Origin: Nematopogon swammerdamellus
Taxonomy: Eukaryota; Arthropoda; Insecta; Lepidoptera; Adelidae
Direction of reading: 5' to 3'
Assembly (NCBI GenBank): GCA_946902875.1
Contig: OX336348.1
Coordinates: 19,183,741 to 19,247,740 of the forward strand
Length of the DNA: 64,000 bases
Notes under the pieces: model-generated
Databases searched by the model: none
Seen by the model: the letters and a program-made list of their open reading frames with translations, nothing else
What the model was told of the DNA's origin: nothing
Program-made: the position numbers and the translations under genes
Part shown: piece after piece, positions 1 to 64,000 of the stretch
Layout: each line of letters starts with the position of its first letter
Position numbering within the stretch: the stretch's first letter is position 1

Positions 1-2
1 CT

Positions 3-158
3 TACATTATACCTCCAGAAGTCCTGTCAAAAATTACGAAAACTACGAGAACCGTAAATAGAGAAACAGAATCAACAGCTACAACTTCTACAGAACCATC
101 CACCTTCCCTGTGTCGGAAGAAGATGATGAGGAAATAATTCAATTAATTGAATTTTAA
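3..158 (+). CDS. C-terminal end of an unidentified protein (partial, 5' off window)
   Basis: The third forward frame is open from the window edge to TAA at 156-158, giving 51 residues. The segment is rich in Thr, Ser and Glu and ends in an acidic stretch (SEEDDEEIIQLIEF). An AATAAA lies 26 bases after the stop, so this looks like a genuine terminal exon rather than a chance ORF. I do not recognise the family. It could be the last exon of a host gene or the end of a transposase-like ORF. The other two forward frames close within the first 60 bases. Confidence 0.5.
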   Translation, partial: YIIPPEVLSKITKTTRTVNRETESTATTSTEPSTFPVSEEDDEEIIQLIEF

Positions 159-183
159 ATTACGCAAGTGTAAACATTGAATG

Positions 184-189
184 AATAAA
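184..189 (+). promoter_or_regulatory. Poly(A) signal AATAAA
   Basis: Canonical AATAAA 26 bases downstream of the TAA that closes the partial ORF at 3-158. A T-rich stretch follows at about 196-225. Confidence 0.45.
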
Positions 190-384
190 TCATTGATTAT
201 TTCAAATTTTATTTTATTATATCTTATTTTAAAAATGACGCTCTGAAAAAAATATTTAGTGACTTCTAGTGACTCTTTGAAGTAATTTTTTCCCCAATTC
301 TAGTGACTTTATGGCAATAGTTTGGTGACTTTCTTTTTTCCTAAGCGGCAACACTGGACCGAATTATCTTCGTTAGTACAGACC

Positions 385-480
385 GATTTAGCCGGGTGGT
401 TAAGACGTCTGGTCGGTCACACAAAATTGGTGGCAGGGACCGCGGATTCGAGGCTCGCAAAAGACGGACAAATATATTTT
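385..480 (+). repeat. tRNA-derived SINE head
   Basis: The stretch near 390 (GCCGGGTGGTTAAGACG) resembles an RNA polymerase III A box, and GGATTCGAGGC near 443 resembles a B box at tRNA-like spacing. This is the usual head of insect tRNA-derived SINEs. The body after about 480 is not recognised and the 3' end is not defined. Confidence 0.35.
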
Positions 481-894
481 GTATTTCCTACTCTCCTTAT
501 ATGCCTCTCTATCGCTTGTTACGCGCTCTCGCTTGCACACACAGGTTCAGATGGAACGTGACACTTTTTCGTTTGTGCAGCCGGTGTTCATCAATTTATA
601 AGACGTGACATCATCACGTCAAAAAACATTCAGTTGAAGTGAGAACCTCCTCCTTATTTGAAGTCGGTTGATAATAGAAAATCCAGGTAACATTTTAGAA
701 GGAGATTTTTTGAAGAATTATTCCAAGTTTTCATGTTTGATTTATTTGAATAGTCTCTAGCTAGGCACCACATACGACCAGTAGCCACATACGACCACAT
801 ACGCCTCGGGGTAACATTGCTCAGGGGGCCGAGGGCCCCCTGAGCTTGGGGGCCCCGGTGCACTGCACCGCCTAGCCCTATGATAGGCACGCCA

Positions 895-1200
895 CTTGAC
901 TGCATTGGAGGCTGTCCGTGGTTCAGATCACACGTAAAACTGTAGTTCCCTTAACTTCTCACCTTACTAGGTGGTAGGGTATATCCGCCCGGGTTGGTAC
1001 AACCGCACTGAATGAAACGACGGTTGAAACGGCTATGTAAATAGTTTGTGTTTTCGGTCCTGTTCAGTGTAGCCGGAACGACCGAAGGGAAGCACTGACC
1101 TGGCACCTAGTTCACGCGGTGTTATGGGCTGAAATCACTGATGTTGTAAGTGATGTAGCCAACTATCTGGTCTCGCTTGGTGTACACGAGCGAAGAAAAA
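895..1200 (+). repeat. SINE family A copy (5S-like/tRNA-like SINE body)
   Basis: Family A recurs across the window: forward here and at 5037-5250, 8400-8570, 15952-16055 and 28150-28250; reverse at 7060-7235 and 18225-18437. Shared landmarks are GTGGTTCGGAT near the head, CTTACTAGGTGGTAGGG, GTTCAGTGTAGCCGG and GTTATGGGCTGA, ending CCAACCGTGTCAGTTTCCATAAAA. This copy lacks the head and its 3' tail has diverged. Confidence 0.65.
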
Positions 1201-2236
1201 AAAAGATGTCAGGCAGCCGCTTGAAACTGGAAACAAATTGCCATCCGCCCCGCCCGGTCGGTTAAGTTGGAAGCCGGAAAAAAAAAATTTTATTTCGAAC
1301 GGTGAACGAGAATGGAAAAATGCACTTCCGATTTCAATGATTTTGAAATCGGATGGCATTTGTTTTTTTAGTCTTGTATGATGTGAAAAACGATGTTTGG
1401 GCCCGATTGTAATAAAATGAAGTATGGTTAAAAAAATGGTTATATTTTTCTTTATCAAACTGTAAAATATCAACCCAATTCTTAACTAGAAAACGAGAAA
1501 TCTTAAAAAAAAGTAGTGAAAAAACGATTACTAATTAAACTAAAAATCGATTAATGTACATACATGATTTTATACATTTAAAGATAAAAACGCTAGCACC
1601 AAATGAATAACTTAATTAAAGTAATTATATCCATTACAATTAACATTTTACAGTTAAAAAAACCTTCACATAATAATAAAAGGACCCTAGCATACATAGG
1701 AAATAATTTAATAATAAAAAAAGATGGCGGACGGCGGAAGTTTGTCGCGTCGTCGTCGTTGTAATTAAAAATATATATTTTTGTGTTTCTCGCGGTGCGA
1801 GAACTTATACAACAGACGTTAAAAGCTACAACAGAATTGGCTGTATACTCTAATGAGTTTTGCCTGTTTCGGGAGGAGACGAATTAATCTAAAAAAAAAA
1901 AATAAAGAGGTAGAGCTGTCATAGCTGTCAGTTGTATTTTCATTTCAATATTATTTACAAAACATAAATAACTACAATTCTGAAAAAGTTCACATTATAT
2001 TGGATTATTTTATTATTTTGAAGCAAACATCAACAGCAGATCTATAGAAGTGAATTTTGAGTGGGTAATAAATAAGCGGTGGGTCTGGTTGCTGCGCCTA
2101 TGTTATGTTATGTCTACAATATGATGATACGTCATTGACAATATGGTACCTAATAAATAATAATATGGTGGTTAGTTGGGCTAGGTACCAAGAACATATA
2201 GCACAGTTCTTGGACGACATTCTTATTATTATTACT
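1201..2236. other. AT-rich intergenic stretch, nothing recognised
   Basis: Mostly A/T-rich with several poly-A runs. A short GC-richer patch at 1725-1760 (GATGGCGGACGGCGG, then GTCGTCGTCG) might be a promoter or 5' UTR remnant, but no exon is evident. ORFs in this stretch are short and have no recognisable motif. Confidence 0.4.
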
Positions 2237-2640
2237 AGCTGTGCCCGCGACTACGTCCGCGTGGACTTGATCTTTCTCAGCCTGTTATAAAACGCAACGT
2301 GACTCTGTCTGTCCGCTCGTTAGTATGATTCAATTGTTCTGGTGTTTTTTAATTGGGCAGGTTATAGATTTGATTCTACCTACATAAGTGAAGCCGCAAC
2401 CAATGGTAATTTACAATCTACAATAACGCTTCTCTGTAAACTAAGTATATTAGAAGTAGAATATCCAGGAACACACAGATATGCACACAGCATATAAATT
2501 ATTTGAATAACTATACGGGAAAGAGCCACGTATAGCTGACCGTGCGAAAAGCAACTCAAACTTAGATCTAAGCCTGCTACCCAACCAATGACTGACAAAT
2601 CAGTAAGTCACAGCCTCAGGTCACAGCCTTCTCTTTATAA
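2237..2640 (-). mobile_element. Helitron fragment with the C-terminal end of the helicase
   Basis: On the minus strand 2380-2598 encodes a peptide containing AGLDLSLSCFSHGQLYVALSR, the conserved C-terminal motif of Helitron Rep/helicase proteins. The flanking DNA (CTAGCTGTGCCCGCGACTACG at 2237) is a terminal sequence repeated at 49965-50350. The rest of the helicase is absent, so this is a truncated or non-autonomous copy. Downstream of the motif the frame has drifted from the family pattern. Confidence 0.6.
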
Positions 2641-2712
2641 TACTTACATACTTAAATACTATTTTACTATTTATTAAATGCGTATATTTATACTAATCCT
2701 TCTTATGCTTCT

Positions 2713-3125
2713 TGGTGATTATCAACAGTCGACCGACCGCACCACTGAGCTACCGAGGGTTCCGTATCGCCATGTCACGGCTAGCGCCACTCGCCCATCT
2801 AGATGGCGTGTTATGAAATGCTTCATATTAGTTAAATGTCATGATTAGTTAAAATGCTTCACGCTCTATTCGGTAGATGGCGCGCGCGCATACACTTTTT
2901 TGGTTTCTTCTATGGGAACCTCCGTGAATTTTTAACTTTTTCTTATTTTTATTATTTGTTGTTATATCGGCCATAATAACACATATTCTGTGAAAATTTC
3001 AACGGGCTACCTAATACGGTTCAAGAGATACAGCCCTCGGACGGACGGACAGACAGACAGACAGACAGAGAGACGGCGCGGCGTAGGCTTAGTAATAGGG
3101 TCCCGTACCGGATACGGAACCCTAA
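2713..3125. repeat. Interspersed repeat with GGTTCCGTATC / GATACGGAACC ends, copy 1
   Basis: It matches 18400-18806 along about 410 bp, including a tRNA-like lead (ACCACTGAGCTACCGAG), a (GGAC)n/(AGAC)n microsatellite near 3035-3075 and the terminal TACGGAACCCTAAAAA. The outer AGGGTTCCGTATC and GATACGGAACCCT are inverted repeats, as in a MITE. The shared lead extends beyond the left inverted repeat, so the exact unit is uncertain. Confidence 0.6.
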
Positions 3126-3555
3126 AAACAGCCGAACGAGTCTGCGTAGAGATTTGACACCAACGGAACTAGGCAATGGAACTACTGGGGCCTGGCGGGC
3201 ACGTGGGTCACCAGACTTTTGATTCCGGTGCCTCCAAATGAAATAATGGCGCCTAAAATATCAAACGCTATTTAGACATCGCGATTAACGGTTGCTTATC
3301 ATATTTGTACGATTGTACACCCAGAGCTGTGTACTCAGACCGGGCTGGGGGATTAAGTAGTCCGCTTTGGAATGGAGATACCAATCTAGAGATTAGCCAC
3401 GAAGAAGTACAGATAGCGAGTTTAAATTAAATGGTGGAGACGTACAGTTAGTATCCTTATCAAATAACAATGTAAATAACAATCAAATAAAAAAAAAATG
3501 TATTGCATTTAAGTCATACATAGAGTAATACTTAATGCCTGTGGCATTTTTTTAA

Positions 3556-3945
3556 AGCGGCGGGTGGCCCAATTGTGTGGTCGTCGGCTTCTCTTCCAAG
3601 AGGTCCGAGGTTCGAATTCGATCGGCGTGTACCAATGAGTTTTTTCTGACGGAAAAAAAATACGTGCATACCTACACCTGCTGCTTCACCGATCAGAACC
3701 GGTGTAGAACTGAAGGTGCCTTCCCTTGCCCCTTACTAGGTGGTAGGCTCAAATTGTTGCCGACTGGGTTGGTACCATCGTACTGGATGGAAACTTAAAT
3801 GGCCGCATAGCAGACTCGACTGTTCCCTTCTAGTCCAGTACAGCCAGTAATCCAAAGGGATGTCGCCGGTATGGCACCTACCTTCTCGGAGGTGATACTG
3901 ACTGGTCGGAGCATGCGCTTTGGCCCCCCTGACCATCGATGTATA
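3556..3945 (+). repeat. SINE family B copy with tRNA-like head
   Basis: The head at 3558-3635 has an A-box-like GGTGGCCCAATTGTGTGG and a B-box-like GAGGTTCGAATTCG. The body includes CTTACTAGGTGGTAGG, CCAGTACAGCCAG and GGCACCTACCTTCTCGGAGG. The same body is present in reverse at 27725-27955. It shares the CTTACTAGGTGGTAGG motif with family A, so the two families may be related. Confidence 0.55.
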
Positions 3946-4118
3946 TGTACCTAAAGGTACTAGATGGCAGGTTTCATACATTAGAACGCCGCATAACAAT
4001 CGTCCACGGCGTTGATTGGTGGACGATTGAACGACAGTCGCTTGTTCACTGTCAGCGAGTGTGGTTGTTGTGTGTGTTGTACAGTGTGAGTGAGTGAGAC
4101 GGTGCGGTGCGCAACAAA

Positions 4119-4732
4119 ATGCCGTGTTGTGCATTTAAAAACTGCAATCACAACCACCGAAACTCCAAAAAGACGGATGGCATAACATATCACATGTAAG
4201 TACATCATATTTTTTTTTATTTCTTTCTTATTTATTTAGTTTAATTAATTTTTTAAGCCAGTATTAAATTTATCGATATCCGCAACGACGATTAGTCACT
4301 TCATCTCTTTCTAACTTATTGCATTGCTGCGTATCAATAGATTTGCTATTTCGTTCAGCCTACGTTCAAGTGCACGCACGTGTTAATAGCGCCGCCGTGA
4401 GTTCGAAAGGGATAAACGCGCGCGTTAGAAGATAGAAGCGCGAGCGTGCGTGCGTGCGTCATGCCAATTTCAACGGACTAGCCAGGGCCGCATTTAGAAG
4501 AATAATGAATATATGAAAGAGATGTATGTAGGTACTATAATGAAAAATAAGGTGCGATAAAAGTTTTAGAGGTGGAGAAAAGTCCTTGAGTGGTTCTCAT
4601 TATACAAGTGTCTTTATCTAATTTCTTTATACTTGGTCTAACACATCGTGTCTTATTGTACCATTAAAATATTTTTTTTATGTTTTCTTTTTCAGGTTTC
4701 CAAGTGACGTCACTACAAAGGAAAAGTGGTAA
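4119..4732 (+). pseudogene. THAP zinc-finger domain, two exons of a gene fragment
   Basis: Exon 1 (4119-4195) starts at ATG and encodes MPCCAFKNC followed by KKTDGITYH, ending at a strong donor GTAAGT. Exon 2 begins at 4696 after a pyrimidine-rich acceptor (TTTTTCAG) and reads FPSDVTTKEKW before an in-frame TAA at 4730, or before a weak donor at 4729. This is the opening of a C2CH THAP DNA-binding domain (first Cys pair, the IT-H strand and the FP-D-x-W segment). The second Cys-x2-His pair and the AVPxxF motif are not found nearby, so the gene is either truncated or continues through an unseen exon. THAP domains occur in host regulators and in P-element transposases; I cannot tell which this is. 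Confidence 0.6.
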
Positions 4733-5036
4733 AATATCACATATGGTAAAATATTACTTGTCTGCTTCGAGTTTGCCCAGAGTTTGCAGCTACCTCCGCC
4801 CGCGCTTCAGCACGCCGCGCCTCACGCTCACGCTGCAACCGCTAACGCCCAGCTCAGCACCGTTCGCATCGCTGCCGAGTAGCCACGTCCGTAATTTCGA
4901 TTTCAATTTCGTCCGCAAAATCATTTTATTTGAGATCAATTAACTCCGATGACCACCGACGATGGACCTTATATTTAAGTAAGATTTTATTCTAGTAAGT
5001 ACTCAGTCCTTTTAAGATATTCGATTCATGGGTCTA

Positions 5037-5250
5037 GCCCGCCCGGGTTTGCACCACCGCACTGAATGAAACGACAGTCGAAACGGCTATGTAAATAGTT
5101 TGTGTTTTCTGGCCAGTTCAGTGTAGCCGGCACGATCAAAGGGGGAAGCACTGACATGGCACCTCGTTCACCCGGTGTTATGGGCTAACATCACGGATGC
5201 TGTGGGTGACGTAGCCAACCGTGTCAGAGTCCATAAAAAAAAAATGCCAC
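5037..5250 (+). repeat. SINE family A copy, 5'-truncated
   Basis: It carries GCCCGGGTTTGCACCACCGC, GTTCAGTGTAGCCGGCACG, CCGGTGTTATGGGCTAACA and the 3' end CCAACCGTGTCAG, followed by an A-run. Confidence 0.65.
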
Positions 5251-5331
5251 CGGCGTATTTAGGTAATAAATAAGTTTTGTATTTTTCTTAACTAGTATTT
5301 GTATTAAATGTAAGTTATATTAGGTAAGTAA

Positions 5332-5415
5332 GGGGGCGTTCATAAACCACGTGACCAGACGTGATCCGGACTTCTTCCCCCTAAATCTGTCGCGTGGTTT
5401 ATGAATGCTCCCCCC
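5332..5415. mobile_element. 84-bp MITE with terminal inverted repeats
   Basis: The ends GGGGGCGTTCATAAACCACG and CGTGGTTTATGAATGCTCCCCC are near-perfect inverted repeats around a short core. The size and TIRs suit a minimal MITE. No clear target duplication was seen. Confidence 0.55.
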
Positions 5416-6928
5416 TCAGGCCACCGAAAAAGCCTTTTTTTATCCTGAACTTAATTAATTAGTTAATTTAATCATAAACTTAATAGTAATTAGTCACTTA
5501 GTTAATTTAATAATAAACAATATAACACTCCTTTCAATTTTTTTTATTCCTGCATTTATTGCATAAGATCGCATTTACGAAAAATAGCTGAATTAATAAT
5601 CAAACGTAAATAACGTAATATTACGTATCTAAACATAAATAAGTCACATTAAAATAAACGTTTGGATTCGAAAAAAGACCTGTCAATTATACGTACGACA
5701 TTTTGAGGTTAATTTTTTGAAAATTTAATAAATATTGTGAGGATCAGTGAGGATGAGTTCAGATGACCCTGAAGGGTCTCTCGGTCTGCCGCCCAACCTG
5801 GAAGTGCACGAAGATATCCAATGTGATGAGATATATTCAGACACGGAACTTCAACAACCATCGAAAAATCATGGAGGAAAACGTCCACGGCTACCATCCG
5901 AAGAAGAAGAAGATGAAGACTTCACAATGGTCAGTAAGAAAGGCAAAAAGGTTTTAAGGAAAACATCTCAGATCGATGAAAATAAGAGAGAGCATGATAC
6001 ATCTAGACAGGTGCAAATCAGTTGCAAGGAAAAATTACCGAAACAAATTGGTTTAGCCAAATTACTAAAAACTGCGAATATTTCCGAAATTTTAAAAGTG
6101 AAGTATACATCCCCATTTAAAGCACTAATTCACTGTGGTACGAGCGAAACGATCTCAAAACTCATGGAGAGCCAAGTCCTGAAACAAAACGGAATGACTT
6201 GTGTGCGAGTTGATGAAGTGCCATATTCCTACGGAGTTGTAAGGAATATTGATATTGGCATTGAGGAGAAGGAAATTATGGAAATAATGAAGTCGGAAGT
6301 AGAAATAGTTTCGGTGAAGAGACTACAGATAGTGGAGGATTTAGTGCGATAGTTTGTATGGACACCCTGCATTTTTACTTAGAAGGCTCATACTTGCAAC
6401 AGTTGTTCCTTAGGTGCTCTTAAGTGGATTTCCACCGGTAGACATCGGGGGTCACCGCGGGGGTGGCGGGGGGAGGGGGTGGAAGTTTGCTTCTGCCGCG
6501 CTTCACTTTGTACCGTATTCCTTCAAAACTATAGGTATTAGGGCAAGTGCGATGTCATTTTCGGATAACTCAAGGATGACGGATTCATTTCTGGAAGAAA
6601 CATTTTGCCTTTCCATACAAAAAAATATAAATATTAGGCAAAACTCACAAAACGTGAAAATATTTTTTTTAAATAAACGTCGTTTACTTTTGAACTACTG
6701 AAGATAAACATATATAAAAAATAGTTTCTAAAAGCTGCATTTACCAGAATTACAAATATATAAATTTTATCGGGATGGAGTAATAATAAGTGAGTGAAAA
6801 AAAATTCAAAACAGTGCGGTGTATTTACATTTTGAGGCGAACATAGCGAAAACAGTACCTAGGTGATACGTGATAATTATTATTATTATACATTTGTAAA
6901 ATTATTGCTAATTAAACATTAAATTATT

Positions 6929-6966
<38 letters not shown>

Positions 6967-7059
6967 CAAATACACACACACATAGGTACCTACCTTACCC
7001 ATGTTTGTGATTTCTACCTAAAGTAAATGCTTTATATTTATTACCATGTCGTCATTTTT

Positions 7060-7235
7060 TTTTTCATGGAAACTGACACGGTTGGCTACATCACCTACAA
7101 CATCCGTGATGTCAGCCCATAACACCGGGTGAACTAGGTGCCATGTCAGTGCTTCTCTTCATTTCGCGCCGGCTACACTGAACTGGACGGAAAACACGAA
7201 CTATTCGCATAGCCGTTTCAACCGAAGTTCTATTA
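7060..7235 (-). repeat. SINE family A copy in the left arm of the foldback element
   Basis: Reverse orientation, with CATGGAAACTGACACGGTTG at the 3' end. Its partner lies in forward orientation at 8400-8570, so the SINE was in the arm sequence before or when the inverted structure formed. Confidence 0.65.
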
Positions 7236-7519
7236 ATTTCATAAAGTACTATTAACAGTTTATATTAATTCTATTAATTTGTAGATTATTTATTAGGTAC
7301 GTAGTACGTACCTATGCCTACTTACCTATATCCATTAGAGCCGAGGAGCGGGCGGGGGATAGCTGCGGGGTGCGTTTGATTCTAGTCGCCCCCCGCGCCG
7401 CAATAAGAGCGACAGTCTAAAAAATATATCCAGATAAAAACGTGGCACTGGACAAAAAACACTGGTGTCTGCTACGGCCAAAATACCTAAAGGCTGAGGG
7501 AATTTCCCAAGGGACAATT

Positions 7520-8254
7520 CAAACAAAGAAGGACTGTTGCACTTGCTTTCTCCTACGCAAACGAAATTGAGAATGAGAAAGAAGTTTGCATCACGGATGG
7601 GCCAAATATTTTCACCAACATCACCCGTGCCCGTGACACACAGCGATTAGCCCCGTGTAATCATGAAGAGGCGGATACTCGCATGATGGTGCATCTGTCT
7701 AACGCTGTCGCTCAAGGCTTAACAAAAATTATGCTACGTACTGTAGATACCGATGTCGTCGTGCTAGCAGTTGCACAGATGCAAAAATTACCTCAGCTTG
7801 AAGAGCTGTGGGTGCACATAGGTACTGGAAAACACCACCACGTACCTTTCAGTCAGTCAGTCAGTCAGTCAGCGTGTCCACTGCTGGGCATACGCCTCTC
7901 CAATTTTCCTCCAGTCCTCCCGGCCTTCATCGGTACGGAACCACTGCTTTCCGCCAGTACCTTTGCTGCCATGATATTGCGACTTCGATAGGTAAAGACT
8001 TAAATGTTTGCATTACCTATACCTATATTAAGTATAGACACAATTTAGATGCTTTTTACTATAATGTAATTTTTTTACAGTACCACAGAGAGCGAGGGCC
8101 TTGCTCTGTTTCATGCGTTTTCCGGGTGTGACACTGTCTCTTGCTTCAGTGCCTTTCCCGCTTTAACTGAGAGTTTGGTGTCAGCGACTGAAGGGCGGCT
8201 CGAAGAGGCAATGACTACGATTGAAAAATACGTCGTTATTTTATATGACAGGTA
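7520..8254 (+). pseudogene. Captured fragment of a conserved invertebrate gene (HEEADTR...DTDVVVLA...FHAFSGCDT)
   Basis: The frame through 7662 reads HEEADTRMMVHL, then RTVDTDVVVLAVAQ, ELWVHIGTGKHHH and, after a small insertion, CHDIATSI. A donor at about 7992 (GTAAAG) and an acceptor near 8088 lead into GLALFHAFSGCDTVSCF, ending at a stop near 8252. This motif series occurs in long uncharacterised proteins of insects and cnidarians; their function is unknown to me. Intron retention shows capture at DNA level. Only the middle of the gene is present, inside the foldback element at 6332-9258. Confidence 0.55.
7850..7956. mobile_element. 107-bp insertion with 8-bp target duplication GTACCTTT
   Basis: GTACCTTT occurs at 7842-7849 and 7957-7964. 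Removing one copy and the 107 bp between them restores the reading frame of the captured gene (GKHHH joined to CHDIA through VPLLP). The insert opens with (CAGT)n and reads GCGTGTCCACTGCTGGGCATA, a sequence I associate with a common lepidopteran short repeat. The 8-bp duplication would suit an hAT-like MITE or a SINE. Confidence 0.6.
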
Positions 8255-8399
8255 GATTTACTAATATTTTTTGAAGTGGATACTTCTTTGTTCGCCATAT
8301 GGGCCCCCCTTTTCAGAGCATCTACGTCACATCCGGAACGACTTTTTTAACTAATATAACTAATATAAACTGTTAATAGAACTTTATGAAATTAATAGA

Positions 8400-8570
8400 A
8401 CTTCGGCCGAAACGGCTATGTGAATAGTTCGTGTTTTCCGTCGAGTTCAGTGTAGCCGGCGCGAAATGAAAGAAAGCACTGGCATGGCACCTAGTTTACC
8501 TGGTGTTATGGGCTGACACCACGGACGTTGTAGGTGATGTAACCAATCGTGTCAGTTTCTATAAAAAAAA
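8400..8570 (+). repeat. SINE family A copy in the right arm of the foldback element
   Basis: Forward copy (GTTCAGTGTAGCCGGCGCG through CCAATCGTGTCAGTTTC), the inverted partner of 7060-7235. Confidence 0.65.
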
Positions 8571-10211
8571 ATTTACTTTAGATAGCAATAGCAATCACAA
8601 ACATGGGTAAGGTAGGTATATGTGTGTGTATGTGAGGGTGGGTGTGTGTGTATGTGAATAATTTAATGTTTAATTGGCAATAATTTTACAAATGTATAAT
8701 TATAATAATTATCACGTAACTGTTTTCAATTCACTACCACCTAGGTACTGTTTTCGCTATGTTCGCCTCAAAATGTAAATACACCACACTGTTTTGATTT
8801 TTTTTCACTCACTTATTATTACTCCATCCCAATAAAATTTGGATATTTGTAATCCAGGTAAATGCAACTTTTAGAAAATATTTTTTATTTATGTTTATCT
8901 TTAGTAGGTCAAAAGTAAACGACGTTTATTAAAAAAAAATATTTTCACGTTTTGTGAGTTTTGCCTAATATCTATATTTTTTGTATCGAAAGGCAAAATG
9001 TTTCTTCCAGAAATGAATCCGTCATCCTTGTGTTATCCGAAAATGATACCGCACTTGCCCTAATACCTATAGTTTTGAAGGAATATGGTACAAAGTGAAG
9101 CGCGGCAGAAGCAAACTTCCACCCCCTCCCCCCGCCACCCCCGCGGTGACCCCCGATGTCTACCGGTGGAAATCCACTCAGGAGCACCTAAGGAACAACT
9201 GTTGCAAGTATGAGCCTTCTAAGTAAAAATGCAGGGTATATCGCACTAAATCCTCCACTAAGAAGAAAATTACCTACGGAGAATGGTCAGAGAGTGAAGC
9301 TATTCGAATATGTTTTAAAGGAGCAGTGTTACCCAAATTTGTCTACACTTTTGACAGCAGATGTGTTGTGGAGGCGTATACGTTTCCAGTCACCCAGTGC
9401 TCTGGATGTTGGCGGTTTGGGCACACACGTAAAATGTGCCCTACAGATAAGAAGGTGTGCCCAAAATGTGGTGGCAAACACGACAATTGCGAAACGTTGG
9501 ACTTTGTGTGTATAAATTGCAGAGGTAATCATATGGCACTGTCCAAAGTTTGTCCTGTATTTATCAAGGAAAAAGAGGTTCGAAACATTATGTCAAAATG
9601 TAACTGCACCTATAAAATGGCACTCCAAAAACGCAGCTCTACAAGAAATATGACAAATCCGCAGGTAAACAAGCAACTGTCTACTCAGTCTGACCAGACC
9701 CCTCCATCTATTATGACCCCTCCATCTCTTACGACCCCTCCAGCTATTACGACCCCTCCATCTCTTACGACCCCTCCAGCTATTACGACCCCTCCATATA
9801 TTACGACCCCTCAAAATCGTTATTCAGCCCCCATACCTTCTACGAGCGCCCATCCCTGCACCTTCGCTCTTCCATCCTCCCAATATGTTCACCAGCATAG
9901 ATCTACAGATTCAATACAATCTAAGCGAGATTATGCCAGCGTAGTAAAGACAGGCCCGAGTACTAAGAAACAAATGTTTCCTCCGACTCAAGACGAGAGC
10001 ACAAGCAATAAGGAGAAACCAGAAATACCTGAGAGAAGAAATACTTCGGAGAGATGGAACAGAGTTCTGAAGCGTATTCAGGAAATTGTAATGGATTCAG
10101 AAAATTGGGGAGAGAAAATTATGGAAATTTTCAAAGTTGCAGTTAAAGAGATTTTCAGTATGTTGACAGAATATATTTCAGAATCTTCGTTGTTAAATTT
10201 ATTTACTAACA

Positions 10212-13200
10212 ATGTCTAGACAAAATAAAACTAATAATTTAAAAATTCTACAATGGAATGCGAACAGTTTAATGCCGAAAAAGACAGAAGTAGATCAAAT
10301 ATTTAACCAAGAAAAGGCACATATTGGTTTAATCAGCGAAACTTGGTTGAATGAAGAAAAGGTATTCAGAATAAATGGTTACAACATTTTTAGAAAAGAT
10401 CGACCTGACTCGTATGGAGGGGTTTGTATTTTAACACATAAATCCATTGCTACTAGAAATTTGAAAATTAATAATTTGAACTCTGGAATTGAAATCTTGG
10501 GATTGGAATTGCTAAACTGTTCGCCGATAAGAAATATAATTATTGTCTACTGCCCACCATCAACTCAAACGTCGCAGTCCGATTGGGAGAACATATTTTC
10601 TCAATGGTGTGCTGGAACAATAATCGCCGGAGACTTCAATGCACACCATTCTAACTGGTCATATAAAACTGATACAAGAGGAGAATACATTTACAACGCT
10701 TGCTTAGATAATCAATTTGTATCTATGAATGATGGGCGTCATACAAGAATGAAAATGGTTAATAATAATATTCAATGCTCTTCTCCCGATATTACATTTT
10801 GTACTACAGACATAACCTTACTTTGCAGCTGGAGAACTATTAATGAAACTCTTGGCAGCGATCACTTCTTTATAAAGGTTACAACAGGAACTGAGACTAA
10901 TGACACTATTCTGAGAAGAAGAAATTTCAAAAAAGCGGATTGGAAAAAATATCAAGATAAATTAGAATATTCTTTGATGAATTTGATGCTTCCTTCCAAT
11001 ACTCAACAAGCGTACGACCTATTACTAGAGAAAATTGATCAAGCAGCAGAGGAGAGTATTCCCTGGATTAAATTAAATAATAACCCACAATCTAAATTTA
11101 GACCAAAGTCATGGTGGAGTTCTTCACTTTCCAAAATTGTAGCTGAAAGAAGACTTGCATTGAGTCTCCTCAGACGCAACCCCACACCGCAGAACTACGA
11201 CAAGTATCAAGAGAAGCTGTCAGAAGCCCGGCGAGAAATAAGAAAAGCTAGTCGCAAAGGCTGGACTGATTTTTGCGATAGCTTAGATAGTCGAACTACA
11301 CTGTCAGAGATGTGGCGTAAAATGCGATGGATAAAAGGAGTTCGAACTGGTGATGCTCACATCGATGATCAGCAAGCTGAAAAACTATTGTGCAGTCTAG
11401 CCCCGGATACAGTGGAAGACCCACCAATCTCTGTTGATGATACTTCTGGCAACCTGGATGTGGACTTCACAGTGACTGAACTAAATAATGTACTTAAGGT
11501 GAAGGACACTGCTACTGGAATAGACAATGTTAGTTATTCGATGATCTCTCATCTTCCAGATGTTGGCAAATTGTTATTAGTTAATATGTATAATATAATT
11601 TTTAAAACTGGTGATGTACCGTTACAGTGGAGGCGAATTAGAGTTATCGCTATCCCTAAACCAGGGAGAGATCCATCATTGGTATCATCTCTAAGACCGA
11701 TATCTCTTATGTCATGTCCTTGTAAGATGTTTAACTTGATTTTGACAAGAAGACTAGAATGGTTTACAGAAAGACAGAGGCTCTTTTCTCAATCTACTAC
11801 GGGATTCAGACGAGGTCAATCTTGCTTGGATAATCTATCCAGATTAGTTACTAATATTCATATAGGACAAACTACAAATAAACCCACTCTTGCTTGTTTC
11901 GTTGATATCGAAAGTGCTTATAATAACGTTAATATCCCAGCTCTTATTTCTGTTCTTAAAAAAATTAATGTTGGAAAATTTATTTATCAGTATATTTGGA
12001 ATTTGTTGAAAGAAAGACATTTGCAAATGATTGTTGAAGGAAATAAATTAATATCTCGATGTTGCAATAAAGGTCTCGCACAAGGGGATCCTATGTCGCC
12101 TTTATTATTTAATATAGTTACAGCAGAAATTTGTAGAAATATTACCAACATAATTATTTTACAGTATGCCGATGATTATGTTCTTTATACAACAAACAAA
12201 AATTTGACACAGGCTGCTTTATGTTTAGAAGAGTCTTTATCTATAATGGTCAAACACTTGGGTGATGTTGGCCTGGAAATATCTCCAGCCAAATCTCAAG
12301 TTTGTTTATTTGCTAGAGGATGTAGACGATCTATTATAAACATTCATGTTAATGGCAATCCAATAGAAAAAGTACCTAGTGTTAAATTCTTGGGTATGTG
12401 GTTAGACCAGTCACTTCGTTGGGGCCAACACATTAATGAAATTTGCTCCAAATCCACAAAATTTATAGATATTTTGAAAGTACTTGCTAGTTCGTCCTGG
12501 GGTGTACACCCAACTCACTTAAGAAGGTTATATATTGCACTCATACGTAGTCGACTGGATTATGGTTCTTTCTTGTATGGTAATTGTGCACAAACACATC
12601 TAGACAAATTAAATGTTGTCCAAAATAGAGCTTTAAGAATATGTGGTGGATTTATAAAAACGACACCAATCCATGTAATGGAAAACGAAATTTGTATTCA
12701 ACCTCTTCATGTAAGGAGACAATATTTAGGCTCCAAACAATACTTAAGATTTATATCCCGTTTTCAAAATCCTGTTGTTGACATTTTAGAAGATTTGTCT
12801 GTGTTAAAGGAAAATTATTATTGGAGGAGTAGAAAAATTCCTTTATTGGTAAATTGTCACGATTTAATGAAAAATTATACAGTTGAAAATAGTGATATTT
12901 TAGGAATGTTTTCTTTAAATATATGGGTATCCAAGATTCCCATTAAAGATTGCACAAATGTTTCAGTTTCGGATGATAACAAATCAAAAAGCAATACGCT
13001 TGAACTGCAAAATAAAACAGAACACATGCTGTCAAACGAATATAAACAGTTTTATCATTTGTATACGGATGGCTCTAAGGATGAAGCCGGGATAGGAGTA
13101 GCATTTTTTGACCCCCAAATTAATTTAGGTATTAAATTAAAAATCGAAGAAAACATTCCTATCATGACAGCAGAATTAATTGCAATTTCTGAGGCTTTGT

Positions 13201-13934
13201 CCTACGCTGTTTCAGTTGCACACGAAAACATTGTAATTCTTTCGGATTCTAAAAGTGCATTACAACACCTGATGGGCTGTGCGAAGGGTATAAGAGGAAG
13301 AGCCATTGCGTACAATATCCTCGAAATGTTCAATTCATTGGTAAATAACAACAGGACTATTAAATTTCAGTGGATTCCAGCTCACGTGGGTATTGTAGGC
13401 AATGAAACAGCGGACAAATTAGCAAAAGAAGCTATTTATGTTGAATGCCCCACTGTAACATGTAAACCATTCTGTATGGATCGATTGCCAGAAGTAAAAA
13501 CGCTATGTAAAAATTTATGGAAAGAGTATTTTGACAGTCGATCCATACAGAGTGGAATATGGTACAAAACCTTACAATCCGAACCTCCACAGGTTCCCTG
13601 GTTCCAGGTGTGTAATTTACGAAGGCCTGAAATAGTGCTAGCTTTAAGACTTCGTTCTGGCCACATTCCATTGAATAAATTTAAATTCCTGATGAAAAAG
13701 AGAGATTCTCCAAATTGTGATCGGTGTAACAAGGAGGATGACATGTACCATTTGCTGATGGAGTGTGGTCAGAACGAGGAATTACGGACGGAATTGCAGA
13801 CGTCACTTAGGGTGGACAGACTCAATTTGTTTTTTAGCATACATAAACTGTTGGCGAGCCCAAGTGAGAGGGATTTAGTGATTGTGTTGAACTTTGTGGA
13901 GCGTTCTCTATCTCTTAGGGACTCTGGGCCCTAA
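10212..13934 (+). CDS. LINE ORF2: endonuclease-reverse transcriptase-RNase H, intact
   Basis: A 1240-aa uninterrupted ORF overlapping the end of ORF1 by 8 bases. Residues about 8-230 form an APE-type endonuclease (QWNANSL, ISETWL, AGDFNAHHSNW, GSDHFFIKV). The reverse transcriptase lies at about 440-720: AIPKPGRDP, LRPISLMSC, FVDIESAYNNV (motif A, near 562), GLAQGDPMSPLLFN and QYADDYVLY (catalytic DD, near 652). RNase H lies at about 945-1070 with YTDGSKDEAG, MTAELIAI, ILSDSKSAL and HVGIVGNETADKLAKEA, keeping the D-E-D-D set. A C-terminal CDRC...HLLMEC knuckle is near 1170. The protein would nick target DNA and prime reverse transcription of the LINE RNA. No frameshifts or stops, so the insertion is recent or conserved. 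Confidence 0.93.
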   Translation: MSRQNKTNNLKILQWNANSLMPKKTEVDQIFNQEKAHIGLISETWLNEEKVFRINGYNIFRKDRPDSYGGVCILTHKSIATRNLKINNLNSGIEILGLELLNCSPIRNIIIVYCPPSTQTSQSDWENIFSQWCAGTIIAGDFNAHHSNWSYKTDTRGEYIYNACLDNQFVSMNDGRHTRMKMVNNNIQCSSPDITFCTTDITLLCSWRTINETLGSDHFFIKVTTGTETNDTILRRRNFKKADWKKYQDKLEYSLMNLMLPSNTQQAYDLLLEKIDQAAEESIPWIKLNNNPQSKFRPKSWWSSSLSKIVAERRLALSLLRRNPTPQNYDKYQEKLSEARREIRKASRKGWTDFCDSLDSRTTLSEMWRKMRWIKGVRTGDAHIDDQQAEKLLCSLAPDTVEDPPISVDDTSGNLDVDFTVTELNNVLKVKDTATGIDNVSYSMISHLPDVGKLLLVNMYNIIFKTGDVPLQWRRIRVIAIPKPGRDPSLVSSLRPISLMSCPCKMFNLILTRRLEWFTERQRLFSQSTTGFRRGQSCLDNLSRLVTNIHIGQTTNKPTLACFVDIESAYNNVNIPALISVLKKINVGKFIYQYIWNLLKERHLQMIVEGNKLISRCCNKGLAQGDPMSPLLFNIVTAEICRNITNIIILQYADDYVLYTTNKNLTQAALCLEESLSIMVKHLGDVGLEISPAKSQVCLFARGCRRSIINIHVNGNPIEKVPSVKFLGMWLDQSLRWGQHINEICSKSTKFIDILKVLASSSWGVHPTHLRRLYIALIRSRLDYGSFLYGNCAQTHLDKLNVVQNRALRICGGFIKTTPIHVMENEICIQPLHVRRQYLGSKQYLRFISRFQNPVVDILEDLSVLKENYYWRSRKIPLLVNCHDLMKNYTVENSDILGMFSLNIWVSKIPIKDCTNVSVSDDNKSKSNTLELQNKTEHMLSNEYKQFYHLYTDGSKDEAGIGVAFFDPQINLGIKLKIEENIPIMTAELIAISEALSYAVSVAHENIVILSDSKSALQHLMGCAKGIRGRAIAYNILEMFNSLVNNNRTIKFQWIPAHVGIVGNETADKLAKEAIYVECPTVTCKPFCMDRLPEVKTLCKNLWKEYFDSRSIQSGIWYKTLQSEPPQVPWFQVCNLRRPEIVLALRLRSGHIPLNKFKFLMKKRDSPNCDRCNKEDDMYHLLMECGQNEELRTELQTSLRVDRLNLFFSIHKLLASPSERDLVIVLNFVERSLSLRDSGP

Positions 13935-14036
13935 GGGATGGAGAAGATGAGTACTATGGGGCTGATATTAACAAATTATTGTTAAAAGCCCTAAACATAA
14001 ACTAAATAAAAAAAAAAATAAAAAATAAACGTTTGG

Positions 14037-15520
14037 TTAATCTTTTATATATAGCACGCAATTCATTTTATACAATTTAATATTGCTGTTACAAAAAGTT
14101 GTTACTAAATTTGATTAAATTTTAGTAAATGCGTCCATTTCTAAATACGGCTCTGGTTGGGATAACGCACGTGTGTAGTATGATTGAAATCATAGTACCC
14201 AACAATTGTAATAACTAGAAATAAATAAGAGACATGAAAACATATTTCTTTAAATGTATGTTTGGTATTATTAGAAATTAATTTAATTATGACTACTTAA
14301 ACTTAATAAGGGATTGTTTATTATATTTTCAATGGGTTCTAGTGACACAAAATTATGAAAACGTTTTAATGTGCGCTAGATGTTATTAGAACGAAATTTG
14401 ACTATGACTTAGTAAATTTCATAGAATGTTTCGTTTTATTTAAAAAATAATTAGCATGAATTTGAAAAATAAACAAAATTTCGTTCTTAGGATTTGTAGT
14501 GAACTATACACGATAGCTGGAATTAGGGAACAAGTGACGCGTAGGGAGACTGCTATTTGTCTCTCTCGCACCTGGAAGGTCTTAGCTGTGTTAACAGAGA
14601 GGCACATTTATACATTTGCGCTAGAGTCGCGAATGTTGTGTTCTTCTATATTCTATTGTATGGAATAGAATAGTTTAGCACTATAACATTTGCGACACTG
14701 GCGCGAATGTTACACTGGCGGTCCGTGCGCCGCAGGATTCACTACGATCTGCCAGTCTAGGAACATATACGTCGATGCCCCTGACTCAGCCACACATAAT
14801 ATAACGGATTGCATAAAAAAAAATCTGCCAGTCTGCCTTTTTTTTATTGTTGTAAGTGCAACATACGAATAAAATAAAATTTTAAAATTTATATAACTAT
14901 GTAGCTACCTTTTTAAGACTATTTTTGACTTTTTAAGGGCCGGGAATTTTTTAATTTGGAATTTTTTGAAGACTGTTAATAAAATTCTTCGACCTTTCGA
15001 AACACATGAGTAGAAACGAAAATGTGCTATCTAACAGCAAAATAATGAATTATTTTAAAATCCAAAGGGATTCGATTTCACGCGACTGTACACATAGGTA
15101 AGAAATTGTACGGTATTCGTGTTTTGCTCAATAAATTTGATCTTTATCATAACATTTTCATAATCTGCAGGTGAGTTAAAAACTTTAAGGATTTAGTCGC
15201 GATAAGATAGCTTGATCGATGATTTCCTAGATACAACATGCCTATCCTACATCGATATAACATACTGAATGTTACTATCTGGGCCCAATTTCCTTTTTAT
15301 CAGATTTTAGGTATTATTGATCCTTTATAGATTACTGGATATCCATATGCGACTTAATTGTAGTGGTGCGGTGTGAACAAATGCGGAATATCTATTACCT
15401 TGTTTACAACTAATATATAAATTTTTTACGCAGAATTTTATTACAGAAATGCAGAAACTTTAAGTCTTTGTTTATTTGTACAAACATCTATTGCCATGAC
15501 TAAGACGATTTTTTGGATTG
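14037..15520. other. Intergenic stretch without recognised genes
   Basis: AT-rich DNA with short ORFs only (for example 14456-14668 and 14690-14872) that carry no motif I recognise. CGATAGCTGG and ACACTGGCG patches near 14510-14750 look like diverged repeat DNA. Confidence 0.35.
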
Positions 15521-15524
15521 AATA

Positions 15525-15950
15525 GTCATAGTAATACTAGTCACAGAAACAGTAGTCACAGTAACATTAGTGACAGTAACACTAGTAATAGTATGGCTAG
15601 TCACAGTAACACTAGTCATAGTAACATGGGCGTGAATAGGCACCTGTCAGGCCGGCATGGCGTTCGTAACTCCCGCATACGACCGAATGTCCAATGGAAT
15701 GGAATGTCGCGCTGTCAATAAAAATGAAAATAAAAGTAACACTAGTCATAGTAACATTAGTCTAGTAACACTAGTTACAGTAACACTAGTCACATTAACA
15801 CTAGTAACAGTATCGCTAGTCACAGTGAAAATAGTCACAGTAACCCTTGTCACAGTAACACTAGTCACAGTAACACTAGTAATAGTATGGCTAGTCACAG
15901 TAACACTAGTCATAGTAACACTAGTCTAGTAACACTAGTCATAGTAACTG
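15525..15950. repeat. 15-bp tandem repeat (AGTAACACTAGTCAC), two blocks
   Basis: Units of AGTAACACTAGTCAC and close variants (CATAGT, AATAGTATGGCT) fill 15525-15625 and 15737-15950. Each unit contains the palindrome ACTAGT. Between the blocks, 15626-15736 is unrelated sequence (GGCGTGAATAGGCACC...), probably an insertion into the array. Confidence 0.8.
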
Positions 15951-15951
15951 A

Positions 15952-16055
15952 ATGAAATGAAGGGAAGCACTGACATGGCACCTAGTTCACCCGGTGTTAT
16001 GGGCTGACATCACGGATGTTGTATGTGATGTAGCCAACCGTGTCAGTTCCGCGAG
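15952..16055 (+). repeat. SINE family A copy, 3' part only
   Basis: Starts within GAATGAAATGAAGGGAAGC and ends CCAACCGTGTCAGTTCC; directly abuts the 15-bp tandem array. Confidence 0.65.
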
Positions 16056-16232
16056 TCCCGACACACAAACACTCAGTAGAATGCATTATTATTGTAGTTA
16101 TCTGTCCGTCCCCCGTATACCTCTCCCTCTCCTTCATCTAGAGGTTAGTCAGTAAAGAATACCGTAAGGCATTAGACTCGCCTTTTGGGACATTTATTAA
16201 GCTGGCGTAAATATAGATTATTTTGATTTGAT

Positions 16233-16258
16233 TACCTCTCCCCCCCCCCCCCCCCCCG
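16233..16258. repeat. Poly-C run
   Basis: About 20 consecutive C residues followed by GGCGGCGCGG. Confidence 0.8.
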
Positions 16259-16689
16259 GCGGCGCGGCAAGAACTTTAAGATTTGAAGTCGCCAAAGATA
16301 TTTTGCATACACTCCTTATCCTCAGATCTCACCCGGCATTTTCCTGCCATCCTCTTAAAATATATGCGATTATTTTATGACAATCCGTTTTATTTGGCAA
16401 GTCCGAGATATGAAGTTTTATGGCCACAGATTGTGATGCGAAGATACAAATTCATTCGGGGGATAAATCAGGGAGATGTCAGAGATAAGAAGGGATTTAT
16501 CTGGTGTCGCGGGAGACACGTGGTCTCGCGGGACGAATTAAAATGTCGCCTTGCAGAGGTGTAGGCGGCGGAACGCGACCACCTGTGGGCGAAGTCTAGA
16601 CTGGATTAAAATTGAGATCTTATAAAGACGTTTCAGTTTCTCATTGCGTTCACATAGTATCTCTGTATGTTATAAACATACTACATAAT

Positions 16690-16795
16690 TCATACATACA
16701 TAGCGTCACGCCTGTTTCCCAGTGGGGTAGACAGAGACAACCGATCTCCACGCGCCACAATCCTGACACACCTCTACCGCCACGCACACTGTCAT
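16690..16795. repeat. Interspersed short repeat (ACATAGCGTCACGCCTGTTTC family)
   Basis: The same sequence (CATAGCGT, CGCCTGTTTCCC, GTAGACAGAGACAAC, TCTCCACGCGCCAC) recurs at 28268-28385. It is a short interspersed repeat of the type common in Lepidoptera. Confidence 0.55.
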
Positions 16796-16876
16796 AATGT
16801 TCTTCATACATGGTGTCTTGAAATTTGGAATTTCAATCATATCAAAGAAATCATAATGTTCTTCATACATGGTGTC

Positions 16877-17084
16877 GATTTTGAAAGCAATCGGTCCAGT
16901 AACTAAAAAGTTCAAAATGGCGGCCACTTTTTTTACATTTTGACAACGGATTCGTATTCAGAGCCCACACAGACACCCAGATATCGATTTTGAAAGCAAT
17001 CGGTCCAGTAACTAAAAAGTTCAAAATGGCGGCCACTTTTTTTGAATTTTGACAACGGATTCGTATTCAGGGCCCACACAGACA
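16877..17084 (+). repeat. 109-bp tandem duplication
   Basis: The segment GATTTTGAAAGCAATCGG to ACACAGACAC occurs at 16877 and again at 16986 with few changes. It is preceded by a short duplicated CATAATGTTCTTCATACATG (16796 and 16853). Confidence 0.75.
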
Positions 17085-17515
17085 CTTTTATTATAAAATA
17101 ACCGTCGGAGGACCTTGGTTGAAAATTTTAAAATTTAGTAGAACGGACAGACATGCATTTGTTACGGAACCCTACATTCATTTTAAAATAAATGTTAAAT
17201 TTTGTAGAACGGACAGACATGCATTTGTTACGGAACCCTACATTCATTTTGCAGAACTTATTAGTAGAATGGACAGACATAAACGTGTTACGGAACCCTA
17301 CTTTTATTATAAAATAACCGTCGGAGGACCTTGGTTGAAAATTGTAAAATTTAGTAGAACGGACAGACATGCATTTGTTACGGAACCCTACATTCATTTT
17401 GAAATAAATGTTAAATTTTGTAGAACGGACAGACATGCATTTGTTACGGAACCCTACATTCATTTTGCAGAACTTAGTAGAATGGACAGACATAAACCTG
17501 TTACCGAACCCTACT
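17085..17515 (+). repeat. Compound tandem repeat (GAACGGACAGACATGCATTTG units)
   Basis: Six related subunits of about 65-75 bp, each with ACGGACAGACAT and TTACGGAACCCTAC, lie in a higher-order repeat of about 220 bp present twice (17087 and about 17306). The motif resembles the GTTACGGAACCCTA end of other local repeats. The open frame at 17119-17586 is only a by-product. Confidence 0.75.
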
Positions 17516-17689
17516 TAACAGTTGCACTCCGGGTGTGCCGGCAGATCCCGTGCCACTCTAACTTAACCCTTAATGCAATGACTTAAGGTTTCATTTTAAA
17601 AATGACGCTGACGCGATGTCGCGATTTCGAGTTATAAATTTTATACCCACCTAAAAAAGTGCCAAGCACCGCTAAAGAAATTTTCACTT

Positions 17690-17828
17690 AAAAAAAAACA
17701 AGCAAACAAATAAACAAACAAATATACTTTCGCATTTATGATAAACAACATGATAGCAAACAAATAAACAAACAAATAAACTTTCGCATTTATGATAAAC
17801 AACATCGCATTTATTATAAACAACATCC
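17690..17828 (+). repeat. (CAAA)-type A-rich tandem repeat
   Basis: AAACAAATAAACAAAC runs alternate with CTTTCGCATTTATGATAAACAAC, present two to three times. No coding signal. Confidence 0.65.
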
Positions 17829-18224
17829 CCGTATACAATAATTGATTTCAAATTTCTTTTCAGTCTGTCAAATTTGCCTATCATGTGTACGCGCCCGGTA
17901 TGGCGCGCAGTCGTGCTCCTAACTCGCGGAATTATTGTGTTTTTCACGTTTTAAGCGTTGTATTATCATTAAAATGACTTACCTATGAAAGGTTACGCCA
18001 TCTTTTGTTATTCCTGATGATCTTGAGCTCTTTCGACACGTACGAACTGCACAACTCGCCATTTTGCGTAGTGCACATATACGTGTTCTTTGTCCCCAAG
18101 TCACATGTGCACTGACGTTCGATCCCGCAGACTATTATATTGTAAGAGCATAATGCACTAAGACGCGGCTAATTTTCCCATATAATAGCGCTCGACGGTT
18201 ACCACTCCCGTATGTATGCTTGGT

Positions 18225-18437
18225 GGTTTCGAACGTCGTTTCATTCAGTGCAGTGGTATCAACCCGGGCGGGATAAACCCTACCACCTAGTAAGGTAAGA
18301 AGGGAAGGGACCTACAGTTTAACGTGGAATCCGAACCACGGTAGCCTCCAACGGTGGAGCACTCATCCATCCAAGTACTGACCGCGCTCAGGGTTGCTTA
18401 TCAACAGTCGACCGACCGCACCACTGAGCTACCGAGT
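18225..18437 (-). repeat. SINE family A copy with head, including a 5S rRNA-like segment
   Basis: Read on the minus strand from 18437: CTCGGTAGCTCAGTGGTGCG (A-box-like), then GAGCGCGGTCAGTACTTGGA, which resembles the 5S rRNA internal region (GCGCGGTTAGTACTTAGATGGG in 5S). The GTTCGGATTCCACG motif and CTTACTAGGTGGTAGGG follow. The 3' half is cut off near 18225. This is the only copy in the window that keeps the head. Confidence 0.55.
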
Positions 18438-18720
18438 GTTCCGTATCGCCATGTTATGGCCAGCGCCACTCACGCCATCTATGGCTTGTTATGAAATGCT
18501 TCATATTAGTTAAATGTTATGATTAGTTAAAATGCTTCATAATCTATTCGGTAGATGGCGCGCGCGCATACACTTTTTGGTTTCTTCTATGAAAACCCCC
18601 GTGAATTTTTTACTTTTGGTTATTTTTATTATTTTCTGTTATATCGACCATAATAACAAATATTCTGTGAAAATTTCAACGGGCTACCTCTTACGGATTA
18701 TTCAAGGGATACAGCCCTCG

Positions 18721-18751
<31 letters not shown>

Positions 18752-18806
18752 AGACAGACGGCTAACAGGCTTAGTAATAAGGTTCCGTACCGGATACGGA
18801 ACCCTA
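18400..18806. repeat. Interspersed repeat with GATACGGAACCCT end, copy 2
   Basis: Homologous to 2713-3125 throughout, with the same (GGAC)n/(AGAC)n block near 18720-18760. It shares the lead CAACAGTCGACCGACCGCAC with the SINE head at 18400-18437, so the two repeats overlap or are fused. Confidence 0.6.
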
Positions 18807-19140
18807 AAAATGAAATGAAAGGATAAAAGAACTCATATATCTAATTACCAGATAACAGCGCCATCTATAATTCATTAGTTGACTTATTAATTATATTATA
18901 AACAATTTTATCTGAAGACGACAAATTGGTCGAAATATCATAAAAAATCACAGATCTCATGCATTACATGACCTTCGGGTACATTGAAAATTACTTTTAG
19001 GGCGTATTCAAATAAAAGCGTATAACGAATCGCCGACTATGAGTGTGAAAATATCCTGGTATGGTTGAAGCGACGAACTCAACGAGCGAACGCAATAGCA
19101 AATCCGATTTAAACGCAAATATGATAAACGATAGCTTCTT

Positions 19141-19912
19141 TTGCATTCTCTCTCTCTCTCTCTCTCTCTCTCTTTGAACCCTTTCTCCCTCTCTCTCTCT
19201 CTAACTCTCTCGCTTCCCCTCCCTCCCCCTTACACCCCTCGCTCTTCTCCTTCCCCCACTTTCCCCTTCTCTTTAACCTCGTTATCTACCTACCTCTCTC
19301 CCTAATTCCCTCCTTCCCCTCTCCCTTCTCCCTCGCTCCCCTTACTCCCCGTCTTTCCCTCATCCCCCACTCCCTCCATCCCCCCTCGCTCCTTTCATCT
19401 TCCCCGCCCACCTCCATCCTACCTCCCACTATTTCCCCCTCCTCCTTTTTCCTTACCCTCTTCCTCCTCCCTTCCCTCCCTCCATCCTCCCTCGCCTCAC
19501 TTCCTTCTCCCTTCCTATCCCCCTCTCCTCCAATCCACCCCTCCCTTCTCCCCCCTCGCTCTCCCTCCCTCTGCCACTTCTATCCCTCCCTATCTCAGTC
19601 CTTGTTCAACCCCGCCGTTTGCCCCAACCTCCCTCTCCCCTCCCCCTCACCCATCTTACACACCTCCCTTACCCTAAATCCCTTCCACTTTCTCCATCTC
19701 CCTACCTTTCTCCTCTCCCTTCCCACCGTCCTCCCTCCCTCCCCTTTCATGCCTCCCTCCCCCTCCTGGTCGCTCCCCAACCCACACCTCTTCGTGCCAC
19801 GTCTTTATCGTCCCTCCCCTCCATCCCCACCCCTCCACCACCGCCCCACCCCTCCTCCCATCCTCCTTAAACATATCCCTAATATAATTGCATTCCCTAT
19901 TTCACCCCCTTC
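19141..19912. repeat. 770-bp CT-rich low-complexity tract
   Basis: Almost pure pyrimidine on the plus strand: (CT)n at 19149-19171, then irregular CCCT/CCTC/CTTC runs to a T-run at about 19912. ORFs on both strands here (Pro/Ser-rich forward, Gly/Arg/Glu-rich reverse) come from composition. Confidence 0.85.
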
Positions 19913-20301
19913 CGTTTTTTTTTTTCGATAAAAGGTAGCCCCCAGGATGCAATCTATCTTCTTCCCAAAATTGTATCTAAATATATATCTAACATTGCTT
20001 CTACCAAACCAACAACCATTCGACACTAAATTCCGTTCATACTATACTTTCCTATACTTTCTTTGATACTGCTCGCTCAGTCCTAAGGCTTTGAAAAATA
20101 AAAAATAAATTAAATTAAATTAAATTAAAATTCTCAATTTTCAAGTGTATGCATACACGAAACCCATTTTAACTACTCACACTGCAAGATAAAGACGACG
20201 CGAAACTCGCGTAATGGAAAATATAAAAAAAATCATAACTCCCAAAATTTTCACTTTTTTCAAACAATTAAAAAAACGTCCCCAGATATTTAGTCAATCT
20301 A

Positions 20302-20420
20302 CAATAAAAAAATATAAAAGTTTAAAATATGTATTTAGAAATATGTTTAAAAGTGCCCTTTTTAAACCCCCTAGAAACGGCTATTTTAAGCGGTTTTTTG
20401 CGATTTTCTCAAAAACTCTA
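20302..20420 (+). repeat. 119-bp direct repeat, copy 1 (partner at 32782-32905)
   Basis: Near-identical to 32782-32905 (AAATATAAAAGTTTAAAATA ... CTATTTTAAGCGGTTTTTTG). Both copies keep the same AT-rich content around CCCCCTAGAAACGGC, so they are members of one interspersed repeat. Confidence 0.7.
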
Positions 20421-21146
20421 AAAATAAATTTCCAAATAAATTAAATAAATAAATAAAAATCTAAATTGGGAGATACACTTTGTTTAAGCCCGCGGGCTGA
20501 GTGTGCTGTGGGCCGTGGGCTGAGTTGACCAAAGACTCTTTGTATTAGATTTTCAGAGATCTTATTTTTATTTATTTATTTTATTTATTTATTTTAGACA
20601 GGCAGCCTAGGCTGATGCGTCTAAATCCAGTTAAACTTTGTTGTTTTTGTCATTATCTTGGGTTTTTTTTCATTTTTTTTTATTTAATTATCGTTCTTGA
20701 GCACTCTTTTTACCCGACTATGGCAGAGCCAAAAAGGAGGGTAATGTGGTTGGCAGTCTATGTGGCTGGGTATGTACGGATGTTCCACCGTAACTGCTAA
20801 ACTACTCATTCGATTTTGATGATCGTGGTGTCAATCGATTTGTTATGATGGTCCCCTTGTTATGGGGTACCAAATTTTTCCATAAATAAAAAATGGCGGC
20901 CGTGGGACCCCATATTGTCACACTTTAAAAAAATATTTTCTTCAAACCCCACCGAGTGGGGTATCATTGTCAAGAGCTTCTAAAGGCGATTTCAAAAATA
21001 TAAGACACTTAATGGTTTAAACCAAAATTAATGAAATAAAAAATTATAAGCCCAACCGTGGTTCGGATTGCACGTAAAACTGTAGGTCCCTTCAGATTCA
21101 GATTCAGATATTTATTTTGCCATATTTATTATTCCCTTCTTACCTT

Positions 21147-21640
21147 ATAGGATAGGATAGGATAGGATAGCATAGCATAGCATAGCATAGCATAGCATAG
21201 CATAGCATAGTTTAGCATAGCATAGCATAGGATAGGATAGGATAGGATAGGATAGGATAGGATAGGATAGGATAGGATAGGATAGGATAGGATAGGATAG
21301 GATAGGATAGCATAGGATAGGATAGGATAGGATAGGATAGGATAGGATAGGATAGCATAGCATAGCATAGCATAGCATAGCATAGCATAGCATAGCATAG
21401 CATAGCATAGCATAGCATAGCATAGCATAGCATAGCATAGCATAGCATAGCATAGCATAGCATAGCATAGCATAGCATAGCATAGCATAGCATAGCATAG
21501 CATAGCATAGCATAGCATAGCATAGCATAGCATAGCATAGCATAGCATAGCATAGCATAGCATAGCATAGCATAGCATAGCATAGCATAACATAGCATAG
21601 GATAGGATAGGATAGGATAGGATAGGATAGAATAGGATAA
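21147..21640. repeat. Pentanucleotide satellite (GGATA/GCATA)n of copy 1
   Basis: About 98 pentamers in blocks: GGATA, GCATA, GGATA, a long GCATA block at about 21355-21595, then GGATA. Variants are clustered in runs rather than mixed. The minus strand is open in every frame because TATCC/TATGC repeats contain no stop codon. Confidence 0.95.
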
Positions 21641-21644
21641 AGTC

Positions 21645-22560
21645 TTTGAGAAGGTTTATCGTCTTCTTGAACGCAGCTCGGCCTTCGGCCTCGCCCATAG
21701 TTACTTACTGTCTTCGAGAAGGTTATTTGTCTACCTGAACGCAGCTCGGCTTTTGGCCTCGCCCATAGTTACTTACTGCCTTCGAGAAGGTTTATCGACT
21801 TCCTGAACGCAGCTCGGCCTTCGGCCTCGCCCATAGTTACTTACTGTCTTCGAGAAGGTTTATTGTCTTCTTGAACGCAGCTCGGCCTTCGGCCTCACCC
21901 ATAGTTACTTACTGTCTTCGAGAAGGTCATTTGTCTACCGGAACGCAGCTCGGCCTTCGGCCTCGCCTATAGTTACTTACTGTCTTCGAGAAGGTTTATG
22001 GTCTTCTTGAACGCAGCTCGGCCTTCGGCCTCGTCCATAGTTACTTACTGTCTTCGAGAAGGTTTATCGTCTTCCTGAACTGTCTTCGAGCAGGTTTATC
22101 GTCTTCCTGAACGCAGCTCGGCCTTCGGCCTCGCCCATAGTTACTTACTGTCTTCGAGAAGGTTATTTGTCTACCTGAACGCAGCTCGGCTTTTGGCCTC
22201 GCCCATAGTTACTTACTGCCTTCGAGAAGGTTTATCGTCTTCTTGAACGCAGCTCGGCCTTCGGCCTCGTCCATAGTTACTTACTGTCTTCGAGAAGGTT
22301 TATCGTCTTCCTGAACGCAGCTCGGCCTTCGGCCTCGCCCATAGTTACTTACTGTCTTCGAGAAGGTTTTTCGTCTTCCTGAACGCAGCTCGGCCTTCGA
22401 CCTCGCCCATAGTTACTTACTGTCTTCGAGAAGTTTATTCGTCTTCCTGAACGCAGCTCGGCCTTCGGCCTCACCGATAGTTACTTACTGTCTTCGAGAA
22501 GGTTTATGGTATTCTTAACCGCAGCTCGGCCTTCGGCCTCGCCCTCAGTTACTTACTTAT
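21645..22560. repeat. 68-bp minisatellite of copy 1, about 13 units
   Basis: The unit contains CTGTCTTCGAGAAGG, ACGCAGCTCGGCCTTCGGCC and CCCATAGTTACTTA. GGCCTTCGGCC can form a small stem. Unit variants (TTATCGTCTTCCT, TTATTTGTCTACC, CTTTTGGCC) recur in order, as in copies 2 and 3. Confidence 0.92.
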
Positions 22561-22597
22561 TCGAGAAGTTTTATTTATGTAATATTACTAAAAAGAA

Positions 22598-23361
22598 TGA
22601 AATAAAAAATAAAGTTTAAAAAACTGTAACCCGACTATGGAAAAAAGTAACTATTATTAAAAAAACTAAAAAAGTTTCAAAACCTTTACCATAAATAAAA
22701 TAAACTAAAAAGTAAGAAACAAGATATTTGGGAGCCATTGCAGTGCTTCCTTCGGACGTTGCTATCATCGTCTTATTGGGTAAGAGCAGTCTTTTGATTT
22801 TCCTGTTTATTTAGTTTTATTGAAGTCTTCTGGCAGTTTCACATTAATAACGTTATAATTAAATTGAAATGCCGTAGTCGTGCGTTGTCAGCTATAAAAA
22901 AAAATTATCTACTTAACTTTAAATATACGAAAATACTTTTCTTTAGGTTTCCGTATCCCGTACGGATTATATTTAATATTATATTTAAGCCTACGCCGTC
23001 TGTCTGTCTGTCTGTCCGTCCGTCTGTCTGTCCTACTGCTGTATCTTTGGAACCGTAATAGGTAGACAGTTGAAATTTTTACAGAATTATGTGTTATTTA
23101 CCTACTACTACTGAGTAACTCTAATGAATAAATGAAAGGTTATAGGATTATATTATTGTGGCCGATTGCTGTTGTATGAGTCGAGGCAAAATATTATCTT
23201 TACCTCCCTCCCTCATTCCCTCTTCCCCTCCATCACTCCTTCACTCCCTCACTCCCTCTCTTCCCCTTCCTCAGCGTGATCACAAAATTAACAACGAGAT
23301 GCCGTCAATCAAGCATAATTTTTTTTATAGCTGACAACGCACGACTACGGCATTTCAATTT
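22598..23361. repeat. Foldback module of copy 1 (left arm, spacer, remnant of right arm)
   Basis: The left arm runs from AAATAAAGTTTAAAAAACTG through GGCAGTTTCACATTAATAAC to GTTGTCAGCTATAAAAA (22905). The spacer holds a (GTCT)n microsatellite and a CT-rich patch. The right arm restarts at 23322 (TTTTTATAGCTGACAAC) and breaks off at 23361. Confidence 0.8.
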
Positions 23362-23566
23362 GAAGACAAGCATTCATGCTGTGGCCAAAGAGTTTGTATT
23401 ACGTGAGCGCAGCGACGTAACACAAACTCTTTATGTATTATTAATAATTTTATTATTTTTGACTTTTCCTATAGTAGAATAATTTTATAAGAAATTGTAA
23501 AATTGTACGAAACTACTCCATTGGAAATAAATGATTTGACTTTGACTTTGACTTTGACTTTGCGCC
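23362..23566 (+). repeat. LINE 3' end with (TTTGAC)n tail
   Basis: The segment ends GGAAATAAATGA followed by TTTGACTTTGACTTTGAC at 23534-23562, the microsatellite tail of a CR1/Jockey-type LINE. Only the 3' part is present, directly after the truncated foldback element. Confidence 0.5.
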
Positions 23567-23593
23567 ATTGTGCATTCATCCCATATGATGATT

Positions 23594-24480
23594 TTACTTA
23601 CTACCAAAACTTTGGCTATTGCTGAGTTTTTCGCAATGTTGCGTGTCGGTCGTTTCTTCAGTCGTTTGAAGATTTAATGGCAATTTCAACACCGAATGAG
23701 TCGTTCGGCATGCTTCTAGCAACGTGGCCGCTATACCAGAAGAAGCAACTGCTACAATGTCGGATCTCGCACGAACAGTGGCTAAAATCAATGACATGAG
23801 GAATTTCTTCCCAGTTCCACCGGGCGCATCGAGGAAAAATAAGCCACCATTTCCATCATCGTACACTTCCATCTGTTGGGGGTTCAACAGTGGTACATTC
23901 GTTCGAACTGATTCTTTCAACGCATCTCGATGATATTCACTTTAACGTTCCAATTCTCTATTGAAGGCGTCGCGTCGTCCATACCACAGATTACTTAATA
24001 GTTCCATACCACGATTTGGCGTTGGCATTCCTAACTTTACTAACAAACTGCCGCACATGAGGTAACACAATATGTCTTCGATCAAAAGCAAAGCCTGGTT
24101 ATGTATCTCCTCATTCACCTCGAGATCGGGATTCCCTGAACTGACACGAATTCGATGTGAAATATCTTCTGACATGTCATCCTTGTATTAATTGTTCCAC
24201 AGTTCACGTGGATTCTATGGGAAGCATGTGCGTATCTGACTTGGAGATGCAGAAAAAATTGCTTCAGCGATTCTCATGTCCCAATGAGTATCGTTCTCAA
24301 GCAAATTGAGCTGTTGACATGCAGCACGAAATGTTGGGCACGCTACACCATTAATAGTTCGAAGTGATTCAAATGATATCGGCCCACGAAAATTCACCAG
24401 CAACAACCGCAAGTATATAGAAGCATTCGTCATTCTTCGGATGAACTGTGTAAATGCCACCAAGGGCATCATTTTTTAAT
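23594..24480 (-). pseudogene. Degenerate Helitron Rep/helicase (Pif1-like helicase region)
   Basis: Read from 24472 to 23594 on the minus strand, three frames carry consecutive pieces of a Helitron helicase. 24472-24215 has YLRLLLVNFRGP, ACQQLNLLENDTHWD and PSQIRT. 24175-23942 has NQALLLIEDILC and LGMPTPNR. 23920-23594 has LNPQQMEVYD, FFLDAPGGTGKKF (Walker A), VASSGIAATLL and LKLPLNL. Stops and frameshifts separate the pieces, and the Walker A Thr/Ser after GK is replaced by Lys, so it is dead. The N-terminal Rep (HUH) domain and the 3' CTRR hairpin were not found. Confidence 0.82.
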
Positions 24481-24699
24481 ACAACGCCATGTTTGTTTGT
24501 TTCTGTCGTGTATCCGAGTTGGTGTTGTAATAAAAAAACCGTTCCATGATAAATGTATGAGAAAATTTTTATTTTTTTATTTTACCATATTTTTATAGCC
24601 TATATGTTATTCGGGACGAAGGTATATCTAACAAATCAAAGATCATAAAAATCGGTTCACCCGTTCTTGCGTTATAAATGTTGTAACTAACACGACTTT

Positions 24700-25139
24700 C
24701 TTTTATATACAGGTTGTTCGGCACATGAACCGACAAAATTTTTTTGTAGGTAAGTGGGGTCTTTTGCAACGTTTTGATCTATGACACCTTTTGTCAGATG
24801 TCACGTGGTATCGAGATACGATTTTATTTCTTTATTTTTGAAAATTACCAAAATCCCAGTCAGGCGCAGAGAAAGAACAGAACGACAAAATTAGGGATAA
24901 TTTGCAAGAGTGCCCGCCGCGCGACCGGTACATGTTCTAAATTTGAGAATGCTCTTGAAAACGTTCTCAATACGGGAAGCGACCACCGATTAGTGCCCGT
25001 GTTGTCGTTCTGTTCTGTCCCTGTGCCTAATTTTGACCACATAGTGAATTATTTGTATGACATGTGGTATATCGTTGGAAAGGGCGTAAACTAGCGAACT
25101 TTTTAAAAGAATTCTGTATATAGATTTATATATAATATA
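24700..25139. other. Unassigned repeat-like stretch with a weak inverted repeat
   Basis: AGAACAGAACGACAA (24876-24890) pairs with TTGTCGTTCTGTTCT (25002-25016) about 110 bases away. No gene motif; the ORFs on both strands are unremarkable. Confidence 0.35.
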
Positions 25140-25222
25140 TAGATTTAATGCATCGAAGAATAAAAATAAATGTTTCATCATTGTTTTATTTTCATTTACA
25201 CAATAGCAAAAAATTTTACATA
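25140..25222 (+). repeat. Interspersed repeat, left half of an interrupted copy
   Basis: TTTAATGCATCGAAGAATAA to CACAATAGCAAAAAA matches 49825-49900. The matching continuation of that copy (TGTATTCATAA ... GAGTAGGCAAG, TTATTATTATACAA) is found at 27648-27692. The two TA-flanked elements in between therefore interrupted this copy. Confidence 0.7.
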
Positions 25223-25224
25223 TA

Positions 25225-25864
25225 CACGGTGAACAAAAAACCTGTCGAACACCCGAAGGCAGGAAGTACAGTTTCAGATACTGAATCGGATAGGCTAGTT
25301 TTTTGTTATAATTCGGACAAAATTTTTCAATTAAAAAATCTAATTAGTATCACGACCTTTTACTTCTATCCAAAATTCTTTACTCTAGGCGGCGGCGGCG
25401 GCGCGGCGGCGCGCAACACAAAGCGCCTGCCGCGCCGGTGTCATAAATTATCTTTAGCGTTTTTTTATGTCTTTAATGAAATTCTTTGTAAAGAAATTTG
25501 CCGATTTGGATTATTTTTGTCTTCTGTGCTGAAAATGAAGTCGGTAAGTGCTTTGAGGTCAGTTAGTGTGCAACAAACTATTATTTTGTATACCTAATAA
25601 GTTTTACATTATTACCTAGGTAGGTAACTAGAAAACTGCTATCACGTGCTTAAGACATATGGTAGTAGGGTTTAACTTCACCTCACTGTTATGATGGCAT
25701 GCAGACATAATTTAGTTGTTTAAATACATCTTGATACTTTAGGAATATTGAAAAAGGTCAAATTTTCATTAGAATTTTGAAAAAAAAAAACTAGCCTATC
25801 CGATTCAGTATCTGAAACTGAACTTCCTGCCTTCGGGTGTTCGACAGGTTTTTTGTTCACCGTG
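25225..25864. mobile_element. 640-bp TIR element with TA target duplication
   Basis: The ends CACGGTGAACAAAAAACCTG and its complement start an inverted repeat of about 80 bp (it includes CGAACACCCGAAGGCAGGAA and ACTGAATCGGATAGGCTAG). TA lies on both sides (25223-25224, 25865-25866). The core has a (GGC)n patch near 25389-25410 and no transposase. It is a MITE-like non-autonomous element. Confidence 0.75.
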
Positions 25865-25866
25865 TA

Positions 25867-27639
25867 TAAGGTCTTTCATTAGTAGGTAACTTTACGCTAA
25901 GGGGTGTATGTGTGTGTATGAGATACTGATCACGTTCCCATACACATTTTTAGGGTTCCGTACCTCAAAGGAGGAAAAAACGGAACCCTTATAGGATCAC
26001 TTTGTTGTCCGTCTGTCTGGCTGGCTGGCTGTCTGTCTGTCAAGACCTTTTTTCTCAGGAACGGGTAGAGGTATCAAGTTGAAATTAATATAAAATACTA
26101 AGGTCTACGTTTCCTCGGAGGTGTAAAAAAGTTAAGCTTCTAGGTCAACGCAATCACTAGATACGCCCATTTAAGTCACATATTTTGCTACCGGCAAATC
26201 AAATCAAAACCTATAGAGTACTTCCCGTTAACCTAGAATCATGAAATTTTGTAGGAAGTAAGGTCTCACAGCACAAGTAAAGGAAATTGTAAATTTATGG
26301 TTATGTGACATAAAAAAAATTGATTGTTTGTTTTGTATGTCAAGGTCCCTTTTCTCAGGAATGGATCAAAATAACAAATTGAAATTAATACGAAATACTA
26401 AGATCTACGATCTCTATAAGGTGTAGAATATTAAAGCTTCTAAATCAACGCAATCAAAAGATACGGTCCTCTATGTCATATTTCATACTCGCAAACTCAC
26501 TCCAATCAAATCAAAACCTATAGGGTATTTCCCGACAACCTAGAATCATAAAATTTGGTAAAAAGTAAGATCTTATAGCCCAAGTAAAGGAAAAAATCCG
26601 AAAATTGTAAAATTGTAGTTATAGACATTTAAAAAAAAATTTTTGTTTTGTATGTCAATGACCCTTTTTCTCAGGAACGGATCAAGATAACAATTTGAAA
26701 TTAATACCAAATACTAAGATCTACGATCTCTTTAGGGTGTATAAAATGCAAGCTTCTAAATTAACGCAATCAAAAGATACGGCCATCTATGTCAGATTTC
26801 ATACTCGCAAACTCACTCCAATCAAATCAAAACCTATAGGGTATTTCCCGCCAACCTAGAATCATAAAATTTGGTAAAAAGTAAGGTCTCATAGCACACG
26901 TAAAGGAAAAAATCCTAAAATTTTAATCTTGTAGTTATATATTAAAAAAAATTTGCTTGTTTTGTGTGTCAAGATCCCTTTTCTCAGTAATGAAATGAGT
27001 CAAGATATCAAATTGAAATTAATATGAAATACTAACGTCTGCGATCCCTTCGAGTTATAGAAAATGAAAGCTTCTAAATCTATATAATCAAAAGATACGG
27101 CTATATATGGCAAATTTTAATACTTACTTGCAAACTCACTCAAATGAAATCAAATGCTATAGGGTACTTACCGTTACGTTGACCTAGAGTAATGAAATTT
27201 GGCAAGAAGCAAGGTCTCACATCACAAGTAAATAAAAAATAAAAAAACAAAATTGTAGATATGTCGTTAAATATATCATATAAGAAATATATTTTTGTAT
27301 ATTTCTACTCCACGAATACCGCACAGTCAAACCATTGCTGCAGTGTTTATTTAGGCGGTTCGTGATTTTCCAAAATAATTGTTTTTGTACATAATACAAA
27401 TATATTGAGTGATGCTGATGATACGGAACCCTCGGTGCGCGAGTCCAACTCACACTTGCCGACTTTTTTTTTTACGATATCAAATACCTACCCATGCTAT
27501 GAAATAATTGTTCAATAAACTATTATTTTAGTAGGATAGGTATTTGATATCGTAAAAAAAATATGGGTATGGGAACGTGATCAGTATCTGATACACATAC
27601 ACCCCTTAGCGTAAAGTTACCTACTAATGCAAGACCTTA
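25867..27639. mobile_element. 1.77-kb TIR element with TA target duplication and an internal nested repeat
   Basis: Inverted ends of about 75 bp: TAAGGTCTTTCATTAGTAGG at the left, complement at 27565-27639, with CTTTACGCTAAGGGGTGTATG and GATCACGTTCCCATAC inside. TA at 25865-25866 is shared with the preceding element; TA at 27640-27641 closes it. Within it, 25950-27465 is another repeat with AGGGTTCCGTACC and GATACGGAACCCTCGGTGCG ends. Confidence 0.72.
25950..27465 (+). repeat. GGTTCCGTACC-type element with four about 310-bp tandem units
   Basis: Four units begin near 26040, 26340, 26654 and 26968, each with CTTTTCTCAG, TTGAAATTAATA, ATACTAAG and AGATACGG landmarks. Spacings are 300, 314 and 314 bases. 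The terminal GGTGCGCGAGTCCAACTCAC and the T-run at 27466 match a very common lepidopteran repeat. It sits inside the 25867-27639 element. Confidence 0.7.
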
Positions 27640-27647
27640 TATATTTG

Positions 27648-27692
27648 TATTCATAAAGAGTAGGCAAGTAGGTACCACTTATTATTATACAA
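27648..27692 (+). repeat. Right half of the interrupted repeat copy
   Basis: TGTATTCATAAAGAGTAGGC and TTATTATTATACAA correspond to 49921-49960, continuing the copy that begins at 25140. Confidence 0.6.
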
Positions 27693-27724
27693 TGAAATAA
27701 ATTGTATGTTCATTATTTTTTTTC

Positions 27725-27955
27725 ATGTAATCCGGTATGGGTGGCAGAGTCGGAGGGGCCAAAGCACATGCTTCGACCAGCCAATATCACCTCCGAGAAG
27801 GTAGGCGCCGCACCGGAGACTTCCCTGGATTGCTGGCTATACTGGAGTAGAGGAGAACACAACCGAGGCTGCTATGCGGCCATCTTACATCCAGTACGGT
27901 GGTATCAACCCAGTCGGCTACAAATTGAGCCTACCACCTAGTAAGGGCCAAGGGA
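27725..27955 (-). repeat. SINE family B copy, body only
   Basis: Reverse-strand match to 3700-3935: GGGGCCAAAGCACATGCTTC, CACCTCCGAGAAGGTAGG and GAGCCTACCACCTAGTAAGG. Confidence 0.6.
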
Positions 27956-28029
27956 ATACTAGCATGTAGTATCTATGTTCTATACATTGTATTGTATATT
28001 ATATGGTTATGCACCGTGTTTTTTGTACC

Positions 28030-28140
28030 GTGTGGGGCCGGTACTTTAAAAGAATAGCCCCACTGCATCTCTCCCCGTGTATGTCGTAAAAGGCGACTAA
28101 GGGATATGGCTCCCTTCTTATATTACTAGGTGGTGGGGTT
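28030..28140 (+). repeat. Short interspersed repeat (CCGTGTGGGGCCGGTACTT family), copy 1
   Basis: Shared with 29880-29970: AAAAGAATAGCCCCACTGCA, CCCGTG, ATGTCGT, AAGGCGACTAAGGGATA. Probably a SINE or LINE end common in moths. Confidence 0.6.
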
Positions 28141-28149
28141 TCACCCCAC

Positions 28150-28385
28150 AACCTGGGGGTGGTGGCACCAAGTTCACCCGGTGTTATGGGCTGACATCAC
28201 GGATGTTGTAGGTGATGTAGCCAACCGTGTCAGTTTCCATAAAAAAAAAATTATGTTTGAATTTTATGCATTGAATACATACATACATAGCGTCATGCCT
28301 GTTTCCCGGTGCGGTAGGCAGAGACAACGGATCTCCACGCGCCACGATCACCTCTCACGACACACCTCTGCTACCTCTTCCACTC
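28150..28385 (+). repeat. SINE family A 3' part followed by the ACATAGCGT repeat
   Basis: 28150-28250 has GTTCACCCGGTGTTATGGGC through CCAACCGTGTCAGTTTCC and an A-run. 28268-28385 is the second copy of the repeat at 16690-16795 (CATAGCGTCATGCCTGTTTC, TCTCCACGCGCCAC). Confidence 0.65.
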
Positions 28386-28464
28386 CCATTATGCTCTCCA
28401 TGCATGCTCGTCGGTTACGGGTACTATCTACGCACTTGACCATTTTTGAGCACATGCCCGATCT

Positions 28465-28594
28465 GCAGGTCTATTCTTGTAAATTCTGACAGCGGAATCA
28501 GCGCTGTTGTGGCGCTGAGAGCCACTTACCAAAGTGGCTCTCAGCGCCACAACTGCGCTGATTCCGCTCTCAGAATTTACAAGAATAGACCTGC
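28465..28594. mobile_element. 130-bp near-perfect palindrome (hairpin MITE)
   Basis: Arms of about 63 bp starting GCAGGTCTATTCTTGTAAAT pair with their complement, with only four unpaired bases at the centre (28528-28531) and few mismatches. The RNA or single-strand form would be a long hairpin. No coding content. Confidence 0.8.
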
Positions 28595-28989
28595 TGGTCC
28601 AGGTACGTGCGTAATAATAGGTATGTACGTTACATGTAGGTATATTATTTATTAATAATAATAACACTGGTATTCCTTCTCCCTTTCGCTTGCACTATCC
28701 ATGCTTCCTTCTCTGTATTTTATGCCTCATCCATCACCCAAAGGTTGACTGGAAGAAATCACTTGTAGTTATAAGTCCGCCTTTGCCCACTCCTGTATTT
28801 TTTGTTTCTTGTCGTGTAAGGTTCTTCTTTCAAGTGTGTGCAAAGCAAATAATAAAGAGTTTATAATCTTTTCTATTAATACAGATCCCCCCTCCCCGAC
28901 CAGATATGAAACCCTGACGTAAGGCGCCAGCGCAGGCATTCCAGTAACTCTAGGTTACTAATGCTGGTCGACAACACTTTATTTACACC

Positions 28990-29256
28990 TTTGCATATCT
29001 TAATAATAATCAACTTAAGTGTAATAATAAGTATCTGGATCTGCAGCACGAGGTTACCAAAATGTGGCCCGTCGACTCGACGATCGTTGTGCCCATAGTC
29101 GTATCGGCGCATGGGCTGATAGCGAAGAGCCTCGATGATCACCTTAAGATGCTCTCGCTGAGTGGTTGGGTCAAGGGCCAGATCCATAAGGCAGCCCTGC
29201 TCGAAGCTGCACGCATCGTCCGGAGGTTTCTCTCTTTGGGACCCGACCATCGGTAA
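28990..29256 (+). pseudogene. 3' end of a LINE reverse-transcriptase ORF
   Basis: The open frame ending at 29256 reads KYLDLQHEVTKMW, then TIVVPIVVSAHGLI, KSLDDHL and EAARIVRRFLSL. This is the C-terminal tail pattern (VVPIVVSATG...K.L...L...ARIVRKFL) of several insect LINE ORF2 proteins. The catalytic domains are missing, as expected for a 5'-truncated copy. The GC-rich 3' UTR (CCGCCGCCGGTGG) follows to about 29295. Confidence 0.6.
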
Positions 29257-29299
29257 CCTGGTTCGCCCCGCCGCCGGTGGTGGAAGCTCCGTTTATATT

Positions 29300-29835
29300 T
29301 TTATTTATATTAATTTTAGGTATATTAACATTGAAAATGTTTTTTCGATCGCGTTGGTAGGGCACCCATTTCAAGGAAAAGGGCGACATCGCCCTGGTGT
29401 CGTGAATGTTACAGCTACGTGGATGATTGGGGTGTCAAAAGAGGCGTCTCGGCGAGGGCTATAATATGGCGTATATTTTTTTTTTTGAAAAGTCAAAAAC
29501 TCTTTTAAAAAAAAAATGTCGAAAAATGACGTGATTTTTTGGTGTCTTCTCTTATTGAATCGGCGATTTCTCGAAAACGAAAAACGATATCGAAAAAATG
29601 AAAGAAGCCCTCGGGGTATTGAGTTGGGCTACAATTTGCAAAAAAACGGGACCTCGCTATCTCTCACGGTCTAGACTGTAGCTTATCCTTTATGCGGCGG
29701 AATTTTGAATACCGCGGGAGGTAGGTATGTGCGGCGCGCGGACTAATCTGAGTAGTAACATTAAAGTTTATGATTTTTACATATAAATATAATATTAATA
29801 AAATATAAAAATAAAATAATAATAATGTAAAATAT
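29300..29835. other. Unassigned stretch
   Basis: Contains GGGCGACATCGCCCTGG near 29380 and A/T-rich DNA with no motif I recognise. Confidence 0.3.
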
Positions 29836-29838
29836 TAT

Positions 29839-29861
29839 TTAGGTTAGGTTAGGTTAGGTTA
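29839..29861 (+). repeat. Interstitial (TTAGG)4 telomere-type repeat
   Basis: Four exact copies of the insect telomeric pentamer TTAGG, plus TTA. It may be chance in AT-rich DNA, a repair scar or part of a retroelement. Confidence 0.6.
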
Positions 29862-29879
29862 TTTGTTACTTTAGTTAGA

Positions 29880-29970
29880 CATACCGTGTGGGGCCGGTAC
29901 TTAAAAAGAATAGCCCCACTGCATCTCTGCCCGTGCATGTCGTAAGAGGCGACTAAGGGATAAGGACAAG
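29880..29970 (+). repeat. Short interspersed repeat (CCGTGTGGGGCCGGTACTT family), copy 2
   Basis: Matches 28030-28140 through GCGACTAAGGGATA. Confidence 0.6.
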
Positions 29971-30589
29971 ATACTGCGCTAAAGGCGACAGGGTAGCCAC
30001 TTCTCACCTTGGCGCAGTCCTTCCACCTAGTCATGCAGCAGGTGGGTTCTTTGTGTCTTACTTGCTGCTTGATAGTTGTCTTGTCCGTATACTGTGCTGA
30101 ACGTGGTGGTCGGTGTTGTGCTGTAATTTACCAGAGTCCTTATAGCACAACACCGATTACTCTGCTTACCCTGATTGTCGGGATACAGCGTGTGTTATGT
30201 ATGTATGTGTATGTTAGACATAATGTCAAGCTTATCTCTTTTTCTGTCCAAATCTTAGTTTACATTTCTTAAGCTGCTTGTGTTTTTGAAAAATAATAAA
30301 AAATATATAAATGTAATACTTTTTTTTTATTTTGTTGCGTCCATTTTCAATACACCTCGAAGGTCGTGTAATGCACGAGATCTGTGAGTTTTTGTATTTT
30401 TAACGTTGTATATGTAAAGTTAATGTAAATATTATAAATGTGTAAATAAGCACTTACTTTGCTACTCGTAAATTATAGTTAGTTACCAAGAAATAAAAAA
30501 CAAACATTCGATTTATCTATAAGTAATCGACGGATAAGATATCGCATTGGCGAATTCTAGATAACCGACAGACGTCAGGGGTGGCTCAG

Positions 30590-30775
30590 TTCATTCAGTT
30601 TTAGTTTATTTATTGATTCATTGTTGGTGGTTCGGTCATGTTGGGAGAGTGGACGATAGAAAAACTGCTTTCACAAGGTAAGCACTCTGTGCTCACAAAG
30701 GACCTTAAACCTCCAAAGACGTATCGTTGGTTCATTGAGCCTGTTTTATCGCTACTACTATGGCCGCTGCTCTGA
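30590..30775 (+). CDS. Possible first exon behind an initiator motif
   Basis: CATTCAGTTTTAG near 30592 is an insect initiator-like sequence. About 45 bases on, ATG 30638 opens MLGEWTIEKLLSQ, directly followed by a good donor (CAAG|GTAAGC). Read through, the frame continues to a hydrophobic end and stops at 30773-30775. I do not recognise the peptide. AATAAA at about 30936 could end a short transcript, and the whole stretch could equally be an LTR or other repeat. Confidence 0.22.
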
Positions 30776-31829
30776 CGAACTTGCTTCCCTTATCCCTCCT
30801 CCTCCTGTTCGCCTCCGCCGAACCGGCCATACTCTCGCGGAACAACCCTTTGTAGTCGACAGAATTTTTTTTAATAACTATTCTCAAAATGTATGGATTT
30901 AGTTTAGTAGTTATTTGTTAATTTCATATTGTGCAATAAATATATTTTCATATTAAATTAAAAAGCCGTAGAACAAAAGTTGTTCTATTTCACGTACAGA
31001 ATCACCCCCTTTCGGGTTTTATGGTTTGCAACACCGTGTATAATCAATCAATCAATACATGTTACCGTAACACAATGTTACCATAAACACCCGAAATCAG
31101 TAAGAACCGTTTTTACTAGTAAATACGCGAAGTAGGTATCTAAGAGCATCAGAAACAACGCATTTTTTACTAGTAAGAACCCGTTCTTACTGAGGCAGTT
31201 AGGTAAATTCCGAGTAAGATGATTACATCGGCTTTTTACTAAATGGATATCAGTAAATATCCTAACCGAAACATCCGATGCGGCTAGCTACGTCTTCTTT
31301 GCCCTCGGAAATAATTGACAATTTAGAAAGAGAAAATTATTTAGAGAAAATCATAGCCGAAGCATAGTTGGTTAAACCAGTCTCACTTTACTATGCCCGA
31401 AGGAAACCAAAGCAGCCATATTTATATAACTAAGTATTCCCTTTTTTATTTTATTAATTTAATTTTAATTGAAGCAAATGTATCAATAGCGACTTCTGTA
31501 ATGATAGCCAGGGTACAGCTACGAGTTCCATGGATAAACATCCATGATCACATTCCATGAATAAATGTCAATGTTCCAAGTATACACAACGAACAGTGAA
31601 ACATTCAGTGTAGATAAACATTGGAAAAACTGAAATTATATTTAGAAAACAGTAAGATTTTTTCCGAAATTTGGTATTTCTGAAATTTCACATTTTTATT
31701 TTGCACACCCTAATCGCGACTACTGATTAAAGGGCACAAACAGATAACAAAAAATATCTATGCAACAACGATGATAATTGATATGATAACATAATATATT
31801 GCGTTGTAGTTTCTCTATCCTCGCTATTA

Positions 31830-32160
31830 TACGCGGCGGAGTCGGCTGGTCTGCAATATATTCCTCTAAAGTTCACAGTTTCACACGTCATCTTCGGGCA
31901 AGCGAACTTCCTGTCTCGTGCGCCGCTACTGCGACTGCGACACTGACTAGCGGGGACAAACCGGACCGAGACCCCGCCCCGCCCAAGCTGGCTCCGCGGC
32001 AGCGTGCGCCTGGCTCGCCTGCCGTTGCAGAAATCCCTTTGTGCTTCGTGCACTCATCAGTTGACGCCGCGGGGTCCGCAGTTCGACGTTCCCGCATATA
32101 GCAGCGGTGAGTCCGCGAGTTCACGAGGAGCGACTTGACGCATCCTCAGCGGTAGGTAAC
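31830..32160 (+). promoter_or_regulatory. GC-rich promoter-like island with initiator and first splice donor
   Basis: A 300-bp GC-rich, CpG-containing island in AT-rich surroundings. ACTCATCAGTTG (A+1 near 32059) fits the insect initiator TCAGTT. GACGTT about 26 bases downstream resembles a DPE but the spacing is off by about two. About 48 bases after the initiator, CAGCG|GTGAGT (near 32106) is an excellent 5' splice site, so this looks like a TATA-less promoter with a short non-coding exon 1. The next plus-strand gene is the NACHT-ankyrin gene at 34331, which could be its target; there is no direct evidence of that splice. Confidence 0.45.
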
Positions 32161-32682
32161 TTTTCATATGTTGTGGTTTTTAGGTTTCCGCACCGTAGAG
32201 AAGGGCTGTAGGCATAGGATTAAAATAGTAAAACCAATAGTAATACCTATTTAGGTAATGTTTAAATTACCTCCCAAACTAATGTGATAGATAACACTCG
32301 TTTAAGTGAACAGTAAAGTAGGTTTAGAGTTTTTTTATGACCAAGGATGCGACTTGGTTTATAGACTTGTTTAGGGCGTTAATAAAATAGTTTTACAATT
32401 ACAATATTTTTGTACAAAAATGGAATTTTTTTTTTAATAATGTTTTTCTTATCATTAATAATGTTTTAATGATAAATTGTCACCGAAACATTATACTAAA
32501 TTAAATTAGCCGAAATGATTATTATGTCAAAATATTATTTCGACAAACAAAAACTATGTGAAATTAATATTATGTACTTAGAAAGAATATTATGTAAAGC
32601 TTTCTAAGCAAAATGAAAATTGAAATAGTTAATTAATAATTTCGATCAAGGTGTATTACATTTTTCCTTTTAGCAATTACTC

Positions 32683-32776
32683 TATTTTATATATATGTCG
32701 CAGTATTATCATAAGATTAGTAAAATTATAATTTTACTAATCTTATAATAATACTGCGACATATATAAAGTAAAAT
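32683..32776. mobile_element. 94-bp palindrome
   Basis: ATATATGTCGCAGTATTATC and its complement, meeting at AAAATTATAATTTT, form a near-perfect hairpin about 45 bp long. It abuts the 32782-32905 direct repeat. Probably a MITE. Confidence 0.7.
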
Positions 32777-32781
32777 ACCTT

Positions 32782-32905
32782 ATAAAAAAATATAAAAGTT
32801 TAAAATATGTATTTAGAAATATGTTTAAAAGCGCCCTTTTTAAACCCCCTAGAAACGGCTATTTTAAGCGGTTTTTTGCGATTTTCTCAAAAACTCTCAA
32901 ATTTT
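32782..32905 (+). repeat. 119-bp direct repeat, copy 2
   Basis: Partner of 20302-20420; one visible difference is AAAGCGCCC in place of AAAGTGCCC. Confidence 0.7.
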
Positions 32906-33169
32906 TTAAATATTATTTTTCACAATCTTCTAGCTCTACACCTCTAAATCTTCTAGATACGCGTCATTTGACATCCTAAATATTCACGTAACCTTAAAAC
33001 TCACGACACCAAGGCCAATTCGCACTTTCTGCACAATTCGCAATTTTCTGGAAATAGGGGCCTATACTGAAGCGATCGAAAAGACATTTCCAATGTCAAA
33101 ATATGTGTTTTTTGATTAAGTAATATAAATTTTAAAAACAGATAAAAACTGCAAACATGAAATTTTTCA

Positions 33170-33530
33170 CCCTCACCAGTCTACAGCCGTGATTCTTTTC
33201 GATGACACTAAACAATAGATCCGCGCGACGCCGCGACACGGCGCTGCGGGGCGCTGCGGCGCGGTGGCGCGGTGGCGTGTTGCAAGATATTTTCTAACTA
33301 AACATAAAAAATTAATATCTTTTGATTCTGTGGGTTGATTTTGATGAAATAAACTTTAAATATTACTCAGAATAAAGCTTCATATTTTTTAGTAATTAGA
33401 CTTTGAATCCAATGAGTGGTTTTTACGTGATGCGCGCACAAACGAACAAACAAACCGATAAACAACAAACCAACAAACCGACAAACCAACAAACAGGCAA
33501 ACCGACAAACAGACGAACATTTCAAAAAAT
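33170..33530. repeat. GC-rich patch and (CAAAC/CGAC)-type repeat tail
   Basis: 33223-33285 is GC-rich (GCGCTGCGGGGCGCTGCGG, GGTGGCGCGGTGGCG). 33444-33523 is a degenerate AACAAACCGACAAACC tandem. No exon evident. A (GATA)n stretch lies at 33641-33655. Confidence 0.5.
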
Positions 33531-34127
33531 ATATTTTTACGTTCTATTACTTATTCCTTCCGTCCCCCAGTTATTGTTTTGCAAAAATAGTTAATGTACA
33601 GACACGACAAGTCTACGATTTTATTATATGTATAGAAGATAGATAGATAGATAGACTATGTATTTTTATTATTTTAGAGTAAATAAACCACTCGCCTGCG
33701 TATTGCTTCTAAATTACAATTAAATAATTTTATAAATAAAACTGCATTGACGGTAATTGATTATTTTATAATAAAATGAAACCAATCTTGCACAAATGGA
33801 ATTCACATCCCTGAAAGCCTTGAAATGATATAATATCCTTTATATATTTATTACTACTGCGGTCCTTGCGGAAGACAAGTCACATCAAATATTATGAATT
33901 CTCAAATGTTTCTACGAGTCACTTTTTGCTATAAATATTTTCAGCGATCGACCTACAAGCCCCTTGGGATCGACGATCGACCGCTTGGGCACCACTGGTG
34001 TATACACTACACAATACAATCCTATACACTTGTTGCAGATCGAGTAACTCCGACAAGCGAAACCTGAAATCAGCCTCAAATACTACGATACATCCAGAAT
34101 TCACAGACGAATATAATTAAACCGGAG

Positions 34128-34141
34128 TATAAATATATAAC
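34128..34141 (+). promoter_or_regulatory. TATA-box candidate upstream of the NACHT-ankyrin gene
   Basis: GAGTATAAATATATAA lies about 200 bases before ATG 34331. CTTCAGCA near 34177 could be an initiator, but the spacing is longer than the usual 30 bases. Confidence 0.3.
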
Positions 34142-34330
34142 CACCTACAAATGCAGAGAAAACTCCCACCGGCACCTTCAGCAAAGTATTATGACAAGAT
34201 CATTATTAAGTAGCAAGAGACACAAAGATGTACACTCTAATACCTAATGCATGACTCGGTGGAGGACCGAACCCAGTCAACAGGTGCCGTATCCATAAAC
34301 TGTTAAATAAAAGAAACAACACAAATAAAA

Positions 34331-37300
34331 ATGGAATCAAGTAAACAAACTGAACATAAAAATAAACTAAATAAACAAGCACATGATACAGAATGGAACA
34401 AATTGAAAGAGTACATAAAAAATGGCGACGAAGACGGTGTTGAAATGATTCTGACAGAAAACGCAGCCTTCAACACAGCAGACAACATGAGCAGAGTTTT
34501 ACACATAGCGGTCGCAGCGAACAGAGAAAACATTGTCACTCTAGCTATCAACAAGGGGGCAGACATCAACGCCGTAGACGAGAATGGAGACTCTCCGCTT
34601 CATATTGCTGTTAGAAAAATACATTGTGCTGGATTAGTGCAACATTTTATATCATTGAATGCAAAACGTAACATTCGCAATAAAAATAATGAAACACCTT
34701 TGGATATTATAAACGAAGCATTGCGTATTGAATCAAAGCCTATTAGAAAAGAAAAAATTCTCTCGATGAAAGCTCTGTTCATAGAAGACACAGAAGAAAA
34801 ATATAAGAAAAATTATCGCCAATTGTCAAAATCTACATCGAATTCCGAATTAATGTTTGAATGTTCTAAAGGTTCTAAAGGTTTAAAAGTGAACTTGACC
34901 GGAGCTATGTTTCAAACCAAGCTTTTAATGCTTTTCGCCAAGCGTGCTATGGACAGAGGTTATAAATTCAGATTAGCGACCGAAATAGAATCTGCGGGAA
35001 AATTTGACGACGTAGTTTTGAGATATGAAGAGAACGAGACAACAGTATACAGATTTTTACAGGCGAAGCATAGAGACAACCCTTCCAGTACCATTAGGGA
35101 ATTTGATCTTTTCTCTTCGGATACGAAAGGAGATTTTAATATTGTTAAGTATTTCCTATCGTTTGTTAAAATAGTTAACAGCAAAACATATAACGACGGT
35201 GAATTAAAAGATTTTATAATTTGTACAAATACCGACCTAGAAACAAAATCAAAGGAATATTTCACTTGTAAAGACTTATTGGGAGATGCAATTTTGTATA
35301 TAAATACGTGTGCTAAGAAATATAAATTAAAATTCGAAATTGGTCAATATATAATTGCGCAAATTAAGAATATAGCTTTGGATGCCATAAGTCCAAAAGC
35401 AATTGAAGCTATGAAGAATAACAGAAATGAATTGCAGAAACAAGTTCAATTAGTAAATGAAATAAATACATTACAAAAACAAAAAAATACTACATATAGT
35501 TACTGTAACAAATTATGGCCTTTTGAAAAAATTAAGAAAGAGGGCTCAAACGCATTCGATAATTACTTGAGCTTGTTGTCGACATACAAAAAGAAAGTTA
35601 AACACGCCGTCGATGGAAAAGAAAAAACCGCGATACAAACAATTAATGATATCTTCCCGATCGATGGTGAAACGCCAAGTCACACTGATGATTTGAAAGA
35701 ATTAAAAAAAGAAGCTTGCAGCATAATCCACGAGCATAGTCAAAGGGTGAAGAACCAAAAAGCACTACTTATCGAATGTTGTATGGACGAGAGTAAAGTT
35801 GTAGTTAGGATTGATGAATTTTTAAGTAAGTTTTTCATAGTGACCAATTACGCCGGAATTGATGATTTAAACAACCAAATCAGCCATGAACTTGGCGGCG
35901 AATTCCAATTGCTAGATGCAACCCTTCTAAATGATTCCTTTGAAAAGGATATGTTCAATTGGGTGAGAAGTTATGAGGATAATAAAAGTACATACTTTTT
36001 GGGAAAAGACGGCAAAGAAATATTCAATATCTTGACATGTAAACTGAACACTTTAATGGTTAGCGGGGTCAGCAAATCCCATGTCGACAAAATTTGTAAG
36101 CACAACATCTTCTTTAAACACGATCAAGTCAAGGTGATTGATTTCATTCTGAGTGATAACAACATTCTCCACGTGACCACAGAACATCCTCGCTTGAGTG
36201 CTCTAAAGATTATTCAGACGTTAGAAAGAAATGAAACGTACAAAAGACTAGATAGCGTTATATTTACTAGCGTTGAAACATTTCTGCTCACAGAAATGTA
36301 CAAACGCATGATAAATGCATTCTCCTCTGACTCCAGTCACCATATTCTAGTAATAGAATGCCAACAAGAATCGCTGGAACATTTCGACTACAATCACTTA
36401 TGCTCCGCGATAAATACAGTTCTCAACAACAATGAAAATAAAAAACTCATCCTTATAGCGCGTCGTGAGCACTTTGTAGTTGAAAAATTTAAATCAAGCA
36501 ATTACTCCCAGGTGTTTGATAAAATTAGGTTTAAAGATCTGAAAGAGGAATCACGAAAGGCAATTCTCAATAAAGATGTAACTTTTCAAGAAAACCGAGG
36601 AACATCTGAAAATAAAATACAATTAAAAGATTTGATTAATGAAGATTCAGCGGACGACATCATCGACGAGGAAATGTTATGGTGGCTTATAGAAAACAAC
36701 AACATTAGAGTGGGCGATGGAAGAGCTTTTTATTCCAGAGGATACAATGAAGAATATAACATTAAAAGATCATTACAACGTCAAATAGTCGATTTAAAAA
36801 TCCAACCCGATTGGTTATCATGTTTAATTTTCATAACGGGTACGAAAAATAATTTAAAAAGGCTTTATTCTTCCCAGAGACTTGGCAAAGCGAATTGTGA
36901 ATGGTGGCACAACGAAATGCCCTTTCTAAGTCAAGTAATGTTTGATTGTGCTTCGCCCGAAGTTAAGATTATTTTGTCACCAAATAAAGACAAAAATATA
37001 ATCCACAGACATAGGTTTGAAAATATTTGTGGAAAGTTTCCCTGCGTTCAGTGGCTAGAGTATGCAGGAGGTGGATTCTTTTTGTGGCGAGATTTCAAAT
37101 ATTCGACTAAGTATTTAGATGAATATGATTATCTAGTAACATATAACATGAAGTTGCTCAATATTAATAAACGGAAAGCGTCACCATACATACGAATAAA
37201 TAACATGTTTATCCCTGAAGCGCTTGAGGAAAAAATAATAATTGTAGCGAACGATCCTGGAGAAGGCAAGTCTACCATGCTGACTGGTTTGTCGTACGAT

Positions 37301-38478
37301 TTGAAGAAAAGATTTCCGCATTCGTGGATCGTTCGGATAAATTTAACAGACCATGCCGTCGACGGTGATCCGTCAACTGGATTGAAAAATATTGAAATCG
37401 AAGATAACGATAAAGAAAAGGGGATAGACATTGTCGCAAAAATGATAGTTCGCGGCGACCCAGATGATGTTCAGGTGAAGTTTCAAAGAGAAACAATTAA
37501 GGCTACCTTGGACGGAAGAGCCAAAATAAGACTTATAATAATGTTTGATGGCTTTGATGAAATTTCTCCCAACTACAAAAGTAAGACTTGTATCCTACTA
37601 AGAGTAATTAAAGATACTAACGTTAGTCAACTCTGGGTTACGACTCGAGTACATCTGAAAACTTATTTGGAAAATGCGCTTCAAACGCCGGCTTATATGA
37701 TGATTGCCCTAACTCGTGAGGAGCAAGCGAACTATTTAAACCATTACTGGAAGTGGAATTTGAAGTTTTACAATGATGATCCGTGTAATGAAACAACTAC
37801 AACTGGGATACTAGACTTGCTTAAGAATTTCCAAGAGTCAATTTCCCAATGTATCGAAGAACGAAGAAACGAACCATACTTTTTACATAATAGAAACAAT
37901 AGAAAAACTAATCTTGAAGAGCTTCTTTTCAAAATAAATTCTATAATAAAATATCCTGATGCGACGCTTTCCACATTACAGACAAAGGTGTACGGGTTAA
38001 ACTTTTCGACTTATGCAGAAATTGTACTGGATGTTGTGTCGGAATTATATTACAGTAATCACAAAGTTGTGGATATAGTACAATATAGGGATAGTTTCAC
38101 AGCTGTTCCGCTAAATCTCAATATGATAGCCGAGAGCATGTTCAAACGTAAATTACAAATTCCTAAGAGTACTGGGATGTACAGTCTATACAGGGAGTTT
38201 GTGTTGGACAAGTTCGAAATATACCAACGAAAAAATGTCAGCATCAACGACAGCAGCATCGTTGTTAAAGAGCAAGGTAAAAGAGAGATCAGAACACTGC
38301 AAAGAGTACATCGTGAGTTGGCCTTGAAATTGTTATGCCCCGTATTCTCCAAGAAAAACATTATGCCGGAAACGAGCGAGTTGGCTCAGTACACAGATGA
38401 AGAATGGACGAGAATCGGACTCGTGCGACACGAGTTAGGTCTTGAGTTCGTCCATCGCACATACGCTGAATACTTTTT
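34331..38478 (+). CDS. N-terminal part: ankyrin, putative nuclease and NACHT domains
   Basis: ATG 34331 opens 1382 residues before the insertion. Residues about 55-150 hold two to three ankyrin repeats (VLHIAVAANRENIVTLAI, GADINAVDENGDSPLHIAV). Residues about 195-330 have the pattern GAMFQ...RGYKFRLATEIESAGKFDDVVL...FLQAKHR...FIICTNTD: E218, D226/D227 and Q244-x-K246 fit a PD-(D/E)xK nuclease, as in Cap4/DUF4297 effectors. Residues 350-960 are helical with no motif I recognise. NACHT: Walker A 973-982 (ANDPGEGKST), Walker B DGFDE at 1073-1077, sensor-like WVTTR, then VPLNLNMIAE and FVHRTYAEYF of the winged helix. The last 27 codons of the open frame as read (to 38560) are foldback-element sequence, not gene. 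Confidence 0.85.
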
Positions 38479-38912
38479 ACCCGACTATGGCAGAGCCAAA
38501 AAGGAGGGTAATGTGGTTGGCAGTCTATGTGGCTGGGTATGTACGGATGTTCCACCGTAACTGCTAAACTACTCATTCGATTTTGATGATCGTGGTGTCA
38601 ATCGATTTGTTATGATGGTCCCCTTGTTATGGGGTACCAAATTTTTCCATAAATAAAAAATGGCGGCCGTGGGACCCCATATTGTCACACTTTAAAAACA
38701 TATTTTCTTCAAACCCCACCGAGTGGGGTATCATTGTCAAGAGCTTCTAAAGGCGATTTCAAAAATATAAGACACTTAATGGTTTAAACCAAAATGAATG
38801 AAATAAAAAATTATAAGCCCAACCGTGGTTCGGATTGCACGTAAAACTGTAGGTCCCTTCAGATTCAGATTCAGATATTTATTTTGCCATATTTATTATT
38901 CCCTTCTTACCT

Positions 38913-40320
38913 TATAGGATAGGATAGGATAGGATAGGATAGGATAGGATAGGATAGGATAGGATAGGATAGGATAGGATAGGATAGGATAGGATAGGAT
39001 AGGATAGGATAGGATAGGATAGGATAGGATAGGATAGGATAGGATAGGATAGGATAGGATAGGATAGGATAGGATAGGATAGGATAGGATAGGATAGGAT
39101 AGGATAGGATAGGATAGGATAGGATAGGATAGGATAGGATAGGATAGGATAGGATAGGATAGGATAGGATAGGATAGGATAGGATAGGATAGGATAGGAT
39201 AGGATAGGATAGGATAGGATAGGATAGGATAGGATAGGATAGGATAGGATAGGATAGGATAGGATAGGATAGGATAGGATAGGATAGGATAGGATAGGAT
39301 AGGATAGGATAGGATAGGATAGGATAGGATAGGATAGGATAGGATAGGATAGGATAGGATAGGATAGGATAGGATAGGATAGGATAGGATAGGATAGGAT
39401 AGGATAGGATAGGATAGGATAGGATAGGATAGGATAGGATAGGATAGGATAGGATAGGATAGGATAGGATAGGATAGGATAGGATAGGATAGGATAGGAT
39501 AGGATAGGATAGGATAGGATAGGATAGGATAGGATAGGATAGGATAGGATAGGATAGGATAGGATAGGATAGGATAGGATAGGATAGGATAGGATAGGAT
39601 AGGATAGGATAGGATAGGATAGGATAGGATAGGATAGGATCGGATCGGATCGGATCGGATCGGATCGGATCGGATCGGATCGGATCGGATCGGATCGGAT
39701 CGGATCGGATCGGATCGGATCGGATCGGATCGGATCGGATCGGATCGGATCGGATCGGATCGGATCGGATCGGATCGGATCGGATCGGATCGGATCGGAT
39801 CGGATCGGATCGGATCGGATCGGATCGGATCGGATCGGATCGGATCGGATCGGATCGGATCGGATCGGATCGGATCGGATCGGATCGGATCGGATCGGAT
39901 CGGATCGGATCGGATCGGATCGGATCGGATCGGATCGGATCGGATCGGATAGGATAGGATAGGATAGGATAGGATAGGATAGGATAGGATAGGATAGGAT
40001 AGGATAGGATAGGATAGGATAGGATAGGATAGGATAGGATAGGATAGGATAGGATAGGATAGGATAGGATAGGATAGGATAGGATAGGATAGGATAGGAT
40101 AGGATAGGATAGGATAGGATAGGATAGGATAGGATAGGATAGGATAGGATAGGATAGGATAGGATAGGATAGGATAGGATAGGATAGGATAGGATAGGAT
40201 AGGATAGGATAGGATAGGATAGGATAGGATAGGATAGGATAGGATAGGATAGGATAGGATAGGATAGGATAGGATAGGATAGGATAGGATAGGATAGGAT
40301 AGGATAGGATAGAATAGGAT
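38913..40320. repeat. 1.4-kb pentanucleotide array with a pure GGATC block
   Basis: About 280 pentamers: GGATA to 39640, then about 62 consecutive GGATC units (39641-39950), then GGATA again. Hardly any unit deviates within a block. The GGATC block has a GATC site every 5 bases. Confidence 0.97.
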
Positions 40321-43300
40321 AAAGTCTTTGAGAAGGTTTATCGTCTTCTTGAACGCAGCTCGGCCTTCGGCCTCGCCCATAGTTACTTACTGTCTTCGAG
40401 AAGGTTATTTGTCTACCTGAACGCAGCTCGGCTTTTGGCCTCGCCCATAGTTACTTACTGCCTTCGAGAAGGTTTATCGACTTCCTGAACGCAGCTCGGC
40501 CTTCGGCCTCGCCCATAGTTACTTACTGTCTTCGAGAAGGTACGCAGCTCGGCCTTCGGCCTCACCCATAGTTACTTACTGTCTTCGAGAAGGTCATTTG
40601 TCTACCGGAACGCAGCTCGGCCTTCGGCCTCGCCTATAGTTACTTACTGTCTTCGAGAAGGTTTATCGACTTCCTGAACGCAGCTCGGCCTTCGGCCTCG
40701 CTCATAGTTACTTACTGTCTTCGAGCAGGTTTATCGTCTTCCTGAACGCAGCTCGGCCTTCGGCCTCGCCCATAGTTACTTACTGTCTTCGAGAAGGTTA
40801 TTTGTCTACCTGAACGCAGCTCGGCTTTTGGCCTCGCCCATAGTTACTTACTGCCTTCGAGAAGGTTTATCGACTTCCTGAACGCAGCTCGGCCTTCGGC
40901 CTCGCCCATAGTTACTTACTGTCTTCAAGAAGATTTATCGTCTTCTTGAACGCAGCTCGGCCTTCGGCCTCACCCATAGTTACTTACTGTCTTCGAGAAG
41001 GTCATTTGTCTACCTGAACGCAGCTCGGCCTTCGGCCTCGCCTATAGTTATTTACTGTCTTCGAGAAGGTTTATCGACTTCCTGAACGCAGCTCGGCCTT
41101 CGGCCTCGCTCATAGTTACTTACTGTCTTCGAGCAGGTTTATCGTCTTCCTGAACGCAGCTCGGCCTTCGGCTCGCCCATAGTTACTTACTGTCTTCGAG
41201 AAGGTTATTTGTCTACCTGAACGCAGCTCGGCTTTTGGCCTCGCCCATAGTTACTTACTGCCTTCGAGAAGGTTAATCGACTTCCTGAACGCAGCTCGGC
41301 CTTCGGCCTCGCCCATAGTTACTTACTGTCTTCAAGAAGGTTTATCGTCTTCTTGAACGCAGCTCGGCCTTCGGCCTCACCCATAGTTACTTACTGTCTT
41401 CGAGAAGGTTATTTGTCTACCTGAACGCAGCTCGGCCTTCGGCCTCGCCCATAGTTACTTACTGTCTTCGAGCAGGTTTATCGTCTTCCTGAACGCAGCT
41501 CGGCCTTCGGCCTCGCCCATAGTTACTTCCTGTCTTCGAGAAGGTTTATCGTCTTCTTGAACGCAGCTCGGCCTTCGGCCTTGCCCATAGTTACTTACTC
41601 TCTTCGAGAAGGTTTATCGTCTTCCTGAACGCAGCTCGGCCTTCGGCCTCACCCATAGTTACTTACTGTCTTCGAGAAGGTTTATCGTCTTCCTGAACGC
41701 AGCTCGGCCTTCGGCCTCGCCCATAGTTACTTACTGTCTTCGAGAAGGTTTATGGTCTTCTTGAACGCAGCTCGGCCTTCGGCCTCGCCCATGGTTACTT
41801 ACTGTCTTCGAGAAGGTTATTCGTCTTCCTGAACGCAGCTCGGCCTTCGGCCTCGCCCATAGTTACTTACTGTCTTCGAGAAGGTTTATCGTCTTCCTGA
41901 ACGCAGCTCGGCCTTCGGCCTCGTCCATAGTTACTTACTGTCTTCGAGAAGGTTTATCGTCTTCCTGAACTGTCTTCGAGCAGGTTTATCGTCTTCCTGA
42001 ACGCAGCTCGGCCTTCGGCCTCGCCCATAGTTACTTACTGTCTTCGAGAAGGTTATTTGTCTACCTGAACGCAGCTCGGCTTTTGGCCTCGCCCATAGTT
42101 ACTTACTGCCTTCGAGAAGGTTTATCGACTTCCTGAACGCAGCTCGGCCTTCGGCCTCGCCCATAGTTACTTACTGTCTTCAAGAAGGTTTATCGTCTTC
42201 TTGAACGCAGCTCGGCCTTCGGCCTCACCCATAGTTACTTACTGTCTTCGAGAAGGTTTATCGTCTTCCTGAACGCAGCTCGGCCTTCGGCCTCGCCCAT
42301 AGTTACTTACTGTCTTCGAGAAGGTTTATGGTCTTCTTGAACGCAGCTCGGCCTTCGGCCTCGCCCATGGTTACTTACTGTCTTCGAGAAGGTTATTCGT
42401 CTTCCTGAACGCAGCTCGGCCTTCGGCCTCGCCCATAGTTACTTACTGTCTTCGAGAAGGTTTATCGTCTTCCTGAACGCAGCTCGGCCTTCGGCCTCGT
42501 CCATAGTTACTTACTGTCTTCGAGAAGGTTTATCGTCTTCCTGAACTGTCTTCGAGCAGGTTTATCGTCTTCCTGAACGCAGCTCGGCCTTCGGCCTCGC
42601 CCATAGTTACTTACTGTCTTCGAGAAGGTTATTTGTCTACCTGAACGCAGCTCGGCTTTTGGCCTCGCCCATAGTTACTTACTGCCTTCGAGAAGGTTTA
42701 TCGACTTCCTGAACGCAGCTCGGCCTTCGGCCTCGCCCATAGTTACTTACTGTCTTCAAGAAGGTTTATCGTCTTCTTGAACGCAGCTCGGCCTTCGGCC
42801 TCACCCATAGTTACTTACTGTCTTCGAGAAGGTTATTTGTCTACCTGAACGCAGCTCGGCCTTCGGCCTCGCCCATAGTTACTTACTGTCTTCGAGCAGG
42901 TTTATCGTCTTCCTGAACGCAGCTCGGCCTTCGGCCTCGCCCATAGTTACTTACTGTCTTCGAGAAGGTTTATCGTCTTCTTGAACGCAGCTCGGCCTTC
43001 GGCCTCGCCCATAGTTACTTACTCTCTTCGAGAAGGTTTATCGTCTTCCTGAACGCAGCTCGGCCTTCGGCCTCACCCATAGTTACTTACTGTCTTCGAG
43101 AAGGTTTATCGTCTTCCTGAACGCAGCTCGGCCTTCGGCCTCGCCCATAGTTACTTACTGTCTTCGAGAAGGTTTATGGTCTTCTTGAACGCAGCTCGGC
43201 CTTCGGCCTCGCCCATGGTTACTTACTGTCTTCGAGAAGGTTATTCGTCTTCCTGAACGCAGCTCGGCCTTCGGCCTCGCCCATAGTTACTTACTGTCTT

Positions 43301-44505
43301 CGAGAAGGTTTATCGTCTTCCTGAACGCAGCTCGGCCTTCGGCCTCGTCCATAGTTACTTACTGTCTTCGAGAAGGTTTATCGTCTTCGTGAACTGTCTT
43401 CGAGCAGGTTTATCGTCTTCCTGAACGCAGCTCGGCCTTCGGCCTCGCCCATAGTTACTTACTGTCTTCGAGAAGGTTATTTGTCTACCTGAACGCAGCT
43501 CGGCTTTTGGCCTCGCCCATAGTTACTTACTGCCTTCGAGAAGGTTTATCGACTTCCTGAACGCAGCTCGGCCTTCGGCCTCGCCCATAGTTACTTACTG
43601 TCTTCAAGAAGGTTTATCGTCTTCTTGAACGCAGCTCGGCCTTCGGCCTCACCCATAGTTACTTACTGTCTTCGAGAAGGTTATTTGTCTACCTGAACGC
43701 AGCTCGGCCTTCGGCCTCGCCCATAGTTACTTACTGTCTTCGAGCAGGTTTATCGTCTTCCTGAACGCAGCTCGGCCTTCGGCCTCGCCCATAGTTACTT
43801 ACTGTCTTCGAGAAGGTTTATCGTCTTCTTGAACGCAGCTCGGCCTTCGGCCTCGCCCATAGTTACTTACTCTCTTCGAGAAGGTTTATCGTCTTCCTGA
43901 ACGCAGCTCGGCCTTCGGCCTCACCCATAGTTACTTACTGTCTTCGAGAAGGTTTATCGTCTTCCTGAACGCAGCTCGGCCTTCGGCCTCGCCCATAGTT
44001 ACTTACTGTCTTCAAGAAGGTTTATCGTCTTCTTGAACGCAGCTCGGCCTTCGGCCTCGCCCATGGTTACTTACTGTCTTCGAGAAGGTTATTCGTCTTC
44101 CTGAACGCAGCTCGGCCTTCGGCCTCGCCCATAGTTACTGTCTTCGAGAAGGTTTATCGTCTTCCTGAACGCAGCTCGGCCTTCGGCCTCGTCCATAGTT
44201 ACTTACTGTCTTCGAGAAGGTTTATCGTCTTCCTGAACGCAGCTCGGCCTTCGGCCTCGCCCATAGTTACTTACTGTCTTCGAGAAGGTTTTTCGTCTTC
44301 CTGAACGCAGCTCGGCCTTCGACCTCGCCCATAGTTACTTACTGTCTTCGAGAAGTTTATTCGTCTTCCTGAACGCAGCTCGGCCTTCGGCCTCACCGAT
44401 AGTTACTTACTGTCTTCGAGAAGGTTTATGGTATTCTTAACCGCAGCTCGGCCTTCGGCCTCGCCCTCAGTTACTTACTTATTCGAGAAGTTTTATTTAT
44501 GTAAT
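40321..44505. repeat. 4.2-kb 68-bp minisatellite of copy 2, about 61 units with higher-order structure
   Basis: Same unit as copy 1. Multi-unit blocks recur: the fused junction CTGAACTGTCTTCGAGCAGG, made by a partial unit, appears near 41967, 42540 and 43390, each time with the same unit order around it. This shows amplification by unequal exchange of multi-unit segments. Confidence 0.93.
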
Positions 44506-44527
44506 ATTACTAAAAAGAATGAAATAA

Positions 44528-45540
44528 AAAATAAAGTTTAAAAAACTGTAACCCGACTATGGAAAAAAGTAACTATTATTAAAAAAACTAAAAAAGTTTC
44601 AAAACCTTTACCATAAATAAAATAAACTAAAAAGTAAGAAACAAGATATTTGGGAGCCATTGCAGTGCTTCCTTCGGACGTTGCTATCATCGTCTTATTG
44701 GGTAAGAGCAGTCTTTTGATTTTCCTGTTTATTTAGTTTTATTGAAGTCTTCTGGCAGTTTCACATTAATAACGTTATAATTAAATTGAAATGCCGTAGT
44801 CGTGCGTTGTCAGCTATAAAAAAAAATTATCTACTTAACTTTAAATATACGAAAATACTTTTCTTTAGGTTTCCGTATCCCGTACGGATTATATTTAATA
44901 TTATATTTAAGCCTACGCCGTCTGTCTGTCTGTCTGTCCGTCCGTCTGTCTGTCCTACTGCTGTATCTTTGGAACCGTAATAGGTAGACAGTTGAAATTT
45001 TTACAGAATTATGTGTTATTTACCTACTACTACTGAGTAACTCTAATGAATAAATGAAAGGTTATAGGATTATATTATTGTGGCCGATTGCTGTTGTATG
45101 AGTCGAGGCAAAATATTATCTTTACCTCCCTCCCTCATTCCCTCTTCCCCTCCATCACTCCTTCACTCCCTCACTCCCTCTCTTCCCCTTCCTCAGCGTG
45201 ATCACAAAATTAACAACGAGATGCCGTCAATCAAGCATAATTTTTTTTATAGCTGACAACGCACGACTACGGCATTTCAATTTAATTATAACGTTATTAA
45301 TGTGAAACTGCCAGAAGACTTCAATAAAACTAAATAAACAGGAAAATCAAAAGACTGCTCTTACCCAATAAGACGATGATAGCAACGTCCGAAGGAAGCA
45401 CTGCAATGGCTCCCAAATATCTTGTTTCTTACTTTTTAGTTTATTTTATTTATGGTAAAGGTTTTGAAACTTTTTTAGTTTTTTTAATAATAGTTACTTT
45501 TTTCCATAGTCGGGTTACAGTTTTTTAAACTTTATTTTTT
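44528..45540. repeat. Foldback module of copy 2: two about 295-bp inverted arms and a 420-bp spacer
   Basis: Left arm (AAATAAAGTTTAAAAAACTG ... GTTGTCAGCTATAAAAA) is the near-exact reverse complement of 45247-45540. The spacer contains ATCCCGTACGGATTATATTT, (GTCT)n and a CT-rich patch. Confidence 0.88.
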
Positions 45541-48500
45541 TTGAGTGAATATTTATTTTGGAATTTTAACAATGAAAATGTTCAGAAGCAATTATTGTAT
45601 AAAATATGTGTCAGTAATGACTATCGTGTAGTGAGACTCTTTTTAAATACATTATTACTATCTGATGATAAATCGAATACAATAAAGGGAATGAGGATAT
45701 TGCAGCACAATTACCGACACGGTTCCGTAAATCCGCTCTTCGTAGCAGTGCGGGAAAGGATTTTAGGTTTCATGAAGTTCGTTCTTAATATTTTTGGAGT
45801 TGACTGTAACATATTATTTGAGAACGGCATATCAATCTTAAGCAATATACATGACGCTGAAACAATGAACACACTTTTAGACTATTCAGAAAAAAATACG
45901 GAACTGTTCAACCAGCTACTCTTTTCGAAAAGCTCACCTGCGCTACACTTGACACGTAATAAGGAAGTAGCCCAGACTCTGCTGGAACGGACCAGCAAGA
46001 ATCCCAGTTTATTTAGAAAAGTTATACTTTGCATCGATGACGAAGGCAGGTCAGTGCTGCATCTTCAGAATGATGCAGTAACCATAAAAACTATACTAGA
46101 GATGGTGCAGTACGATGAAGAACTGCTCGAGGACTTGGTTAATCTCAGAGACAAAGAAGGAAAAACAGCCTTACATACGGCGGAAACGAAAGAAAATATT
46201 GAAGTAGCCCATGAACTCTTGAAATGCATAAAAAATCCAGATTTGTATAGACAAATTACACAAAGCGTTGACGCGCACGGTAAGTTCGAATTATGTAAAC
46301 ATGTAATGCTAAACACAGTATTAGAAATGGTACAATCTGAAGAGTTATTTCAAGATTTACTACTTGACAAGGACAATGAAAAAAGTACTATGATACACGT
46401 GGAGATGTTGCAGAGACAGAAAAATATAGACAAATACATCTCAGAATTCATGAGCAAAAATAACATTTTGCTGGAACAAATTGTACAAAGTGTTGATGAG
46501 AACGGCGAGTTCGCATTAAGTTATATAACTAGTGTAGAGATGTATAAAAGTATTCTAACATTTGTGCAATGCGAAAAAAACCTGTATAAACGTTTGCTGC
46601 TTATAAGGGACAACGAAGGAGAAACAGTGCTGCGCACAGTGCGTAAGAAATATGTAGCGCAAGCGCTTCTACTGGAACGTATACGCACAGTGAAGAACAC
46701 AATTTCAATGAAAGAAGTGGTCCGATTTGCCGATGAACTCGGTAAATCTGCATTGCGTAACTTAACTAATGCCGAAATTATAAAAACTATACTAGAGATT
46801 GTGAATTCTGTTGAACACTTTTTGGGTAAATTGTTATTTCTTAGTGACAAGAACGGACAAACAGTGCTACACAAAGTTATACAATATGAAACAGTAGCAG
46901 ATGCGCTGTTAGAAACCACCAAATCCAATGTCAATATATTTAAAAAAATTATACATAGCTTCGATAAGAATGGCAAGTCCGTCTTACATTACGCATCTAA
47001 AGAAGAAATTGTAAAAACAATATTAGAAATGACGAAAATTAACGACGACTTGTTTAAAGAATTACTACGTTTTAGGTACAATGAAGACAACACTGCGTTA
47101 CACCTGGCGGTGTGCGCTACAAATGAAGAGGCAGTCCAAAATATGTTGAAATATATCACGAAGGATTCCAATTGGTTCAAACAAATTATACTGAGCGTTG
47201 ACGCGCACGGTAAATCAGCATTACATAATGTAACAAATGGCCAAATATTAAAAATAATACTAGAACATGTGCAATCACATGTAGACCTGTTAGAGAATTT
47301 GTTGCTTCTCAAAGACAATAAAGGGAAAACAGCGTTAATACACTTAGCTAAACGAAATACAAAAGTAGCGCACCAACTCTTGAAATACTGTAAAAATAAT
47401 GAAAATGTGTTTAAACAAATTATGGTAAGCGTAGATAACCCAGGCAAATCCGCCTTGTGTTACGTTACCAATTTCGAAATTTTAATAAGCATGGTAGAAA
47501 TAATGCAAACTCATGATGGTATGTTTGAACATTTGATGCTTCTCAAGGACGTTTGGGGAAGAACAGCACTACATACAGCGATTTACAATAATCAAACTGG
47601 AGTAGCTAATGTTTTGTTGCAAACTATCAAAAGTAATTCAGATTTATTTAAAAAAATCATACTTAGCGTTGACGCGCACGGTAGATCAGCATTACATAAT
47701 GTAACAAATGGCGAAATATTAAAAATAATACTAGAACATGTACAATCACATGTAGACCTGTTAGAGAATTTGTTGCTTCTTAAAGACAATAAAGGAAAAA
47801 CAGCGCTAATACACTTAGCTATACGAAATACAAAAGTAGCGCACCAACTTTTGAAATACTTTAAAAATAATGAAAATGTGTTTAAACAAATTATGTTAAG
47901 CGTCGATAATCGGGGAAAATCCGCCTTATGTTACGTTACCAATTTGGAAATTTTAATGAGCATGGTAGAAATAATGCAAACTCATGATGGTATGTTTGAA
48001 CATTTGATGCTTCTCAAGGACATTTGTGGAAGAACAGCACTACATACAGCGATTTGCAATAATCAAACTGGAGTAGCCAATATTTTGTTGCAAACTATCA
48101 AAAATAATTCAGATTTATTAAAAAAAATTGTACTTAGCGTTGATGTGCGATGTACATCTATATTACATGACGCAACTAATGAGAAACTTGTAAAAATAAT
48201 ACTAGAATACGTGCGGTCTGATGAAGAATTGTTTGAAAAGTTGTTGCTTCGCAAAGATCAACATGGGAGACCAGCACTACATTCAGCGATTTGGCATAAT
48301 CAAACTGGAGTAGCTAATATTTTGTTGCAAACTATCAAAAATACGAGTAATTTATATTTATTTAAAACAATTATACTTAGCGTTGATGTGCATTGTAAAT
48401 CTATATTACATTACGCAACTAATGAGGAACTTGTAAAAATAATACTAGAATACGTGCGGTCTGATGAAGAATTGTTTGAAAAGTTGTTGCTTCTCAAAGA

Positions 48501-49017
48501 TCAAGAAGGGAGAACAACACTACATACAGCGATTTGCAATAATCAAACTGGAGTAGCTAATATTTTGTTGCAAACTATCAAAAATACGAGTAATTTATAT
48601 TTATTTAAAACAATTATACTTAGCGTTGATGTGTTTTGTGAATCTATATTACATGACGCAACTAATGAGGAACTTGTAAAAATAATACTTGTAAAAATAA
48701 TACTAGAATACGTGCGGTCTGATGAAGAATGGTTTGAAAAGTTGTTGCTTCTCAAAGATCAAGAAGGGAGAACAGCACTACATACAGCGATTTGCAATAA
48801 TCAAACTGGAGTAGCTAATATTTTGTTGCAAGCTATCAAAAATAATTCAGATTTATTTAAAACAATTATACTTAGCGTTGATGTGTATTGTGAATCTATA
48901 TTACATGACGCAACTAATGAGGAACTTGTAAAAATAATACTAGAATACGTGCGGTCTGATGAAGAATTGTTTGAAAAGTTGTTGCTTCTCAAAGAACGAA
49001 AAAAAGCGATTTATTAA
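45541..49017 (+). CDS. C-terminal ankyrin-like repeat array of the NACHT protein
   Basis: An open frame of 1158 codons continues the NACHT gene (the first codon is internal, not a start). It consists of about 14 double repeats of roughly 75-85 residues with alternating half-motifs: LLLLKDNKGKTALH..I…VA..LL..IK…LF and KIILSVD.HGKSALH.VTN.EILKIILE. These are divergent ankyrin-type helix pairs (G-x-T/S-A-L-H signature). The last four units (from about 48000) are nearly identical at DNA level, with start spacings 243, 258 and 237 bases, all multiples of three. One unit has an internal 15-base duplication (CTTGTAAAAATAATA). A fast-expanding array suits a ligand-sensing role. Confidence 0.8.
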   Translation: MSEYLFWNFNNENVQKQLLYKICVSNDYRVVRLFLNTLLLSDDKSNTIKGMRILQHNYRHGSVNPLFVAVRERILGFMKFVLNIFGVDCNILFENGISILSNIHDAETMNTLLDYSEKNTELFNQLLFSKSSPALHLTRNKEVAQTLLERTSKNPSLFRKVILCIDDEGRSVLHLQNDAVTIKTILEMVQYDEELLEDLVNLRDKEGKTALHTAETKENIEVAHELLKCIKNPDLYRQITQSVDAHGKFELCKHVMLNTVLEMVQSEELFQDLLLDKDNEKSTMIHVEMLQRQKNIDKYISEFMSKNNILLEQIVQSVDENGEFALSYITSVEMYKSILTFVQCEKNLYKRLLLIRDNEGETVLRTVRKKYVAQALLLERIRTVKNTISMKEVVRFADELGKSALRNLTNAEIIKTILEIVNSVEHFLGKLLFLSDKNGQTVLHKVIQYETVADALLETTKSNVNIFKKIIHSFDKNGKSVLHYASKEEIVKTILEMTKINDDLFKELLRFRYNEDNTALHLAVCATNEEAVQNMLKYITKDSNWFKQIILSVDAHGKSALHNVTNGQILKIILEHVQSHVDLLENLLLLKDNKGKTALIHLAKRNTKVAHQLLKYCKNNENVFKQIMVSVDNPGKSALCYVTNFEILISMVEIMQTHDGMFEHLMLLKDVWGRTALHTAIYNNQTGVANVLLQTIKSNSDLFKKIILSVDAHGRSALHNVTNGEILKIILEHVQSHVDLLENLLLLKDNKGKTALIHLAIRNTKVAHQLLKYFKNNENVFKQIMLSVDNRGKSALCYVTNLEILMSMVEIMQTHDGMFEHLMLLKDICGRTALHTAICNNQTGVANILLQTIKNNSDLLKKIVLSVDVRCTSILHDATNEKLVKIILEYVRSDEELFEKLLLRKDQHGRPALHSAIWHNQTGVANILLQTIKNTSNLYLFKTIILSVDVHCKSILHYATNEELVKIILEYVRSDEELFEKLLLLKDQEGRTTLHTAICNNQTGVANILLQTIKNTSNLYLFKTIILSVDVFCESILHDATNEELVKIILVKIILEYVRSDEEWFEKLLLLKDQEGRTALHTAICNNQTGVANILLQAIKNNSDLFKTIILSVDVYCESILHDATNEELVKIILEYVRSDEELFEKLLLLKERKKAIY

Positions 49018-49062
49018 AAAAAATTATACCAGAACAACAAATTATAACAGACCACATGCTCT

Positions 49063-49647
49063 GTGATACAGACAGTACTTAATATGATACAATGTGACAA
49101 ATTGTTAGAGAAATTGTTGCTACTGAGGAACATTAGTGGAAGAGCAGGGGTACATGTAGCGATGTCTTTACCACCGATATGTCAACAGGCCGTGTTTGTG
49201 CGTGCCAAAAATAATCCGGAGTTGTTAAAAAATATTCTATTTTGTGCCGATGAAAGTGGAAAATGCGCTTTGCATTATGTTCGTTCAGGGACAGCAATAA
49301 AAACAATACTAGATATGGTGAAACACGATGAAGGTCTGTTAGAGCAAGTGTTGCTTCTCAAGGACAACAAGGGAAGAACCGCGTTACATGCGGCGATGCG
49401 TAAAAAAGAAAGATACGAGATATTAAAATGCATTAAGGATTGCATTAAGGACAATCAAGATTTATTTAAAAAAATTATACTTAGTGTTGATATGAACGGA
49501 AAATCTCCTTTGCATTATTTAAATATCGTCGTTATACAAAAAGTACTAGATCTGTTGAAACACGATGAAGGTCTTTTAGAGCAAGTGTTACTTCTCAAGG
49601 ACAACAAGGGAAGAACACCGCTAGTATTGGCAAACCACAATTGTTGA
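49063..49647 (+). pseudogene. Terminal ankyrin-like units after a lesion
   Basis: After the stop at 49015-49017 (…KERKKAIY) a new frame carries on the same repeat: LLLRNISGRAGVH, CADESGKCALHYV, LLLKDNKGRTALHAAM, NGKSPLHYL and LLLKDNKGRTPLVL, ending at TGA 49645-49647. The 45-base gap holds IIPEQQ-like remnants, so a deletion in the A-rich run AAAAAAA near 49000 probably caused the break. AATAAA near 49838 may serve as the poly(A) signal. Confidence 0.7.
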
Positions 49648-49824
49648 ATCAATTTTAAGAAACTTAATGCCAAGTTCTTGTCCAATTTTGCTGCGGAGGT
49701 ACACCGCACATAATGTAATTTGATTGCTGTGAGTTTTTTGTTGATCCAAAGAAATATGACATTAGTTTGTCTTAAACTAAAAAAAAAACAAAAATTAAAC
49801 TAGTTTTTAAAATATTATTAATTT

Positions 49825-49962
49825 AATGCTTCGAAGAATAAAAATAAATGTTTCATCATTGTTTTATTTTCATTTACACAATAGAAAAAAATGTTACATA
49901 CCTGTACAGTACAAATGTACTGTATTCATAATTTGAGTAGGCAAGTTATTATTATACAACTA
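49825..49962 (+). repeat. Uninterrupted copy of the 25140/27648 repeat (empty site)
   Basis: TTTAATGCTTCGAAGAATAA to CACAATAGAAAAAAATG, then TGTATTCATAA and GAGTAGGCAAGTTATTATTA. The corresponding copy at 25140-27692 carries 2.4 kb of inserted elements between the same two halves. Confidence 0.65.
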
Positions 49963-49964
49963 GC

Positions 49965-50350
49965 TGTGCCCACGACTACGTCCGCGTGGACTTGAACTTT
50001 CTCAGCCTGTTATAATTATAAATCGCAAAGTGACTCCGTCTGTACGTTCGTTGGTATGATTCAATTGATATTCGACCTACATAAGGCAAGCCTTAACCAA
50101 TGCTAATTTATAATCTACAATAACGCTTCTCTGTAAACTATATTAGAAGTAGAATTTCCAGGAATGTGTGAAATAAATATATTTCATTTCATTTCAGTTC
50201 ATTTAATTTCATTTCATATAAATTATTTGAATTACTAATAAGGCAAAGAGCCACGTATAGCTGACCGTGCGAAAAGCAACTCAAACTTAGATCTAAGCCT
50301 GCTACCGAACCAATGACTGTGACCAATCAGTAAGTCACAACCTCAGCCTT
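49965..50350 (-). mobile_element. Helitron fragment, second copy
   Basis: Matches 2237-2640 (CTAGCTGTGCCCACGACTACG, GAGCCACGTATAGCTGACCG). On the minus strand it still shows the AGLDLSLSCFSHGQLYVAL helicase motif, then loses the frame. A (ATTTC)n retroelement-like tail interrupts it at about 50165-50218. Confidence 0.6.
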
Positions 50351-50354
50351 CTCT

Positions 50355-51033
50355 CCTTCTAGTCCCAAGTGGAGCGCGCGCTCCAGTTTTCGTCGACGAC
50401 CCTTGGCTCCCAAGTGGAGCGCGCGCTCCACTTATTGCGCGCCTTTTGCGCGCCGCTAGTTTTAATTCACTAATTCTACCAATTTTCTACCAAAACACTC
50501 AATAGTGGTATCATTTCTTGGTTAAACTTACTAATAACTATTCTCAGACACGACTGGGCACACAATAACCTTCACACAGAAAATAAATAATGAAGTTGAC
50601 AGAAAATAAAATGTCACTTTTGGCAGCTGACATTTCCACTGACCCTGGAATAGACAAAGATTGTACCCGTAAACGTAGTTCGGTATTTGATAGTTCGTTT
50701 CAATGCGCTTATTTCAGTATGCGATATGTAAGACGAAATTGTACAGTTTTGGTCAGAAAAAAAAAAATGTCGAGTGTGTTTTGTTTCGCCTGGAGTTCAA
50801 AAAATCTGTCTGTGCTTCTAAATAAGTGAATCCTGAAGAGTTTAGTATCACTGAACGCGTAATTTCAGTACAAACAAGACTGAATAACGAGTATTGATGG
50901 ATCGATCGATTGAGGCGGGATATTCGAATTTGTGCAGGAGCGCGCGCGCCAAAATTTTGCGTTTTTGAGCGCCGCTAAAAGGGCCTGGGAGCCAAGGGGA
51001 GTAGTACTATTTTGAGTCAAACGGACTCAAAGG
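50355..51033 (+). mobile_element. piggyBac-like element remnant
   Basis: The sequence interrupts the Helitron copy: similarity to 2237-2725 resumes at 51030. The right end reads CTCAAAGGGTTAA, so an inverted CCCTTTGAG end abuts a TTAA target, as in piggyBac. TGGAGCGCGCGCTCC near the left and GAGCGCGCGCGCC near 50940 are subterminal. Around 50735-50815 shifted frames give VRRNC, CRVCF and KICLCF, resembling the Cys-rich C-terminal domain of piggyBac transposases. The 5' part of the transposase is missing and the left TTAA has been lost. Confidence 0.5.
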
Positions 51034-51105
51034 GTTAATAATCCTTACATACTTAAATACTATTTTACTATTTATTACATACGTATATATTCATATTAAT
51101 TCTTC

Positions 51106-51306
51106 TTATGCTTCTTGGTGAAGTTCTTCATAGTTAGGTATCTGGTGAACTCCTCGATTCACGACAGATGTTGATATAATAGTCTGTAACTCGTTGAAGG
51201 GACAGGTTGGAGACACTCCACTTTGGAAGTCCTCCTCCTCGGCGAGATTGCAGGTGGCTTCTCTTCGATCTGATGATTCATCGGACAACTGATACAGCCC
51301 CAGCAA
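51106..51306 (-). other. Short unidentified minus-strand ORF beside the minisatellite
   Basis: A 66-residue frame (SDESSDRREATCNL, EEEDFQSGVSPTCPF, GVHQIPNYEELHQEA). I do not recognise it. It borders the 32-bp minisatellite and may be the last exon of a gene whose repeat region expanded, or chance. Confidence 0.2.
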
Positions 51307-51361
51307 CCTCGTCCTCAGCAGAGCTCATAGGCAACGGCTTCACCGAAACCCCTCCGAAGCC

Positions 51362-52830
51362 ATGAATCTTCAGTCTCCGCAGCACACAGAAGCCTTCACC
51401 TTCAGTCTCAGCAGCCGGCAGAAGCCTTCATCTTCAGTCTCAGCAGCTCACAGAAGCTTGCATCTTCAGTCTCAGCAGCCCACAGAAGCTTGCATCTTCA
51501 GTCTCAGCAGCTCACAGAAGCTTGCATCTTCAGTCTCAGCAGCCCACAGAAGCCTTCACCTTCAGTCTCAGCAGCCGGCAGAAGCCTTCACCTTCAGTCT
51601 CAGCAGCCGGCAGAAGCCTTCATCTTCAGTCTCAGCAGCTCACAGAAGCTTGCATCTTCAGTCTCAGCAGCCCACAGAAGCCTTCACCTTCAGTCTCAGC
51701 AGCCGGCAGAAGCCTTCACCTTCAGTCTCAGCAGCCGGCAGAAGCCTTCATCTTCAGTCTCAGCAGCTCACAGAAGCTTGCATCTTCAGTCTCAGCAGCC
51801 CACAGAAGCCTTCACCTTCAGTCTCAGCAGCCGGCAGAAGCCTTCATCTTCAGTCTCAGCAGCTCACAGAAGCTTGCATCTTCAGTCTCAGCAGCCCACA
51901 GAAGCCTTCATCTTCAGCCTCGCAGCCCACAGAAGCCTTCACCTTCAGTCTCAGCAGCCGGCAGAAGCTTGCATCTTCAGTCTCAGCAGCCCACAGAAGC
52001 TTGCATCTTCAGTCTCAGCAGCCCACAGAAGCCTTCACCTTCAGTCTCAGCAGCCGGCAGAAGCCTTCATCTTCAGTCTCAGCAGCTCACAGAAGCTTGC
52101 ATCTTCAGTCTCAGCAGCCCACAGAAGCCTTCATCTTCAGCCTCGCAGCCCACAGAAGTCCTTATCTTTAGTCTCCAGCAGCCCACAGAAGCTTTAATCT
52201 TCAGCCTCGTAGCCCACAGAAGCCTTTATCTTCAGTCTCCGCAGCCCACAGAAGCCTTCATCTTCAGTCTCAGCAGCCGGCAGAAGCCTTCATCTTCAGT
52301 CTCAGCAGCCCACAGAAGCCTTCACCTTCAGTCTCAGCAGCCGGCAGAAGCCTTCATCTTCAGTCTCAGCAGCTCACAGAAGCTTGCATCTTCAGTCTCA
52401 GCAGCCCACAGAAGCTTGCATCTTCAGTCTCAGCAGCCCACAGAAGCTTGCATCTTCAGTCTCAGCAGCTCACAGAAGCTTGCATCTTCAGTCTCAGCAG
52501 CCCACAGAAGCCTTCACCTTCAGTCTCAGCAGCCGGCAGAAGCCTTCACCTTCAGTCTCAGCAGCCGGCAGAAGCCTTCATCTTCAGTCTCAGCAGCTCA
52601 CAGAAGCCTTCATCTTCAGCCTCGCAGCCCACAGAAGTCCTTATCTTTAGTCTCCAGCAGCCCACAGAAGCTTTAATCTTCAGCCTCGTAGCCCACAGAA
52701 GCCTTTATCTTCAGTCTCCGCAGCCCACAGAAGCCTTCATCTTCAGTCTCCGCAGCCCACAGTAGCTTGCATCTTCAGTCTCAGCAGCCCACAGAAGCCT
52801 TCATCTTCAGTCTCAGCAAGTAGGATAATA
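51362..52830. repeat. 32-bp minisatellite, about 46 units, open in all forward frames
   Basis: The unit is CTTCAGTCTCAGCAGCC plus GGCAGAAGCCTTCAT, with variants CTCACAGAAGCTTGCAT and CCCACAGAAGCC. Higher-order blocks repeat (for example the CCTCGCAGCCCACAGAAGTCC junction at about 52140 and 52620). Because 32 is not a multiple of three, the forward translation cycles through three frames in 96 bases, giving overlapping long Ser/Gln-rich ORFs. I see no start context or neighbour that makes them genes. Confidence 0.9.
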
Positions 52831-52939
52831 TCGCTGCATCTAGCGCACTCATCAAAACAGTGACAAGGTTCCATCTCCCATACAACTACTATGAAAGTTG
52901 GAACCCCGTCATACTAAAAAATGTGAAAGACGGGACCAA

Positions 52940-53400
52940 AAAACCCACTGTTGCTTCTGGCGCACCTACCCCCGCCCAACGACCCCGCCCACGAACGGCC
53001 GCCCGCCCTCGCTGCTTCCGGTGGCGCCACGCGCCCGCCCTCGTTCATCCCCGCCACGCGCCCGTTGCGCCCCCGCCTGCGCAGGCGCCTGCGTTGGCGA
53101 GGATAGGGGTGGGATGGAATCGTCCACGACTGGCCGCCCGCCCTCGCTGCTTCCGGCGGCGCCCGCCCTCGTTCGTCCGCCCCCGCAACGCTGCCGTTGC
53201 GCCTGCGCAGGCGCCTGCGCCGGCGAGGATAGGGGTGGGTTTCCACCATCCCCCCACGCGACTACACGGGTGGGAGTTGGAGTCGTGGAAGGCTCTCTCT
53301 CGACGCCGCTTCCGCTCAGGGGGTGGAGGCTCTGTCGCCGCTTCCGCTATGGAGGCTCTCCCGCTGCACCCCCTCAACGAGGAGAAGCGTTAAGGTGATT
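52940..53400. repeat. GC-rich block with a tandem duplication
   Basis: The segment GCCCGCCCTCGCTGCTTCCG to GGCGAGGATAGGGGTGGG occurs at about 53003-53111 and again at about 53136-53240. Each copy has the palindromic core GCCTGCGCAGGCGCC. Pro/Arg/Ala-rich ORFs on both strands are compositional. Confidence 0.65.
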
Positions 53401-53634
53401 TGTATTTCATTCCTGAGTGTATAGCCGTAGGTATAGCTGTCTCTTATCGCAACAGTGGCCTTGACTCGCATGCGGACAAAAGAGATAAAGAAGGTCGCGA
53501 CGCTTCCGTGAACGCTTGACTGCTGCGTCATCTCTACGTACGTTGTTGGGGAATATTATGGGTGGAGAGAAAAAATAAACGAAACAATGAGAGATGAAAT
53601 GTTTTATTATAATTTTTTTATTTTTTATAAACTA

Positions 53635-53835
53635 TGATTACAATTCTTTCTTAAGACTATATGGTGTATACAAATAATTTCTTAAAAACAATGATTACAT
53701 TTTTTCTTAAGACTAGATGATGTATACAAATCAACAATTTCTTAAAAACTATGATTAAAATTTATCTTAAGACTAGATGTTGTATATAATTCAATAATTT
53801 CTTATAAACTATGATTCTTAAGACTGTATACAAAT
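53635..53835. repeat. About 60-bp tandem repeat next to the 3' end of polB
   Basis: Four degenerate units with AACTATGATTA, TTTCTTAAGACTA and TGTATACAAAT. The array ends where the polymerase stop codon begins, so it lies in the polymerase 3' flank and possibly in the terminal region of the Maverick. Confidence 0.65.
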
Positions 53836-56800
53836 CATTGTGTACTGCGTAGTTTATAATGCCCCCAAGCAAGTGTGGAATTATCCGAATTAATTTTTCG
53901 TTTATCATCTCGACCGCACAATACAAATTTGCGTTTTGTTTGTGTGTATAGTTGATGTTTAATACTTTTAATGGTGTGCATTGTACCAATCGTTTTGTTT
54001 TCTCCCTTTAAACACTTTTTATAAGTTTCGATGTCATAATGTTTGGATATAGATTTCGTTACACCCTTTACTTTTTTAACAGTAGTCGAGTTTTGTATTT
54101 TGTACGCATACATTTTTGATCGTAGTCCTACAAATTCCGAGATAATTTTACCGCTACATTCATCCTTCATCAACCCCACAATTTTTTTATTGACTAGCGG
54201 TACCCCGTAGACATTGTCCGCGGGGTAATCGGACGTATCGAAGCGGTGCAGATCGAGTTTTATATCGGTAAAAAAATCATCGGTTTTTACGTCATAAATG
54301 AAGGAATCTGTATCCGTATAGAGTAATCGCACATTGTCTCCATATTTCGGCTTCATGTAATCATAGTGGAATTCATACATTACCACCTTAGATAGCTCTA
54401 GCACTGAGAATCCCACATAGATGGGTTTATCATAGCAAATCTCAGTCTTATTCATTTGTACGGCGATAAAATTTTCTGAGAAAATGGTACGACTGTGGAA
54501 ATTCGGTCTGGCTATTAATCTTTGTGCACCGACTTTTGTGTTAGTCCTAGTAGGTATATCAAACCAATGATTAACCAGTTTAACATCTAATCTCCTATTT
54601 ACATCTTCGATAGTTTTTCCAAAAATAGCATTGTTCATCAGCTTATAGAAGTCCTTCTCAAAGGCGTTATGGGCGTTGGTACGCATTACCGTATTTAAAT
54701 CAATGTAAGATTTTAACCATTTGCATTGTTCGAATGCCAATATTCTATGCACCTTCTTTAAAACTAACCCATGCGCTATGCATTGTTTTAAATTAACATA
54801 ATGAATGATATAATTAATCTTGTCATCTAGTGTTGTCATGAGTTTTTTATCTTTACCGTAGGGGGGAGTCTTTTTCTCACAACAGAATGGGTAATCATTA
54901 TGAGCATCGTGTAGCTGGTGGGGGTATTCTATGTCGACCTCCAGAAAGTAGCCCGTGCTAGACTCTTCACTCACCGCCGCTATGTCAAACGTTTCAACTT
55001 CGTTATCGGACAACCAATGAAAACCCCTATTGGTAAAGTCTGACTCATGGCGTGACCATAGAGATTATTAATGTCTAAATATTCTATAAAATTAGATGCA
55101 ATTTCCGGATTATAACCATCTATATACTTGTTATTTGCTTTACAATACCTATTTGAGGCCATAGAAATACCGCCGCGAACGCCAGAGTTTATAAATTGTA
55201 TCACGTTTATATCCTTCAATATTTCCAAAGATACATTCGTGTACTTGAGCATCGCATCCCAGGTTAGAGATGGTGCAGTCAAATAGTGACACGCATCTAA
55301 TTTATATGTTTTTTTACACACGTTTCGGAAATTTTCAAAGACGTCAGCGAGTATAAGAACGTCTGTTTTGAGATAGATGTCACTATACTCACCCAAAGTC
55401 TTTAAATTAAAGTGTTGCCATATGCTTTGTGCGTATAGATAATCTTCATCGCTTATATATGTATCTGTGAGAGAGCTATAAAAACTTTGTTGGGGTGGCA
55501 GACACGTCTCTTCGAGTTTTTGTATGCAATCAATATATTCATAGGGGAATACACCTTTTCGGAGTAATAGGTGACTGTCAGATTGTGAGGTGAAATGATT
55601 ATGCATTATTTGAAATTGATCGGCCCGCAAATTCGAGGCCAACTTTTCCAGACTGCTAGACATAAACTTGAAAGTATCTAAAAATCTCAAAGTTACAGTT
55701 TTGTTTTGAGCGCCATCTATTGAAATGCGATAATTAAAAGAGATGTATTTTTCTTTGTTTTGTGCTATGCACTCTAAATTATATCCAGCGTCGGACAGCT
55801 CCCTTATGAAGAGGTGGCTGTCGTAGCCGGATAGATTGTGAAACATTACAGGAATGAAGGGTTTAATTCTATAATTGAGATTGCACAAATAGTGTGCTGC
55901 CCCAACGTATGCACCTGTCAGGTGACAGTGATCGCGAACTCTATCGTCGCGTGTAAACAAACTGCCACAGATGTGACAGTGTGTAGATAACCTAAACTCC
56001 TCTTCCTCTTTTAAAGAAATATTAATTTCTTTTACGATATGTAGAATACGTCCAATTTCGAGCGCGTCACTATTCAACGCTGCAATGAATTTTTCCACAC
56101 AATCACTACATCTATACGTCACGAATTTACATAGACTCTCATCGTATTTACAGTGAATGTAATACCCAAAGCTGTAGGGTATATGTTTTTGAATTGAATT
56201 CGTGTACGAAGCTTCCGGATTCGGTTGACAGGTGCCTAGGGGTGAAAGAATAGATTCGAAGTCCGCATATATTACGAAAGGCACATCGAGCTGCCGGTAG
56301 TGATTTTTGAAACGGATCTCGAAATCTTTCGACATCATTACGCTTTTTTTAATACACCCCATTTCGCAGTGATGATTATAAGCTTCAATCTTATTAAAAC
56401 GTAGTAAACACCCATCACAAATGTGAATACGCCTCCGTCCTTTGATAACATCAGCCCTTATGAGACGAGACAAATTTTTTATCCAACAATAATGACTCAC
56501 GCCCTGCCCATTTTCAAAGTAGAGAAGGTTAACGTGTGGTGTTGTTTTATTATCGGTGATTAATAGAGGTTCTACTCGTGAATCTTTACCGAAACCGTAC
56601 ACATTTATACTGAGCTTATTAAGTTTTTCGAATTTTTTTATATCCGACATCGAGATGGGAAATGATAAACCTTTGAGATTTAAAACGTTGCTATAATGCG
56701 GATATGAACTCACACGATCATTACTCACAGAAGTGGGGTGGAGTGCGGATACAACCGCCCACGCAAAACATGCATTATCTTTATTCTTAACGTTTATGAC

Positions 56801-57502
56801 GGCTTTTTTAGCCTGTATTTTTTTAGGCAGGGGAATATAACTTTTGCCGTAGACAGGTATATGTTTATTAATGTTAATTTCGAGAAAATCTATATGTTGC
56901 AATGACCACCCACTATCCCTCTCCTGGAAGACCTCACATTTCTCTTTGATATTTTGAGCAAAACCTGAGTAAACGTCTTCTATGTTGCAACCAATATCAA
57001 TAACTTGATTTTTTGTGTTAAATGATTTAACCTCCACGTGAGCTTCATCCTTTTTAATTATTACCCGACTATGGCAGAGCCAAAAAGGAGGGTAATGTGG
57101 TTGGCAGTCTATGTGGCTGGGTATGTACGGATGTTCCACCGTAACTGCTAAACTACTCATTCGATTTTGATGATCGTGGTGTCAATCGATTTGTTATGAT
57201 GGTCCCCTTGTCATGGGGTACCAAATTTTTCCATAAATAAAAAATGGCGGCCGTGGGACCCCATATTGTCACACTTTACAAAAATATTTTCTTCAAACCC
57301 CACCGAGTGGGGTATCATTGTCAAGGGTATCCTTCTAAAGGCGATTTCAAAAATATAAGACACTTAATGGTTTAAACCAAAATGAATGAAATAAAAAATT
57401 ATAAGCCCAACCGTGGTTCGGATTCCACGTAAAACTGTAGGTCCCTTCAGATTCAAATTCAGATATTTCTTTTGCCATATTTATTATTCCCGTCTTACCT
57501 TA

Positions 57503-58040
57503 TAGGATAGGATAGGATAGGATAGGATAGGTGAGGATAGGATAGGATAGGATAGGATAGGATAGGATAGGATAGGATATGATAGGATAGCATAGCATAG
57601 CATAGCATAGGATAGGATAGGATAGGATAGGATAGGATAGGATAGGATAGGATGGGATGGGATGGGATGGGATGGGATGGGATGGGATGGGATGGGATGG
57701 GATGGGATGGGATGGGATGGGATGGGATGGGATGGGATGGGATGGGATGGGATGGGATGGGATGGGATAGGATAGCATAGCATAGCATAGCATAGCATAG
57801 CATAGCATAGCATAGCATAGCATAGCATAGCATAGCATAGCATAGCATAGGATAGGATAGGATAGGATAGGATAGGATAGGATAGGATAGGATAGGATAG
57901 GATAGGATAGGATAGGATAGGATAGGATACGATAGGATAGGATAGGATAGGATAGGATAGGATAGGATAGGATAGGATAGGATAGGATAGGATAGGGTAG
58001 GATAGGATAGGATAGGATAGGATAGGATAGAATAGGATAA
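57503..58040. repeat. Pentanucleotide array of copy 3 with GGATG and GCATA blocks
   Basis: Order: GGATA, short GCATA (57589-57610), GGATA, about 24 GGATG units (57651-57768), GCATA (57773-57848), GGATA. A few singletons (GGTGA, CGATA, GGGTA) are present. Confidence 0.95.
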
Positions 58041-59345
58041 AGTCTTCGAGAAGGTTTATCGTCTTCTTGAACGCAGCTCGGCCTTCGGCCTCGCCCATAG
58101 TTACTTACTGTCTTCGAGAAGGTTATTTGTCTACCTGAACGCAGCTCGGCTTTTGGCCTCGCCCATAGTTACTTACTGCCTTCGAGAAGGTTTATCGACT
58201 TCCTGAACGCAGCTCGGCCTTCGGCCTCGCTCATAGTTACTTACTGTCTTCGAGCAGGTTTATCGTCTTCCTGGACGCAGCTCGGCCTTCGGCCTCGCCC
58301 ATAGTTACTTACTGTCTTCGAGAAGGTTATTTGTCTACCTGAACGCAGCTCGGCATTTGGCCTCGCCCATAGTTACTTACTGCCTTCGAGAAGGTTTATC
58401 GACTTCCTGAACGCAGCTCGGCCTTCGGCCTCGCCCATAGTTACTTACTGTCTTAAAGAAGGTTTATCGTCTACTTGAACGCAGCTCGGCCTTCGGCCTC
58501 ACCCATAGTTACTTACTGTCTTCGAGAAGGTTATTTGTCTACCGGAACGTAGCTCGGCCTTCGGCCTAGCCCATAGTTACTTACTCTCTTCGAGCAGGTT
58601 TATCGTCTTCCTGAACGCAGCTCGGCCTTCGGCCTCGCCCATAGTTACTTACTGTCTTCGAGAAGGTTATTCGTCTTCCTGAACGCAGCTCGGCCTTCGG
58701 CCTCGACCATAGTTAATTACTGTCTTCGAGAAGGTTTATCGACTTCCTGAACGCAGCTCGGCCTTCGGCCTCGCCCATAGTTACTTACTGTCTTCGAGAA
58801 GGTTTATCGTATTCTTGAACGCAGCTCGGCCTTCGGCCTCGCCCATAGTTACTTACTCTCTTCGAGAAGGTTTATCGTCTTCCTGAACGCAGCTCGGCCT
58901 TCGGCCTCACCCATAGTTACTTACTGTCTTCGAGAAGGTTTATCGTCTTCCTGAACGCAGCTCGGCCTTCGGCCTCGCCCATAGTTACTTACTGTCTTCG
59001 AGAACGTTTGTCGTCTTCTTGAACGCAGCTCGGCCTTCGGCCTCGCCCATAGTTACTTACTGTCTTCGAGAAGGTTTATCGTCTTCTTGAACGCAGCTCG
59101 GCCTTCGGCCTCGCCCATGGTTACTTACTGTCTTCGAGAAGGTTTATCGTCTTCCTGAACGCAGCTCGGCCTTCGGCCTCGCCCACAGTTACTTACTCTC
59201 TTCGAGAAGGTTATTCGTCTTCCTGAACGCAGCTCGGCCTTCGGCCTCACCCATAGTTACTTACTGTCTTCGAGAAGGTTTATGGTATTCTTAACCGCAG
59301 CTCGGCCTTCGGCCTCGCCCTCAGTTACTTACTTATTCGAGGAGT
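58041..59345. repeat. 68-bp minisatellite of copy 3, about 19 units
   Basis: Same unit and similar variant order as in copies 1 and 2, with private changes (CTGGACGCAGC, GGCATTTGGCC). Confidence 0.92.
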
Positions 59346-60809
59346 TTTATTTATGTAATATTACTAAAAATAATGAAATAAAAAATAAAGTTTAAAAAAC
59401 TGTAACCCGACTATGGAAAAAAGGAACTATTATTAAAAAAACTAAAAAAGTTTCAAAACCTTTACCATAAATAAAATAAACTAAAAAAAATAAAGTTTAA
59501 AAAACTGTAACCCGACTATGGAAAAAAGGAACTATTATTAAAAAAACTAAAAAAGTTTCAAAACCTTTACCATAAATAAAATAAACTAAAAAGTAAGAAA
59601 CAAGATATTTGGGAGCCATGGCAGTGCTTCCTTCGGACGTTGCTATCATCGTCTTATTGGGTAAGAGCAGTCTTTTCATTTTCCTGTTTATTTAGTTTTA
59701 TTGAAGTCTTCTGGCAGTTTCACATTAATAACGTTATAATTAAATTGAAATGCCGTAGTCGTGCGTTGTCAGCTATAAAAAAAATTATGCTTGATTGACG
59801 GCATCTCGTTGTTAATTTTGCGATCATGCTGAGGAAGGGGAAGAGAGGGAGTGAGGGAGTGAGGGAGTGATGGAGGGGAAGAGGGAATGAGGGAGGGAGG
59901 TAAAGATAATATTTTGCCTCGACTCATACAACAGCAATCGGCCACAATAATATAATCCTATAACCTTTCATTTATTCATTAGAGTTACTCAGTAGTAGTA
60001 GATAAATAACACATAATTCTGTAAAAATTTCAACTGTCTACCTATTACGGTTCCAAAGATACAGCAGTAGGACGGACAGACGGACGGACAGACAGACAGA
60101 CGGAGTAGGCTTAAATATAATATTAAATATAATCCGTACGGGATACGGAAACCTAAAGAAAAGTATTTTCGTATATTTAAAGTTAAGTAGATAATTTTTT
60201 TTATAGCTGACAACGCACGACTACGGCATTTCAATTTAATTATAACGTTATTAATGTGAAACTGCCAGAAGACTTCAATAAAACTAAATAAACAGGAAAA
60301 TCAAAAGACTGCTCTTACCCAATAAGACGATGATAGCAACGTCCGAAGGAAGCACTGCCATGGCTCCCAAATATCTTGTTTCTTACTTTTTAGTTTATTT
60401 TATTTATGGTAAAGGTTTTGAAACTTTTTTAGTTTTTTTAATAATAGTTCCTTTTTTCCATAGTCGGGTTACAGTTTTTTAAACTTTATTTTTTTTAGTT
60501 TTTTTATAAGACGCATACAGTTCAAAGTTCACCCTAACAATGTTTAATTCACGTAAAACGATAGATAACAATTTTATTACTCGAGCGCTTATCAAATTTA
60601 AAAAATTACCCGGCTCCATAAATTTCGTAGGTCCATTCACTCTATAGGTAACTAAGCGGTTTCTAAAAGCTGAATACACCGAGTACACCCCCAGCTTCTC
60701 ATCACGATCGTATTTACACAGGAACTTATGTTTTACCGTTCTAGAATGTGCAATGAGGGCATTAGAAGCTACAGACACATTACAAAACTCACAATCATAA
60801 AACGACATC

Positions 60810-61322
60810 CTAATTATTCTCAGGACTACTTGGTGGCGGTGTGAAAACGTCGCATACACTCACTCTCTCCTCCTCCTCCTCCTCGATGGCTTCGCAGTCT
60901 TTGTGCAGAAAAATAAATATTAGCCCCAAAAAATGTGACCTTTCTTCATTGGAAAATTCATGTTGAAAAACTTCATAGGGCACCGACTCCTCCTTAAAAG
61001 CAAGGAAGAAATCATTAAAATTTATACTATCTTCACGGAATCTTTCTTCCATATAAATATGTAAGTTATCCCACAACAGTAATAATCGAGTAGTTGTGAT
61101 ATTGTACGCTTCGAACATTTTCAAACTCATCAATATGATGCGTATTTCAGTGAAAAAATGTCGGGAAGGTATGTCACGCGCCCATCTTTTAAATATGTGA
61201 TATCTATTTATTGAATGTATCCATTTGGATTTATTTTCTTCCCACACACCTCGCTCGTTTGCAACTAGCTCCGCCTCCATTTCAACACTAAACATATTCT
61301 CTCGACAAAATAGATCACTCAT
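60810..61322 (-). CDS. Maverick-associated protein of unknown function, 170 aa
   Basis: ATG at 61322 to TAG at 60810-60812; the polB ATG (60808-60806) follows after a single base, so spacing is virus-like and compact. The protein is mixed helical (HIFKRWARDIPSRHFF, RLLLLWDNLHIYMEERF) and ends in a strongly acidic run (EAIEEEEEE) plus a Pro/Ser tail. No domain is recognised. Its position directly before polB suggests a replication-related or regulatory role, but that is only context. Confidence 0.65.
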   Translation of the reverse strand: MSDLFCRENMFSVEMEAELVANERGVWEENKSKWIHSINRYHIFKRWARDIPSRHFFTEIRIILMSLKMFEAYNITTTRLLLLWDNLHIYMEERFREDSINFNDFFLAFKEESVPYEVFQHEFSNEERSHFLGLIFIFLHKDCEAIEEEEEERVSVCDVFTPPPSSPENN

Positions 61323-61705
61323 AGCTAAAGGTGTTTCTGTGTTATTTCACACCGAAGAGGGGAGGAGGGCCTGAAAAAAAAATTAAGTATGTACACCGCT
61401 ATTCGCGGGGATTGTTATAAATTCAAATTTGAATGATTTCTGTCCAGTGATGAGTCCTCTATTTATAATATATAAATCCGGATACTTGCTAAATTCTTGC
61501 ATAATTAATTCCCTCATCTCATTGTAGCGGGCTGGAAGTGAAAATAGTTCCCAATTCCAGCTCCACCACCACCTGATCCATAGTACTGAATTTTGAAGGC
61601 CGCACATGCACCCCCCGATTATCTTATACGGGATATTCTGACGTAAATCACCCCCCTCTAACCCATTTTTCCCCCTCGGAACGCTTATTGAGCTCAGTTA
61701 GGAGA
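61321..61705 (-). pseudogene. Tandem duplicate of the downstream gene (5'-truncated, frameshifted)
   Basis: This 385-bp segment repeats 61706-62091 almost exactly (TAGCTAAAGGTGTTTCTGTG at 61322 and 61708; GTACACCGCTATTCGCGGGG in both). The copy ends before the ATG of the intact gene and has small indels (CCCCCCGATT, TAGTTCCCAA) that break the frame, leaving an open piece at 61383-61607. Confidence 0.85.
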
Positions 61706-61766
61706 TAGCTAAAGGTGTTTCTGTGTTATTTCACACCGAAGAGGGGAGGAGGGCCTGAAAAAAAAT

Positions 61767-62090
61767 TTAAGTATGTACACCGCTATTCGCGGGGATTGTT
61801 ATAAATTCAAATTTGAATGATTTCTGTCCAGTGATGAGTCCTCTATTTATAATATATAAATCCGGATACTTGCTAAATTCTTGCATAATTAATTCCCTCA
61901 TCTCATTGTAGCGGGCCGGAAGTGAAAATAGTCCCAATTCCAGCTCCACCACCACCTGATCCATAGTACTGAATTTTGAAGGCCGCACATGCACCCCGAT
62001 TATCTTATACGGCATATTCTCACGTAAATCACCCCCTCTAACCCATTTTTCCCCCTCGGAACGCTTATTGAGCTCAGTTAGGAGAGACAT
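61767..62090 (-). CDS. Small Maverick protein, possible OB-fold ssDNA-binding protein, 107 aa
   Basis: I chose ATG 62090 (MSLLTELNK) because the longer upstream frame has unlike composition. The sequence has PYKIIGVHVRPSKF, VVVELELGLFSLPARYN, YIINRGLITGQKSFKFEFI: alternating beta strands with an LPARY motif, as in small Maverick/adintovirus proteins thought to bind single-stranded DNA. Function is inferred only. It lies upstream of the 170-aa gene and polB on the same strand, and its 3' two-thirds are tandemly duplicated at 61321-61705. Confidence 0.6.
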   Translation of the reverse strand: MSLLTELNKRSEGEKWVRGGDLRENMPYKIIGVHVRPSKFSTMDQVVVELELGLFSLPARYNEMRELIMQEFSKYPDLYIINRGLITGQKSFKFEFITIPANSGVHT

Positions 62091-62635
62091 TATAGTAGAT
62101 TGGTGTAGATACCTAATATTAATTTGTGAAGCGGCGGCAGGTGGGGATAGTAGCAGAGATGATGTCTTCAACACGAATGCGGCGGTGGAGAAGAGAAGAT
62201 TCTGTTGACAAATCAAAACAACAATCTTAACGCTCAGTGTATAGGAGAGAGGGAGGGGAGATACTGTAAACAAACACTCAGTGTGCAACCAATCAGAGAG
62301 AGAGAGTCTCCTCGAAGCGTTTATTAACCACAGTATATGGGCGGAATAAAAACTCACCCGGTGGAGAGGGAGAGAGGTCGTGTGGAGAACTCCTTCACGC
62401 TGTGTGGGAGACGTGTAGCAACAGCACAGCAGTAGCGGCGGTGATAGCAGCAGCAGAGATGTTGGCTTCAGCGCGAATGTGACGGCGGTGGGAGAGCTGG
62501 TGAGTGGAGAGCTCCTTCTCGCTCAAAGTGTGGAAGACGTATGATGACAGGGAGGAAACTTGCAGCCATTTTTATAGTGTCGAATGCGCAGGATGTGGAT
62601 AGATTATGGATAATATATACAGCAGGATTATTTTT
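62091..62635. other. Intergenic region of the Maverick
   Basis: Two related segments (62140-62180 and 62430-62475, each with AGCAGAGATG, GCTTCA or TCTTCA, CGCGAATG) suggest duplicated 5' flanking sequence. No further gene is supported. Confidence 0.4.
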
Positions 62636-63457
62636 TTAGTGATAGTATCTTTCAACTTGTCCTCTAACACCGTTCTCACACGATGATAACCCTCTATCCA
62701 CATTATAAATTTCCTTATACGCCCACCTCACAACCGAGGTGAGGGCGTTCTGATATTCAATACATTTTGTGGCTAAAATTCTCGATGACGGTGGTGGTGG
62801 TGGTGGTGAGCCTTCGACACCGGCGGCGGTGGTAGCGGTGGGGGCGGCAGCGGTGGCGGCAGTGATCGGAACGGTGGTGGTGGAGTGACGGTGCGGAGGT
62901 GATGTGGGAGCGCGGTGTGTTTTCACCTTGAGCGTCATCTCCACCCCACCTTCATCGTCCATCACCACCTGATTGAACATATCCTTACTCCACAATTGTG
63001 AAACTTTAACATCCCGCCTCACCCGCCGCACCGTTGTTGACGATGAGGAGAAATGCGGTGGAGGTGTGAAGATCTCGCCATCGAGTATTATCTGCACCCT
63101 CTCTATTGTCACAGCGGATGATTCGGTGGAGTCGTTCTTGGTGAAACATAGAGGTATGGCAACATCAAGATAAGGCGGCAATATCACCTCCTTCCTCTCC
63201 TCCCCCATGATACCGTCTGCAAGAAGCGTTATCTTTGTACTCCATTTTTTCACTGCACCGCCACCGCCTTGACTGCCGTCGCTCTCCAATTCACGCAGTG
63301 ATGATTGCAGCAACATGGGACGTGATGAACAATTGAGAGATGTCGGCACAAAATGTCTTGAAGATAATATTAAATCATCAACACTACCCCCGTTGTGAGC
63401 GTCGAGCTCGCCATAGATTAGGCGCAGAGTTAAAATGAAAAAGTGAATATTGGCCAT
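62636..63457 (-). CDS. Maverick-associated protein of unknown function, 273 aa
   Basis: The likely start is ATG 63457 (MANIHFFILTLRLIYG); a longer frame reaches 63529. Visible features: an N-terminal hydrophobic segment, a beta-rich middle (ITLLADGIMGEERKEVILPP, RVQIILDGEIFTPPPHF), an Arg-rich stretch (VRRVRRDVKV) and an Ala/Thr/Pro low-complexity linker from (GGT)n/(GGC)n repeats at 62785-62890, then a C-terminal helix. I do not recognise it. Its place between the integrase and the small replication genes makes it a candidate structural or minor capsid protein. Confidence 0.6.
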   Translation of the reverse strand: MANIHFFILTLRLIYGELDAHNGGSVDDLILSSRHFVPTSLNCSSRPMLLQSSLRELESDGSQGGGGAVKKWSTKITLLADGIMGEERKEVILPPYLDVAIPLCFTKNDSTESSAVTIERVQIILDGEIFTPPPHFSSSSTTVRRVRRDVKVSQLWSKDMFNQVVMDDEGGVEMTLKVKTHRAPTSPPHRHSTTTVPITAATAAAPTATTAAGVEGSPPPPPPSSRILATKCIEYQNALTSVVRWAYKEIYNVDRGLSSCENGVRGQVERYYH

Positions 63458-63757
63458 TTTGTGAAGCAGAGAGATGCGTGTGTCGCGTCGAGCAGAAGTT
63501 AACGAATGAATGTATGCAGTTAATTGCAATAGAGGTTGAGTTTGTGCGGATGTGGGCTAAGTAGATAAACTATAAATTTTCCTATTATAATAAATGAGCA
63601 CGGGGTCGTGTTCTAAATAATATTAGAGCATGGTCACTTTACAACACCATTTATATTGCTACCACCGCTCTACTTATCTATCAAGGTGACGGGAGGCAGG
63701 ATGTGATAAGGAGCGTGTGAATAGGAAAAATAAAGTAGAGTTATAGTCTCAATTTAT
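63458..63757. other. Intergenic region between integrase and the 273-aa gene
   Basis: AT-rich, no ORF with recognised motifs. It probably contains the promoter of the 273-aa gene. Confidence 0.35.
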
Positions 63758-64000
63758 TTATTGAACAATATTTTTATTATCAATCCAGCTATTTGACGAT
63801 TGCGGTAGACCTAACCACTTCACGTACACCTTATTTCCGCGTCGCTTGAGAACTTTCTCAACCAAAAACACATCTGGATGCCGGACGATCTGCAGCTCTT
63901 CCTCGTAAAACCCACCCTTAATTACATCCCCACCCTCATCCTGCAGTATGTACGTTGCGGGAAGAGTATTCTGTATTTTATAAACCTTAAACACCTCCGT
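63758..64000 (-). CDS. int: Maverick integrase, C-terminal end with chromodomain (partial)
   Basis: The frame enters from the right edge and stops at 63758-63760. It shows VYKIQNTLPATYILQD, GGFYEEELQ (the SH3-like tail typical of Maverick/Polinton and Ty3-like integrases), then FLVEKVLKRRGNKVYVKWLGL and NSWI, a chromodomain with the VEK…VKW…SW aromatic-cage pattern. The catalytic DDE core lies outside the window. The enzyme would insert Maverick DNA into the genome. Same strand as polB, about 3 kb away excluding the inserted foldback copy. Confidence 0.85.
   Translation of the reverse strand, partial: TEVFKVYKIQNTLPATYILQDEGGDVIKGGFYEEELQIVRHPDVFLVEKVLKRRGNKVYVKWLGLPQSSNSWIDNKNIVQ

Follow-up and report, generated by a model that had tools for sequence, protein, structure and literature searches.

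The question raised by this locus is whether an insect genome encodes receptors in which a nuclease of bacterial defence type is fused to a NACHT switch and a repeat sensor. To our knowledge, insects are usually described as being without NLR-type receptors, and we know of no NLRs in Drosophila. The window, the 64,000-bp stretch of Nematopogon swammerdamellus DNA analysed here, lies on a 22.4-Mb contig (C16) of a 699-Mb genome. An earlier note described positions 34331..49017 as one NACHT gene, and the features that it named are present: ankyrin repeats, E218, D226-D227 and Q244xK246, Walker A, DGFDE, and more than 1100 residues of repeats are found in two open reading frames (ORFs), 34331-38560 (+; 1409 aa) and 45529-49014 (1162 aa). 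The gene is nevertheless not continuous over this interval; an element at 38479-45537 and a stop at 49015-49017 divide it, and the frame runs on to 49647.

34331..38478 (+): 5' coding portion (residues 1 to about 1382) of the nuclease-NACHT gene, upstream of the interruption; 97% identity with the paralogue L033 up to 38478
34415..34729 (+): N-terminal ankyrin repeats (residues 29-133); Ank_2 E 6.8e-9 (29-111), ankyrin model match 24-133
34886..36046 (+): predicted Cap4/DUF4297-type PD-(D/E)xK domain (residues 186-572, part of which is an insert modelled at low confidence; motif core 180-312)
36095..36712 (+): AAA-like domain without Walker A, i.e. no P-loop (residues 589-794)
37208..37768 (+): NACHT NTPase core (residues 960-1146)
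37247-37276 (+): Walker A, ANDPGEGKST (residues 973-982)
37547-37561 (+): DGFDE (residues 1073-1077)
38441..38473 (+): conserved end motif LEFVHRTYAEY downstream of NACHT (residues 1371-1381), in a region that we take to be a winged helix
38479..45537 (unstranded): repetitive element of 7,059 bp, inserted between the two parts of the gene; contains an ATAGG array as well as a 68-bp satellite
45538..49014 (+): C-terminal ankyrin-like repeats, the presumed sensor, from the ORF, Pfam Ank_2 and alignment to L033
48996..49046 (+): segment unlike the intact paralogue L033, with the in-frame stop at 49015-49017
49048..49647 (+): final repeats, which match the end of L033 at 98% identity

The order of domains is thus ankyrin repeats, PD-(D/E)xK, P-loop-less AAA-like domain, NACHT with Walker motifs, and long ankyrin-like repeats (11 Ank_2 stretches in the 1162-aa ORF by Pfam search). 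The NTPase has Walker A and B motifs, and its PF05729 match (E 0.017) is under the cut-off of that model. The Pfam matches of the window protein include neither a death-fold domain nor LRRs; they include ankyrin repeats instead.

L033, a 94%-identical paralogue 84 kb away, is a single uninterrupted ORF of 2455 codons and is the intact paralogue with the same domain order that the earlier note had led us to look for. Because L033 is continuous there and the window sequence is a repeated element, the reading of 38560-45529 as an intron is rejected. The left end of the element occurs again at 20713 and 57064, and the final 28 residues of the 1409-aa ORF are element sequence; the gene-derived coding part ends at 38478. 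The window as a whole is rich in repeats. The window copy is therefore a family member interrupted by a mobile element, not an intact gene; if expressed, it would yield a product without the sensor.

A Cap4/DUF4297-type PD-(D/E)xK fold had been expected in residues 190-340, and its presence is well supported by profile comparison and by a predicted model. The profile of the window domain matches that of bacterial Cap4 (hhalign 93.6%, P 2e-7), with the best of 60 shuffles far lower. The best VIA-align rows for the model are HerA-DUF4297, LmuA, Cap4, and Avs3, followed by NOD2/NLRP3; absence from VIA-align or Foldseek results is not counted as evidence. The motifs are GAMFQ (from 191), LATE (215-218), KFDD (224-227), and FLQAKH (242-247), giving the putative catalytic residues E218, D226, D227, Q244, and K246 in the E / D / QxK order of Cap4 (PF14130). 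These positions are near-invariant, being kept in 68 to 70 of 70 non-redundant representatives, and are likewise conserved in paralogues from the same genome; the earlier note had named absence of the fold, or loss of E218/D226/K246 among paralogues, as outcomes that would count against it, and neither was seen. A motif pattern drawn up after the sequence was seen is matched by 3 of 5000 shuffled versions of the protein and by all 26 own-genome ORFs examined, the window ORF included. None of 31 members is listed by the PF14130 Pfam model at E<=1, which leaves the family below the Pfam cut-off for Cap4; a PF14130 profile search of the genome gave no matches, and its control also matched nowhere. 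The nuclease is one of the most constrained segments in a dN/dS comparison of paralogues.

This genome has an expanded set of family members, most with long open frames: 37 merged units lie on 10 contigs, 35 with open frames of 1,311-4,054 codons, and 19 of the 37 are on one contig (C32, 13.0 Mb); the copies are long, dispersed, and without introns in the searched part. Divergent pairs have dN/dS of 0.18-0.38, and divergent copies are under purifying selection. In a tree that took in 18 of the 37 units, these 18 rows form one expansion (support 100) nested in a 28-row clade whose named members are beetles, with no named bacterium.

We lean, by a narrow measure, towards an insect gene family of effector-STAND-sensor type, for which immunity, DNA cleavage, and sensing are the functions that the architecture suggests. 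The repeats would bind an invader ligand or a damage signal; NACHT would exchange nucleotide and oligomerise; and the nuclease domains, thereby gathered, would cut double-stranded DNA, such that infection is ended or the cell is killed. Somewhat more tentatively, arthropods may possess an expanded class of intracellular receptors of their own, each with a Cap4/Avs-type DNase built into the protein and triggered by the NACHT switch. Such suicide receptors would act on DNA themselves, needing neither adaptor nor caspase, and would have been retained and diversified in insects, with exchange between arthropods and their Rickettsiales.

Relatives of named origin belong to insects, a spider, an isopod, and a rotifer, as well as to bacterial symbionts; related proteins are present in several arthropod orders, and the bacterial ones are from Wolbachia, Candidatus Mesenet, a Midichloriaceae, and a gammaproteobacterial MAG. 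A protein search with residues 150-1150 of L035, a paralogue on contig C23, gave two matches, one from Wolbachia of Kerria lacca. Capture from bacteria, suggested earlier as one alternative, does not follow from these sequences, because the bacterial relatives are symbionts or MAGs scattered among arthropod sequences in trees. A tblastn search of phages and plasmids with one Wolbachia nuclease segment (from P0066) found no match, and none of 60 stretches in a viral_contigs scan was confirmed. Phage matches to the whole of P0066 fell in ankyrin regions. Identity of the nuclease with the N-terminal domain of gwv_1093 of phage WO (published alignment 137 aa) is rejected, as gwv_1093 has no HMM match. 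Kinship between NACHT proteins of prophage WO and arthropods, with ankyrin repeats and a latrotoxin C-terminal domain, has been described (PMC5062602, main text), and the word nuclease does not occur in that main text. Some relatives (e.g. P0020, P0053) carry this latrotoxin domain (PF15658), from which it appears that the NACHT proteins of that main text belong to the present nuclease-NACHT family. Neither the nuclease nor the family is described in the literature searched; PMC12465672 was set aside, as in the passages concerned 'NACHT' begins an author's name.

Such relatives, the latrotoxin domain, and the concentration of 19 of 37 units on C32 are what would be seen if nuclease-NACHT modules shuttled between arthropods and Rickettsiales as toxins or toxin-antidote drivers instead of serving host immunity; we consider this unlikely, given the single expansion within a clade lacking a named bacterium and dN/dS well below 1 in divergent pairs. 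Some PD-(D/E)xK proteins are inactive, and the fold might be kept here to bind nucleic acid as a regulator, not to cut it; the near-invariant catalytic positions, within this genome and beyond, and the strong constraint on the nuclease make this improbable. There is also little probability that the intron-free, dispersed copies spread as transposon cargo without host function, as the long ORFs on 10 contigs and the repeat-rich window might imply, for divergent pairs remain constrained, several arthropod orders have related proteins, and the window element interrupts the gene instead of carrying it. That the window copy is merely a dead pseudogene of no further interest is very improbable: the insertion and in-frame stop make this likely for its full length but not for the family, and about 1,380 codons remain open in its 5' part, with zero amino-acid changes relative to L033 in nuclease core and NACHT (Nd 0 in both).

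With the effector-STAND-sensor reading, some three dozen giant genes suggest an animal equivalent of the alarms that bacteria raise against viruses. If this is true, insects have a direct counterpart of Avs, a large constrained family with a bacterial-defence nuclease fused to a NACHT switch; STAND-driven DNA cleavage becomes testable in animals, and the movement of genes between arthropods and symbionts of the Wolbachia type becomes a question to ask.

In Avs (AVAST) systems, a TPR-type sensor recognises phage terminase or portal. The Avs/NLR-like architecture proposed earlier stands in part: L033 has a nuclease effector, STAND NTPase, and C-terminal repeats whole in one chain, with sensing presumed, but the order differs from that of Avs3/Avs4, with ankyrin repeats before the nuclease as well as in the presumed sensor, and an extra P-loop-less AAA-like domain between nuclease and NACHT. 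The repeats match ankyrin models, not the TPR type, and these are animal genes, not prokaryotic defence genes. In Cap4 of CBASS (PF14130/DUF4297), the nuclease precedes SAVED, a sensor of cyclic oligonucleotides, whereas here it precedes NACHT and ankyrin repeats, and its sequence is below Pfam detection. Lamassu LmuA, whose partner is LmuB, and HerA-DUF4297 pair a nuclease with separate proteins; in the present family, nuclease and NACHT are fused in one chain. Animal NLRs (NOD2, NLRP3) share the NACHT NTPase with Walker A/B and differ in the death-fold and LRR domains, lacking among the Pfam matches here, where the N-terminal effector is a nuclease. With the phage WO and arthropod NACHT proteins, as presented in the main text of PMC5062602, the family shares NACHT, ankyrin repeats, and, in some relatives, a latrotoxin C-terminal domain.

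The gene that begins at 34331 is a broken member of a larger family. Its first open reading frame (34307-38560, +; 1409 residues counted from the ATG at 34331) begins with ankyrin repeats (Pfam). The earlier note had proposed an N-terminal nuclease ahead of a NACHT domain, and the residues it named are present at those positions: E218, D226-D227, Q244 and K246 for the putative nuclease, and Walker A (973-982) and DGFDE (1073-1077) for NACHT. In this frame Pfam places NACHT below threshold (PF05729, E 0.017; 15.4 bits vs a cut-off of 26.7); the downstream frame at 45529-49014 contains 11 Ank_2 stretches. The nuclease has no consistent Pfam family among 31 members, the most frequent match being an unrelated family (3 members, E 0.018), and the sole PADLOC match of the full-length window protein is an ankyrin model. 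Support for the predicted order of domains comes close to the most that sequence and structure prediction can give.

Features of the window include the following.

10197-13931, +: non-LTR retrotransposon open reading frame with endonuclease, reverse transcriptase and RNase H domains
38479-45537: insert, from alignment to the paralogue L033 and recurrence of its left end in the window
49015-49017: in-frame stop, in a stretch differing from L033
51366-52818: minisatellite (32-bp unit, about 45 copies), open in several frames
53835-57181, -: two large open reading frames, no Pfam matches at E<=0.001

By eye, a motif in the first of the two minus-strand frames resembles that of a Maverick/Polinton-type polymerase, with no database matches.

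The nearest paralogue, L033 (C16:19132930-19141929), is a single 2455-codon open reading frame. Window positions 33341-38478 and 45538-47808 align to it at 97% and 94%, and these blocks are contiguous in L033, with a 5-base overlap; the 7,059 bp separating them in the window are the insert. A further block (49047-50296) aligns at 98%, past rearranged repeats. The final 28 residues of the 1409-residue frame match an element copy at 20707 at 100%. The insert includes an ATAGG array and a 68-bp satellite, and its right end carries a perfect inverted repeat of 300 nt (44526-44825 / 45241-45540). Its left end is also found at 20713 and 57064; with the copy at 57064-60497, the window holds the left end of this repetitive element three times and the right end twice. 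The in-frame stop is a second lesion. Window and L033 have no amino-acid differences in the nuclease core or in NACHT (Nd 0 in both), and segment 313-640 carries nine replacement changes and one silent change.

In the moth's own genome (699 Mb, 39 contigs) the window lies at C16:19183741-19247740. One protein search of this genome returned 55 rows, whose open frames span 591-4054 codons; 52 have no internal stops. Merging rows less than 1,000 bp apart on one strand leaves at least 37 units: 19 on C32, nine on C16, two on C33 and one each on seven further contigs. Of these units, 35 sit in frames of at least 1,311 codons; the two on C33 are short. C32 is a 13.0-Mb contig that might be a sex chromosome; three of its genes recur at a distance of about 120-124 kb (11.680/11.699/11.714 and 11.804/11.820/11.835 Mb), a repeat that may be an assembly duplicate. 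At C16:5253179-5261461 (-; loci L010, L011, L014 and L015), two tandem nuclease-NACHT units share a single 4054-codon frame. In a 74-row tree 18 own-genome sequences form one side of a branch with support 100, nested in a clade of 28 rows that also holds Diabrotica and Cylas.

Residues 135-1409 as query gave 12 proteins, and a seven-member profile gave 109. The nuclease-domain HMM matched 100 of 122 proteins at E<1e-10; the other 22 comprise two window pieces, two proteins with NACHT only (P0014 and P0096) and 18 proteins with neither domain. Many Wolbachia matches, and that of the ant Wasmannia, have NB-ARC in place of NACHT (precomputed Pfam). In 70 representatives below 80% identity, a set picked by similarity and thus biased toward conservation, 68 have E218, 69 have D226, and all have D227, Q244 and K246. 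A more independent view comes from 26 own-genome frames, all of which keep the nuclease motif pattern. They take in a second clade weakly scored or missed by the first HMM; the window copy, near-duplicate pairs and L009, which is disrupted, are counted among them. An OTU-type domain occurs in some relatives (PF02338 in P0030, P0088 and the Wolbachia protein P0061; P0009 and P0010 by eye), N-terminal and ahead of the nuclease in those inspected.

Nei-Gojobori dN/dS was calculated for 19 non-independent pairs picked by hand. Overall values are 0.18-0.38 in the 12 pairs with dS >0.25, and those of the nuclease 0.06-0.29 in 11 of these; seven very close pairs (0.19-0.94) have few changes and are little informative.

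Named sources include beetles (Diabrotica, Hypothenemus, Onthophagus, Cylas), flies (Contarinia, Pseudolycoriella, Bradysia, Ochlerotatus), Rhynocoris, Diploptera, Wasmannia, the spider Nephila, the isopod Armadillidium and the rotifer Brachionus, with Wolbachia and a gammaproteobacterial MAG among bacteria. When 84,980 species of bacteria and archaea were scanned with a pattern, the only matches were Candidatus Mesenet longicola and a Midichloriaceae MAG. Wolbachia was absent from the result, which shows that this pattern overlooks members. By eye, a single 1076-aa frame of Mesenet holds the nuclease, then a P-loop region and then ankyrin-like repeats, and on the Midichloriaceae contig the nuclease-bearing frame adjoins a P-loop frame. 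The five bacterial rows require four changes in each quick tree (43 and 41 rows without label), about as for shuffled labels, and starred branches force two; for the second tree, which does not contain Mesenet, 12 rows that were long or near-duplicates were removed, as was the duplicate row of the window.

Among the matches listed by full-text searches of a library with few subscription papers or preprints, no title or abstract describes a nuclease-NACHT family in arthropods. The nearest report describes NACHT proteins common to prophage WO and arthropods, and the word "nuclease" is absent from its main text (PMC5062602). The interest lies in the family, not the broken window copy; by homology, the chance that it acts through an immune mechanism may be put at about even.

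The nuclease was also compared with those of bacterial defence. REase effectors are listed for bacterial conflict systems in PMC8195603. The 31-sequence profile has only two matches among PDB sequences, both Cap4 (E 0.048 and 0.29), with motifs in register. Seven of the 31 members match an endonuclease-effector model of PADLOC (best E 1.4e-7), and the window's own segment does so at just E 0.0043. Against nine Cap4-type N-termini from plasmid records (seven SAVED-annotated, one hypothetical, one unannotated), the hhalign probability is 93.6, with P 2.1e-7 across 121 columns. This comparison scores 51.7; none of 60 column shuffles exceeds 23.3, and the scores are 10.3 for the reversed profile and 12.4 for NACHT. 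All nine of these Cap4-type sequences share G, Q, E, FDD and QxK in their alignment, yet the narrow spacing of the family's motif pattern fits four of them.
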